Below, in pieces: positions 1 to 52,136 of a stretch of 52,136 nt of DNA (position 1 is the first letter of the stretch; each line of letters begins with the position of its first letter). The position numbers were made by a program, and so were the translations under genes. Location of the stretch: the NCBI GenBank assembly GCA_024277995.1, contig JAJRUD010000147.1, positions 1-52,136 on the forward strand. Direction: 5' to 3'. Under the pieces are notes generated by a model. The model was given only the letters and a program-made list of their open reading frames with translations. It did not search any database and was not told the origin of the DNA. Origin of the DNA: Chloroflexota bacterium (GTDB lineage: Bacteria > Chloroflexota > Anaerolineae > Anaerolineales > E44-bin32).

Positions 1-1
1 G

Positions 2-547
2 GGGGAGCATCCCACGCAGGTGCTCACCGACCTGTACACCATCTACAAGGAGCTGGGGCGCCTGGACGGGTTGCACTTCGTGCTGGTGGGCGATATGCGC
101 ATGCCCACCATGCATTCCATGAGCTACGCCATGAGCCAGTTCGACATCAAGGCCTCCTACATCGCCCCGCCCGAGATGTGCCTCACCGATGAGTTCAAGA
201 AGGAGCTGGACGAGCTCAACCTGCAGTACCAGGAAGTGGAGCACATCGAGCAGGTCATCGGCGAAGCCGATGTGATCTACATGGAGCCCGTCGTGCAGCC
301 CGATTACACCAAGCCGCGCGACGAGCGCACGGGCGACATCGGCCTCACGCCCGCCAACTACAAGGTGACGCGTGAGCTGATGCGCAAGGCCAAATCAGAT
401 GCCATCATCCTGCACTCGCTGCCGCGCATGGACGAGCTGCTGACGGACGTCGACGACACGCGACACGCCCGCTATTGGGTCGAGGCCTTCAACGGCGTCG
501 TCATGCGCATGGCGCTGTTGTCTCTGGTGCTCGGAGCGATGGAATAG
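2..547 (+). CDS. Aspartate carbamoyltransferase-like protein, C-terminal part (5' end outside window)
   Basis: The reading frame is already open at the window edge and begins with GEHPTQVLTDL, so the gene starts upstream; an internal GTG at 20 is not the real start. HPTQ is the carbamoyl-phosphate-binding motif of carbamoyltransferases, and LHSLPRMDEL near the C-terminus matches the aspartate-carbamoyltransferase type (LHPLPR). About 180 residues remain, roughly the C-terminal aspartate-domain half of a 300-residue enzyme. The family moves a carbamoyl group between carbamoyl phosphate and an amine. With a second carbamoyltransferase and carbamate kinase directly downstream, a catabolic role making carbamoyl phosphate from a ureido compound is more likely than pyrimidine synthesis. 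That role is inferred. True PyrB remains possible. Confidence 0.82.
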   Translation, partial: GEHPTQVLTDLYTIYKELGRLDGLHFVLVGDMRMPTMHSMSYAMSQFDIKASYIAPPEMCLTDEFKKELDELNLQYQEVEHIEQVIGEADVIYMEPVVQPDYTKPRDERTGDIGLTPANYKVTRELMRKAKSDAIILHSLPRMDELLTDVDDTRHARYWVEAFNGVVMRMALLSLVLGAME

Positions 548-576
548 GACCGGGCGTGGGGAACAGGGAAGGGTGA

Positions 577-650
577 GGAGTGATCGGTAAGGAGTGATCC
601 GTAATCGCCAATCGCTGATTACTGATCGCTGATCACCACTCCCTGATCCC
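577..650. repeat. Degenerate short-period GTGATC/CTGATC repeat
   Basis: This intergenic stretch is built of variants of about nine bases on GTGATC, GTAATC and CTGATC, first in one orientation and then in the other. It can therefore fold as an imperfect hairpin, for example GGAGTGATC near 592 against GATCACCACTCC near 630. It lies 39 bases before the YgeW-like gene. No promoter is evident inside it. Two other gaps hold similar low-complexity text with different words. Confidence 0.6.
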
Positions 651-688
651 CCTCCTCCAGGGCCAATCTTTCACGAGAGGTAATCCCC

Positions 689-1669
689 ATGATCACTGGT
701 TTACGCGGACGCGACCTGATCGCTGATCTCGACTTCAGCAAGGAAGAGGTCGAGACGGTGCTCGATGTGGCTTTCGACCTCAAGCGCAAGCGTGCGCTCG
801 GTGAGCCCCATCCATACCTGCGAGACAAAGTGCTCGCCATGCTGTTCTTCTTCAGCAGCACACGCACGCGCGGCTCCTTCGAAGCCGGTATGGCCCAGTT
901 AGGCGGCCACGCGGCCTTCATCGAGTCCCGCACGACGCAGATCTCCCATGGCGACACCGAGAAGGAGCTGGGCGAGATCTTCGGCCGCTACTTCGACGGC
1001 ATCGCCATCCGACATGTGGATTGGGGGATCGGCAATCGCTACCTCAACCTGGTGGCGGGAGCCTCGCGCGTGCCGGTGCTCAACATGCAGTGCGACTACT
1101 ACCATCCCTTCCAGATCCTGGCAGACCTGATGACCATCATCGAGAAGAAGGGCCGCGATCTGCGGCGTAAGAAGATGGTCGTCTCCTGGGCCTATGCCGC
1201 TTCCTATCTGAAGCCCATTTCCGTGCCCCAGTCGCTCATCCTGCAGATGCCGCGCTTCGGGCTGGACGTGGTTCTGGCGCACCCGCCCGAGTTCAAACTC
1301 ATGCCGGAGATCATGGAGCAGGCGCAGGAGCAGGCGCGCAAGTTCGGCACGGGCTTCGAGGTGGTCGACGACATGGAAGCCGCCTTCAAGGACGCGGATG
1401 TGGTCTACGCCAAGTCCTGGGGGCCGCTGCTGACCACCACCGATCCCGAGGAAGGGAAGCACATCCAGGACAAGTACAAAGACTGGATCACCGATGAGCG
1501 CAAGATGGCGCTGGCGAAGGAGGATGCCATCTACATGCATCCCCTGCCCGCCGATCGCAACATCGAAGTCACCGACGGCGTTATCGACAGCGCGCAAAGT
1601 GTGGTATACGATGAGGCCGAGAACCGACTCCACGTGCAGAAGGCCGTCATGGCCTTGACGATGCGCTAG
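689..1669 (+). CDS. ygeW: YgeW-like knotted carbamoyltransferase
   Basis: This 326-residue protein belongs to the aspartate/ornithine carbamoyltransferase fold. It has the carbamoyl-phosphate loop SSTRTR (residues 56-61), HPFQ (139-142) and MHPLPADR (283-290). The stretch SWAYAASYLKPISVPQ (about 166-181) is the proline-containing insertion typical of the knotted branch (YgeW, AOTCase, SOTCase) rather than plain ornithine carbamoyltransferase, and AFKDADVVYAKSW also resembles YgeW. It is shorter than E. coli YgeW, which has about 395 residues. In anaerobic purine catabolism YgeW is assigned to phosphorolysis of a ureido intermediate derived from 2,3-diureidopropionate, giving carbamoyl phosphate. 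Carbamate kinase follows after 16 bases, which supports ATP recovery. The substrate is inferred. Confidence 0.8.
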   Translation: MITGLRGRDLIADLDFSKEEVETVLDVAFDLKRKRALGEPHPYLRDKVLAMLFFFSSTRTRGSFEAGMAQLGGHAAFIESRTTQISHGDTEKELGEIFGRYFDGIAIRHVDWGIGNRYLNLVAGASRVPVLNMQCDYYHPFQILADLMTIIEKKGRDLRRKKMVVSWAYAASYLKPISVPQSLILQMPRFGLDVVLAHPPEFKLMPEIMEQAQEQARKFGTGFEVVDDMEAAFKDADVVYAKSWGPLLTTTDPEEGKHIQDKYKDWITDERKMALAKEDAIYMHPLPADRNIEVTDGVIDSAQSVVYDEAENRLHVQKAVMALTMR

Positions 1670-1685
1670 GCGAGAGGGCGACACA

Positions 1686-2642
1686 ATGAGCAACGAAGCT
1701 GGAAAGAAGATCGCCGTCGTCGCCGTAGGGGGCAATTCCCTGATCAAGGACAAAGCGCATCAGACGATCCCCGACCAATTCGCCGCAGCTTCGGAATCCA
1801 TGAGCCACATCGTGGGCATGATCCAGGCCGGCTGGGACGTGGCAGTCACGCATGGAAACGGTCCGCAGGTGGGTTTCATCCTGCGCCGCTCGGAGCTTTC
1901 GGCGCACGAGCTGCACACCGTGCCGCTCGACTACTGCGGGGCCGACACGCAGGGCGCCATCGGCTACATGTTCCAGCGCGCGCTGCACAACGATTTCAAG
2001 CGCCGGGGCATGGACAAGCAGGCTGCCACGGTCGTCACGCAGGTTCTGGTGGACCGCAACGATCCCGCCTTCGAGAATCCCAGCAAGCCCATCGGGTCCT
2101 TCATGGATGAAGCGACGGCCCTCAAGCATCGCGATGAGGATGGGTGGGTTGTGGTGGAGGACTCCGGCCGCGGTTGGCGCCGCGTGGTGCCTTCCCCCAT
2201 CCCGAAGCGCATCGTCGAGCGCGATGCCATCCTGGCCCTGATCCACGCCGGCTTCGTGGTCGTCGGCGTGGGCGGCGGCGGTATACCGGTGGTCGAGGAT
2301 GAGGACGGCAACCTGGTTGGCGTCGAGGCCGTCATCGACAAGGATTTCGCTTCGGCTTTGCTGGCCAACAGCATCGACGCCGACCTGTTCCTGATCTCCA
2401 CCGCGGTGGAGAAGGTGGCCCTTAACTACAATAAGCCCAACCAGCGCTGGCTGGACAAGATGACCCTGGAGGAAGCCAGGCGCTACCTTGAGGAAGGTCA
2501 CTTCGCCAAAGGTAGCATGGAACCCAAGATCAGGGCTATCATCGGGTATCTGGAGCGCGGTGGCAAGGAAGCCATCATCACCAACCCGGAGAACATCGAG
2601 CGTGCGCTGGCCGGCGAGACGGGCACGCGCGTCGTGCTGTGA
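1686..2642 (+). CDS. arcC: Carbamate kinase
   Basis: At 318 residues this is a full-length carbamate kinase of the amino-acid-kinase fold. AVGGNSLI near the N-terminus and THGNGPQVGFILRRSEL (about residues 56-72) are family hallmarks, and GGGGIPV (about 197-203) and KGSMEPKI in the C-terminal half complete the nucleotide and substrate sites. It transfers phosphate from carbamoyl phosphate to ADP, yielding ATP, CO2 and ammonia in the cytoplasm. It sits 16 bases after the YgeW-like gene and is probably co-transcribed with both carbamoyltransferases. This arrangement matches fermentative use of ureido compounds; the homologue in enterobacterial purine clusters is YqeA. It could also serve arginine deimination, but no arcA is visible. 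Confidence 0.93.
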   Translation: MSNEAGKKIAVVAVGGNSLIKDKAHQTIPDQFAAASESMSHIVGMIQAGWDVAVTHGNGPQVGFILRRSELSAHELHTVPLDYCGADTQGAIGYMFQRALHNDFKRRGMDKQAATVVTQVLVDRNDPAFENPSKPIGSFMDEATALKHRDEDGWVVVEDSGRGWRRVVPSPIPKRIVERDAILALIHAGFVVVGVGGGGIPVVEDEDGNLVGVEAVIDKDFASALLANSIDADLFLISTAVEKVALNYNKPNQRWLDKMTLEEARRYLEEGHFAKGSMEPKIRAIIGYLERGGKEAIITNPENIERALAGETGTRVVL

Positions 2643-2744
2643 CCCCGGTCGGCGTGGAGAGGAGGTGAGCGACTCGGCCCAAGACTACACGACCTGCATG
2701 AGCAGTCAAACCATCGAACGCAAAGCTTCGAGGAGGAGCTAGAG

Positions 2745-4064
2745 ATGCAAAGCAAGAAACTATGGCTGGTTCTCGGCCTGTTGACCATCATCGCCCTTTT
2801 GATCGCGGCCTGCGGCGGCGCCGCTGAGACGCCGGCCGCCGGCGGCGAAGAAGGCGGTGCCGCCCCGGCCGAGACCGAAGAGGCCCCTGCCGGCGGCGAA
2901 GCGACCCCCGCTGAAGAGACGGGTGGCGTCAGCATCCCCGAACCCGAGGAAGGGATGTTCAACGTGGCCTTCGTTTACGTCGGCCCCATCGGTGACGCGG
3001 GCTGGACCTATGCCCACAACGAGGGCCGCGAGTACCTGGAGGCCAACGTCGAGGGCGTCCACACCGTCTATCTGGAGTCCATCCCTGAGGGCGCCGACGC
3101 CGACCGCGTGATGCGCGGCCTGGCCCGCAAGGGCTTCGACGCCATCATCGCCACCAGCTTCGGCTTCCAGTTCGGCATGCCGGAGATCGCCGCCGAATAC
3201 CCCGACGTGGCCTTCCTGCACGTTTCGGGCTTCCTGAAGAACGACACCAACTTCGGTAATCTCTTCGGCGCCATGGAGCAGGCCAAGTACGTGGCGGGCA
3301 TGATCGCCGGTGCGCGCGCCAAGGAAGATGGCAGCAACCGTGTCGGCTTCATCGCCCCCTGGCCCATCGCCGAGGTGATCCGCCTGGGCAACGCCCTGAC
3401 CATGGGCGTGCGCGAGACCTGCCCCGAGTGCGAGGTTGACATCCGCTGGATCTTCACCTGGTTCGATCCGGACAAAGAGATCCAGGCTGCGCAATCCCTG
3501 CTCGACGCCGGCGCGACGGTGGTGGTCACCGGCGCCGACACCCCCGGCCCGGTACAGGCGGCCGGTGAGCGTGGTCTGTGGGGCATCGCCTACGACAGCG
3601 ACACCTCCTGCAGCGCCGCCCCCGAGAGCTGCCTGACCGTGCCCTACTGGAACTGGGGCGTGGCTTACGCGCAGTTCGCGGAAGAGGTGAAGGCCGGAAC
3701 CTGGCAGCCTTCCGACTGGTACATGGGTGCCGAAGAGGGTATCGTGGGCGTGCTGGGGATCACCAAGGGTGAGTTCCCTGACGCCGTGCCCGACTGGGTC
3801 ATCCCGCTCGCTCAGGAGAAGTGGGACAAGATGACCTCCGGTGAGATCACGCGCTTCGATCTCTTCACCGGCCCCATCTACGACAACAAGGGCAACCTGG
3901 TCGTCCCCGAAGGTGTCACGCTCACCCAGGAGGACCTGGAAGGTCTCGATCAGGCCACCATCGACAGCTTCGGCCTCGATCGGGAAGCCTGCACCATCTG
4001 CATGAACTGGCTGGTGGAGGGCTTCGTACCCGACGCCCAGATCCCGGCCATGCCGGAGGGCTAG
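2745..4064 (+). CDS. Bmp-family (PnrA-like) substrate-binding lipoprotein of a nucleoside/purine ABC importer
   Basis: The 439-residue product begins with a lipoprotein signal ending LIAAC, with the modified cysteine at residue 23. A low-complexity Gly/Ala/Glu/Pro tether runs to about residue 65. The Bmp domain starts at NVAFVYVGPIGDAGWTYAHN and continues to near the end. Family members bind purine nucleosides or related bases outside the membrane and deliver them to a cognate permease. A strong GAGGAGGAG ribosome-binding site precedes the ATG. The ATPase and two permeases follow, so this is the capture component of a complete transporter. Surrounding purine enzymes support a purine ligand (inferred). 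The extra CTICMN cysteine pair near the C-terminus is notable. Confidence 0.9.
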   Translation: MQSKKLWLVLGLLTIIALLIAACGGAAETPAAGGEEGGAAPAETEEAPAGGEATPAEETGGVSIPEPEEGMFNVAFVYVGPIGDAGWTYAHNEGREYLEANVEGVHTVYLESIPEGADADRVMRGLARKGFDAIIATSFGFQFGMPEIAAEYPDVAFLHVSGFLKNDTNFGNLFGAMEQAKYVAGMIAGARAKEDGSNRVGFIAPWPIAEVIRLGNALTMGVRETCPECEVDIRWIFTWFDPDKEIQAAQSLLDAGATVVVTGADTPGPVQAAGERGLWGIAYDSDTSCSAAPESCLTVPYWNWGVAYAQFAEEVKAGTWQPSDWYMGAEEGIVGVLGITKGEFPDAVPDWVIPLAQEKWDKMTSGEITRFDLFTGPIYDNKGNLVVPEGVTLTQEDLEGLDQATIDSFGLDREACTICMNWLVEGFVPDAQIPAMPEG

Positions 4065-4092
4065 CCCTCTCGACGACCGACCCCGTAAAGTC

Positions 4093-4126
4093 CCCGGGGG
4101 CTCTGGCCATGCCGGAGCCCCCCGGG
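4093..4126 (+). terminator. Strong intercistronic hairpin between the binding protein and ATPase genes
   Basis: An 11-bp GC-rich inverted repeat with a single bulged C (4093-4103 against 4115-4126) lies 29 bases after the binding-protein stop. No U-tract follows. Such hairpins after the first gene of transport operons commonly stabilise the upstream mRNA or partly terminate transcription, giving more binding protein than ATPase. That role is inferred. Confidence 0.55.
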
Positions 4127-4145
4127 TTCACCATCGGGAAGAGAC

Positions 4146-5702
4146 ATGGAATCTAGCGCTAAGGTGGACGTTCCAGCGGTCGACATGCGGGGGATCGTCA
4201 AGCGCTTCCCGGGCGTGTTGGCCAACGATCACGTGGACCTGACCGTGTACGAAGGGGAGGTCCACGCTCTGTTGGGGGAGAACGGTGCCGGCAAGAGCAC
4301 GCTGATGAACATCCTCTCAGGCCTTTACCAGCCTGATGAGGGCGAGATTCGGGTGCGCGGCGAACGCGTGAGCTTCGGATCCCCGAAGGACGCCATACGA
4401 CAAGGGATCGGCATGATCCATCAGCACTTCATGCTGGTGCCCTCTTTCTCCGTCGCCGAGAACATCATGCTCGGGATGGACGAGCCGCGCTTCCTGCTGG
4501 ATCCGCAGAAGATCGAGGGTACGGTGCGCGAGCTCAGTGAGCGCTACAACTTGGACGTGGACCCCAGCTCCAAGATCTGGCAGCTCTCGGTGGGCGAGCA
4601 GCAGCGCGTCGAGGTGCTCAAGATGCTCTATCGGGGCGCCACCATCCTGATCATGGACGAACCCACGGCGGTGCTCACGCCGCAGGAGGTGGAGGATCTC
4701 TTCCAGACCCTGCGCGGGATGGCCAAATCCGGACACACCATCATCTTCATCAGCCACAAGCTGGACGAAGTGCTGGCCATCGCGGATCGCATCACCGTGC
4801 TGCGCCGCGGGCGCCTGGAGGCGGCCGGGGTGGAGGCCTCCAGCGTGACCAAGAAGGAGCTGGCACACTTGATGGTCGGCCGGGAAGTGCTCTTCCGGAT
4901 AGAGAAGAAGCCCGCCAAGGCGGGCGAAGTGGTGATGGAGGTGGAGGACCTGCAGGCCGAGGATGACAAGGGCCTGCCGGCATTGAAAGGGGTTTCCCTC
5001 CAGGTGCGCTCCGGTGAGATCCTGGGCCTGGCAGGCGTGGCCGGGAACGGCCAGCGCGAGTTGGCCCAGGCCATTTGCGGACTGCGGCCGGTGATGGGCG
5101 GTGTGGTGCGCGTGCATGGCAAGGAGGTGACCAACGCGGCCCCGGTGGTGCTCATCAAAGAGGGCGTCGCCTACATCCCTGAGGATCGCCACGGCGTGGG
5201 CAGTGTGCCCAATCTGAGTGTGGCCGAGAACCTGGCGCTGCGCAATTATCGTTGGCCACCCATCGGCAACGGATGGCGCATCAACCGCGTCGCCCTGCGC
5301 AAGCAGGCCGTGGAGTTGGTGCAGACCTTCGACATCGTCACGCCCTCCATAGACACGCCCTCGCGACTGCTCTCGGGCGGCAATCTGCAGAAGATGATCC
5401 TGGCGCGCGAGCTCTCGGGGGATCCGCGCGTCGTCATCGCCGTCCACCCTACGCGCGGCCTGGACGTGGGCGCCACGGAAGCTGTGCATCGCCTGCTGCT
5501 GCAGGAGCGCGATCAGGGCGCTGGAGTGCTGCTGATCTCGGAGGACCTGGACGAGATCCTCTCCCTGGCGGACCGCATCGCCGTGATCTACGAGGGACAA
5601 ATCATGAGTGTGGTCGACGCAGAGGATGCCGACATCGAGGAACTTGGTCTGCAGATGGCAGGCACCAGGGTCGGGGCTGGCGCCGAGAAGGGGGAGGCAT
5701 GA
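4146..5702 (+). CDS. Nucleoside ABC transporter, duplicated ATPase subunit
   Basis: This 518-residue protein carries two tandem ABC domains, as in the ribose and Bmp transporter ATPases (NupO/YufO type). Domain 1 has Walker A GENGAGKST (about residues 42-50), the modified signature LSVGEQQR and Walker B ILIMDEPTAVLTP. Domain 2 has the usual degenerate Walker A (GVAGNGQRE), LSGGNLQK and VIAVHPTRGLDVGA. It powers purine or nucleoside import at the inner face of the membrane. The stop overlaps the next gene's start as ATGA, indicating translational coupling with the permease. The asymmetry between the two sites is normal for this family. Confidence 0.95.
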   Translation: MESSAKVDVPAVDMRGIVKRFPGVLANDHVDLTVYEGEVHALLGENGAGKSTLMNILSGLYQPDEGEIRVRGERVSFGSPKDAIRQGIGMIHQHFMLVPSFSVAENIMLGMDEPRFLLDPQKIEGTVRELSERYNLDVDPSSKIWQLSVGEQQRVEVLKMLYRGATILIMDEPTAVLTPQEVEDLFQTLRGMAKSGHTIIFISHKLDEVLAIADRITVLRRGRLEAAGVEASSVTKKELAHLMVGREVLFRIEKKPAKAGEVVMEVEDLQAEDDKGLPALKGVSLQVRSGEILGLAGVAGNGQRELAQAICGLRPVMGGVVRVHGKEVTNAAPVVLIKEGVAYIPEDRHGVGSVPNLSVAENLALRNYRWPPIGNGWRINRVALRKQAVELVQTFDIVTPSIDTPSRLLSGGNLQKMILARELSGDPRVVIAVHPTRGLDVGATEAVHRLLLQERDQGAGVLLISEDLDEILSLADRIAVIYEGQIMSVVDAEDADIEELGLQMAGTRVGAGAEKGEA

Positions 5703-6886
5703 TGAGCACCGGCACAGAGGGCCTGGTCTCTGGGAATCCCGGCCCACGGTCCTGGCGCGTCAAGATCGAACGCCGACTCGAGCAACCGCGCTGGTTGATG
5801 TGGATCTCACCCATCATCCTCATCCTGGCCGCATTGGCCGTGGGCGCCGTGCTGTTGTCCATCGTGGGGGTGGACCCGCGCCTGGCTTACTCGCGCATCT
5901 TCAGTGCCGCCTTCGGCACACCGGCCGGCTGGTTGAGGGGAGAGATCTATCCGCTCTCCGACACCACGGTGAAGGCGACGCCGCTCATCCTGACCGGTGT
6001 CGGTGTGGCCCTGGCCTTCCGCATGCGCATGTGGAATATCGGCGCCGAAGGTCAGCTCTTCATCGGCGCCTGGGCCACGACGGGTGTAGCGCTGCACCTG
6101 CTGTCGCCGGAGACCTCCCCATGGATCATGATCCCGGCCATGATGCTGGCGGGATTCCTGGGGGGAGCGCTCTACGGCGCCATCCCCGGTGTGCTCAAGG
6201 CGTGGTTGAACGTGAACGAGATAATCACCACGTTGATGCTCAACTACGTGGCCATCTTCTTCAACAATTACTTCATCTACGGCCCGTGGGCGCTGCGCGG
6301 CTTCGGGCTCTCGCCCCGCTTCCCGCGCAACGCCTGGCTGCCGCGCCTGATGGACCTCAGCGACAGGTTCCCCATCTTCCGCGGTCTCACGGCACACCTG
6401 GGCATCCTGTTCGGCGTGGCGGCCGTGGTGGTCGTCTGGTACATCCTGAAATACACCAAATGGGGCTACGAGATCCGCGTCATCGGCGACAACCCCGAGG
6501 CGGCTCGCTACGCCGGCATGAACCTCAAGCGCAACATTGTGTTGGTGATGATGGTCAGCGGCGGGCTGGCCGGGTTGGCAGGCATGAGCGAGCTCTCCGG
6601 CGTCGTGCACCTGCTGCAGGAGCGTTTTTCGCCGGGCTACGGCTTCACGGCCATCATCATCGCCTGGCTGGCCAAGCTCAACCCCTGGGGTGTGATCCTG
6701 GTCTCGTACCTTTTCGGTGGGCTGCTGGTGGGCGGTGATCAGATCCAACCCTTTGGCATCGTGCAGATGCTGAATGGGATCATCCTGTTCGTCGTCATCG
6801 GAGGTGAGTTGTTGTTGCAGTATCGTGTGCGCATCCTCCGGCCTGAAAGGATCGTTGAGCGAGCGGCGGAGGCGAGCGGGTCATGA
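5699..6886 (+). CDS. Nucleoside ABC transporter permease 1
   Basis: Start chosen at the ATG overlapping the ATPase stop; the longer upstream reading is a shadow. The 395-residue protein has a charged N-terminus and about nine hydrophobic segments, beginning WMWISPIILILAALAVGAVLL. The region VALAFRMRMWNIGAEGQLFIGAW is the conserved segment of Bmp-family and ribose-type permeases (BPD_transp_2). It forms the membrane channel with the second permease. It overlaps the next gene by four bases (ATGA). Family members import nucleosides such as guanosine, inosine or uridine, and the local genes favour purines. Confidence 0.93.
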   Translation: MMSTGTEGLVSGNPGPRSWRVKIERRLEQPRWLMWISPIILILAALAVGAVLLSIVGVDPRLAYSRIFSAAFGTPAGWLRGEIYPLSDTTVKATPLILTGVGVALAFRMRMWNIGAEGQLFIGAWATTGVALHLLSPETSPWIMIPAMMLAGFLGGALYGAIPGVLKAWLNVNEIITTLMLNYVAIFFNNYFIYGPWALRGFGLSPRFPRNAWLPRLMDLSDRFPIFRGLTAHLGILFGVAAVVVVWYILKYTKWGYEIRVIGDNPEAARYAGMNLKRNIVLVMMVSGGLAGLAGMSELSGVVHLLQERFSPGYGFTAIIIAWLAKLNPWGVILVSYLFGGLLVGGDQIQPFGIVQMLNGIILFVVIGGELLLQYRVRILRPERIVERAAEASGS

Positions 6887-7860
6887 GCGACTATCTGATC
6901 TTCTTCACGACCATCCTGGCCGCAGGCGTGGCCTCCGGAACGCCGGTGCTCTACGCGACCATCGGGGAGGTCTTCTCCGAACGGGCGGGTGTGCTCAACC
7001 TGGGCGTCGAGGGCATGATGTTGATGGGCGCCGTGACGGCTTTCCGCGTCTCCCACGTGACGGGTAACCCCTGGTTGGGCCTGGCGATGGGAATACTGGT
7101 CGGCGGGCTGTTCAGCCTGCTGCACGCCCTGGTGTCCATCACGCTGCGCGGCGACCAGGTGGTCAGCGGGCTGGCGCTGACCTTCGTCGGTTTCGGCATG
7201 AGCTCCGTCATCGGCTGGCCGCTCATCGACGTGCGCGACGCGCCGCGCCTGCCGGCCTTCGACATTCCCCTGCTGGCCGACATCCCCGTGCTGGGCAAGA
7301 TCTTCTTCCAGCACAGCGTGGTGGTGTACATCGGCTTCCTGCTGGTGCCGCTGGCCTGGTTCATCATCAACCGCACGCGCCCCGGTCTGCACATGCGCGC
7401 CGTGGGCGAGTATCCGGCCGCGGCCGACGCGCTGGGCATTCACGTCGACCGGCTGCGCTATCTGTACGTGCTGGTGGGCGGTCTGCTGGCCGGCATGGCC
7501 GGCGCCAGCCTGACCCTGGCCATCACGCCGCTCTGGATCGAGGGCGTCACAGCCGGGCAGGGGTGGATCGCCGTGGGGTTGGTCATCTTCGCCGGCTGGG
7601 ACCCCTTCCGGGCCGCCTTCGGCTCCTACCTCTTCGGCGCCATCCGTCGCCTGCCGTTGGACCTGCAGGGGGCGCCGGTGCTGCCCTGGAACCTGCACCT
7701 CATCCTGCGCGACCCGCTGCTCAACTACTTCACCAACATGCTGCCCTACTTGTTCACCATCGCCGTACTGGTGATCGGCTCGCGCGAGGCGATGCGCAAG
7801 AAACTCGGGGCACCGGCCGCGCTGGGCACGCCCTACATTCGGGGCGAGCGCGGCGTCTGA
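6883..7860 (+). CDS. Nucleoside ABC transporter permease 2
   Basis: This 325-residue integral membrane protein has eight to nine hydrophobic helices and the motif TIGEVFSERAGVLNLGVEGMML, the signature of the second, shorter Bmp-family permease. AVGEYPAAADALGI in the middle is the conserved cytoplasmic loop that contacts the ATPase. It starts within the end of permease 1 (ATGA overlap) and completes the four-gene transporter. A perfect hairpin at 7896-7920 follows and probably marks the operon end. Confidence 0.93.
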   Translation: MSDYLIFFTTILAAGVASGTPVLYATIGEVFSERAGVLNLGVEGMMLMGAVTAFRVSHVTGNPWLGLAMGILVGGLFSLLHALVSITLRGDQVVSGLALTFVGFGMSSVIGWPLIDVRDAPRLPAFDIPLLADIPVLGKIFFQHSVVVYIGFLLVPLAWFIINRTRPGLHMRAVGEYPAAADALGIHVDRLRYLYVLVGGLLAGMAGASLTLAITPLWIEGVTAGQGWIAVGLVIFAGWDPFRAAFGSYLFGAIRRLPLDLQGAPVLPWNLHLILRDPLLNYFTNMLPYLFTIAVLVIGSREAMRKKLGAPAALGTPYIRGERGV

Positions 7861-7895
7861 GGTCGAGGCACGACCTCAACGCCAACAATCTGGCT

Positions 7896-7920
7896 GGGGG
7901 CGACCCGCCGGGTCGCCCCC
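7896..7920 (+). terminator. Perfect 11-bp hairpin after the transporter operon
   Basis: GGGGGCGACCC and its exact complement flank a three-base GCC loop, 36 bases after the last transporter gene. No U-run follows, so it may be a weak or factor-assisted terminator or an mRNA-end stabiliser. A smaller GGTCG/CGACC hairpin at 7861-7875 precedes it. Confidence 0.55.
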
Positions 7921-8107
7921 GCGAAATGCCCGTCCGGTGCGGGCGGCAGCATAAATCACAGGCCATCAGGTGGAATGATCCTTCAGCTTTGGGCTCTGAG
8001 AAGGTAGAAGCGTGGGAGGCGTCGGGATCTCCGAATCGGCGGCGCCCGCCGTGAGCCGTCGCAGAAGGATGGGCCACCCGTAGCTCGTGGATGGCAGAGA
8101 GGATTGC

Positions 8108-9871
8108 ATGGATCGCTTCGAGCGCCTGCGGGCGCGCATAGAAGCCGCGCTGGGCCGGCGGCCCCTTGACTTGATCATCCGCGACGTGCGCCTGGCGGAC
8201 GTCTATCGCGGGCGGGTGATCGAGGCTGACATCGGTGTCTATGACGGCGTTGTGACCTCCATCCGACGCGGCCTGCGCGCCGAGGCGCGCCGGGTCCACG
8301 ATGCCCACGGCCTGTTCGCCCTGCCGGGCTTCATCGACGCCCACGTGCACATCGAGAGCACCTTGCTCACGCCCGAGCGCCTGGCGCAGATCATCGTGCC
8401 GAAAGGCACCACCTCGCTCTTCATCGACCCGATGGAGGTGGCCAACGTGGCCGGCTACCGGGGTGTGGAGGCCTTCCTGGCGGGGGCCGATGAGCTGCCC
8501 TACCGCCTCTTCGTTCAGGTGTCCTCGCGCGTGCCGACCGCCCCCGGCCTGGAGACGGCCGGCGCCGAGATGGGGCCGGCCGAGGTGGAGCGTATGCTCG
8601 ATTGGGAGCGCGCCCTGAGCCTGGGTGAGCTGGACCCCTCCAAGGTGCTGGAGATCTCCGAGGAGCACCTGCGCAAGGTGCTCGCGGCGCGCGCGCGCAA
8701 CAAACCGGCCAATGGCCACGCCATCGGCCTGCAGGGCGCTGAACTGGAGGCCTACGCCGTCGCCGGTCTCTCGGACGACCACGAGTGCGTCACTTTCGAG
8801 CAACTGGAAGCCCGCCTGGCCGTGGGAATGGCAGTCATGGTGCGCGAGGGCAGTTCCGAGCGCAACCTTGATACCTTGATCCGGGGCGTGGTGCAGGCGG
8901 GACTGGACACTCGCCATCTGATGTTCTGCACGGATGATAAGCACCCCTCGGACATCTCGGCCGAAGGGCACATCGACTACAACCTGCGGCGGGCCATCGA
9001 GCTCGGGCTGCCGCCCATGCAGGCCATCCAGATGGCGACGATCAACGCCGCGCTGCACTTCCGCATGGAGGGGCACATCGGAGCCATCGCCCCCGGCCGG
9101 TTGGCGGACGTCGTGCTCTGCGCGGCGCTGGAAAACCCCGAGCCGCAGGCCGTCTTCGTGGGCGGCCGGCTTGTGGCGCGCGAGGGGCAACTGGTCAGCC
9201 CGGTCGAGCCGGTTGCCTACCCCGCCTGGCTCAAGCAGACGGTGCGGGTGCAGCGCGGGACGCAGCCCGAGCATTTTGCCTTCCCGGCAGAGGGCTCGCG
9301 GGCGACCGTGCGCGCCATCGAGATCATCCCTGACCAGATCACCAACCATCTGCGCCGGGCGACCCTGCCCGTGCGGGACGGTCTGGTCCAGGCGGACCCG
9401 GCCCAGGACGTGCTCAAGCTGGCGGCGGTGGAGCGCCACGGCAAATCCGGCACCATGGCGGTGGCCTGGGCGAAAGGCTTTGGGCTCGAGCGCGGCGCCA
9501 TCGCCGGCTCGGTGGCCCATGATCACCACAACATCCTGGTCGTGGGAACGGATGACGCCGACATGGCGCTCTGCGTACGCGCCCTGGCGGAGAGCCAGGG
9601 GGGGTTCGTGGCCGCCGCCGAAGGGCGGGTGCTCAGCCTGCTGCCCCTGCCTCTGGCGGGGCTGATGAGCGAGGCGCCGCCTGCCGAGGTGGATGCCGGG
9701 CTGCGGCAGGTGCGCCGCGCGGCGGCCTCGCTGGGCTGCCCGCTGGCGGCGCCCTTCATGACCCTTTCTTTCATCTCGCTGCCCTCGATTCCCGAGGCCG
9801 GCATGTCGGACCTGGGGCTGATCGACGTCAAGTCGCGCGCATTGGTTCCCGTGCTCGAAGAGACGACCTGA
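8108..9871 (+). CDS. ade: Adenine deaminase (amidohydrolase superfamily)
   Basis: The 587-residue length and order of motifs fit bacterial adenine deaminase: LPGFIDAHVHIEST (metal-binding HxH), SDDHEC in the middle and FCTDDKHPSDI near residue 280, followed by the long C-terminal domain of this family. It converts adenine to hypoxanthine and ammonia, feeding purine oxidation or salvage. The ATG at 8108 with AGAGAGGA upstream is preferred over an in-frame GTG at 8087. It lies 247 bases after the importer genes, which suits uptake followed by deamination. No catalytic motif is missing. Confidence 0.9.
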   Translation: MDRFERLRARIEAALGRRPLDLIIRDVRLADVYRGRVIEADIGVYDGVVTSIRRGLRAEARRVHDAHGLFALPGFIDAHVHIESTLLTPERLAQIIVPKGTTSLFIDPMEVANVAGYRGVEAFLAGADELPYRLFVQVSSRVPTAPGLETAGAEMGPAEVERMLDWERALSLGELDPSKVLEISEEHLRKVLAARARNKPANGHAIGLQGAELEAYAVAGLSDDHECVTFEQLEARLAVGMAVMVREGSSERNLDTLIRGVVQAGLDTRHLMFCTDDKHPSDISAEGHIDYNLRRAIELGLPPMQAIQMATINAALHFRMEGHIGAIAPGRLADVVLCAALENPEPQAVFVGGRLVAREGQLVSPVEPVAYPAWLKQTVRVQRGTQPEHFAFPAEGSRATVRAIEIIPDQITNHLRRATLPVRDGLVQADPAQDVLKLAAVERHGKSGTMAVAWAKGFGLERGAIAGSVAHDHHNILVVGTDDADMALCVRALAESQGGFVAAAEGRVLSLLPLPLAGLMSEAPPAEVDAGLRQVRRAAASLGCPLAAPFMTLSFISLPSIPEAGMSDLGLIDVKSRALVPVLEETT

Positions 9872-9946
9872 TAGGGCGTGTGATGGGGAACGTTCCCCGC
9901 GGCGAAAGGCCCGACACGCCGGATTGAGAAGAAGAGGAGGAAGTCG

Positions 9947-11209
9947 TTGTCGAAGTTCGTCGGTTATCGATGCTCTGTCTGCGGCCGGTCCTACGGGCCC
10001 GACGAGGTGGTCTACACCTGTCCGCAGGACGGCGGCAATCTGGACGTGATGCTGGACTACGAAGCCATTGCGGCGCGATGGAGCCCGGCGGCCATCAGCC
10101 AGTCGCGGGACACCTCCATCTGGCGCTACCTGCCGCTGCTGCCGGTAGAGGACCCGGGCCACATGGGCTCGCCGCTGCGGGCCGTGGGCTGGACGCCGCT
10201 GTTCCGGCCGACCAGGCTGGCCGCCGGCCTCGGCCTGCAGGACCTGTGGCTGAAGGACGACGGCCGCAATCCCACGGCCTCCTTCAAGGACCGCGCCAGC
10301 GCGGTGGCCGTAGCGCGGGCGCAGGAGATCGAGGCCGAAGTGGTCATCACCGCTTCCACGGGCAACGCCGGCGCGGCGCTGGCAGGCATGGCTGCCGCCG
10401 CCGGGGTGCCGGCCGTCATCCTGGCCCCCAAATCCGCGCCGCAGGCCAAGGTGGCACAGCTGCTCATCTTCGGCGCACGGGTGGTGCTGGTGGACGGCAC
10501 CTACGACGACGCCTTCGATCTGACGCTGCAGGCTGCCGAGGCCCTGGGCTGGTACTGCCGCAACACGGGTTACAACCCCTTCACAGCCGAAGGCAAGAAG
10601 ACGGCTGCCTACGAGATCTGCGAACAGTTGACGGCCGCGCTGCAGGAGTCGCCCGACGCCGGCTGGGTGGTGCCCGACGCGGTCTTCGTGTCCGTTGGCG
10701 ACGGCAACATCATCTCCGGGCTGCACAAGGGCTTCAAGGACTTGAAGGCGCTGGGGTGGATCGAGAAGGTACCGCGCCTCTTCGGCGTGCAGTCCACCGG
10801 GTCGGCGGCCATCTACAACGCCTTCGCCGCCGGGACGGAGCAGATCGAGCCGGTGAGCGCCGACACCATGGCGGACAGCATTTCCGTAGATCTGCCGCGC
10901 GATGGCCTGCGCGCGCTGCGTGCTGCGACCCAGACGGGTGGGGCTTACGTGGCGGTGCCCGACGAGGAGATCCTGCAGGCCATGCGCGCCCTGGGGCGCG
11001 AGGCGGCGGTCTTCGCCGAGCCGGCGGGGGCCACGGCCTACGCCGGCTTGGTGGTGGCCGTGCGCGACGGCCTGGTGGCGCCCGAGGAGCGCATTGTGGT
11101 GCTCAACACCGGGAACGGCCTGAAGGACGTCAAGGCTGCCATGCAGGCTGCGGGCGAGGCGACGGTCATCCCGCCGGACCTGGCAGCCTTGCGGGAGATC
11201 TTGGGCTGA
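9947..11209 (+). CDS. Threonine synthase-like PLP enzyme with N-terminal zinc ribbon
   Basis: The 420-residue protein starts at TTG behind a GAGGAGG site. Its first 30 residues hold a CxxC...C zinc-ribbon-like segment (YRCSVCGRSY, VYTCPQDGGNL), as in many threonine synthases. PLP fold-type II motifs follow: the Schiff-base lysine in NPTASFKDRAS and the phosphate-binding loop STGNAGAAL. Threonine synthase turns O-phosphohomoserine into threonine. No thrA or thrB lies nearby and all neighbours are purine or amidohydrolase genes, so a related beta-elimination or replacement on a diamino or ureido acid is possible. That alternative is speculation. Confidence 0.78.
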   Translation: MSKFVGYRCSVCGRSYGPDEVVYTCPQDGGNLDVMLDYEAIAARWSPAAISQSRDTSIWRYLPLLPVEDPGHMGSPLRAVGWTPLFRPTRLAAGLGLQDLWLKDDGRNPTASFKDRASAVAVARAQEIEAEVVITASTGNAGAALAGMAAAAGVPAVILAPKSAPQAKVAQLLIFGARVVLVDGTYDDAFDLTLQAAEALGWYCRNTGYNPFTAEGKKTAAYEICEQLTAALQESPDAGWVVPDAVFVSVGDGNIISGLHKGFKDLKALGWIEKVPRLFGVQSTGSAAIYNAFAAGTEQIEPVSADTMADSISVDLPRDGLRALRAATQTGGAYVAVPDEEILQAMRALGREAAVFAEPAGATAYAGLVVAVRDGLVAPEERIVVLNTGNGLKDVKAAMQAAGEATVIPPDLAALREILG

Positions 11210-11354
11210 TGAGGTATTGCGGGCCGGGCGGGCATTGCATGCTCGTCAGGTGTGGCCTCGGTGCCGAAGGGATTGGCGTGTGGGTGGCCTGCGAATCACT
11301 CGTATCTGATGCATCCCTGGATGAGCGACCCTGGAGGGGAAGGGGGTGTCTGTG

Positions 11355-12326
11355 ATGGAAGCGCGTGAAGCAGTGACGATCACCGTTGCCGTGCCGGTCT
11401 ACAATGAGGTGGAGATCCTGCCCGAACTGTACCGGCGGGTGCGCGAGGTCATGGAGGGTCTGGGCGAATCGTGGGAGCTGATCCTGGTGGACGACGGCAG
11501 CACGGACGGATCCACCGAGCTGATCCTCGGCCTGGCAGAGCAGGATCCCCGCGTCCGGCCGGTGATCTTCGCCCGTAATTTCGGGCACCAGATCGCCATC
11601 ACGGCCGGGCTGGACTACAGCCGCGGCCGCGCCGTGGTGGTCATGGACGCCGACCTGCAGGACCCGCCGGAGGTCATCCCCGATCTGGTGGCGCGCTGGC
11701 GGGAGGGCTACGATGTGGTCTACGCCGTGCGCACCGAGCGCGAGGGGGAGACCTGGTTTAAGAAGTTCACCGCGGCGCTTTTCTACCGCCTGATCTACCG
11801 CATCACCGACGTGGGCATCCCCATGGACACAGGCGACTTCCGTCTGTTGGACCGGCAGGTGGTGGAGGTGTTGAAGCGCATGCGGGAGCGGCACCGCTTC
11901 CCGCGCGGCATGGTGGCCTGGGTCGGTTTCCGCCAGGTCGGCGTGCCCTACAAGCGCGCCGCCCGCCTCGCCGGCGAGACCAAATATCCCTTCCGCAAGA
12001 TGTTCCGTCTGGCGCTGGACGCGATCACGGGCTTCTCTTATTTCCCGCTGCAGATCGCGACCTACATGGGCTTCTTCTGCGCCGGGGTGAGCGCGCTGGC
12101 GATACCGGTGGTCATCGCCTTGCGGCTGGCCGGCAGCCAGGCCTTCCACGGGCAGGCGACGACATTGATCGCCGTGCTCTTCCTGGGAGGCGTGCAGCTC
12201 ATATCGCTGGGCATCGTCGGCGAATACATCGGGCGCCTTTATGACGAGGTCAAGGGCCGTCCGCTTTACGTCGTGCGGGAGGCACCCGCGGACGTGGATC
12301 GGCCCCAATCACCCAATACTCAATGA
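11355..12326 (+). CDS. Family 2 glycosyltransferase with two C-terminal membrane helices
   Basis: The 323-residue protein has the GT2 start [18 protein letters not shown], the nucleotide-binding VDDGSTDGS, and [12 protein letters not shown] with the metal-binding DxD-type acid residues. Two hydrophobic helices near residues 230-250 and 262-290 match the GtrB/DPM1/ArnC-like class. These enzymes transfer a sugar to undecaprenyl or polyprenyl phosphate at the cytoplasmic membrane. The ATG at 11355 was chosen over a GTG nine bases earlier; both have G-rich sites upstream. Its role among the purine genes is unclear and it may simply be an unrelated envelope gene. Confidence 0.88.
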
Positions 12327-12344
12327 CAGGAGACGAGAGACATC

Positions 12345-13820
12345 ATGATCGATCTGCATATCGAAGCTGACGGGCGAAAGCGTGCCATGGACCGCGTGCG
12401 CGAGCGCGGCATCATCATCCCCACCTTCGCCCAGATGAAAGACCCTGCGCTGATCCCCGCTGCCATCAAGGAGCAGCTCAAGGACGTCGGGCTGTGGGAC
12501 GTCAACCCACTCAATCTGTTCCGCATCACCTGGAAGAACGAACCCGTTCCCAGCGGCGGTGGTTTCAACGGTGTGAATTACATCGAATTTCCGAGCAGCC
12601 TGACGGGCGTTCCGGCGCGCGTCATCGCCCTGGTGGGCAAATGGTTCCCGACGGGGGCCCATAAGGTGGGGGCGGCCTTCGGCTGCCTGGTGCCGCGTCT
12701 GGTGACCGGCCAGTTCGATCCCACCACGCAAAAAGCCGTCTGGCCATCCACCGGCAACTACTGCCGCGGCGGTGCCTACGACTCGGCATTGCTGGCCTGC
12801 CAGTCCATCGCCATCCTGCCGGAGGGCATGAGCAAGGAACGCTTCGACTGGCTGGCCAAGATCGCCGGCGAGGTCATCAAGACCCCAGGCAGCGAATCCA
12901 ACGTGAAGGAGATTTTCGACAAGGTCTGGGAACTGCGTCGCTCGGGCGATAACGTGATGATCTTCAACCAGTTCGAGGAGTTCGGCAACTACCTCTGGCA
13001 CTACGACGTGACCGGACATGCCATGGAGGAAGTGCTGGAACAGGAACTGGGGCCGGCGGGGAATTACGCCGGCGTGGTGCTCACTACCGGCTCGGCCGGG
13101 ACCATCGCCTGCGGCGACTATCTGAAGCAGCGCTTCCCCGCCAGCAAGGTCGGCGCTGGCGAGGCACTGCAGTGCCCGACGCTGCTCGAGAACGGCTTCG
13201 GCGCACACCGCATCGAGGGTATCGGTGACAAGCACGTGCCCTGGATCCACAACGTCAAGAACACCGATCTGGTCATCGACATCGATGACAACGCCGTGGT
13301 CAATCTGGCGCGTCTCTTCAATGAGCCCGCCGGCCGGGCTTACCTGGTGGAGCAGGGCGTGCCCGAGGATTTTGTGGGCCAACTCGACCTGTTGGGCTTC
13401 TCCGGCATCGCCAACCTGACCATGGCCATCAAGTTCGCCAAATACTACGAACTCGGTGAAGAGGATGTGGTGCTCACCGTGCTGACGGATTCCATGGAGC
13501 TCTACCAGAGCCGCCTGCAGGAGATGCATCAGGAGACCGGTGAGTACCGCAAGCAGGATGCAGCGGCGCACTTCGCGCAGTACCTGCAGGGCCTGACCAC
13601 CGATAACCTGCTCGAGCTGCGCTATGTCGACCGGCGCCGGGTCCACAATCTGAAGTACTTCACCTGGGTGGAACAGCAGGGCCGGACCTACGAGGAGATC
13701 GTCGACCAGTGGTACAAGCGCGACTACTGGACGTCGGTGCAGCAGCAGGTGGAGCAGATCGACGAGCTGATCAAAGCCTTCAACGAAGAGGTGGGATTGG
13801 TGAAGGAACTCGCCGGCTGA
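12345..13820 (+). CDS. PLP-dependent fold-type II enzyme of unassigned reaction
   Basis: This 491-residue protein has a likely PLP-lysine motif, FPTGAHKVGAAFG (Lys near residue 106), and a serine/glycine-rich phosphate loop, TTGSAGTIA (about residues 247-255), as in tryptophan-synthase-beta-like enzymes. It is longer than cysteine synthase (about 310) or diaminopropionate ammonia-lyase (about 400), carries an extra N-terminal region and ends with a charged helical tail. I do not recognise a characterised member. Because known purine clusters encode the PLP enzyme YgeX, which cleaves 2,3-diaminopropionate to pyruvate and ammonia, this gene is a candidate functional replacement. That is inference. 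A cysteine- or serine-utilising lyase is equally conceivable. Confidence 0.75.
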   Translation: MIDLHIEADGRKRAMDRVRERGIIIPTFAQMKDPALIPAAIKEQLKDVGLWDVNPLNLFRITWKNEPVPSGGGFNGVNYIEFPSSLTGVPARVIALVGKWFPTGAHKVGAAFGCLVPRLVTGQFDPTTQKAVWPSTGNYCRGGAYDSALLACQSIAILPEGMSKERFDWLAKIAGEVIKTPGSESNVKEIFDKVWELRRSGDNVMIFNQFEEFGNYLWHYDVTGHAMEEVLEQELGPAGNYAGVVLTTGSAGTIACGDYLKQRFPASKVGAGEALQCPTLLENGFGAHRIEGIGDKHVPWIHNVKNTDLVIDIDDNAVVNLARLFNEPAGRAYLVEQGVPEDFVGQLDLLGFSGIANLTMAIKFAKYYELGEEDVVLTVLTDSMELYQSRLQEMHQETGEYRKQDAAAHFAQYLQGLTTDNLLELRYVDRRRVHNLKYFTWVEQQGRTYEEIVDQWYKRDYWTSVQQQVEQIDELIKAFNEEVGLVKELAG

Positions 13821-13852
13821 TCGCTGACCTCTCATCATCGCATTCGGACCCG

Positions 13853-13879
13853 GCAGGGGCGGCGTCTCGCCGCCCCTGC
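13853..13879 (+). terminator. Perfect 12-bp hairpin after the PLP-enzyme gene
   Basis: GCAGGGGCGGCG and its complement surround a TCT loop 32 bases downstream of the stop. No U-tract follows. The GGGGCGGCGT...CGCCCCTGCT core is shared with each unit of the tandem repeat at 22242-22569, so this is probably one copy of a dispersed hairpin family used at transcript ends. Confidence 0.6.
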
Positions 13880-14003
13880 TGAGTCCCGCGTGCCGGCGCG
13901 GTGGGAGGTGCCCGAAGGCAGGCTGCACCTCCGGCCGGGGGGCTCGCCCACGCGGGCCTAGCGGGTGTGTCGGTCTGAGGATGGTCCTGTCCCGCGTCGG
14001 CAT

Positions 14004-14011
14004 GCTAGAAT
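14004..14011 (+). promoter_or_regulatory. Extended -10 promoter element for the WD40 gene
   Basis: TGCTAGAAT gives an extended -10 (TGn plus TAGAAT at 14006-14011), 28 bases before the ATG at 14039. No good -35 is visible at the expected distance. The same TGCTAGAAT word occurs with a better -35 before the first molybdenum hydroxylase operon. The preceding stretch 13880-14003 holds only a further GGAGGTGC hairpin (13904-13932). Confidence 0.45.
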
Positions 14012-14038
14012 AGGTCAGTCCGAGGGGGGATAGAATCG

Positions 14039-15529
14039 ATGGCCTGGGCAAACCGTGCAGGGACCGGAGGGGTGGCCCGCATCAGCCTCCTGGGCCTGCT
14101 GATGCTCCTGACGCTGGGCTGGGCTTCCGGCCCTGCGGTCGCTCTCGGAGCGCCGCCTGCTGCACCGACGCCGCAACCCGCTCTGGAACCCATCTCACCG
14201 CAGAACGCCGCCCGACTGGAGCAGGTGGCATTCCTGCCTTATCCCGGCCGGGCCAAAGCCAGCGCGCTCGCCTTCGGCATGACCGGCAGCCCGCTTCTGG
14301 CGGTCGGCTTTGCCGAGGGTACGCTGCGCCTGTGGAGCGCGGCCAGCGCTGAACTGCTCGGCGAGGTCCGCGGGCACGAGGCGCGCATTGCCGCTCTGGC
14401 CTTCTCGCCGCGCGACCGTGACCTGCTGGCGTCGGCCTCCTTCGATACCTCGGCCAGGCTGTGGTTCGCCTCACGTGAGGGCCTGGCGTCGAGCGATGTG
14501 CTGGACGACAACGACGAGTACACGGTGGAATCGCTGGCCTTCACGCCCAGCGGGCTGAACCTGGTCGCCGGGTACGGCGACAACCGCTTCCTGGGCTGGA
14601 GGGTGGCCGACGGCGTCGTGGCTGCGGCCAGGGAGGTGGGCGAGCCGGGCTTCGCCATTCTGGATGCGGCCTTCTCGCGTCAGGGCGATCTGCTGGCCCT
14701 GGGATCTGCGGATGGGTTCTTGAGCCTGTGGGTGGTGAGCGAGGAAGGTGGCTTCCGGACCTACTTCCGCTGGTCGCGCCGCCTCTCGCCGAGCAGCCCG
14801 GTGACGACGGTGGCCTTCTCGCCCGAGAACGATCGGCTGCTGGCCTTCGGCACCCACAGCGGGGAGGTGAGGGTCTGGGACGCCGCGACGCGTCAGGAGC
14901 AGGGCGCTTTCGCGCTCACAGGCTCTGTGGTGCAGGTGGGTTTCTCGCCCGATGGTTCCCTGCTCTACGCCTGCACCGACGATGGGCAAGTCCACCTGTG
15001 GGAGGTCTATCGCTGGCAGGAGGTAGCGCAGCAGGTTTACCGGCCGCTGGCCGGCGGCTGCGCCTTCTCGCCGGATGGACTGCGCATGGGGGTCCTGCTG
15101 GAAGGAGGCGTCTCGCTGCTGGGCGTGCCGGCTCCCGAGCCGACGGCGACCGTGACGCCGAGCCCCACGCAGCGCCTGCCGCCGAAAGCGACCGCGACCT
15201 CCGGCGCTACGCTCACGCGAACGGCCACGGCGATCCCTGCTCCTGTTCCCGCCGGGGGCGCAGGCAGCGATGCGGCCTGGTACCGGCTGATCGCCGAGGA
15301 GGCGCTGAAGGCCTTCGGGCAGAACCTGGGAACGCTGCTTTCGGTGGGCCTGCTCTTGGCGCTGCTGGCCCTGGCCTGCTGGTTCCTGGCGCGGCGGGGC
15401 GAGGTCGGCCGGCGCCTGGGAGAGCGGCTGGCGCGGCTGTTGGAGCACGCCTGGAAGGGGGAGATCGTGCAGGCCTGGCGGGTGCTGAGGGGGAAGGACG
15501 AGCAGCCGCCGTCCGACCTGCAGTGCTGA
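14039..15529 (+). CDS. Exported WD40-repeat protein with C-terminal membrane anchor
   Basis: The 496-residue protein has an N-terminal signal sequence (hydrophobic residues about 16-36). About seven WD40-type blades follow over residues 55-375, recognisable from repeats such as LAFSPRDRDLLASASFDTSARLW and VAFSPENDRLLAFGTHSGEVRVWD. A Pro/Thr-rich linker (about 375-415), a helix LGTLLSVGLLLALLALACWFLARR and a short basic cytoplasmic tail complete it. This architecture places a beta-propeller outside the membrane, probably as an interaction scaffold. The partner is unknown. It starts a short run of envelope-type genes reaching to 18592. Confidence 0.85.
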   Translation: MAWANRAGTGGVARISLLGLLMLLTLGWASGPAVALGAPPAAPTPQPALEPISPQNAARLEQVAFLPYPGRAKASALAFGMTGSPLLAVGFAEGTLRLWSAASAELLGEVRGHEARIAALAFSPRDRDLLASASFDTSARLWFASREGLASSDVLDDNDEYTVESLAFTPSGLNLVAGYGDNRFLGWRVADGVVAAAREVGEPGFAILDAAFSRQGDLLALGSADGFLSLWVVSEEGGFRTYFRWSRRLSPSSPVTTVAFSPENDRLLAFGTHSGEVRVWDAATRQEQGAFALTGSVVQVGFSPDGSLLYACTDDGQVHLWEVYRWQEVAQQVYRPLAGGCAFSPDGLRMGVLLEGGVSLLGVPAPEPTATVTPSPTQRLPPKATATSGATLTRTATAIPAPVPAGGAGSDAAWYRLIAEEALKAFGQNLGTLLSVGLLLALLALACWFLARRGEVGRRLGERLARLLEHAWKGEIVQAWRVLRGKDEQPPSDLQC

Positions 15530-15553
15530 CGGAGCTACGGAAGGGGGATTCCC

Positions 15554-16015
15554 ATGCAGCAGCCAAATCTTGATGACCTGGTGCTGGTGGCCGTGATGAA
15601 TCGGCCGCGCGACCTGGAGATCGCTCGCGTGCTGGGCTGGTATCGCATCCCCCTGCAGCGGGCGCCGAAGACGGTGCGCGTCGACTGGCTGGCCTTCTAT
15701 CAGACGGCGGCCTTTGGTGAGGAGCGCTGGTCGGTGCGCTACCTGGCGCCGGTGCGCGGCCACGAGCTCGTGCGGCGCATTGACCTGCTGCAGGACGAGC
15801 CGGATCACCTGCGGGCCATGGAACCCTACTACAAGATCGAACTGGGGCCGCTGCAGCGCCTGACCAACCCCATTCGCGCCGAGAAATGGCGGCGTTTTAC
15901 CTTTCTCTATACGACCGGGGAGCGGCTGCTCACGGCGCGGCGCCTCAAGGATCTGACCGTTCCGCCATCGAAAACGCGCGACCTGTTGTGGCGGCTGCTG
16001 CGCGAGCGGGGCTGA
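15554..16015 (+). CDS. Conserved-looking 153-residue protein of unknown function
   Basis: A clean ATG with AAGGGGG upstream opens a soluble, basic 153-residue protein with no signal sequence or membrane helix. The segment VAVMNRPRDLEIARVLGWYRIPLQRAPK near the N-terminus and the Trp/Arg-rich middle (KWRRFTFLYTTGERLL) suggest a compact mixed fold, and the C-terminus is arginine-rich. I do not recognise the family. The gene lies 24 bases after the WD40 gene and is probably co-transcribed with it. Confidence 0.65.
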   Translation: MQQPNLDDLVLVAVMNRPRDLEIARVLGWYRIPLQRAPKTVRVDWLAFYQTAAFGEERWSVRYLAPVRGHELVRRIDLLQDEPDHLRAMEPYYKIELGPLQRLTNPIRAEKWRRFTFLYTTGERLLTARRLKDLTVPPSKTRDLLWRLLRERG

Positions 16016-16165
16016 AAGGCCCTCGGCGGCCGCTGGCGTCTGCCAGGGGTCAGATGGCTGTCGGCTCGACTTCCTGCGGCGGCGTGTGTATCATAGGAGA
16101 CTGATCGTGGCGGTCGCAGGCCGCCGGCACAGATCGATCGTCCCTTGGCCATGTAAGGAGGTTTC

Positions 16166-18058
16166 ATGCGTGCCCGACGTGTCCTGACCCTGTTGCTGTT
16201 GGCCTTCGTTTTGCTCTCCCTGGCGCCCGTGCCGGGTGCCCAGGCGCAGTCCAAGGATCTCTACTGGGATCGCTTCGACGTCTTCCTGACCATCCTGCCC
16301 AACGGCGATCTGCGGGTGATAGAACGCCAGACCATCGCCTTCACCAGCGGCACATTCACCTACGGCTACGCGGAGATCCCGCTGGACAAGACGGAGGGAA
16401 TCTTCGACGTCAGCGTCTCTGAGCCCGGCGGACAGGCCTACGTGCGCGATGACGCTTCCTCCAATGCCTACCGCTTCAGGGTTGCCGATTATGGAGACAA
16501 GTTGAGCATCCGCTGGTATTTCCCTCCCACCAGCAACGCCGTGCGCACCTTCGACCTGGCCTACACGGTGCGCGGCGCGGTGCGCATCTACGATACGGGG
16601 GATAAGCTGCAGTGGATTGCCATCGACGACGAGCGCGACTTTCCCGTCCTCGAATCTACTGTGACGGTCAGCCTGCCGCGCGGGGCCAGTTTCCTGGACA
16701 TCGATTCGGCCGGCGTGGCGGCCAAGTGGCAGCAGAGCGAGGACGGGCGCACGGTGACCTACGTCGCCGACGAGATGCTTTCCCCTTCCGGCACCTTCGA
16801 GATCGGCGTCGAGTTCACCCACGGCGTGATCCCCGCCACACCGCCCTCCTGGCAGGCGGACTTCGACCGCCAGGAGTACTTCGACCGCAAGGTGCGCCCG
16901 TGGCTGGTGCTGCTGGCGATCGTCGTCGCGCTGGCCATCGTGCTCGGCGGCACTTTGCTGGTCTACCTGGTCTGGTACACGCGCGGCCGGGACCCCGATG
17001 TGGGCCCCATCCCTGAATATATCTCTGAGCCCCCGGACGATCTTCCGGTCGGCGTGCTGGGCGCGTTGATCGACGAGAGGGTGGACATGCGCGACGTGGT
17101 GGCCTCCATCCTGGGCCTAGCGCGTCGGGGCTATCTGGTCATCGAGGAAGTCGAGCGGCCGTCGCTCTTCGGCAGCGCCAAGGACTTCATCTTCCGCAGG
17201 ACGGACAAGGCCTGGGATGACCTGCGGCCTTACGAACGGGCCATCATGCGCGCCATCTTTCCGCGCGACAGCAAGCGCGAGCGAAAGCTGAGCGACCTGC
17301 GCAATCGCTTCTATCGCCATCTGCCCAAGATCCAGGACAAGCTCTATGATGAGTTGGTGAAGCGCGGATTCTTCGAGAAGCGGCCCGACCGGGTGCGTGC
17401 CCTCTGGAAGTGGATCGGGATCGCGGCCATGGTGCCGGGGGTCGTCGGTATCTGGTTCGTCGGCCCCTTGCTGATCGAGATCAGTTCGGTGCTGCTCTGC
17501 GTCCCGGCGGCCCTGATCGTCGCGGGGGTAGGGCTGCTCATCCTCGGCAAGGCGATGCCGGCCAAGACGCGCCAGGGCGCCGAGGCGGCCGCGCGCTGGC
17601 GTGCCTTCAAGGCCTACCTGGAGCGCATCGACAAGCTGGCGGACCTGAAGCAGGCCGGCGAGCTCTTCGACCGCTACCTGCCTTACGCGGTGGCCTTTGG
17701 CATGAACCGATCGTGGATCCACAAGTTCTCGCGCATGGAGAACGTGCCGGCGCCTGGCTGGTACGTGCCCTACGGCGGGTTCGTGGGCGGACACGCGCGC
17801 GGCGGGCGCGGCGTGCTGGCTTCGCCTGCCCGATCCATGGCGGGGGGCGCCCAGGGTGCAGGCCTGCAGGGGATGTCAGATGGGCTGGCGACCAGCCTGC
17901 AAAGCATGAGCGACGGGCTGACCACGCTGCTGAACAGCACGGGCCAGATCCTGGGCTCGGCGCCCTCTTCCAGCGGGTCGAGCGGCGGCGGCGGGTTCAG
18001 CGGCGGCGGGTTCAGCGGCGGCGGTGGTGGCGGCGGCGGCGGGCGCGGTTTCGGTTAG
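16166..18058 (+). CDS. DUF2207-type membrane protein with glycine-rich C-terminus
   Basis: The start is clear (AAGGAGG, then ATG). The 630-residue product has a signal sequence (1-27), an extracytoplasmic beta-rich DUF2207-type domain (about 30-230), a membrane helix near 250-275, a cytoplasmic helical region, and a hydrophobic pair at about 417-465. A tail of GGGGFSGGGF-type repeats ends the protein. This layout is typical of the widespread DUF2207 family of predicted membrane proteins, whose function is unknown. The next gene begins 16 bases downstream and may encode a partner. Confidence 0.85.
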   Translation: MRARRVLTLLLLAFVLLSLAPVPGAQAQSKDLYWDRFDVFLTILPNGDLRVIERQTIAFTSGTFTYGYAEIPLDKTEGIFDVSVSEPGGQAYVRDDASSNAYRFRVADYGDKLSIRWYFPPTSNAVRTFDLAYTVRGAVRIYDTGDKLQWIAIDDERDFPVLESTVTVSLPRGASFLDIDSAGVAAKWQQSEDGRTVTYVADEMLSPSGTFEIGVEFTHGVIPATPPSWQADFDRQEYFDRKVRPWLVLLAIVVALAIVLGGTLLVYLVWYTRGRDPDVGPIPEYISEPPDDLPVGVLGALIDERVDMRDVVASILGLARRGYLVIEEVERPSLFGSAKDFIFRRTDKAWDDLRPYERAIMRAIFPRDSKRERKLSDLRNRFYRHLPKIQDKLYDELVKRGFFEKRPDRVRALWKWIGIAAMVPGVVGIWFVGPLLIEISSVLLCVPAALIVAGVGLLILGKAMPAKTRQGAEAAARWRAFKAYLERIDKLADLKQAGELFDRYLPYAVAFGMNRSWIHKFSRMENVPAPGWYVPYGGFVGGHARGGRGVLASPARSMAGGAQGAGLQGMSDGLATSLQSMSDGLTTLLNSTGQILGSAPSSSGSSGGGGFSGGGFSGGGGGGGGGRGFG

Positions 18059-18073
18059 CGAGGAGGGTTCACT

Positions 18074-18592
18074 TTGAAAAGCGGGAAGACGATCGCCTGG
18101 CTGTTGCTGATCGGGGGTGCTGTCCTGGCCGCCGTCGGCGTGCTCTGGATCGGTGCCAACGTGGCTTCGGGCCGCCTGCGGGTGACGGGGGCTCTCTTCG
18201 GCGGGGGGTTGCTGGCCGTGGCGGTGCTGCCGCTGTTGGGCGCCGGGGTCTTTTTGCTGGTGCGGACCGCGCAGGAGGGGCACGAGGCGCAGAAGCGCGA
18301 GGTGCTGCGGCGCATCCTGGACATCGTGAAGAGCCGCGGCGAGGTGCCCATCAGTGACCTGGTGCTGGAGTTGGGTTCGACGCGCGATGTCGTGCAGCAG
18401 CAGGTCCATGCGCTGGTGGGCATGGGCCTCTTCAGCGGCTACATCAATTGGGACGATGGGGTGCTGTATTCGCAGGACGCCAGCAGCCTGCGCGAGCTGG
18501 ATCGCTGCAAGCGCTGCGGCGGCGAGCTCAAGCTGGCCGGCAAGGGCGTGATCGTCTGCCACTATTGCGGGACGGAGTATTTCCTGAACTGA
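18074..18592 (+). CDS. Small membrane protein with winged-helix-like and zinc-ribbon regions
   Basis: Translation probably starts at TTG (18074), seven bases after AGGAGG. Two hydrophobic helices (about residues 8-28 and 38-62) are followed by a cytoplasmic part. Residues about 70-120 look like a winged helix (REVLRRILDIVKSRGEVPISDLVLELG). The C-terminus has CKRCGG and CHYCG, a four-cysteine zinc ribbon. Function is unknown. Position and spacing indicate co-expression with the DUF2207 protein. Confidence 0.72.
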   Translation: MKSGKTIAWLLLIGGAVLAAVGVLWIGANVASGRLRVTGALFGGGLLAVAVLPLLGAGVFLLVRTAQEGHEAQKREVLRRILDIVKSRGEVPISDLVLELGSTRDVVQQQVHALVGMGLFSGYINWDDGVLYSQDASSLRELDRCKRCGGELKLAGKGVIVCHYCGTEYFLN

Positions 18593-18690
18593 AGCCGCCG
18601 TGGGCGGGCGCGTGAGGGGAGGAACCATCAGGGTGGCCGCGTAAAGGCCTCCCTGCGCCTCTGCCCCGCCGCGCCAACCTGCGCGATGAA

Positions 18691-18829
18691 GGGGGAAATT
18701 GCTTCGGCGGCAGGGCCGCCCGCAATGACAGATGGGGTGCGATCATCGCGTGCGAGCGACGAGCGCGGGGGCGTCGCCTCCCACGCAGGTGTCATTGCGA
18801 GCGACCGCAGGGAGCGTGAGGATCTCCCT
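18691..18829. repeat. Inverted pair of palindromic ATTGCG-type dispersed repeats
   Basis: The segment 18790-18829 (TGTCATTGCGAGCGACCGCA onward to GATCTCCCT) and the segment 18691-18730, read on the other strand (TGTCATTGCGGGCGGCC onward to CAATTTCCC), are two copies of one degenerate element in opposite orientation, 59 bases apart. They resemble the widely dispersed bacterial TCATTGCGAGCG...GCAATCTC palindromic repeats. The pair could form a REPIN-like cruciform. Confidence 0.6.
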
Positions 18830-18849
18830 CCTGGCTGGGAGATCCCTCA

Positions 18850-18887
18850 TTCGTCATTCATTTGGCCGGGCCACCTTGAATGACGAA
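18850..18887. repeat. Perfect 11-bp inverted repeat
   Basis: TTCGTCATTCA at 18850-18860 is exactly complementary to TGAATGACGAA at 18877-18887, with a 16-base loop. The flanks GGGAGATCCCTC and GGGGGAGGTCCCT extend the symmetry imperfectly. It lies in the non-coding gap between 18593 and 19204. Confidence 0.6.
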
Positions 18888-18927
18888 GGGGGAGGTCCCT
18901 CCAGCGGCGCACTGCCCGCGGACAGCG

Positions 18928-19167
18928 CCATCCTGAGGCTGTCGAAGAGTGGCGCTGCCGGAAATCCAGATGCGATGCTTGAGTCTGTCGCAGGGGCACG
19001 GCACGCCGCGCCCCTACCCGCGGCAGGGTGGGGGGAGACCTATGCCCTGTCCCCCGTGTCCGCCTCCATCTCCGCTGCTGGTCATTCCGATCGGATCGCA
19101 GGGCCGACACATGGGCCGGTCCCCATGGCCCCGAATGCAGGCCCCCGCCATCCTGAGCCTGTCGAAA
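18928..19167. repeat. Two direct copies of a CCATCCTGAGSCTGTCGAA dispersed motif in a gene-free gap
   Basis: CCATCCTGAGGCTGTCGAAG (18928-18947) and CCATCCTGAGCCTGTCGAAA (19148-19167) differ at only two positions, and a diverged third version is near 18970-18995. The whole gap 18593-19204 (about 610 bases) contains these, the inverted elements described above and GC-rich filler. I see no convincing gene in it. Confidence 0.55.
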
Positions 19168-19204
19168 GGGGCGGGGGGATAGACCTTCCAATGTGATCCT
19201 GACG

Positions 19205-20575
19205 CTACGCCGCCGGGTGCAGGTCGGCCATGGCCTTGGCCAGCGCGTTGTGTCGGGCGATCAGCGAGTGCAGGTCGGGGCCCAGCAGTTCGCCGTCCCG
19301 CACCACCTGCTGCCCGTTGATCACCGAGAGGTCGACGCCGTAGGGTGTGCATAGCAGCACGGCCGCTGCCGGGTCGTGCACCGCGCCGCCGGCCAGCTCA
19401 AGCCGGTTCAGGCGCAGGCCTATGAAATCTGCCGCCTTGCCTGGAGCGAGTTGGCCGATATCGTCGCGCCCCAGCACCTGTGCCGAGCCGCGCGTAGCCA
19501 ATTCCAGTGCATCCATCACACTGAAAGCCGCAGCACCTTTGTTGACGCGTTGCAGCAGCATGGCCATGCGCGCTTCCCCCAGCATGTTGTTGCCGTCGTT
19601 GGAGGCGGAGCCATCCAGCGCCAGCCCAACCCGCACGCCGGCCTCGCGCATCTCCTTGATCCTGGCGATGCCTGATCCCAGACGCATGTTGGAAGTGGGG
19701 CAGTGCGCCACGCCGGTGCCCGTATCGGCCAGCATCTGGATCTCGTCGTCGTTGAGCCAGATGGCGTGGGCCCACCACACGTCCGGCCCCACCCAGCCCA
19801 ACTGACGCATGTACTCCGCCGGGCGCATGCCGAAGCGCTCCAGGCAGAAGGCCTCCTCGTCTTGGGTCTCCGCCACGTGGGTGTGCAGGCGCACGGCCTC
19901 GTAGCTGCGCGCCAGCGCCGCCGCCTCGCGCATCAGATCGCCGGTGACCGAGAAGGGCGAGCACGGCGCCAGGCCGACGCGGCACATGGAATAGGGTTCG
20001 GGGTCGTGGAAGCGCTCGATGGCCAGCCGGCTGTCGCGCAGGATGGCTGCTTCCTCCTGCACCACGTGGTCGGGGGGCAGGCCGCCCTTGGAGCGTCCCA
20101 GGCTCATGGAGCCGCGCGTGGGGTGGAAGCGCACGCCCAGTTCCTGGGCGGCGCGGATCTCGGCCTCCAGTGTGCTGTCGTTGGGGAAGAGGTAGAGATG
20201 GTCGCTGGTGGTGGTGCAGCCGGTGCGCACCATCTCCGCCAGGCCCACCATGGCCGAGACGTACACCGCCTCGTCGCTCAGCTCGCCCCAGACGGGGTAC
20301 AGACGCACCAGCCAATCGAAGAGCTCAACGTCCTGGGCGCCGGGCAGGGCGCGCGTCAGCGTCTGGTACAGGTGGTGGTGCGTGTTGATCAGGCCGGGGA
20401 GGATCAACATGCCCCGGGCGTTGATGACCGTATCGGCCTCATCGGGCAGCGTGTCGCTGGGGCCGACCTGCTCGATGACATTATCGCGGACGTAGAGACC
20501 GCCGCCGGGGATGCGACGTTCCTGGTCGTCCATGGTGAGCAGCAATTCGGCGTTCTTGAGCAGCAGGGTTGGCAT
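19205..20575 (-). CDS. 8-oxoguanine deaminase-like amidohydrolase
   Basis: The 456-residue protein belongs to the metal-dependent cytosine/guanine deaminase branch of amidohydrolases. INTHHHLYQTLTRALPGAQD and LFDWLVRLYPVWGEL near residues 60-95 are the pattern of 8-oxoguanine deaminase and hydroxyatrazine hydrolase. HTHVAETQDEE and LALDGSASNDGNN supply further metal and catalytic residues. The expected reaction is 8-oxoguanine to urate plus ammonia. The ATG at 20575 with GAGAGGG seven bases upstream is preferred over an in-frame TTG at 20590 that overlaps this site. It is the only confident minus-strand gene and is divergent from the hyuA-like gene. Confidence 0.85.
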   Translation of the reverse strand: MPTLLLKNAELLLTMDDQERRIPGGGLYVRDNVIEQVGPSDTLPDEADTVINARGMLILPGLINTHHHLYQTLTRALPGAQDVELFDWLVRLYPVWGELSDEAVYVSAMVGLAEMVRTGCTTTSDHLYLFPNDSTLEAEIRAAQELGVRFHPTRGSMSLGRSKGGLPPDHVVQEEAAILRDSRLAIERFHDPEPYSMCRVGLAPCSPFSVTGDLMREAAALARSYEAVRLHTHVAETQDEEAFCLERFGMRPAEYMRQLGWVGPDVWWAHAIWLNDDEIQMLADTGTGVAHCPTSNMRLGSGIARIKEMREAGVRVGLALDGSASNDGNNMLGEARMAMLLQRVNKGAAAFSVMDALELATRGSAQVLGRDDIGQLAPGKAADFIGLRLNRLELAGGAVHDPAAAVLLCTPYGVDLSVINGQQVVRDGELLGPDLHSLIARHNALAKAMADLHPAA

Positions 20576-20646
20576 GGTGATCCCTCTCAAGGCTCCGGCT
20601 CGAAGCCGTCCGGAGTTCGTCGATGGGTGTGGGGGATGACGCCAGC

Positions 20647-20652
20647 AGTATA
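20647..20652 (-). promoter_or_regulatory. Candidate -10 (TATACT) for the minus-strand deaminase
   Basis: Read on the minus strand, TATACT lies about 72 bases upstream of the ATG at 20575, inside the divergent intergenic region. The -35 is not convincing. A shared control region with the hyuA-like gene is plausible. Confidence 0.35.
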
Positions 20653-20728
20653 CCCCACCGGCCTCAGCGCGCGCGGCTCATCGGCCCAGATGGTGTCCAT
20701 GTTCACTGGGCAGGCATGAACTCCGTCC

Positions 20729-20734
20729 TATAAT
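20729..20734 (+). promoter_or_regulatory. Candidate -10 (TATAAT) for the hyuA-like gene
   Basis: A consensus TATAAT lies 48 bases before the ATG at 20783. The nearest -35-like word, TTCACT at 20702-20707, is spaced 21 bases away and is weak, so an activator may be needed. GGAG (20770-20773) provides the ribosome-binding site. Confidence 0.5.
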
Positions 20735-20782
20735 GGACAGCAGGGCACGCAGGCCCCCAATCCCTTTACAGGAGTTTGGCGC

Positions 20783-22204
20783 ATGTCGAAGATCCTGCTG
20801 CGCGGTGGGACACTGATTACAGCCGCCGAGACCTTCCAGGCGGAGGTCTTGCTGGAAGGCGAGAAGATCGCTGCCGTCGGGAAGGACCTGGACGCCGCCG
20901 GGGCAGAAGTGGTGGACGTGTCGGGCAGGCTGATCATGCCTGGCGGGGTCGATCCGCATACTCACTTCGATCTGCCCATGTTCAATACGGTTTCCTCCGA
21001 CGATCACTACACGGGGATGAAAGCCGCCGCCTTCGGCGGCACCACCACCGTGATCGATTTCGTGCCGCAGGACTTCGAGAGCTTCGATCAGGCCATCGAC
21101 GCCTGGCATGCCAAGGCCGACGGCAAGGCGGCGGTGGATTTCGGCTTCCACATGAACGTCACCCATCTGGACGAGAAGGTCTTGCGGGCCATCCCGCGTC
21201 TGGTCGAGCGCGGCATCACCACCCTGAAGGTCTTCACGGCCTACAACGGGCGCCTGCGGCTGCAGGACGGGGAGATCTTCCAGGTGCTGCGCGTCGCCGC
21301 CGAGCACGGCATGCTCACCATGCTGCACGCGGAGAACGGTGACGTGATCGACGTGCTGGTGGCGGAAGCCCTGGCCGCCGGGCACCTCAGCCCCGACTGG
21401 CACGCCCGTACGCGCCCCGCCTGGGGCGCCGTGGAGTCCGTGCTGCGCGGGGTGGCGCTGGCCGCGCAGGCGCAGGCGCCGCTCTACGTGGTGCACATGA
21501 ACACCGCCGGCGGGCTGGACCAGCTGCGCTACGGCCGCGCCCGCGACCTGCCCGTCATGGGCGAGACCTGCCCGCAGTACCTGTTCTTCACGGAGGAGCA
21601 CCTGAAACGCCCCGACGGTGCCAAGTGGATCTGCTCGCCGCCCATGCGCACGCAGGCGGACAACCAGGCTCTGTGGGAGGGGCTGGGAGATGGGAGCCTG
21701 CAGACGGTGGGGACGGACCACTGCCCCTTCTTCTTCGACGGCACCCGGCCCATCGAGTACGAGGGCCAGCAGGTGGCCATCCCGGGTAAGGAGCTGGGCG
21801 CCGCGGATTTCACCAAGATCCCCAACGGGCTCCCCGGCGTGGGCGACCGCATGCCCATCCTGTGGACCTACGGCGTCGGCAGCGGGCGCGTCACTGCCAA
21901 CCAGTTCGTGGCGCTGACCAGCACCAACCCGGCCAAGATCTTCGGCCTGTACCCGCGCAAGGGGGCGCTGGTGCCCGGAGCGGACGCCGACATCGTGGTC
22001 TGGGATCCCGACCGCCAGCTCACCTACGGCGTGGCCCACGCCCGCCATCGCACCGACTACAACCTGTACGAGGGCTGGGAGCTGAAGGGATATCCGGAGA
22101 AGGTCTATTTGCGAGGTCAGCTCATCGTCGACGGCGAGCAATGGCTGGGGCGAGCGGGGATGGGGCGGTTCCTGGCGCGCCAGCCCGGCGCGCCAGTCCT
22201 CTAG
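20783..22204 (+). CDS. hyuA: Dihydropyrimidinase/hydantoinase-like cyclic amidohydrolase (HyuA-like)
   Basis: The 473-residue protein shows the dihydropyrimidinase pattern: GGVDPHTHFDLP (HxH metal site, near residue 55), TTLKVFTAYNG (carboxylated lysine, about 150), MLHAENGDVI, LYVVHMNTAGGLD and GTDHCPFFFD. It opens cyclic ureide rings by hydrolysis in the cytoplasm. In purine catabolism clusters the HyuA homologue hydrolyses a reduced purine-derived ring, whereas in pyrimidine catabolism it opens dihydrouracil. Surrounding purine genes favour the former. No beta-ureidopropionase follows, which also argues against plain uracil breakdown. Confidence 0.88.
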   Translation: MSKILLRGGTLITAAETFQAEVLLEGEKIAAVGKDLDAAGAEVVDVSGRLIMPGGVDPHTHFDLPMFNTVSSDDHYTGMKAAAFGGTTTVIDFVPQDFESFDQAIDAWHAKADGKAAVDFGFHMNVTHLDEKVLRAIPRLVERGITTLKVFTAYNGRLRLQDGEIFQVLRVAAEHGMLTMLHAENGDVIDVLVAEALAAGHLSPDWHARTRPAWGAVESVLRGVALAAQAQAPLYVVHMNTAGGLDQLRYGRARDLPVMGETCPQYLFFTEEHLKRPDGAKWICSPPMRTQADNQALWEGLGDGSLQTVGTDHCPFFFDGTRPIEYEGQQVAIPGKELGAADFTKIPNGLPGVGDRMPILWTYGVGSGRVTANQFVALTSTNPAKIFGLYPRKGALVPGADADIVVWDPDRQLTYGVAHARHRTDYNLYEGWELKGYPEKVYLRGQLIVDGEQWLGRAGMGRFLARQPGAPVL

Positions 22205-22241
22205 GGCGCCGGCCGGCAATCCGCAGCCCTCGCTTCCCAGC

Positions 22242-22569
22242 CAGCCGCCCGGGCTCCCACGCCCGGGCGGGCGGTGCGGCGGCGGGGACGGGGCGGCGTG
22301 GGATCCGCCCCTGCTCGTTTCGGTTCAATCAGCAGCCCGGGCTCCCATGCCCGGGCGGGCGGTGCGGCGGTGGGGTCGGGGCGGCGTAGGAGCCGCCCCT
22401 GCTCGTTTCGGTTCAATCAGCAGCCCGGGCTCCCATGCCCGGGCGGGCGGTGCGGCGGTGGGGACGGGGCGGCGTGGGATCCGCCCCTGCTCGTTCGGTT
22501 CAATCAGCCGCCCGGGCTCCCACGCCCGGGCTGCCGGTGCGGTGGTGAAGACGGGGCGGCGTGGGAGCC
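22242..22569. repeat. Tandem array of about 3.7 copies of an 88-bp hairpin unit
   Basis: The CCCGGG landmarks fall at 22248, 22336, 22424 and 22511, so the period is 88, 88 and 87 bases. Each unit has a GCCCGGG-based stem, a GC-rich spacer, a GGGGCGG...CCGCCCC stem, and a TGCTCGTTTCGGTTCAATCAG tail. The fourth copy diverges after its second stem. It follows the hyuA-like gene by about 40 bases. The remaining gap up to 22772 holds only the promoter at 22623-22651. Confidence 0.9.
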
Positions 22570-22622
22570 TCTCGGCACGAGAGGGCCGATCATTGTCATA
22601 CATTAGATGTGAAAGGAGGCGC

Positions 22623-22651
22623 TTGTCGTCCTGATTCGGGCGTGCTAGAAT
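22623..22651 (+). promoter_or_regulatory. Promoter for the first molybdenum hydroxylase operon
   Basis: TTGTCG (22623-22628) and TAGAAT (22646-22651) are separated by 17 bases, and a TG two bases before the -10 makes it an extended type. The predicted RNA start is near 22658, leaving a leader of about 115 bases before the FAD subunit. Confidence 0.55.
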
Positions 22652-22772
22652 GATGAAACCTCGTAGGATCGGTGGTCGTATGCAGGGAGGGCCTGCAACG
22701 GCGTCGAGCATCCCCGCTCGTCGGAAAGTGCCAGCCGATCCCCGACGACAAAACCCAAAGCGAAAACCGAAC

Positions 22773-23666
22773 ATGGCACTCTGGAAGCAGTACGTGCGAC
22801 CTGGCAGCGTGGAGGAGGCACTGGCTCTCTTGCACGCCGCCCAAGGCCCGACGGCCATCATCGCCGGCGGGACGGACCTGTTGCTGGACATGCAACAGGG
22901 ACGCCATCCGCCGGTGGACCTGATGGTGGACGTGAGCGGCATCCGCGAAATGCGCCAGGTGCGGCAGGAGGGGGAGCGCATCGAGCTGGGGGCGGCGCTC
23001 ACGCATCATGAGATCATCGAAAGCCCGTTGTTCCGGGAGCGGGGCAGGGCGCTGGTGGAGGCCTGCAGCCTGATCGGCGGCCCGCAGGTGCGCAATGTGG
23101 CCACCATCGGCGGGAACGTGGCCCACGCGCTGCCGGCGGGCGACGGAACCATCGCGCTGCTCTCGCTGGGGGCGGAGGCGCAGATCGCCTCGCGCGACGG
23201 CCGCCGCTGGGAGCCGCTGGAAGCGCTTTTCGCCGGCCCGGGGCAGACCACCTTCGATCGGGAGCGGGAGATCCTGGTCTCCTTCCGCTTTCCGGCCAGC
23301 GGCCCGCGGGAGGGTTCAGCCTTCCGGCGGGTGATGCGGCCGCAGGGCGTGGCGATTGCCATCCTGAATATGGGTGCCTGGGTCCGCTGCGGCCCGGCCG
23401 GCGAGATCGCCGACGTGCGCATAGCCGTAGGTCCGGCGGGGCCGAAACCATTGCGGGCCAGGGGTGCCGAGGAGGCGCTGCGGGGTCGGGCGCTGGACGA
23501 GGCGGCGCTGGAAGCGGCCCGGCTGGCCTTGTTGGCGGAGGCGCGCGTGCGCACCAGCCGTCATCGCGCCACGGCCGAATATCGCCAGCATCTGATCGGT
23601 GTGCTGCTGCGCCGTACCTTGTACACTGCTCACGCCCGTGCCGCGGGCGAGAAGGTGACAGCCTAG
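22773..23666 (+). CDS. Molybdenum hydroxylase 1, FAD-binding subunit (XdhB/CoxM type)
   Basis: Start set at ATG 22773 because MALWKQYVRPGSVEEALALL is the normal N-terminus of this family; the longer frame from 22650 adds a low-complexity basic stretch. The 297 residues include IIAGGTDLLLDMQQG (FAD diphosphate loop, near residue 35) and GPQVRNVATIGGNVAHA (near 105), both intact. The C-terminal domain is full length. It passes electrons from the FeS subunit to an external acceptor. It is the first gene of an FAD, FeS, Mo order. Confidence 0.88.
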   Translation: MALWKQYVRPGSVEEALALLHAAQGPTAIIAGGTDLLLDMQQGRHPPVDLMVDVSGIREMRQVRQEGERIELGAALTHHEIIESPLFRERGRALVEACSLIGGPQVRNVATIGGNVAHALPAGDGTIALLSLGAEAQIASRDGRRWEPLEALFAGPGQTTFDREREILVSFRFPASGPREGSAFRRVMRPQGVAIAILNMGAWVRCGPAGEIADVRIAVGPAGPKPLRARGAEEALRGRALDEAALEAARLALLAEARVRTSRHRATAEYRQHLIGVLLRRTLYTAHARAAGEKVTA

Positions 23667-23745
23667 GGATGGGCACCGCGATGCGCGCTGCCCGGCACCT
23701 GGTCGCCCAATCCCTGCTCCTTCCGTTTTCGATGGGGTGTTTGGA

Positions 23746-24216
23746 ATGGACATGCTGAAATTGTGGGTCAATGGAGAGGCAGTCGAAGTTGAGGTCGCCC
23801 CTGGCGAGATGCTGGCCGACGTGCTGCGCTACCGCCTGGGCCTGACGGGCACGAAGATCGGCTGCAACGAGGCGGAGTGCGGTACCTGCACCGTGCTGCT
23901 GGACGGCGAGCCGGTGCTCTCCTGCAGCCTGCCGGCCGCCAAGGCGGCCGGGCGCAAGGTGACGACCATCGAGGGTCTGGCCCAGGGAGAGCGCCTGCAT
24001 CCCCTGCAGGAGGCCTTCGTCAAGCAGGGCGCCGTGCAGTGCGGCTTCTGCATCCCCGGTCAGATCATGACCGCTGCTGCCCTGCTGGAGCGCGAATCCG
24101 ATCCCGATGAAGAGGTGATCCGCCAGGCCCTGAAGGACACGCTGTGCCGCTGCGCTGGCTACCCCTCCATCATCCGCGCTGTACGGGCCGCGGCGCGTTC
24201 CCTGAAGACCGGCTAG
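23746..24216 (+). CDS. Molybdenum hydroxylase 1, [2Fe-2S] subunit
   Basis: The 156-residue protein has all eight cluster cysteines: GCNEAECGTC and SCSL for the plant-ferredoxin-type cluster, then QCGFC and CRC for the second, helical-domain cluster. It relays electrons between molybdopterin and FAD. ATG 23746 is preferred over GTG 23737. It ends with a single TAG at 24214-24216 that is in the same reading frame as the following Mo subunit, so the two genes would be one fused polypeptide without that codon. Confidence 0.9.
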   Translation: MDMLKLWVNGEAVEVEVAPGEMLADVLRYRLGLTGTKIGCNEAECGTCTVLLDGEPVLSCSLPAAKAAGRKVTTIEGLAQGERLHPLQEAFVKQGAVQCGFCIPGQIMTAAALLERESDPDEEVIRQALKDTLCRCAGYPSIIRAVRAAARSLKTG

Positions 24217-24261
24217 CCGATATCCGGGCCCGAGCTGCCCGCCGCCGAGGGAACGCGCGTC

Positions 24262-26535
24262 GTGGGCCACGTGGTGCCGCGGCCCGACGCCGTGGCGAAG
24301 GTGACCGGGGCGGCCAGGTTCGCCGACGACTACGATTTCCCCGGGCTGCTGCACGGCCGGGCGCTGCGCGCCGGCGTGCCGCACGCCATCCTCAAACGGC
24401 TGGACGTGGCGAAGGCCAAAGACCTTCCGGGCGTCGTGGCGGTGCTGACCGCCGAGGACATCCCCGGCGAGCGCAACCACGGGCTGGTGATCCACGATTG
24501 GCCGGCGCTGGTGGGGGTGGGCGAGAAGGTGCGCTACGTGGGCGACGCGGTGGCCCTGGTGGCGGCGGAGAGGCGCGAGATCGCCACACAGGCGCTGGAG
24601 CTGATCGAGGCCGAGTATGAGCCCCTGCCCGTGGTGAGCGATCCTGTCCAGGCCCGTCAGCCAGATGCGCCGCTGGTGCACGAGAGCGGCAACCTGCTCA
24701 AACACATCAAGGTGCGCAAGGGTGATATCGAAGAGGGCTTCGCCCAGGCGGAGGTCATCCTGGACGAGGTGTACCACACGCCCACCATGGAGCACGCCTT
24801 CATGGAGCCCGAGTGCAGCATCGCACGCCTCACAGCGGAGGGGCGCATCGAGGTCTACGTGGGGTCCCAGATCCCTTATGCCGACCGCGATCAGATCGCC
24901 CGCTGTCTGGCGCTGCCGCCGGAGAAGGTGCGCGTGATCGGGACGCTGATCGGCGGCGGTTTCGGTGGCAAGGAGGACATCGCTGGCCAGATCCACGCCG
25001 CGCTGCTGGCGCAGGCCACCGGCCGACCGGTGAAGGTGCTCTACGATCGCCACGAGAGCCTGCTGGTGCACCCCAAGCGCCACGCGACTCAGATCCGTGT
25101 GCGGCTGGGAGTCAAGCGGGACGGCACGCTGGTGGCGGCGCAGACCGAGCTCTACGGCGACTCCGGGGCCTACGCCTCGCTGGGGGAAAAGGTGATGACC
25201 CGCGCCACCACCCATTCCACCGGTCCCTACATCGTGCCGCACGTCAAGGCCGATTGCTATGCCATGTACACCAACAACCCGCCCTCGGGCGCCTTCCGCG
25301 GCTTCGGTGTGACGCAGTCGTGCTTCGCGGTGGAGTCGGCCATGGACCAGTTGGCCGAGCGCCTGGGCATGGATCCCGTCGAGCTGCGGCGCAAGAACGC
25401 GCTGCGCGTGGGATCCGTGACCAACACGGGGCAGCTGCTGACGGAGTCCGTCGGCCTGTTGGAATGCATCGACAGGGTGGAGGCCGAGATGCGCCGCCTG
25501 AGCGGCGGCCGGGATCCCTTCAAGCCGCAGGTGGTTCCGGGCGCGCCCAACCGGGTGCGGGCCTGGGGGCTGGCGGTGGCCTTCAAGAACACGGGCCTGG
25601 GCGGCGGCGCGCCGGACAAGGCCTCCGCGGAGGTGGAACTCTTCACCGACGGCACCGCCGAAGTGCGCACCTCCTCGGCCGAGATCGGCCAGGGCCTGGT
25701 GGCCGTGCTGCAGATGATCGCCGCCGAGGAGCTGTCGCTGCCGCTGGAGAAGGTGCGCGTGCTGCTCTCCGACACCGACCTGACGCCCGATGGCGGCCCA
25801 ACCACGGCCTCGCGTCAGACCTACGTCACGGGCAACGCCGTGCGCCTGGCCTCCGACGTGGTGCGCCAGGCGGTGGCAACGACCCTGGCGGAGAAGTACG
25901 ACGTGCCGCCGGAGGGAGTGCGCTTCGTCGAAGGTCTGGCCCAGGTGAACGGGCACAGCGTGCCCCTGGGCGAGGCGGTGGCCATGATGAAGGCCGAAGG
26001 CCGCGAGCCCAAAGCGACCTACGAGTATTGGGCGCCCAAGACCCAACCGCTGGGCACCGGCGGCGACATGCACTTCGCGTATTCCTTCGCGACCCAGGCC
26101 GCTGAGGTGGAGGTGGACCTGGAGACGGGGGAGGTGCGCGTGCTGCGCGTCATCGCCGCCAACGACGTGGGGCGTGTCATCAACCCGCTGGGCCTGCAGG
26201 GGCAGATCGAGGGCGGGGTCATGATGGGCCTGGGCAACGCCTTGACGGAAGAGTTCATCGTCGAGGAGGGCCGGGTCATCACCGATCGGCTGGCCCGCTA
26301 TCGCATGCCCTCCATCGTGCTCACGCCGCAGATCATCCCCATCGTCGTCGAACACCCGACTGGCGAGGGCCCCTACGGCGCCAAGGGTATCGGTGAGATC
26401 TCGAGCATCCCCACCACGCCCGCCATCACCAACGCTGTCTACCACGCCACCGGCGTGCGCGTGAAGCGCCTGCCCGTGGACCAGGATTGGCTGGCGCGCG
26501 AGATCGCCCGCCGGGAGAGGCCGCAGGATGTCTGA
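24262..26535 (+). CDS. Molybdenum hydroxylase 1, molybdopterin-binding subunit (xanthine dehydrogenase type)
   Basis: This is the large catalytic subunit, about 757 residues. It keeps IGGGFGGKED (cofactor loop), GAFRGFG with the substrate-orienting Arg, and GAKGIGEIS with the catalytic Glu near the C-terminus. It lacks the AYxCSFR loop of CO dehydrogenase, so a purine or other N-heterocycle hydroxylase is likely. GTG 24262 has GAGGGA nine bases upstream. The coding frame is continuous with the preceding FeS gene apart from one TAG. It overlaps the NUDIX remnant by eight bases. Selenium dependence is suggested only by the yqeB/yqeC/ssnA context. Confidence 0.88.
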   Translation: MGHVVPRPDAVAKVTGAARFADDYDFPGLLHGRALRAGVPHAILKRLDVAKAKDLPGVVAVLTAEDIPGERNHGLVIHDWPALVGVGEKVRYVGDAVALVAAERREIATQALELIEAEYEPLPVVSDPVQARQPDAPLVHESGNLLKHIKVRKGDIEEGFAQAEVILDEVYHTPTMEHAFMEPECSIARLTAEGRIEVYVGSQIPYADRDQIARCLALPPEKVRVIGTLIGGGFGGKEDIAGQIHAALLAQATGRPVKVLYDRHESLLVHPKRHATQIRVRLGVKRDGTLVAAQTELYGDSGAYASLGEKVMTRATTHSTGPYIVPHVKADCYAMYTNNPPSGAFRGFGVTQSCFAVESAMDQLAERLGMDPVELRRKNALRVGSVTNTGQLLTESVGLLECIDRVEAEMRRLSGGRDPFKPQVVPGAPNRVRAWGLAVAFKNTGLGGGAPDKASAEVELFTDGTAEVRTSSAEIGQGLVAVLQMIAAEELSLPLEKVRVLLSDTDLTPDGGPTTASRQTYVTGNAVRLASDVVRQAVATTLAEKYDVPPEGVRFVEGLAQVNGHSVPLGEAVAMMKAEGREPKATYEYWAPKTQPLGTGGDMHFAYSFATQAAEVEVDLETGEVRVLRVIAANDVGRVINPLGLQGQIEGGVMMGLGNALTEEFIVEEGRVITDRLARYRMPSIVLTPQIIPIVVEHPTGEGPYGAKGIGEISSIPTTPAITNAVYHATGVRVKRLPVDQDWLAREIARRERPQDV

Positions 26536-26845
26536 GCCCGGTCGTTGGCTGACGTGGGAGCGGGAGACCCATGCCCTGGCGCAGACCAGCCTCCACTACG
26601 CGTCCAACGAATACGAGCGCCAGCGCGCCGCCCGGCTGCTGGACTTCGCGGCGGAGATGGTCGCCGCGCACAGTGACCTGCCGCAAGAGGCTACCCGCGC
26701 CGCCTTCACCGCCCAGCCGGGCTGCGTGACGCCCAAGGTGGACGTGCGCGGCGCCGTTTTCCGCGGTGATTCGCTGCTCATCGTCCAGGAAGCCATGGAT
26801 GGTGGCTGGACTCTGCCGGGCGGCTGGGCGACCGTGTTCCATTAA
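26528..26845 (+). pseudogene. Truncated NUDIX hydrolase, N-terminal part only
   Basis: The 105 residues match the N-terminal helical domain of a common NUDIX family (WERETHALAQTSLHYA...ERQRAARLL) and the first strands of the NUDIX fold (TPKVDVRGAVFRGDSLLIVQE, WTLPGGWA). The frame stops three codons after GGWA, before the catalytic GX5EX7REUXEEXGU box. No continuation is visible because the SsnA gene starts 12 bases later. It is therefore a broken gene, probably by deletion of its 3' half, or a short non-catalytic product. Intact relatives hydrolyse nucleoside diphosphate derivatives. Confidence 0.8.
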
Positions 26846-26856
26846 GGAAGGTGAAC

Positions 26857-28212
26857 ATGTTGATACACAACGCCCGACTGGTGACCTGGGAGCAGCCCAA
26901 CCGTCTGCTGGAGGGCCACGCCCTGCTCATTCGCGAGGGGCGCATCGCCGAGATCGGCCCGCAAGCGGACCTGCGCGCGAAGCATGCACAGGAAGAACTG
27001 CTGGACGCACAGGGCCAGCTTGTGATGCCGGGCAACATCTGCGCCCACACCCACTTTTACGGCGCCTTCGCGCGCGGCATGGCCATCCCCGGGCGCCCGC
27101 CGCGCGATTTCCCCGACATCCTGCGCAAGCTGTGGTGGCCGCTGGACAAATCGCTCACTGCCGATGACGTGCGCTATTCGGCGCTGGTGTGCCTGATCGA
27201 CGCCATCAAACACGGCACCACCACGCTCATCGACCATCATGCCTCCCCCAACGCCATCGAAGGATCGCTGGACGTCATCGCCCAGGCCGTGGACCAGTCC
27301 GGCCTGCGGGCTGTGTTGTGCTACGAGGTCACTGACCGCGATGGGCCGGAAAAGGCTCGCCTGGGGATCGAGGAGAACGTGCGCTTCCTGCGCCGCTGTC
27401 AGCAGGGACCCGTCGCCGAGGGGCGGGTGCGGGCCACCTTCGGGCTGCACGCCAGCCTGACGCTCTCCGACGAGACCCTGGAGGCTTGCCGTGCCGCGGC
27501 CCCTGAGGGGGCCGGCTTCCACATCCACGTGGCAGAGCACGAGGAGGACGAATACGACAGCCTGGCCAGGTCGGGGCTGCGCGCCGTCGACAGGCTTCAA
27601 CGTCATGGTATCCTGGGGGGACGGAGCATCGTGGCGCATGCGGTTCACGTCGATGCCCGCGAACTGGAACTGCTCAAAGAGAGCGGGACCTGGGTCACGC
27701 ATCAGCCGCGCTCCAATATGAACAACGCGGTGGGCGTGGCTGATGTCGAGTCCATGATGCGGGCCGGGGTGCCGGTGTGCCTGGGCAACGACGGGTTCTC
27801 GAACGCGATGTGGGTCGAGTGGAAGACGGCCTATTTGTTGCACAAGGCATGGCGTCGTGACCCACGCCGCATGCCGGGCGACTTGGTGGTGCAGATGGCG
27901 GTGCACAACAACGCCGCGCTGGCGGGGCAGTTCTTTCCCGAAGCGCCGCTGGGCGTGCTGGTCCCCGGCGCGTACGCTGATTTGATCTTCGTGGACTACC
28001 ATGCCACCACGCCGCTGGGGGAGGGGAATCTGCCCTGGCACATCATCTTCGGCTTTCACGAATCGATGGTCACCACGACGATGGTGAATGGTAAAGTGTT
28101 GATGAAGGACCGTCGGCTGCTGACGCTGGACGAGGCGGAGATCACCGCCCGGGCGCGCGAGCTGGTGCCGGCGGTCTGGGAGCGCTACCGGGGCTATGTC
28201 CCGGCGGATTGA
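26857..28212 (+). CDS. ssnA: SsnA-type selenium-metabolism-linked aminohydrolase
   Basis: The 451-residue protein has ICAHTHFYGAFARGMAIPGRP (metal HxH), LRKLWWPLDKSLTADDVRYSALV and HGTTTLIDHHASPNAIEGSLD, which together are distinctive of SsnA. HVAEHEEDE and GNDGFSNAMW supply the remaining amidohydrolase residues. SsnA is found with selenium-dependent molybdenum hydroxylases and takes part in anaerobic purine catabolism, probably as a purine-ring deaminase or hydrolase. ATG 26857 with AAGGAAGG is preferred over GTG 26851. It lies between the first hydroxylase and the F420 genes. Confidence 0.9.
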   Translation: MLIHNARLVTWEQPNRLLEGHALLIREGRIAEIGPQADLRAKHAQEELLDAQGQLVMPGNICAHTHFYGAFARGMAIPGRPPRDFPDILRKLWWPLDKSLTADDVRYSALVCLIDAIKHGTTTLIDHHASPNAIEGSLDVIAQAVDQSGLRAVLCYEVTDRDGPEKARLGIEENVRFLRRCQQGPVAEGRVRATFGLHASLTLSDETLEACRAAAPEGAGFHIHVAEHEEDEYDSLARSGLRAVDRLQRHGILGGRSIVAHAVHVDARELELLKESGTWVTHQPRSNMNNAVGVADVESMMRAGVPVCLGNDGFSNAMWVEWKTAYLLHKAWRRDPRRMPGDLVVQMAVHNNAALAGQFFPEAPLGVLVPGAYADLIFVDYHATTPLGEGNLPWHIIFGFHESMVTTTMVNGKVLMKDRRLLTLDEAEITARARELVPAVWERYRGYVPAD

Positions 28213-28250
28213 GGGACGACGGTCTATTGACCGCGCGACATGGAGAGACC

Positions 28251-28931
28251 ATGACTGATCGACTGATCCTGACCCTGGGAATACTGGGCGGCACGGGCAA
28301 GGAAGGTTCGGGCCTGGCCTATCGCTGGGCCAAGGCGGGCTATCACATCATCATCGGCTCTCGCACGCTGGAGAAGGCGCAGCGCGCCGCGCAGGCCGTG
28401 AACGAGCGGCTGGGGCGCGAGGTGGCGGCGGGCATGCTCAACGAGGACGCGGCGCGTCTGTGCGACATCGCCGTGCTCACCGTTCCCTACAGTGCCCACC
28501 GCGCCACGCTCGAGGCCTTGAAAGACAAGCTGCAGGGCAAGGTGCTCGTGGACGTGACCGTGCCGCTCAAACCACCGGAAGTGTGGGTGGTGAACGTACC
28601 CGAAGCGGGAAGCGCCAGCATGGAGGCGCAGCAGATCCTGGGCGAAGGCGTCCAGGTGGTGGCCGCGTTCCAGAACATCTCCCACGAACATCTGCTGGAT
28701 GACCACCCGGTCCCCTGCGATGTCCTGGTCTGTGGGAATAGCGAGGCGGCCCGCGAGCAGGTGCTGCAGCTGGCGGCGGCCGCCGATCTCACCGGGTGGG
28801 ACGCCGGCCCACTGCAGAACGCGGTGGTTGCCGAAGGGTTGACCAGCGTCCTGATCGGGATCAACCGGCGCTACAAGATGCGCGGCGCCGGCATACGCAT
28901 CACGGGCGAACAGCAGCCGCCTGTAGATTGA
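28251..28931 (+). CDS. npdG: NADPH-dependent F420 reductase
   Basis: The 226-residue protein opens with LGILGGTGKEGSGLAYRWAKAGYHIIIGSR, the NADP-binding Rossmann motif of the F420:NADP+ oxidoreductase family. VDVTVPL and VVAAFQNISHEHLLD are further conserved parts. It exchanges hydride between NADPH and F420. ATG 28251 follows GGAGAG; the frame extends 14 codons upstream without a better start. It directly follows ssnA and opens the F420 gene set, so it probably supplies F420H2 to the local reductases or recovers NADPH from it. Confidence 0.92.
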   Translation: MTDRLILTLGILGGTGKEGSGLAYRWAKAGYHIIIGSRTLEKAQRAAQAVNERLGREVAAGMLNEDAARLCDIAVLTVPYSAHRATLEALKDKLQGKVLVDVTVPLKPPEVWVVNVPEAGSASMEAQQILGEGVQVVAAFQNISHEHLLDDHPVPCDVLVCGNSEAAREQVLQLAAAADLTGWDAGPLQNAVVAEGLTSVLIGINRRYKMRGAGIRITGEQQPPVD

Positions 28932-28941
28932 CGTTCACGCC

Positions 28942-29706
28942 ATGGCCGCCAGCATGAGCCTCACCGCGCTGCCGGGGTTCCCCAGAATCCGTCCGGGGGA
29001 TGACCTGGCAGCCCTCATCCTGGAGGGGCTCGAGGCGGCCGCGCTGCGCCTGGAGGCGGGCGACGTGATCGTCGTCGCTCAGAAGGTGGTCTCCAAGGCC
29101 GAAGGGCGGCTGGTGGACCTGCAGGACGTCACCCCTTCAGCGCCGGCCCACGAGCTGGCTGAGCGGGCGGAGAAGGATCCGCGCCTTGTCGAGCTCATCC
29201 TGCTCGAGAGCCGCGAGGTGCTGCGCGTCCGGCCCGGCCTGATCATCGTCGAACACCGCCTGGGCTTCGTCTGCGCCAACGCCGGCATCGACCATTCCAA
29301 CGTCGACCAGGCTGCAGGGGAACGGGTGCTGTTGCTGCCGGAGGACCCCGATGCCTCCGCCCGGCGGCTGCGTGATCGGCTGGAGGCGGCCTGCGGCGTC
29401 CGACCGGCTGTGCTCATCATCGACTCGCACGGCCGGGCCTGGCGCATGGGCACCGTCGGCGTGGCGATCGGCGTGGCCGGGCTCCCAGCGTTGTTGGACC
29501 TGCGCGGCAGGCCGGATCTCTTCGGGCGCAGGTTGCAGGTGACGCAGGTGGGATTGGCCGACGAGGTGGCTGCAGCCGCCTCGTTGTTGATGGGGCAGGC
29601 GGACGAAGGGTGTCCGGTGGTCCATCTGCGCGGCCTGCGCTATCCGCCGCACGACGGGTCGCTGGCGGAACTGCTGCGCCCGCGCGAGTTGGACCTGTTT
29701 CGCTGA
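28942..29706 (+). CDS. cofE: Coenzyme F420-0:L-glutamate ligase
   Basis: The 254-residue protein matches CofE and the N-terminal domain of FbiB: LEAGDVIVVAQKVVSKAEGR near residue 38, PGLIIVEHRLGFVCANAGIDHSNVD (about 94-118), and IIDSHGRAWRMGTVGVAIGVAG. It adds glutamates to F420-0 in a GTP-dependent reaction. It lies 10 bases after npdG. The nitroreductase domain that is fused to it in mycobacterial FbiB is encoded separately at 30372-30983. Confidence 0.92.
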   Translation: MAASMSLTALPGFPRIRPGDDLAALILEGLEAAALRLEAGDVIVVAQKVVSKAEGRLVDLQDVTPSAPAHELAERAEKDPRLVELILLESREVLRVRPGLIIVEHRLGFVCANAGIDHSNVDQAAGERVLLLPEDPDASARRLRDRLEAACGVRPAVLIIDSHGRAWRMGTVGVAIGVAGLPALLDLRGRPDLFGRRLQVTQVGLADEVAAAASLLMGQADEGCPVVHLRGLRYPPHDGSLAELLRPRELDLFR

Positions 29707-29835
29707 TGCCGACCCTGCAGGTCGTGGGCCGAGGTTGGTGCAGCAGCGGTATGATTAGGGATGTGCAGGGTGCCGGCGAGAGCCAGCCCCCGGCCGCTCA
29801 CAGGAGAGCGACATTGCCCTGTGCAGCAGAGAGAC

Positions 29836-29910
29836 CTGTGACTTGAGACTTGCGACTTGTGTCTTGCGTCCTGCCTCCCGTATCTCATGTCCTGCGTCCT
29901 GCGTCTCTCT
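29836..29910. repeat. Degenerate ACTTG/TCCTGCGTC low-complexity repeat
   Basis: A 75-base run made of variants of GACTTGAG and GTCCTGC occupies part of the gap 29707-29973. It is unlike the flanking GC-rich coding DNA. I see no gene or promoter in it. Confidence 0.55.
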
Positions 29911-29973
29911 ACCCGCTGCCCTCGCAGACACGCTTGACCCCTCGTCGGGCCTGCGCATGTGCTGGAGGTGGTT

Positions 29974-30375
29974 GTGGAATCGATAATACCCCTGGAAGTC
30001 CGTCACCTGTTCTCGGATGGTATCCGGGCTTTCGCTTTTCTGGCGACCATCATGCCGGATGGTTCGCCGCAGGTGACGCCGGTATGGTTCGACATGCAGG
30101 ACGACTTGATCCGGATCAACACGCGCAAAGGCCGCGTCAAGGAGCGCAACATGCGCGCCCGGCCCAAGGTGGCTCTGGCCATCATGGACCCCGAGAATCC
30201 GCTGCGCTACGTGCAGATCCGGGGCGAGGTGGTGGAGATGGTCGAGGAAGGCGCCGTCGAGCACCTCGACCGCCTGATCGAGAAGTACACCCTGCCTGCG
30301 GATTACGGGAGCCCGCCGCGGACGGAGCGTGTGATGTGCAAGATCCGTCCTGAGGCGGTGACCGTGGGGGCATGA
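29974..30375 (+). CDS. PPOX-class, probably F420-binding, split-barrel protein
   Basis: The 133-residue protein has the flavin-reductase-like split barrel of the pyridoxamine-oxidase (PPOX) family: FAFLATIMPDGSPQVTPVWFDM, LIRINTRKGRVKERNMRARPKVAL, and YVQIRGEVVEM. Close relatives (FDOR-B, Rv1155-like) bind F420. GTG 29974 with GGAGG five bases upstream is preferred over GTG 29959. It overlaps the nitroreductase by four bases and sits between cofE and cofD, which supports F420 use. The substrate is not evident. Confidence 0.82.
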   Translation: MESIIPLEVRHLFSDGIRAFAFLATIMPDGSPQVTPVWFDMQDDLIRINTRKGRVKERNMRARPKVALAIMDPENPLRYVQIRGEVVEMVEEGAVEHLDRLIEKYTLPADYGSPPRTERVMCKIRPEAVTVGA

Positions 30376-30983
30376 AGGCGGCAGAGGCTTTCTATGCCCT
30401 GGTGCGCGAGCGGCGCTCCATCCGGCGCTTCGAGCGGCGGCCCGTGCCGCGCGAGAAGTTGCTGCGCATCCTGCAGGCCGCGACGCGAGCACCCTCGGCA
30501 CACAATCGCCAGCCGTGGCGCTTCGTGGTGGTGCAGCAGGTTGAGGTGCGCCGGCGGCTGGTGGAAGCGATGGAAGCCTCCTGGAGGGAGGATCTGGCCA
30601 GGGAGGGCCTGCCCGCAGCGGAGATCGAAGCCAGGATGGGACGCAATCGGAAACGGCTGCTGGGCGCGCCGGCGCTGCTGATCATGGGCCTGAGCATGGA
30701 AGACATGGACCGCTACCCTGACGAAAGGCGGCAGAGGGCGGAACACATCATGGCTGTACAGAGCGTGGCCATGGCCGGAGCGCTCTCGCTCCTGGCGGCC
30801 CAGGCCGAGGGGCTCGGCGCGTGCTGGGTCTGTGCGCCGCTTTTCGCTCCCGATGCCGTGCGCCGCGTGTTGAACCTGCCGCAGGACTGGCAGCCGCAGG
30901 GCGCGGTCTTGCTCGGTTATCCGGAGGGTGCCGGAGCCGGGACGGCGCGCCGGCCGCTGGACCAGGTGGTGATGTGGCGATGA
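30372..30983 (+). CDS. Nitroreductase-family protein, candidate dehydro-F420-0 reductase
   Basis: This 203-residue protein starts with the nitroreductase motif RRSIRRFERRPVPREKLLRILQAATRAPSAHNRQPWRF (about residues 14-52) that binds FMN. GLGACWVCAPLFAP near residue 155 resembles the C-terminal domain of FbiB, which reduces dehydro-F420-0 to F420-0. Its location between cofE and cofD, joined to cofD by an ATGA overlap, supports that function as a stand-alone version. A general nitroreductase is the alternative. Confidence 0.8.
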   Translation: MKAAEAFYALVRERRSIRRFERRPVPREKLLRILQAATRAPSAHNRQPWRFVVVQQVEVRRRLVEAMEASWREDLAREGLPAAEIEARMGRNRKRLLGAPALLIMGLSMEDMDRYPDERRQRAEHIMAVQSVAMAGALSLLAAQAEGLGACWVCAPLFAPDAVRRVLNLPQDWQPQGAVLLGYPEGAGAGTARRPLDQVVMWR

Positions 30984-31927
30984 AGGTGGTGGCACTGGCG
31001 GGCGGCGTGGGGGGCGCCAAATTGGTGCAGGGTCTGGCTGGCACTCTGCCGCCGGACTCGCTCAGCGTGGTGGTCAATACGGGCGACGATTTCGAGCACC
31101 TGGGCCTGCGCATCTGCCCCGACCTGGACACGGTGGTCTACACGCTGGCCGGCCTGGCCGATCCGCAGCGCGGCTGGGGCCGGGCGGATGAGAGCTGGAA
31201 TTTCCTGCAGGCCCTGGGGTCGCTGGGCGGCCCCACCTGGTTCCGCATCGGCGATCGGGACCTGGCGATGCATGTGGAGCGCACACACCGGATGCGCGCC
31301 GGCCAGCGGCTGAGCCGGGTGACGGCCGACCTGTGCCGGACGCTGGGGGTGTCCGTACGGGTGCTGCCCATGAGCGACGATCCGGTGAGCACGATGGTGC
31401 TCACCGAAGAGGGGGAATTGTCCTTCCAGGAGTACTTCGTCGCCCGGCGCTGCACGCCGCGCGTGCAGGGCTTTCGCTTCCAGGGCGCGCAGCGGGCCAG
31501 GCCAGCGCCCGGTGTGCTGCAGGCCATCGAGACCGCCGCGCTGGTCGTGTTCTGCCCCTCCAACCCCTGGGTGAGCCTGGACCCCATCCTGGCGGTCTCC
31601 GGCATGCGCCAGGCCCTGGTTTCGAAGACCGTCGTGGCCGTCTCGCCCATCGTCGGAGGGCGGGCGATCAAAGGGCCGGCGGCGAAGATGTTCGCTGAAT
31701 TGGGCGTGGAGCCCACGGCCCTGGCTGTGGCGGAACATTACAATTGTCTGTTGAAGGCGTTCGTGCTCGATCAGGAGGACCGTGACCAGGAACGGGAGAT
31801 AGCGGCCCTGGGTTTGCAGACGCTCGTCGCGCAGACGATCATGCGATCCATCGAGGACCGCCTGGCTCTGGCGCGCGCCGTCATCGAATTCGCGCAAGGA
31901 TTATTGGTGGGGGAGGTATCCGTGTGA
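30980..31927 (+). CDS. cofD: LPPG/EPPG:FO phosphotransferase
   Basis: The true start is ATG 30980, overlapping the previous stop; the open frame upstream is a shadow. The 315-residue protein begins MKVVALAGGVGGAKLVQGL, the CofD nucleotide-binding motif, and continues with VVVNTGDDFEHLGLRICPDLDTVVYTLAGL and CPSNPWVSLDPIL. It joins the activated lactyl, enolpyruvyl or glyceryl phosphate group to FO. A GTGA overlap couples it to cofC. Confidence 0.95.
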   Translation: MKVVALAGGVGGAKLVQGLAGTLPPDSLSVVVNTGDDFEHLGLRICPDLDTVVYTLAGLADPQRGWGRADESWNFLQALGSLGGPTWFRIGDRDLAMHVERTHRMRAGQRLSRVTADLCRTLGVSVRVLPMSDDPVSTMVLTEEGELSFQEYFVARRCTPRVQGFRFQGAQRARPAPGVLQAIETAALVVFCPSNPWVSLDPILAVSGMRQALVSKTVVAVSPIVGGRAIKGPAAKMFAELGVEPTALAVAEHYNCLLKAFVLDQEDRDQEREIAALGLQTLVAQTIMRSIEDRLALARAVIEFAQGLLVGEVSV

Positions 31928-32553
31928 CCATCTGGGCGATCGTGCCTGTCAAGCCCCTGAACCGTGCCAAGTCTCGTCTGGCCCCGGTACTGACGCGCGA
32001 GCAGCGCGCCAGGTTGAGCCGGCGGCTGCTCGTGAATACGCTGGACGTGCTGGCGAAGGTGCCGGCCATTGAGCACACGCTCGTCGTCAGCCGCGATTCG
32101 AGCGCGCTGGCACTGGCGCGCAAGCACGGGGCGCGCACGGTGACCGAGCGCGGCAAGCCGCGCCTGGACCGGGCGTTGATCCGGGCCACGCTCGTGGCGC
32201 AGGGATACGGGGTCTCAGCGGTGCTCGTGCTGCCGGCGGACCTGCCCCTGATCACCGCCGAGGCCATCGAGGACTTCATCGCCCACGCCAAGGAAGCCCC
32301 GATCGTGGTGCTGGCGCCCGACCATCACGGCACGGGCACCAACGCTTTGTTGTCGGCGCCTCCCGGCCTCATCGAGTATGAATTCGGCCCGGACAGTTTC
32401 CACCGCCATCTGGCGCGCGCTCAGGAAAGCGGCGTGCGCGTGGAGGTTTGCAGCTTGCCTTCAGTGGCCCTGGACCTCGACAATCCGGAGGACCTGGAGC
32501 AGTTGGGCGCAGAATGGCGGGAAGCGATTGTCAATTCAACCGAGAGGGAGTAA
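31924..32553 (+). CDS. cofC: 2-phospho-L-lactate/phosphoenolpyruvate guanylyltransferase
   Basis: The 209-residue protein starts at GTG overlapping the cofD stop. It has [20 protein letters not shown] at the N-terminus and [15 protein letters not shown] (about 100-115), the CofC pattern of the nucleotidyltransferase fold. It activates the phosphorylated C3 acid with GTP for CofD. With cofE, cofD and the nitroreductase, every late F420 step is encoded here. The FO synthase gene (fbiC or cofG/cofH) is not in the window. Confidence 0.94.
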
Positions 32554-32558
32554 GGGAT

Positions 32559-33563
<1,005 letters not shown>

Positions 33564-33572
33564 GAGGCGCTC

Positions 33573-34058
33573 TTGGAACAGCAGACCAGTCGCGTCAAAC
33601 AGCCAAACTCGCTGCACTGCTTCGTTTGTGGTGTGGAGAACAGCTATGGCCTGGGCATGGCCTTCTACGAGGTCGGCCCGGGGCAGGTGGAGGCACGCTA
33701 CACTGTGCCGGAGCGCTACCAGGGCTATCCCGGCGTGGTCCACGGCGGCATCATCGCCGCCATGCTGGACGAGGTGGTGGGCCGCGCCACCATGGTGGGC
33801 GAAAACCACCACTTCATGGTCACGGCCAAGCTCCAGGTCCACTATCGCAAGCCGGTTCCCATCGGCCAGCCACTGCGCCTGACGGGGCATGTGGTGCGAC
33901 GCAGGGGCCGGTTGGCCGTCTGCCGCGGCGAACTGTGGCTGCCCGACGGGACACTGGGCGCCGAGGCGGAGGCCACGCTGGCTGACTACCCTGGCGGGCA
34001 GGTGGATCCGGAGCAGTTGGAAGCGCTGGGTTGGAAAGTCTACCCCGACGAGGAGTGA
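33573..34058 (+). CDS. PaaI-type hotdog thioesterase
   Basis: The 161-residue protein starts at TTG behind GGAGG. YPGVVHGGIIAAMLDEVVGRA is the catalytic segment of the PaaI/YbgC-like hotdog thioesterases, and FMVTAKLQVHYRKPVPIGQPL follows. The N-terminal CFVCGVEN motif is common in this branch. It would hydrolyse an acyl-CoA thioester, with unknown substrate. It sits 10 bases after the LLM gene and 9 before the next FAD subunit. Confidence 0.85.
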   Translation: MEQQTSRVKQPNSLHCFVCGVENSYGLGMAFYEVGPGQVEARYTVPERYQGYPGVVHGGIIAAMLDEVVGRATMVGENHHFMVTAKLQVHYRKPVPIGQPLRLTGHVVRRRGRLAVCRGELWLPDGTLGAEAEATLADYPGGQVDPEQLEALGWKVYPDEE

Positions 34059-34066
34059 GGGTTTCC

Positions 34067-34810
34067 ATGTCCCCTCTGGAGTACCATCGACCGAAAAACC
34101 TGCAGGAGGCCATCGCCCTGCTGCAGGCGGGTGTGCCCCTGGCGGGCGGCACGGCGCTGGTGCCGCAGCGCCGCCGGCTGCAGGCGGTCATCGATCTCTC
34201 GCACCTGGGCCTGGACGGTTTCCAGGTCCAGGATGGGCGTGTGACAGCCGGGGCGACGCTCAAGCTGCAGGCTCTGGCAGAAGCCGGACCGGGTGTGCCG
34301 CCGGCCCTGGCGCAGGCCGTACGCCTGGAGGCGACGCGCAACCTGCGCAGCATGGTCACACTGGGCGGCGCGCTGATGGCGTGCGACGGACGCTCGCCTC
34401 TGGTCACGGCCCTGCTCGCTCTTGGCGCTCAGGCGGCGGTGCATCCGGGGGGCGGCTGGGTTGCCCTGACGGAATTGCTGGCCGGGCGCGGTGATGGGTC
34501 GCGCTGGCTGGTGACCGCCCTGCGCTGGCAGGAGCCAGTAAGGCTGGCCTACGATCAGGTGGCGCGCACTCCGGCCGACCGGCCCATCCTGTGCGCGGCC
34601 GTGGCGCGCGCTGGGGACGGCTCGCTGGGCGTGGCCCTGGGCGGCCACGGCGCGCATCCCCGGCGGATCGCGGATACAACGCCTGAAGAAGCCCCGGCGA
34701 CGGCGCGCCGGGCTTACGCACAGGCGGAGGATGAATGGGCCAGTGCGGCCTATCGCGCCGCGGTCGCCGAGATCCTGGTGCGGCGGCTGGTGGCGGAGGT
34801 GGCGGGCTGA
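34067..34810 (+). CDS. Molybdenum hydroxylase 2, short FAD-type subunit
   Basis: The start MSPLEYHRPKNLQEAIALLQ at ATG 34067 is preferred. At 247 residues it is about 40 shorter than usual. LAGGTALVPQRR and LRSMVTLGGALMAC replace the normal AGGTDL and RNxATIGGN FAD contacts, and the region between is reduced. The fold is recognisable, but FAD binding may be weakened or lost. It overlaps the fused FeS-Mo gene by one base (TGATG). Confidence 0.78.
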   Translation: MSPLEYHRPKNLQEAIALLQAGVPLAGGTALVPQRRRLQAVIDLSHLGLDGFQVQDGRVTAGATLKLQALAEAGPGVPPALAQAVRLEATRNLRSMVTLGGALMACDGRSPLVTALLALGAQAAVHPGGGWVALTELLAGRGDGSRWLVTALRWQEPVRLAYDQVARTPADRPILCAAVARAGDGSLGVALGGHGAHPRRIADTTPEEAPATARRAYAQAEDEWASAAYRAAVAEILVRRLVAEVAG

Positions 34811-37806
34811 TGATCGTGCGATTTACACTCAACGGCGTGGCGGTGGAGCTGGAAGTCCCGGCGGAGGCGACGCTGCTGGAGGTGCTGCGCGAGGAGTTCG
34901 GGCTCTTCGGTGTGAAGCGCGGCTGTGATACGGGCGAGTGCGGCGCCTGTGCCGTGTTGATCGACGGGGAACCGGTGAACTCGTGCGTGATGTTCGCCGC
35001 CCAGGCCGAGGGCAAGTCCATCACCACCATCGAGGCCGTCGGCGAGCACCCCGAACAGGGCTGGCGGCGGACTGAGGGGCTGCACGCCATCCAGCAGGCC
35101 TTCGTCGAGACGGGGGCCATTCAGTGCGGCTACTGCACCCCGGCCATGGTGCTGGCGGCGCGCGCTCTGCTGGAGAAGAACTCCGACCCCAGCGAGGCTG
35201 AGGTGCGCCAGGCCCTATCCGGCGTGCTCTGCCGCTGCACGGGTTATCTCAAGCCTGTGCAGGCGGTGCTGCGCGCGGCAGCCTTCATGCGCGGCGAGAC
35301 CGTCGCGCCCGTCTCGGTCATCCCGCCGGCCGGGCCGGACCTGCTCGCGTCGCCTGATGAGGGCCAGCCCCAGGAAGGGCAGCCGGCGTGGGGCGACCGG
35401 GAGACGCTCACGCGGACGGGGGTCCTGCCGCGCATCCGACTGGCGCCGCAGGCCGAGGCCCGCCGCTCGGTGGGGCAGCCGGAGCTCAAGGTGGACGCGG
35501 TGAAACTGGTGCAGGGCAAACCGGCCTTCACCGCCGATCTGGAGATGCGCGGCATGCTGGTGGCCAAGGTGCTGCACAGCCCGCTGGCCCATGCCCGCAT
35601 CAAGCGCATCGACGCCTCGAAGGCGCGCGCCCTGCCGGGTGTGGCGGCGGTGCTCACCTGGCAGGACATCCCGCGCGTGCCCTATTCCACCGCCGGCCAA
35701 TCGGATCCCATCCCGGGACCGCTGGACAGTTTTTCGCTGGACAACAAAGTGCGCTTCGTCGGGGATCGGGTGGCCTTCGTGGCGGCGGAGACGGAGGCCA
35801 TCGCCGAGCAGGCGCTGGAGCTGATCGAAGTGGAGTACGAGCCCCTGCCGGCCGTCCTCGATTTCGAGCAGGCCCTGCAGGAGGGCGCGCCGGTCATCCA
35901 CGACGAGCCCGATTACGTCGGCTTCGCCGAGTCTGATCCCGGCCGCAACCTTGCGGCCAGGATCCGCATCGACATCGGCGACGTGGAACGGGGCTTCCAG
36001 GAGGCCGACCTGATCATCGAGGGCACATACGAGGTCCCCAAAGTGCAGCAGGCCCACATCGAGCCCCACGTCGTGGTCACCTATTGGGACGAGGACGACC
36101 GGCTGGTGATCCGCACCAGCACGCAAGTGCCCTTCCACGTGCGGCGGCAGCTGGCACCCGTGCTGGGCCTGCCCGCCAAGCGCATCCGGGTCATCAAGCC
36201 GCGCATCGGCGGCGGCTTCGGCGGCAAGCAGGAGATCCTCATCGAGGACGTGGCCGCGCACCTGACCATCGCCACCGGGCGACCGGTGCGCTTCGAATAC
36301 ACGCGCGCCGAGGAGTTCTCCGCCTCCCGCTCGCGCCACCCGATGCGCATCCGCATGCGGACCGGTGTGAAGAAGGACGGCACCATCACCGCTAACGAGA
36401 TGTACGCCCTGAGCGACACGGGGGCCTACGGCGGCCACGCGCTGACGGTGACCGGCAACACGGGCCACAAGGCGATGGCGCTCTACGTGGGCGACGGTCC
36501 CTACCGCGAGAAGCCCAACATCCGCTTCCACGCCGACATCGTCTACTCCAACCGCCCGCCGTCTGGCGCCTACCGCGGCTACGGCGTGCCGCAAGGGTTC
36601 TGGGCGGTGGAGCGCCACATGGAGCGCGTCGCGCGTGAGCTGGGGTTGGACCCGCTGGAGTTCCGACTGAAGAACGCCCTGCGCGCCGGCGAGCTGCACC
36701 CCTTCAGCACGGCCTGGTCCGAGGGGCGCGAGCCGCGGCCGGAGGTGATCAACACCTGCGCCCTGGAGGACTGCGTGCATCACGGCGCGGCGGCCATCGG
36801 CTGGCACGCGAAGTACGGCGACCCCGCGTGGCATCAGGTGCCGGGCAAACCGCACCTGCGGCGGGGCATCGGCGTGGCCATGGTGATGCAGGGGACGGCC
36901 ATCCCTTATCTGGACATGGGTGGGGCGAGCATCAAGATCAACGAAGACGGCTCCTTCAACCTGCTGGTGGGCGCCACGGATCTGGGCACAGGTTCGGACA
37001 CCGTCCTGGCCCAGCAGGCGGCCGAGGTGCTGGGCGTGCCGCTGGAGGACATCATCGTCTACTCCTCCGACACCGATTTCACCCCCTTCGACAAGGGCGC
37101 CTACGCCTCCAGCACCACGTACATTTCGGGCGCGGCCGTGGTGCACGCCGCCCGCCAGGTGGCCGAGCGCCTGCGGGAGCGCGCGGCGCGCATGCTCGCC
37201 GGGCAGGGCGGTGCGCTGCAGACCGAGCAGATCCGGCTGGCGGACGGGCGCGCCTGGGCGCCGGACGGCCGCTCGGTGACCCTGGCCGAGATAGCCCTGA
37301 ACGCCCTGCACCATGAAGACCAGGAGCAGATCATGGGCGTGGCCTCTTACGTGTCGCCCCTCGCGCCGCCGCCCTTCGCCGCCCAGTTCGCCGAGGTGAC
37401 GGTGGACGTGGAGACGGGGCAGGTGCGAGTGGACAAGCTGGTGATGGCCGTGGATTCGGGCGTGATCGTCAACCCCGTCACGGCCTCGGGCCAGATCGAA
37501 GGTGGCATGACTCAGGCTCTGGGTTACGCCGTGTGCGAGGAGATGACCTATGACGGGCAGGGGCGACCGCGGGAGACCAGTTTCCGCGATTACCACATCT
37601 TCGCCGCGCACGAGATGCCCGAGCTGCAGACCATCTTCGTCGAGACCGTGGAACCCTCCCATCCCTTCGGGGTCAAGGCGGTGGCCGAGATCCCCATGGA
37701 CGGTGTGGCGCCGGCCGTGGCCAACGCCGTGCTGGACGCCTGCGGCGCGAGCATCGACTCGGCGCCGGTGACGCCGGAGAAGGTGTGGAGGGCGCTTCAG
37801 GGATAG
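34810..37806 (+). CDS. Molybdenum hydroxylase 2, fused [2Fe-2S] and molybdopterin subunits
   Basis: The 998-residue fusion begins at the overlapping ATG 34810. Residues about 1-160 form the FeS part with GCDTGECGAC, SC, QCGYC and CRC. A proline-rich linker (about 165-225) leads to the Mo domain, which has GGGFGGKQE, GAYRGYG and a C-terminal GVKAVAEIP holding the catalytic Glu. This FeS-Mo fusion is the architecture of E. coli XdhD and related selenium-linked hydroxylases. A purine or similar N-heterocycle is the expected substrate. The fusion implies fixed 1:1 stoichiometry of electron relay and active site. Confidence 0.9.
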   Translation: MIVRFTLNGVAVELEVPAEATLLEVLREEFGLFGVKRGCDTGECGACAVLIDGEPVNSCVMFAAQAEGKSITTIEAVGEHPEQGWRRTEGLHAIQQAFVETGAIQCGYCTPAMVLAARALLEKNSDPSEAEVRQALSGVLCRCTGYLKPVQAVLRAAAFMRGETVAPVSVIPPAGPDLLASPDEGQPQEGQPAWGDRETLTRTGVLPRIRLAPQAEARRSVGQPELKVDAVKLVQGKPAFTADLEMRGMLVAKVLHSPLAHARIKRIDASKARALPGVAAVLTWQDIPRVPYSTAGQSDPIPGPLDSFSLDNKVRFVGDRVAFVAAETEAIAEQALELIEVEYEPLPAVLDFEQALQEGAPVIHDEPDYVGFAESDPGRNLAARIRIDIGDVERGFQEADLIIEGTYEVPKVQQAHIEPHVVVTYWDEDDRLVIRTSTQVPFHVRRQLAPVLGLPAKRIRVIKPRIGGGFGGKQEILIEDVAAHLTIATGRPVRFEYTRAEEFSASRSRHPMRIRMRTGVKKDGTITANEMYALSDTGAYGGHALTVTGNTGHKAMALYVGDGPYREKPNIRFHADIVYSNRPPSGAYRGYGVPQGFWAVERHMERVARELGLDPLEFRLKNALRAGELHPFSTAWSEGREPRPEVINTCALEDCVHHGAAAIGWHAKYGDPAWHQVPGKPHLRRGIGVAMVMQGTAIPYLDMGGASIKINEDGSFNLLVGATDLGTGSDTVLAQQAAEVLGVPLEDIIVYSSDTDFTPFDKGAYASSTTYISGAAVVHAARQVAERLRERAARMLAGQGGALQTEQIRLADGRAWAPDGRSVTLAEIALNALHHEDQEQIMGVASYVSPLAPPPFAAQFAEVTVDVETGQVRVDKLVMAVDSGVIVNPVTASGQIEGGMTQALGYAVCEEMTYDGQGRPRETSFRDYHIFAAHEMPELQTIFVETVEPSHPFGVKAVAEIPMDGVAPAVANAVLDACGASIDSAPVTPEKVWRALQG

Positions 37807-37816
37807 CCATCAGCCG

Positions 37817-37860
37817 GGCTGAGCGCTGACTGCTGAAAGCTGAGGGCTGAATATTGATCA
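37817..37860. repeat. Degenerate GCTGA-type low-complexity repeat
   Basis: GGCTGAGCGCTGACTGCTGAAAG and the following GCTGAGGGCTGA form a run of GCTGA/CTGACT variants filling most of the gap before the pyrophosphatase gene. It resembles in style, but not in sequence, the runs at 577-650 and 29836-29910. Confidence 0.5.
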
Positions 37861-37863
37861 CTC

Positions 37864-39207
37864 ATGACTGAAACCTACGTCATCGGCCACGTGAATCCCG
37901 ATACCGACGCCATAGCCTCGGCCATGGGCTATGCCTGGTTGCTGCGCGAGCGCGACGGCACACAGGCCGTGGCCGCGCGCGCCGGGGCGGTGAACCAGCA
38001 GACGGCCTGGGTGCTGGACGTGCTGGGGCTGGAGCCGCCGGAGCTGCTGGCGGACGCCTCGCCGCGCGTGGGCGCGGTGGCGCGCCGCTTCGACAGCGTG
38101 CGCCCCGAGAGCCCGCTGCGCGAGGCGTGGTTCATCGCCAACCGCACGGGCAGCGTGGCCCCCGTCGTCGAGGCCGATGGCCGGCCCTATGGATTGATTA
38201 CCGGGCTGAGCCTGTTCCTCTTCTTGAGCGAGCTGGTGGGCACCCACGCCGACAGCGAGCAAATACGCCTGGCCGAGATCTTCGACTTGCCATGCCGGGA
38301 TGCAGCCGACACCGGCGTGCCGCGCTTCCAGGCCGGCTCGCGCATCCGCGATGCCCTGCCGCGCATCCTGCGCGAGGAGCGCAACGACTTCTGGGTGGTG
38401 GACGAAGGGGGGCGCTATCTCGGCGTTTGCCGCCAGCCGGATTTGCTCAACCCGCCGCGTCTGAAGCTGGTGCTGGTGGACCACAACGAGGGCCATCAGG
38501 CTATCGGATCCCTGGAAGAGGCGGATCTGCTGGAGGTGCTCGATCACCATCGCCTGGGCAACCCGCCCACCCGGCTGCCCATCCGCTTCCGTGTAGACCC
38601 CGTGGGAAGCACGAGCACGCTGGTTTTCGAGCGCATCGAGGCCGCCGGCCTGAGCGCCCCGCCTGAGCTGGCCGGGCTGCTGCTGGCGGGCTTGCTCTCG
38701 GACACTTTGCTGCTCACCTCGCCCACCACCACCGAACGCGACCGACAGGCCGCGGCGCGTCTGGGCCGCTGGGCTTTCGTCGGCGGCGCGCCGCTGGAAG
38801 GGGAAGATCTGGAGTCCTTCGGGCGGCAGTTGCTGCAGGTCGGGGCGGGCCTGCGCACGCGTGATCCCGGATCGGTGGTGACGGGAGACCTGAAGATCTA
38901 TGAGGTGAGCGGAATGCGCTTCGGCATCGCCCAGGTGGAGGTGACGGACCTGCTGGATCTCCCGCAGCATGTGCAGGCGCTGACCGATGCGCTCGGTCGC
39001 TTGCGTGAGACGCGTGGGCTGAATTTCGCGCTGTTGATGATCACGGACATTGTGGGCGGCTCGAGCCGCATACTGATGAGCGGCGCGCCGCCTGTGCTGC
39101 AGGAGTTGCCTTACCTGCGCCTGCCGGACGGCACATTGGAAGCGAAGGGCGTAGTCTCGCGCAAGAAACAGTTGCTGCCGGTGGTGCTGGCCTTGTTGGA
39201 GGGGTAG
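37864..39207 (+). CDS. CBS-domain family II (DHH) inorganic pyrophosphatase-like protein
   Basis: The 447-residue protein starts with YVIGHVNPDTDAIASAMGYA, the DHH-family metal motif. A pair of CBS domains is inserted at about residues 75-195 (SPLREAWFIANRTGSVAPVV and IRDALPRILREERNDFWVV). VLVDHNE and VLDHHRLGN complete the metal site, and a DHHA2 domain ends the protein. Such enzymes hydrolyse pyrophosphate with manganese or cobalt and are controlled by adenine nucleotides through the CBS pair. The gene is directly followed by xdhC. Removing the pyrophosphate made during cofactor cytidylylation is a plausible reason for the linkage. Confidence 0.85.
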   Translation: MTETYVIGHVNPDTDAIASAMGYAWLLRERDGTQAVAARAGAVNQQTAWVLDVLGLEPPELLADASPRVGAVARRFDSVRPESPLREAWFIANRTGSVAPVVEADGRPYGLITGLSLFLFLSELVGTHADSEQIRLAEIFDLPCRDAADTGVPRFQAGSRIRDALPRILREERNDFWVVDEGGRYLGVCRQPDLLNPPRLKLVLVDHNEGHQAIGSLEEADLLEVLDHHRLGNPPTRLPIRFRVDPVGSTSTLVFERIEAAGLSAPPELAGLLLAGLLSDTLLLTSPTTTERDRQAAARLGRWAFVGGAPLEGEDLESFGRQLLQVGAGLRTRDPGSVVTGDLKIYEVSGMRFGIAQVEVTDLLDLPQHVQALTDALGRLRETRGLNFALLMITDIVGGSSRILMSGAPPVLQELPYLRLPDGTLEAKGVVSRKKQLLPVVLALLEG

Positions 39208-40026
39208 GTGGATTTCTACGCCCGGGCCTACGAATTGGAGCAGCGGAGCGAGCCCTTCGCCGTGGCCACCGTGGTGCGCGCCCGGGGCTCGGTGCCGCGT
39301 CGGCCGGGGAGCAAGATGATCGTGCGCGCTGACGGCGCCGTCGAGGGCACCATCGGCGGCGGTGAGATGGAGAGCCGCGTGGTGCAGCAGGCCCTGCAGG
39401 CGCTTCAGGATGGGGAGAGCCACGTGCTGCAGTATGCCTTCAGCGACCCGGCTCGCGGGGATCCGGGCGTGTGCGGCGGGGAGATGGAGGTCTTCGTGGA
39501 GCCGGTACTACCGAAGCCGACGGTGGTTGCGGTGGGTGCAGGGCACGTCGGCCGCGCCGTCGCGCATCTGGCCCGCTGGTCGGGCTTCCGCGTCGTGGTG
39601 GCGGACGATCGGCCGGGGTTCGCCACGCCGGAGGCGGTGCCCGAGGCCGATGAACACCTGCAGTGCCCACCGGCGGAACTGCCGGAGCGCCTGCGCATCG
39701 ACGCGCAGACGTACCTGGTGCTCACCACGCGCGGCCTGCCCGTGGATCTGGAAGGTCTGCCGCCGCTGCTGGAGACCCCGGCGGCCTACATCGGTGTGAT
39801 CGGATCCCGCCGTCGCTGGGAGACCACCGCAAAAGGGCTGCTGGCGTCAGGTGTGCCTGAGGAAAGCCTGGCGCGCGTGGTTTCACCGATGGGGCTCGAA
39901 CTCAACGCCGAGACCCCACAAGAGATCGCATTGAGCATCCTGGCGGAAATCATCATGTTGCGGCGCGGGGGCACGGGCGAAGCGATGGCCCATCGCGTTA
40001 TTGGACGCCGCCATGAAGGAGGCTAG
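39208..40026 (+). CDS. xdhC: XdhC/CoxI-family molybdenum cofactor insertion factor
   Basis: The 272-residue protein begins at GTG immediately after the previous stop. AVATVVRARGSVPRRPGSKMIV and GTIGGGEMESRVV form the XdhC N-terminal domain. VVAVGAGHVGRAVAHLARWSGFRVVVADDR is its C-terminal Rossmann region, and GVIGSRRRWE is also conserved. XdhC binds molybdopterin, supports its sulfuration and delivers it to xanthine-dehydrogenase-type enzymes. It immediately precedes the third hydroxylase and may serve all three. Confidence 0.92.
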   Translation: MDFYARAYELEQRSEPFAVATVVRARGSVPRRPGSKMIVRADGAVEGTIGGGEMESRVVQQALQALQDGESHVLQYAFSDPARGDPGVCGGEMEVFVEPVLPKPTVVAVGAGHVGRAVAHLARWSGFRVVVADDRPGFATPEAVPEADEHLQCPPAELPERLRIDAQTYLVLTTRGLPVDLEGLPPLLETPAAYIGVIGSRRRWETTAKGLLASGVPEESLARVVSPMGLELNAETPQEIALSILAEIIMLRRGGTGEAMAHRVIGRRHEGG

Positions 40027-41460
40027 ATGACTATGTGGCAAAAGTACTACACGCCGACATCCCTGCAGGAAGCGGTCGCGTTGCTTGCGGAGCACAAGGG
40101 CTCGGCGCGCATTATCGCCGGTGGGACCGACCTGGTGTTGGAGCTGGAACGCGGTCAGCGTCCGCAGGTGAAGGCGCTCATCGACGTCAGCCGCATCCCC
40201 GGTCTGGACCACATCCGGGTCGATGACCGGGGATGGGTTCATCTGGGGCCGCTGGTGACCCACAACCATTGTGCCGGATCAGAGCTGCTGGTCGAGCGTG
40301 CCTTCACCCTGGCGCGCGCCTGCTGGTCGGTGGGCGCGCCGCAGATTCGCAACCGCGGCACCGTCGCCGGCAACCTGATCACCGCCTCGCCCGCCAACGA
40401 CACCATCCCGCCGCTCATAGCCCTGGGCGCGCAGGTGACGCTGAAGTCGGCGGAAGGGGAACGCGTGGTGCCCCTGAGTGAGTTCTACACGGGCGTGCGC
40501 AAGACGGTCATGCGCGAGGATGAACTCATGGCCGACATCGCCTTCCCCCTGCCGCCTGAAGGGGCGCGCAGCACGTTCTACAAACTGGCGCTGCGCCGTG
40601 CCCAGGCCATCTCCGTGGTCAACGTGGCGGTGGTCCTGGAGATGGAGGGGGAGGTCGTCGCCCGGGCGCAATTGACCTATGGCTCCGTGGCGCCCACCAT
40701 CGTGCATGCCGCGCAGGCCGAGGCGTACCTGCAGGGGAAGCAACTCACTCCTGAGGTCATCGCCCGGGCGGGGGAGATGGCCGTCGCGGCCGCGCAGCCC
40801 ATCGACGACGTGCGCGGCTCGGCCGCCTACCGCCGCGAGATGGTCCGGGTGTGCACGCAGCGCGCCCTGCGCGACCTGGCGCAGGGGAAGGAGCGCGAGG
40901 GCTACCCCGCGCGGCCGGTGATGTTGTGGGGCCCCGGCGAGTACCACGTTTCCCGGGAATTGTCGGCGCGGCTGGAGCACGGGCCGGGCATACCCATCGA
41001 GACCACCGTCAACGGGAAGCGTTACGCGGCGGAAACGGGGCAGGATAAGACGTTGTTGCGCTTCCTGCGCGAGGAGTTGGGACTGACCGGGACGAAGGAG
41101 GGTTGCGCCGAGGGCGAGTGCGGTGCCTGCACGGTGATCCTGGATGGCATGGCGGTGATGGCCTGTCTGGTTCCGGCGCCGCGAGCCCACGGCGCACGGA
41201 TCGTCACCGTTGAGGGGCTGGCGAAGGATGGCAAGCTCCACCCTCTGCAAGAAAGCTTTGTCGAACAGGGCGCCGTTCAATGTGGCTACTGTACCCCGGG
41301 TTTCCTGATCTCCGGTGTACAGCTCCTGGCGGAGAACCCACGGCCCGGGCTGTGGGAGATCCAGCAGGCGATAACCGGGAATCTCTGCCGCTGCACGGGC
41401 TACTATAAGATCATCTCGGCCATCGAGCGCGCCGCTGAGCTGGCACAAGGGGCGCACTGA
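40027..41460 (+). CDS. Molybdenum hydroxylase 3, fused FAD and [2Fe-2S] subunits
   Basis: The 477 residues contain an intact FAD subunit (about 1-300; IIAGGTDLVLELERG and GAPQIRNRGTVAGNLITA) joined by a short linker to a 2Fe-2S subunit (about 318-470; GCAEGECGAC, AC, QCGYC, CRC). This order differs from the FeS-Mo fusion of hydroxylase 2. The catalytic Mo subunit is encoded 2.2 kb downstream, beyond two unrelated genes. The start codon follows the xdhC stop directly. Confidence 0.9.
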   Translation: MTMWQKYYTPTSLQEAVALLAEHKGSARIIAGGTDLVLELERGQRPQVKALIDVSRIPGLDHIRVDDRGWVHLGPLVTHNHCAGSELLVERAFTLARACWSVGAPQIRNRGTVAGNLITASPANDTIPPLIALGAQVTLKSAEGERVVPLSEFYTGVRKTVMREDELMADIAFPLPPEGARSTFYKLALRRAQAISVVNVAVVLEMEGEVVARAQLTYGSVAPTIVHAAQAEAYLQGKQLTPEVIARAGEMAVAAAQPIDDVRGSAAYRREMVRVCTQRALRDLAQGKEREGYPARPVMLWGPGEYHVSRELSARLEHGPGIPIETTVNGKRYAAETGQDKTLLRFLREELGLTGTKEGCAEGECGACTVILDGMAVMACLVPAPRAHGARIVTVEGLAKDGKLHPLQESFVEQGAVQCGYCTPGFLISGVQLLAENPRPGLWEIQQAITGNLCRCTGYYKIISAIERAAELAQGAH

Positions 41461-41513
41461 GGCTCGTACCCTGGGCCTGCGGGCCTGATGATCCTCGCGA
41501 TGGGAGGGCAATC

Positions 41514-41885
41514 ATGGGAAGAGATTCATGGCGTTTCAGGCAGTCTGACGAAGAGCGCGAGAAACGCAAGCGCATGAACCCGGTCTGGCGCGGGGTTGGT
41601 TGTTTCACGGTCGTGCTCTTGACGCTGACCGGGTACCTCTTCGCCGGCTGGTTCCTGATGGCCAATCTGACCAACCACTGGATCTACATGCCGCCGGAGG
41701 TGTTGCGGCCGTCCTTCGCTCCATGGCTGCCGGCGGGCGTCCTGGTGCAGATCGTGGTCGCCTTCATCTTCATGGTGATGAGCTACGGTGCCCTCAGTCT
41801 GTTCTACGCCATTGCCTTCCCCATCCGGCCTGGCGAGACCGACGTGCCGCCGCTGAAGCGCCCTCGCCGGCGACGACGACGGTGA
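41514..41885 (+). CDS. Small two-helix membrane protein
   Basis: The 123-residue protein has a charged N-terminus, two hydrophobic helices (about residues 28-52 and 73-100) and a very basic end of six arginines. It has no signal peptide or known motif. An AGGGCAATC region precedes the ATG. It lies between the FAD-FeS fusion and the 585-residue unknown protein and is probably co-expressed. A role in membrane attachment of neighbouring enzymes would be speculative. Confidence 0.7.
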   Translation: MGRDSWRFRQSDEEREKRKRMNPVWRGVGCFTVVLLTLTGYLFAGWFLMANLTNHWIYMPPEVLRPSFAPWLPAGVLVQIVVAFIFMVMSYGALSLFYAIAFPIRPGETDVPPLKRPRRRRRR

Positions 41886-41892
41886 GGTGATC

Positions 41893-43650
41893 ATGGATCG
41901 AACCGTACCACGCACGGGCTCGGAAGAGATCGAACTCTACATCCGGACCTACTACTCGCTGCTGCGATCAACGACGGATGTTCAGATCCGGACGCTGGAG
42001 GAAGTGCACGCCAACATGGGTTCGGCGCTGCACCTGCACGCGCGCGGCATCATGCCCGATATGTCCGCTTTCATCTACAGCGGCCTGCGCCTCCCGGCCT
42101 GTGTCGTGCAGGTGGAGCGCGTTATCCTGGGTCAGGGACAGGAAGTCTTTCAGCAGGGCGGCTTTCCCGAGATCAAGAGCTGGCAGCCGGTGTTCGCCAG
42201 AGCCCGCCGCCGGCGCGGCCTTTTCGACGGTACGGACACCCTGGCCCTGTACATCGGCAGCCGCTCCGATATTGACGACGTCCTGCCCCTGCTCACGGCC
42301 TTTCAGATCGAATGGAACAAGCTGCACGTTCTGCTCCAGGGAGAGCAGGTGCGCGCCTTTCTGCGTGAGCCGCTCGACACGGATGAGGGCTTGGCGGTGT
42401 TGGCGCGGGGCATCGGGGTGGAAGCCGAGGACCTGATGCGCCTGCGCAGCGTGTGGGGTGTGTCTTTCTGGCCCATGATGCGGGCCATCGCCGAGCGCAC
42501 CAAGCGTTTCAGGGTGCGCCTGTTGCGCGGCTCGCTCAACGACTACCGGCGGGCGACGCAGTTGTGGTGGGAACACGTGGAAGCCGCTGAGCCCACCCTG
42601 CTCCATCGCCCGGTCTATTTCGTCTCCAGCAACACCCACAGCCTGGCCAATCTCTATACCGGGTTCGCCCTGCGCCACCAGGAGGAGCTGATCCGTTTCC
42701 TGGAGCGCCCCGAGCACGCGGACTTGCTGGCCGAGTGGCAGCAGATCGAAGCCCGCGACGTCCCTTCGAACCGCGAGAACTTCCTTTATTACGTGCTGAA
42801 GAAGTATCTCTCCTCGCCGCACGGGGCCGAACTGGCGGAAAAGCGCAGGCAAGAAGAGCTCGCCTGCGGCGTGCAGCGCGTCGTCAGCGAAGAGAGCTTC
42901 GACGTAGAAACCCAGGTCATCGAGCTGGCCAAGGTGCATCCCGAGTGGGCGGATCGGCGCCTGCGGCGGCTGGAGTTGGAGAGGCTGCGCGAGAGCGACG
43001 CGTTGGTGGTGAACATCGACTACCCGCTGGGCATGGCCGCCTATTTGATCCTCTCCTACGTGGCCACCCGCGTGGGCGAGACGCGCGGCGTGTACATCCT
43101 TGGCAAGGCCGCCACGCTGAACGGCGTCATCGGCGACGTGATGATCCCCTCCGTGGTCCACGACGAGCAGTCCCAGAATACCTACCTCTTTGAGAATTGC
43201 TTCAGCGCGGCGGACGTGAGCAGCGATTTGATCTACGGCACGGTGCTGGACAATCAGAAAGCCGTCAGCGTGCGCGGAACCTTCCTGCAGACGCCGCGCT
43301 ACATGGACGTCTTCTACCGCGAGGGCTACACCGACATCGAGATGGAAGCCGGCCCGTACCTCTCGGCGATCTACGAGATGCACCGACCCAAGCGTCATCC
43401 CCAGGACGAGATCGTCAACCTCTATGGCCTGCCCTTCGACCTGGGGATCCTGCATTACGCTTCCGACACCCCGATGAGCAAAGGAAAGAATCTGGGCGCC
43501 GGAACCCTGTCTTATTTCGGCATGGACCCGACCTACGCCACCAGCCTGGCTATCTGGCGCCGTATCATCAACCTGGAACTCGACCGATTGAAGGGCGAAC
43601 CGGCGCCGCCCGAAGCGCGATCGCCGGGCAGCCGTGTCCGTGAGGAGTGA
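41893..43650 (+). CDS. 585-residue protein of unknown function inside the hydroxylase 3 operon
   Basis: I do not recognise a named family with confidence. The N-terminal 330 residues look all-helical (IELYIRTYYSLLRSTTDVQIRTLEEVHANMGSALH and others). From about residue 365 the sequence resembles the nucleoside phosphorylase pattern: YILGKAATLNGVIGDVMIPSVVHDE, then YGTVLDNQKAVSVRGTFLQ, and YTDIEMEAGPYLSAIYEM, similar to the E-x-ME segment that binds ribose. A phosphorylase-like or purine-binding function would fit the position between the FAD-FeS and Mo subunits of hydroxylase 3. ATG 41893 (GAGG five bases upstream) is preferred over GTG 41887. Confidence 0.7.
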   Translation: MDRTVPRTGSEEIELYIRTYYSLLRSTTDVQIRTLEEVHANMGSALHLHARGIMPDMSAFIYSGLRLPACVVQVERVILGQGQEVFQQGGFPEIKSWQPVFARARRRRGLFDGTDTLALYIGSRSDIDDVLPLLTAFQIEWNKLHVLLQGEQVRAFLREPLDTDEGLAVLARGIGVEAEDLMRLRSVWGVSFWPMMRAIAERTKRFRVRLLRGSLNDYRRATQLWWEHVEAAEPTLLHRPVYFVSSNTHSLANLYTGFALRHQEELIRFLERPEHADLLAEWQQIEARDVPSNRENFLYYVLKKYLSSPHGAELAEKRRQEELACGVQRVVSEESFDVETQVIELAKVHPEWADRRLRRLELERLRESDALVVNIDYPLGMAAYLILSYVATRVGETRGVYILGKAATLNGVIGDVMIPSVVHDEQSQNTYLFENCFSAADVSSDLIYGTVLDNQKAVSVRGTFLQTPRYMDVFYREGYTDIEMEAGPYLSAIYEMHRPKRHPQDEIVNLYGLPFDLGILHYASDTPMSKGKNLGAGTLSYFGMDPTYATSLAIWRRIINLELDRLKGEPAPPEARSPGSRVREE

Positions 43651-43653
43651 GTG

Positions 43654-45882
43654 ATGGCCGTGATTGGAAAATCTATTCGCCGCATCGATGCCCTGGGCAA
43701 GGTGACAGGGGAAACGCTGTTCCCCGGCGACATCAACATGCCCGATCAGGCTCATATGAAGATCTTCTTCGCCGGGCGGCCTGACGCGATCATCCGTAGG
43801 CTGGACATCAGCGCCGCCGAGGCCGTGCCCGGCGTGCTGGCTGTCTTCACGGCCAAGGACGTCCCGGTCAACGAGTACGGCCTGATCATGCCCGATCAGC
43901 CGGTGCTTTGCGGGCCGGGCTCCACCAAGCCCCACGCCGATCGCGTGCGCTTTGTTGGTGATCAAGTGGCGCTGGTGGTGGCCGAGACGGAGGCCATCGC
44001 CGCCGAAGCGCTGAAGCGCATCGTCGTCGATTACCAGGACCTGCCGGTGGTGACGGATCCGCTGCAGGCAATGCAGCCCGATGCGCCGCTGTTGCATCCC
44101 GAAAAGGGGAGCAACGTCTTCGTGCATTACCGCATCCGCAAGGGGGACGTGGAGCAGGGCTTCGAGGCGGCCGACGTGATCGTGGAGAGCGAGTACCGCA
44201 CGCCGTCACAGGAGCACGTCTTCCTGCAGCCCGAGGCGGGCGTGGCCTACATCGACGAGCAGGGGCGCGTCACCGTCCAGGTGGCCGGGCAGTGGACCCA
44301 CGAGGATCGCCAGCAGATCGCCCACGCGCTGGGCCTGCCGGAGGAGCAGATCCGCGTCATCTACCCGGCCATCGGCGGCGCCTTCGGCGGACGCGAGGAT
44401 ATGTCGGTGCAGATCGTGCTCGCGCTCGCCGCGTGGCGCCTGCACCAGCGCGGCATCAAGCGCCCGGTGAAGATCGTCTGGAGCCGTGAGGAGTCCATCA
44501 TCGGCCATCACAAGCGCCATCCCTTCGTCATCCGTGCCCGGTGGGGGGCGCGGCGGGATGGGAAAGTGGTGGCTGCCGAGATGGAAGTGATCCAGGACGG
44601 CGGCGCATACGCCTACACCTCGACCAAGGTGCTGGGCAACGCCACGTTGATGTGCACCGGGCCGTACGAGATCCCCCACGTAAAGGTGGATGCCTACGGC
44701 GTCTACACCAACCACATCCCCGGCGGCGCTTTCCGCGGCTTCGGCGGCCCGCAGGGCGCCTTCGCCGCCGAAGGCCAGATGAACAAGCTGGCTGAGGCGT
44801 TGGGGATGGACTCGGTGGAGATCCGCGCCCGCAACGTGTTGACTGAAGGAGCGCTGCTCTCCGTGGGCACGCCCCTTCCCGAGGGCGTCAGCATCGGCCA
44901 GGTGGTCGAAAGGGCGGCCGAGCAGGCCGGATGGTCCCACACGGCGAAGGGCTGGCGCCGTCCGTCCGCGGAGGCCCTGGGTGAGCCGCCCGAGCCGCAC
45001 CTGAAGCGGGGGGTCGGCTTCGCCTGCGCCTTCAAGAACGTGGGCTTCTCCTTCGGCTTCCCCGAGCAGTCCTGGGCCACCGTGGAGCTGCACGGCGGCG
45101 CCGAGATCGAAGAGGTGGTGGTGCACCACGCCGGCGCCGATTGCGGCCAGGGCGCGCACACGGTCATGGCGCAGATGGCGGCGGAGGCCGTCGGCGTCCC
45201 GCTGGAGAAAGTGCGCCTGGTGGTCTCCGACACGGCCCACACCGACAATTCCGGTTCCACCTCCGCCTCACGCATGACCTTCATGGCCGGCAACGCCATC
45301 CGCGGCGCCGCCAGCCTTGCGCTGAAGAAATGGGAGGCGGAGGAACGGCCGGCCATCGCCACCTTCCAGTATCGCCCGCCGCCCACCACGCCCTATGACC
45401 CCGAAACGGGCAAGTCCGAGCCCAACTTCGCCTACGGCTACGTGGCGCAGGCCGTGACGGTGGAGGTGGATACAGAGACGGGCCACGTGCGCCTGCTGCG
45501 GGTGGTCTGCGCCGACGACGTCGGCAAGGCCATCAACCCGCAGCAGGTGCAGGGGCAGATCGAGGGCGCCGTAGTGCAGGCCGCCGGCTACGTCACCATG
45601 GAAGATTTCCGCCAGCAGGGGGGCTACGTGCAGACCAACCAGCTCTCGACCTACCTCATCCCGACGGTGCTGGACATCCCCGAACGAGTGGAGTCGGTCA
45701 TCGTCGAGCATCCCGACCCTCTCGGACCCTGGGGGGCGCGCGGCATGGGTGAGATGCCCTTCCTGCCGGTGGCGCCGGCGGTGATCGCTGCCGTGCACGA
45801 CGCGCTCGGGATCTGGTTCGACGACTTCCCGTTGACCCCCGAGCGGGTGATACGCGGCCTGAAGGAGGCCGGCCTCCGATGA
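43654..45882 (+). CDS. Molybdenum hydroxylase 3, molybdopterin-binding subunit
   Basis: The 742-residue catalytic subunit starts at ATG 43654 behind GAGGAGT. It keeps [10 protein letters not shown] (cofactor loop, Ala for the usual third Gly), [11 protein letters not shown], and [13 protein letters not shown] with the catalytic Glu. After [17 protein letters not shown] it lacks roughly 40 residues present in hydroxylase 1, jumping to the [10 protein letters not shown] segment. It overlaps yqeB by four bases (ATGA), which ties it to the selenium-linked accessory genes. It is the best candidate for a selenium-dependent hydroxylase here, but substrate and selenium are inferred. Confidence 0.88.
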
Positions 45883-46700
45883 GCGCACACCCCCCGGTGG
45901 TGATCCTCCGGGGTGGAGGTGACCTGGCCACGGGCTGCGCGCTGCGGCTGCATCGGGCCGGGCTCGCGGTGGTGGTGCTGGAAACCGCCGAACCGCTGGC
46001 GGTGCGCCGGCTGGTATCCCTGGCCGAGGCTGTCTATCAGGGCGAAATCGAGATCGAAGGCATGCGCGGCCGCCGCGTCGCAGACGTGGCGGCCGCGCAT
46101 CGCGCCCTGGAGCAGGGCCTGGTCCCGGTGCTGGTGGACCCGCAGGCCGAGAGCCGCAAGTCCCTGCGCCCGCTGGCGCTGGTGGACGGGCGCATGCGCA
46201 AGGAGCGGCCCGAATTGGGGTTGGAGGCCGCGCCGCTGGTGGTGGGCCTGGGGCCGGGGTTCGTCGCCGGCGAGAACTGCCACGCCGTGGTGGAGACCAA
46301 CCGCGGCCACCATCTGGGGCGGGTCTACTGGCAGGGGGGTGCCGAGCCCGACACCGGCGTGCCCGAGGCCGTGCAGGGCTATGACGTGGACCGCGTGCTG
46401 CGGGCGCCGGCCGATGGTCATATCGAAGCCCAGGTGCCTCTCGGGTCGTTGGTGCGCCAGGGCGAGATCATCGCCACGGTGGGCGGCGCGCCACTGCGTG
46501 CGCCCTTCGACGGAGCCTTGCGCGGCCTGATCCACGACGGGATCCACGTGCAGGCGGGCGTGAAGATCGGCGATCTCGACCCGCGCTGCGAGACCGCCTA
46601 CTGCCGCGAGGTCTCCGACAAAGCCCTGGCCGTGGGCGGAGGCGTGCTGGAGGCCGTGCTTTCCAGGCCCGAGATCCGACGGGCGCTGGCCATGAGCTGA
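45879..46700 (+). CDS. yqeB: YqeB/EF2563-family selenium-dependent molybdenum hydroxylase accessory protein
   Basis: The 273-residue protein begins [38 protein letters not shown], the Rossmann-like start of the YqeB/EF2563 family. [27 protein letters not shown] near residue 120 is its second hallmark, followed by a lipoyl-like C-terminal region. The family occurs almost only with selenium-dependent molybdenum hydroxylases and is thought to act in maturing the selenium-containing cofactor. It overlaps the Mo subunit and is two bases from the yqeC-mocA fusion. Confidence 0.92.
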
Positions 46701-46702
46701 AG

Positions 46703-48043
46703 ATGCATCTGGCAAAGGCGTTGCGCGTCCTGCCCGGCCGGAGTGTGGCCTTCGTGGGGGCGGGTGGCAAGACCACCGCCATGGCCCGCCTGGCCGGTGA
46801 GCTTTCCCCTCTGGGGCCCGTGATCATGACCACCACGACGCGCATGGCGCGCACGCAGGCCTCTCTGGCGCAGGTGCATCGCGTCGTCCACAGCCCCGCA
46901 GACCTGGCGGGGCTGTCCCAAGAGGCGGGCGAAAAGCGGACGTTGCTCGTCACCGCCCCGGCCGTGCCGGGTGAGCCTAAATGGCAGGGGCTGGACGGGG
47001 CGATGATGGCCGCTTTGCGCCGCGCGGCCGATGAGCTGGGTGCTACCCTGTTGGTGGAAGCCGACGGCGCGCGCGGCCGATCGCTGAAGGCCCCCGCCGA
47101 GCACGAACCCGTCATCCCGCCCTTCGTCGACCTGGTGGTGCCCGTGGCGGCGCTGGACGCCCTGGGGCAGCCGCTGCAGGCAGGCTGCGCCCACCGGCCG
47201 GAGCTCTTGGCGCGGCTGCTTGGCGTTCCCCTCGGGACGCGACTCGAGCCGGAGCACTTCGCCGCCGCGCTGGGACATGTCGAGGGGGGCCTGAAGGGGG
47301 TCCCGCCCAAAGCGGAGGTGCGGATGCTGCTCAACAAGGTCGACGCCGCCCGGCTGGATGCCGGGCGAGCCGTGGCGGCCGGGCTGCTGGGGCGGGCGGA
47401 GCGGGTGCAGGCCGCGGTGCTGGCTTCCGTCGCGAGGGAGGATCCCGTGCGGGAGGTATGGGGGCGCGTGGCGGGCGTGGTGCTGGCGGCGGGCGGATCG
47501 AGCCGCATGGGAAGGCCCAAGCAGTTGTTGACCTGGCGCGGGCGGCCCCTGGTGTGGCATGCCGTGCAGGCGGCGCTCGATGGTGGGCTGGAGCCGGTGG
47601 TGGTGGTCCTGGGTGCGCAGGCGCAGGCGGTGCGCCGGGCGCTGCGTGGTGAGCAGGTGGTCTTCGTGGAGAACCAGGGCTGGTCGCGGGGGCAGAGCAC
47701 CTCCGTGCGCCTGGGCCTGCAGGCCGTGCAGCAGGGAGCGGAGGGCGTGGTCTTCCTGCTGGCGGACATGCCTCTCGTAGACCAGGCGCTGGTCGCCGGG
47801 CTGGTCGGCGAGCACCGCCGCACGCTGGCGCCGCTGGTGGCGCCGCAGGTGCGGGAGCGCTGGGGCAACCCGGTGCTCTTCGACCGGGTGACCTTCACCG
47901 CGCTGCGCGAGCTGGAGGGCGATCGCGGCGGGCGGGCGCTTTTCGAGGACTTCCCCGTACATGGATATCCATGGGACGAGCGCGCGACGGTCGACGTCGA
48001 CACCGAGGCGGACCTGGCGCGCCTGGAGGAGGATTCATGGTAG
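46703..48043 (+). CDS. Fusion of YqeC (selenium hydroxylase accessory) and MocA-like cytidylyltransferase
   Basis: Residues about 1-250 are YqeC: a P-loop VAFVGAGGKTTAMARLAGEL, VIMTTTTRM and LLVEADGARGRSLKAP. From about 255 a MobA/MocA nucleotidyltransferase begins with GVVLAAGGSSRMGRPKQLLTWRG and has FLLADMPLVD as the metal site. The second half should attach CMP (or GMP) to molybdopterin, and the first half is an ATP-binding partner associated with selenium cofactor assembly. The fusion argues that the two steps act on the same intermediate. A separate MocA-like protein overlaps its end by seven bases. Confidence 0.9.
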   Translation: MHLAKALRVLPGRSVAFVGAGGKTTAMARLAGELSPLGPVIMTTTTRMARTQASLAQVHRVVHSPADLAGLSQEAGEKRTLLVTAPAVPGEPKWQGLDGAMMAALRRAADELGATLLVEADGARGRSLKAPAEHEPVIPPFVDLVVPVAALDALGQPLQAGCAHRPELLARLLGVPLGTRLEPEHFAAALGHVEGGLKGVPPKAEVRMLLNKVDAARLDAGRAVAAGLLGRAERVQAAVLASVAREDPVREVWGRVAGVVLAAGGSSRMGRPKQLLTWRGRPLVWHAVQAALDGGLEPVVVVLGAQAQAVRRALRGEQVVFVENQGWSRGQSTSVRLGLQAVQQGAEGVVFLLADMPLVDQALVAGLVGEHRRTLAPLVAPQVRERWGNPVLFDRVTFTALRELEGDRGGRALFEDFPVHGYPWDERATVDVDTEADLARLEEDSW

Positions 48044-48654
48044 GGGCCGTGATCCTGGCCGCCGGAGCGTCGCGGCGCATGGGTCGTCCCAAGATGCCGC
48101 TCCCCTGGCGGGAGGGGCGCACCATCCTGCAGCAGGTGATCCACATTGCGGAGTCCGCCGGCGCGGACCCCATCCTGGTGGTGACGGGGAGCGATCGGGA
48201 GGTAGTGGAGGCGCTGCTGCATGGGACCCGCGCCCGCCCGGTGTTCAACCCGGCTCATCGGCAGGGGGGCATGCTGTCCTCCATCCAGGCCGGGCTGCGC
48301 GCCCTGGAGCGCACCCCGGTGCAGGCGGCGTTCTTGATGCCGGGGGACCTGCCCAAAGTGCGACCGGCCACCGTGCGTACGCTGCTGGACGCGTGGGCTG
48401 AAGAGCCTGCGCGCCTGGTAGTGCCCAGCTTCGCGCACAGAGCGGGGCACCCCGTGGTCATCCCCAGGGAACGATGGCCGGAGATCCTGGCCCTGGGCGC
48501 GGGCGAAACGCTGCGCGACTTCTTCCGACGCCATCGGGGAGAGATCCGATACGTGGTCGTCGAGGACGAGGGGGTGTTGCAGGATCTGGACACACCTGAG
48601 GCGTATCGACGGGCGCTGCAGGAGAAGCCGCAGGCGGATGGGGGCATCACGTAG
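48037..48654 (+). CDS. Second MocA-like molybdopterin nucleotidyltransferase
   Basis: ATG 48037 lies inside the end of the preceding gene. The 205-residue protein has AVILAAGASRRMGRPKMPLPWREG, the nucleotide-binding loop, and FLMPGDLPKVRP as the metal-binding site. It differs clearly from the MocA half of the fusion, so the operon encodes two nucleotidyltransferases. They may use different nucleotides or different cofactor forms, or one may serve the selenium branch. It is the last gene of the hydroxylase block. Confidence 0.9.
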   Translation: MVGAVILAAGASRRMGRPKMPLPWREGRTILQQVIHIAESAGADPILVVTGSDREVVEALLHGTRARPVFNPAHRQGGMLSSIQAGLRALERTPVQAAFLMPGDLPKVRPATVRTLLDAWAEEPARLVVPSFAHRAGHPVVIPRERWPEILALGAGETLRDFFRRHRGEIRYVVVEDEGVLQDLDTPEAYRRALQEKPQADGGIT

Positions 48655-48756
48655 GACGCTCGCTGCATGGGGGCAGTGCCGCCTTCCCGCGGCCTGGGCC
48701 CTGCCGCGGCGCAGCTTCAAGGCCGCGGGAGGTCAGCCAATCGTCCGTGGAGGTTC

Positions 48757-48786
48757 TTGAAGAGCGCATGCCGAATCTGCTATTGT
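48757..48786 (+). promoter_or_regulatory. Promoter for the small coiled-coil gene
   Basis: TTGAAG (48757-48762) and TATTGT (48781-48786) are 18 bases apart, just before AGGAGG and the ATG at 48807. The predicted leader is very short, about 15 bases. Confidence 0.5.
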
Positions 48787-48806
48787 TGAGGCAGAGGAGG
48801 TGCGCC

Positions 48807-49094
48807 ATGACGGATTGGAATGCCATTCTGGAGAACCTGCGGCGTGCCAAAGAAGCCTCCCACCGCTTCCAGGAGGCCGGCCGGGCCCTGGAGGTCAACC
48901 ACAGCCTGGAAGAGATCGAGGTCTTCGCAGAGCGCATGCGCGAACTGCAGAAGGAGCTGGAAGCGCTGCAGAAGCTGTTCTCTGGCGGCAGCCAGACGGT
49001 ATCGGACGAGATTGCCGAGGCCTTCAGTCAGGTCTTCTTCGGGCATCCCGCGCCCTACCGCTCCACGCCGAAGCCGCCCTTCAAGAAGCGCTGA
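48807..49094 (+). CDS. Small helical (coiled-coil) protein of unknown function
   Basis: A strong AGGAGG site precedes ATG 48807. The 95-residue protein is mostly charged helix with heptad-like spacing (ILENLRRAKEASHRFQEAGRALEVNHSLEEIEVFAERMRELQKELEALQKLF) and ends in a basic, proline-rich tail PYRSTPKPPFKKR. No family is recognised. A Rho-independent terminator follows 35 bases after the stop and a promoter lies just upstream, so it is a single-gene unit. Confidence 0.78.
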   Translation: MTDWNAILENLRRAKEASHRFQEAGRALEVNHSLEEIEVFAERMRELQKELEALQKLFSGGSQTVSDEIAEAFSQVFFGHPAPYRSTPKPPFKKR

Positions 49095-49129
49095 GCGCGG
49101 CGGGAGTGCGTGCTCTGCCAGCTTCGCCA

Positions 49130-49156
49130 GGCCCCGGAGACTTTCCGGGGCCTTTT
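49130..49156 (+). terminator. Rho-independent terminator
   Basis: A nine-base-pair stem GGCCCCGGA/TCCGGGGCC with a GACTT loop is followed directly by TTTT. It ends the transcript of the small coiled-coil gene. Confidence 0.88.
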
Positions 49157-49175
49157 GTGCGGGCGCTGAGTGCCG

Positions 49176-49205
49176 TTGTGGGCTTCGACGGCGCGGCTGT
49201 ATACT
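49176..49205 (+). promoter_or_regulatory. Promoter for the response regulator gene
   Basis: TTGTGG (49176-49181) and TATACT (49200-49205) are spaced by 18 bases and lie about 20 bases beyond the preceding terminator. Confidence 0.5.
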
Positions 49206-49228
49206 CGGTGTCCGTTGTGAAGGTGTGG

Positions 49229-49624
49229 ATGGAGGCCATGGGCGGACCAACGGTGATGATCGTCGAGGACGATCCCGGCACGGCGGCGATGTTCGAGCTG
49301 ATGCTGAGCAGGGCGGGCTACCGCACGGTCGTCGTGCACGGCGGTAGCATGGCCATCAACGCCTTGATGCGCGAGAGGCCGGACGTGCTGCTGCTCGACA
49401 TCATGATGCCAGGGGTGTCCGGCCTCGAGATCTGCCGTTACGTGCGCCGCGAGCCCGACTTCATGGATCTGCCGGTCTTGATGGTGACTGCCAAGAGCCT
49501 GCCGGACGACCTCCAGGCCGGCATGGACGCCGGGGCGACTCTCTACCTGGTCAAGCCCGTGTCCAAAAGCCAACTGGTGGAGGCCGTCGAGCAGGTGCTC
49601 AACCCGGGCGGCGGCGCGCGTTGA
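49229..49624 (+). CDS. Stand-alone response regulator receiver protein (CheY-like)
   Basis: The 131-residue protein is a single receiver domain: VMIVEDDPG (acidic pair), VLLLDIMMPGVSG with the phospho-accepting Asp near residue 58, MVTAKS, and YLVKPVSKSQL with the conserved Lys. No output domain follows. It probably signals by protein contact after phosphorylation. ATG 49229 (AAGGTG upstream) or 49238 could be the start. No sensor kinase is adjacent. Confidence 0.88.
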   Translation: MEAMGGPTVMIVEDDPGTAAMFELMLSRAGYRTVVVHGGSMAINALMRERPDVLLLDIMMPGVSGLEICRYVRREPDFMDLPVLMVTAKSLPDDLQAGMDAGATLYLVKPVSKSQLVEAVEQVLNPGGGAR

Positions 49625-49650
49625 CCATGGTTGCGGCATGATGCTATAAT
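49621..49650 (+). promoter_or_regulatory. Strong promoter for aspS
   Basis: TTGACC (49621-49626), an 18-base spacer and a perfect TATAAT (49645-49650) form the best sigma-70-type promoter of the window. It overlaps the response-regulator stop codon. Transcription should begin near 49657, giving a leader of about 155 bases before aspS. Confidence 0.82.
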
Positions 49651-49656
49651 GCGCGG

Positions 49657-49795
49657 CATGGCGCGGTGGACGCTCGACCCAGGTGTGAACGCAGAGAACC
49701 GGCTGGAAACCCGGGCGTCGGGACCGCGCGTCTAGAGACAACAGGCTCGCGCTTATCCGCCGCCCGGGGCCTTTCGGCCGGGCGGCGAGCTTTTT
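49657..49795 (+). promoter_or_regulatory. T-box-like leader with transcription attenuator upstream of aspS
   Basis: The leader contains CGCAGAGAACCGG...CCGGG, resembling the linker and stem III of T-box RNAs. It is followed by TCGGGACCGCG (49718-49728), close to the T-box core UGGNACCGCG. A Rho-independent terminator ends it. GAC codons for aspartate occur at 49669-49671 and 49675-49677 and could be the specifier. Stem I would be unusually short. The expected effect is that uncharged tRNA-Asp prevents termination and permits aspS transcription. This is proposed from motif order and not confirmed. Confidence 0.5.
49758..49795 (+). terminator. Leader terminator (attenuator) before aspS
   Basis: A 10-bp stem CGCCGCCCGG/CCGGGCGGCG with a 10-base loop is followed by AGC and TTTTT. 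It lies between the aspS promoter and the aspS start, so it must be conditionally bypassed. Confidence 0.8.
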
Positions 49796-49812
49796 ATGGC
49801 AGCGGAGGCGGC

Positions 49813-51579
<1,767 letters not shown>

Positions 51580-51984
51580 CTCGGCGCCACCAGCCTTTGG
51601 GGAACCCCTTGTTGGGCCGTCGCTGCTTGGGGGAGCGCCGTCCCGAGGTAGCCCTCGCCATCACGCGCTGGCCGCAGCCCGCCAAGGGGTGGGCTGGCCT
51701 GGGTTCGCTCGCCCGCCGGTACCCGGCGCCGCCCGCCGTACAGGGCCCCAAGGGAGCCGCCGTCCCGCTTGCTGGGCCTTGCTCTCTGGTCTCGGCGTGC
51801 GCGGCGGTGCGGCCCAGCGCGCCTGGACAGGGCGGCGCGGCCAGCGGCCTCGGGGAATCAATTCCCGAAGCGATCTGGGGATACATGCCTGGCGTCGCTC
51901 TGCTGATGTCCCGCCTTGTGCGCTTACCGTTTGTTGCCCACGAATCGGCCCTCGGGTCACATTCCGCGGCCAGCGGAATCGTGG
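51580..51984. other. Gene-free GC-rich spacer
   Basis: About 400 bases after aspS show no credible gene. Open frames here have arginine- and proline-rich random composition and no ribosome-binding sites. The segment contains GC-rich partial inverted repeats and ends in a TTCCGC-GCGGAA palindrome (51962-51977) just before the ncRNA promoter. Confidence 0.5.
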
Positions 51985-51990
51985 TATAAG
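51985..51990 (+). promoter_or_regulatory. Candidate -10 (TATAAG) for the 6S RNA gene
   Basis: TATAAG lies about seven bases before the predicted RNA start. The word TTCCGC at 51962-51967 is at the right 17-base spacing but is a poor -35. Confidence 0.4.
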
Positions 51991-51996
51991 TAAACC

Positions 51997-52136
51997 GACC
52001 CTGCTGTGTTCGTGATGTTGCAACGCCGTTTTGAGCCAACACGTTAAGTACGGGGTCCGATCTCGCAGGGGGGCCGCGTTAGGCCACGGCCAAGGCGAAA
52101 CCCCTCGGTAGGACCCCACCTGCGAAAGCAGGTTCA
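51997..52136 (+). ncRNA. ssrS: 6S RNA, 5' and central part (3' end outside window)
   Basis: No protein is encoded. The text CCCTGCTGTGTTCGTGATGT, then GCCGTTTTGAGCC and AAGTACGGGGTCC, resembles the 5' arm of bacterial 6S RNA as I remember it (compare GAUGUUCGC...UGAGCC in E. coli). GGGGTCC (52051 onward) pairs with GGACCCC further down. A hairpin ACCTGC-GAAA-GCAGGT then continues into TTCA, matching the ACCUUG...CAAGGGUUCA segment before the 3' arm. 6S RNA mimics an open promoter and sequesters sigma-70 RNA polymerase. The assignment rests on remembered pattern and fold. Confidence 0.65.

Follow-up and report, generated by a model that had tools for sequence, protein, structure and literature searches.

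A Chloroflexota gene set for the putative selenium-cofactor maturation of molybdenum hydroxylases in a purine-related gene neighborhood

We know of no described mechanism by which labile selenium is placed on molybdenum hydroxylases, and what is known of its genetics comes mainly from clostridia, enterococci, and enterobacteria. Does a gene set associated with this trait have the same function in a member of the Anaerolineae? The set is located on the 52,136-nucleotide stretch of DNA analyzed here (the window), which is one contig (C110) of a 3.36 Mb MAG (272 contigs, 86% complete, 4.4% contamination). Earlier surveys had assigned the trait chiefly to Bacillota and Enterobacterales (PMC5322559), and our literature search for Chloroflexota with selenium-dependent molybdenum hydroxylases (SDMH) returned only this paper, which names the phylum in another context. 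A first-pass annotation, made from the sequence alone, had placed the YqeB/YqeC/MocA/SsnA marker set outside these two groups, and we could indeed identify the families in Anaerolineae. The Mo subunit is followed by the YqeB, YqeC, and MocA-like genes with overlaps, as had been described, within the following run:

37864-39207, plus strand: CBS-containing DHH/DHHA2 manganese-type inorganic pyrophosphatase (PF01368, PF02833, PF00571; pyrophosphatase models up to 319 bits, below cut-off)
39208-40026, plus strand: XdhC-family Moco chaperone (NF045664 238 bits, TIGR02964 111 bits, both below cut-off; kept in the operon of relatives)
40027-41460, plus strand: fused FAD and [2Fe-2S] subunit of hydroxylase 3, FAD domain first (PF00941, PF03450, PF00111, PF01799)
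41514-41885, plus strand: orf123, small membrane-type ORF of no family (homologues at the equivalent place in loci L082 and L083)
41887-43650, plus strand: DUF6909 protein, inserted in the operon (PF21850 740 bits; equivalent position in loci L083, L095, and L110)
43651-45882, plus strand: Mo-cofactor-binding subunit of hydroxylase 3, or Mo3 (alternative start ATG 43654; TIGR03196 593 bits; MoCoBD_1, MoCoBD_2)
45879-46700, plus strand: YqeB, selenium-dependent Mo cofactor maturation protein (TIGR03309 327.8 bits, cut-off 220)
46703-48043, plus strand: YqeC-MocA fusion, a single gene of 446 aa (TIGR03172 155.2 bits, cut-off 73; PF12804)
48037-48654, plus strand: second MocA-like nucleotidyltransferase, or MocA2 (NF045665 172 bits, TIGR03310 154 bits, PF12804)

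Gaps of 0-2 nt (2 nt between YqeB and YqeC-MocA) and overlaps of 4 nt (Mo3 subunit/YqeB) and ~7 nt (YqeC-MocA/MocA2) join the last four genes. The tight run also takes in XdhC, the fused FAD and [2Fe-2S] subunit, orf123, and DUF6909, all upstream of Mo3. YqeB is the sole copy in the MAG, and its score, like that of YqeC, lies far outside what chance would give. YqeC and two MocA-like proteins had been read as separate genes; the families were assigned correctly, but YqeC and the first MocA are fused, and only one further MocA gene follows. The fusion consists of a YqeC domain (residues 15-218) with the P-loop GAGGKTT and a MobA/MocA-like NTP transferase domain (residues 257-438) with an LAAG motif. 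This second domain scores well above the cut-off of PF12804, while both it (132 bits) and MocA2 remain below that of the MocA equivalog model TIGR03310 (186). The ORF of MocA2 is listed from 47971, its likely start being the ATG at 48037 behind GGAGGA (sequence 48020-48050).

We interpret these genes as a probable selenium-cofactor maturation set for molybdenum hydroxylases in its Chloroflexota (Anaerolineae) form, with the hydroxylases feeding a purine/uric-acid pathway, and assign this reading a probability of roughly 0.68. What is new is the host lineage and the architecture of this variant; the system itself is known and biochemically unproven. As in the selenium-cofactor (SDMH) trait defined by Haft and Self (2008; PMC2276186), YqeB, YqeC, MocA/YgfJ-like proteins, SsnA, and XDH-family subunits are clustered in the window, and SelD is encoded in the genome. 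In contrast to that description, SelD is neither orphan nor part of the cluster, the host belongs to the Anaerolineae, and the run contains the YqeC-MocA fusion, a second MocA, the CBS-pyrophosphatase, and DUF6909.

The gene families, their order, the fusion, the conservation, and the presence of SelD in the genome are direct observations. MocA makes molybdopterin cytosine dinucleotide, thereby releasing PPi, XdhC-type chaperones hold Moco during exchange of the terminal ligand, and SelD makes selenophosphate. The chemistry of each step, the selenium-bearing hydroxylase, and its substrate are inferred, as follows. SelD, encoded elsewhere in the MAG, would provide selenophosphate, while the MocA domains would turn the molybdopterin cofactor into its cytosine dinucleotide form and the neighboring pyrophosphatase would clear the PPi. 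XdhC and YqeB would bind the Mo cofactor, and YqeB, possibly aided by the P-loop protein YqeC, would replace the terminal Mo ligand with selenium, using selenophosphate or a derivative. Selenium placement would precede insertion into the adjacent hydroxylase (40027-41460 and 43651-45882), and probably also into hydroxylases 1 and 2 of the window. All of them would then feed the purine/uric-acid pathway together with SsnA, the hydantoinase-type enzyme, and the F420-type oxidoreductase.

The catalytic-Glu motif GxRGMxE of the Mo3 subunit is kept in relatives. Its best solved relatives are the selenium-dependent nicotinate dehydrogenase (3hrd_A, 307.6 bits) and 4-hydroxybenzoyl-CoA reductase (1rm6_A, 307.4 bits). 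The former, the characterized enzyme of Eubacterium barkeri (3HRD), is also the best solved match of Mo subunit 1, but the window Mo subunit is unsplit, and the Mo3 match is no better than that to the selenium-free reductase. Since selenium and non-selenium relatives score alike, we rejected the idea of reading selenium dependence from the closest solved structure. None of the Mo subunits exceeds the cut-offs of the selenium-dependent hydroxylase models (667, 498, and 471 vs 830 bits for TIGR03311; 713 vs 1102 bits for TIGR03313).

We subsequently turned to the selenium genes. The window contig gave no match to selD, selA, or selB, just as had been noted for the window, and the absence of selD from a complete genome had been named as the observation that would refute the proposal. 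A selD gene was found in the MAG on another contig (358 bits, cut-off 125). The accompanying expectation of an orphan selD, i.e., one without selA and selB, did not hold: selA (571 bits), selB (364 bits), and a tRNA-Sec (71 bits, gathering 47) are also present, and only selU gave no match in this 86% complete MAG. Moreover, the reading frame of selD is itself interrupted by a TGA, located at the conserved CxxU position (SCAGU). A SECIS-like hairpin behind this UGA scored no better than shuffled sequences and was dropped. Because the presence of selD is already explained by selenocysteine, the gene by itself is no pointer to the cofactor trait. The pointer is instead the combination of SelD, YqeB, and YqeC, a published marker of the selenium-cofactor trait (PMC9312934; PMC5029168), which is complete in the MAG.

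The window could in principle be foreign, chimeric, or misbinned, so that its genes and selD come from different cells, and the fragmentation, incompleteness, and contamination of the MAG leave some room for this. But the GC content of the window (67.5%) agrees with that of the contigs carrying selD, selA, selB, and tRNA-Sec (65-69%), and genomes of the same order, several of them at least 97% complete, hold yqeB, yqeC, and selD together. In addition, the window YqeB groups with those of Anaerolineae. Among named records, its nearest relatives are Chloroflexi KW1-S05_108 (61%) and Anaerolineales E44_bin32 (59%), and the tree unites these two with the window sequence (support 95/93) in a clade of nine Chloroflexota sequences, most of which are from Anaerolineae (98/95). 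The host is placed in Chloroflexota, Anaerolineae, on these grounds. We therefore regard misbinning as highly improbable, and the YqeB/YqeC set is native to the Anaerolineae.

The order luciferase-like oxidoreductase (LLM), FeS/Mo2, pyrophosphatase, XdhC, FAD/FeS, Mo3, YqeB, YqeC/MocA, MocA is kept in several Anaerolineae loci, with some members missing, and the YqeC-MocA fusion is frequent among loci of this class. Among cultured Anaerolineaceae, Longilinea arvoryzae has yqeB next to a MocA gene (locus L115). Among 301 genomes of the phylum, YqeB scored above cut-off in 55, YqeC in 76, SelD in 240, and SelB in 234. YqeC occurs in 52 of the 55 YqeB genomes (Fisher p 8e-36) and SelD likewise in 52 (p 9e-4, compared with 240/301 overall), both tests counting genomes as independent despite their shared phylogeny. 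Since SelD is so common in the phylum, its co-occurrence with YqeB is only weakly informative. This fits the view that YqeB and YqeC have a general maturation role for this Mo hydroxylase branch, acting in cofactor handling or sulfuration without any selenium, with SelD serving selenocysteine only, as the UGA-containing selD and the selA, selB, and tRNA-Sec genes of the MAG would allow. The set is also present in E. coli, which 'likely does not make SDMHs' (PMC11448449). Against the selenium-cofactor reading, deletion of yqeC alone has no obvious phenotype in C. difficile. In this species, however, a strain deleted for yqeB resembles selD mutants in its behavior on xanthine and uric acid (PMC11448449). 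Furthermore, loci of Coriobacteria and Clostridia (L114, L116, L125, L142, L145, and L148) have selD no more than 10 kb from yqeB, which likewise speaks against a selenium-free function.

The orphan selD pattern was found instead in G176, a relative from the same order whose complete genome (2.95 Mb, one contig) contains yqeB, yqeC, and xdhC. Here, selD is divergently adjacent to yqeC in the yqeC-yqeB-xdhC locus and codes for a Cys-type protein (FCAGCAAKL), compared to the UGA-containing SSCAGUASKL of the sampled relatives G104, G216, and G168. Neither selA nor selU gave a match in G176, and selB was not found at E<=1e-60 (four of eight candidates scored). With selA, selB, and selU undetected, no other known use is left for this SelD, which argues against a selenium-free role of YqeB and YqeC. 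The simplest reading would be that this lineage lost selenocysteine and retained SelD for the YqeB/YqeC pathway. G176 thereby resembles the orphan selD organisms Enterococcus faecalis and Haloarcula marismortui (PMC2276186), with selD beside yqeB/yqeC, while the MAG of the window is of a different type. G264 (92% complete) shows a gene pattern like that of G176, but less securely.

Two other genomes point in the opposite direction. In G114 and G154 (both ~99% complete), yqeB and yqeC occur together with xdhC and a MocA-like gene, yet selD gave no match at E<=1e-30, and the two genomes count against a strict link between selD and yqeB/yqeC. For G019, which lacks selD yet has selA and selB, a gap is likely. 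Taking both sides together, we consider a general, selenium-free function of YqeB/YqeC unlikely, and G176 is the best natural test of the selD link. The Chloroflexota-wide set, the YqeC-MocA fusion, G176, and the selD-less G114 and G154 provide comparative material on whether YqeB and YqeC need selenium.

If the selenium-cofactor reading is correct, which pathway would the hydroxylases serve? The upstream part of the window contains the following genes:

20783-22204, plus strand: dihydropyrimidinase/hydantoinase, HyuA-like (TIGR02033 529 bits, cut-off 393)
22650-26535, plus strand: hydroxylase 1, with FAD (22650-23666), [2Fe-2S] (23737-24216), and Mo (24262-26535) subunits (TIGR03311 667 bits, below cut-off 830; PF01799; 3hrd_A 361 bits)
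26851-28212, plus strand: SsnA amidohydrolase (TIGR03314 501 bits, cut-off 455.5)
28209-32553, plus strand: F420 genes npdG, cofE, FbiB C-terminal-like nitroreductase, cofD, and cofC (TIGR01915, TIGR01916, TIGR01819, and TIGR03552 above cut-off; TIGR03553 163 bits, below cut-off)
32448-33563, plus strand: luciferase-family F420-type oxidoreductase, candidate yanthine reductase (TIGR03555/NF002619 168-175 bits, below cut-offs)
34031-34810, plus strand: FAD subunit of hydroxylase 2 (PF00941 68 bits; TIGR03312 64 bits, below cut-off 241.5)
34735-37806, plus strand: fused [2Fe-2S] and Mo subunit of hydroxylase 2 (TIGR03313 713 bits, below cut-off 1102)

SsnA, which had been recognized in the region before, lies 17 kb upstream of the YqeB/YqeC set, and its co-presence with a HyuA-type hydantoinase is in line with the reductive uric acid pathway. 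The window also encodes an adenine deaminase, an 8-oxoguanine deaminase (minus strand), a carbamate kinase, and an OTC-family carbamoyltransferase. Compared to the E. coli yqeBC/ygfJ/ssnA uricolytic cluster and the reductive uric acid pathway (PMC12507026), SsnA, the hydantoinase, the carbamate kinase, a carbamoyltransferase-like gene, and XDH homologues are common to both. In contrast to that cluster, no YgfK was found among the window ORFs scanned, and the F420-type oxidoreductase and F420 genes are present instead. The YgeW and YgeX equivalents also differ: the YgeW model gave 188 bits (TIGR03316, cut-off 500), and for YgeX the diaminopropionate ammonia-lyase model gave 66 vs 276 bits for 9947-11209 and no listing for 12345-13820. 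The downstream steps of the pathway are therefore uncertain. A luciferase-family F420-type oxidoreductase was noted in 2025 to replace YgfK in Chloroflexota SsnA neighborhoods, and F420-dependent yanthine reduction was suggested (PMC12507026). The window matches this proposed variant in its F420 synthesis genes and its oxidoreductase, which is 82-89% identical across Anaerolineae relatives; a selenium link to the variant does not appear in the passages searched.

The resemblance of hydroxylase 2 to the Se_sel_red models (TIGR03313 and TIGR03312) recalls the interpretation of E. coli ygfKMN as a 'selenate reductase', by which the set would reduce or detoxify selenium oxyanions without any selenium-containing enzyme. 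But both scores are far below their cut-offs, and the ORFs scanned include no YgfK. A role in yanthine reduction was assigned to the E. coli protein in 2025 (PMC12507026), and Haft and Self had already weighed and disfavored this explanation (PMC2276186). We consider it very unlikely. The preferred reading, selenium-cofactor maturation for purine breakdown, hints that selenium is required by uncultured bacteria with a possible role in purine degradation.

A more far-reaching version can be offered only tentatively, and we would rather doubt it than assume it: the trait may be old and mostly vertical in Anaerolineae and serve F420-linked uric acid breakdown. In this version, the fixed YqeC-MocA fusion would have YqeC act on the cytidylated molybdenum cofactor, with selenium entering during, or directly after, formation of the cytosine dinucleotide. 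Structure prediction was also applied. The model of DUF6909 was too poor for use (pLDDT 56.6), and that of YqeB, though confident (pLDDT 92.5), yielded no route to the mechanism. The YqeB model combines a Rossmann-like N-terminal part with a barrel-sandwich-like domain; it has no whole-fold match in the PDB, only local ones. The local matches are to BesA, pyruvate carboxylase, and CphZ, probably to their biotinyl/lipoyl-like barrel-sandwich domains, and agree with the weak sequence matches of residues ~167-220.

YqeC scored above its cut-off while YqeB did not in 24 genomes of the phylum sample, mainly from family f22, and therefore YqeC alone is no marker of the selenium-cofactor trait. No selD was found in two genomes, G114 and G154 (~99% complete, 1.0-1.4 Mb), both of which carry a yqeB-yqeC-xdhC run.

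G114, contig C52, 7981-11144: yqeB-yqeC-xdhC run (locus L189)
G154, contig C24, 4039-7037: yqeB-yqeC-xdhC run (locus L190)

Besides a UGA-type SelD, genome G168 encodes a second copy that is joined to another enzyme.

L168 (G168:C1), 277-2526: NifS-type cysteine desulfurase-SelD fusion, 749 aa

A long SelD frame similar to this fusion was also observed in genome G200. 

In some Bacillota (loci L121, L152, L153), a YqeB frame also holds a MocA-like match, which may be one more way in which these maturation functions are joined.

Three members of the hydroxylase run in the window deserve mention.

37864-39207: CBS-regulated inorganic pyrophosphatase
40027-41460: fused hydroxylase small subunits, FAD then [2Fe-2S]
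41887-43650: DUF6909 protein (PF21850, 740 bits)

The pyrophosphatase may pull the PPi-releasing MocA reactions. The domain order of the fused subunits is reversed relative to the usual XdhA small subunit (TIGR02963). DUF6909, for which the predicted model was poor, is also found within the hydroxylase operon at loci L083, L095, and L110.

Elsewhere in the window, the following features were identified.

8087-9871: adenine deaminase
19205-20590, minus strand: 8-oxoguanine deaminase (670 bits with NF006055, above the cut-off of 532)
32448-33563: F420-type luciferase-family oxidoreductase
51995-52136: 6S RNA, 3' of aspS (RF00013, 47.9 bits, barely above gathering), cut by the window end

Both deaminases are further genes of purine salvage or degradation. 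The F420-type oxidoreductase is unusually conserved, with 82-89% identity among Anaerolineae compared to about 35-75% for most of its neighbours.
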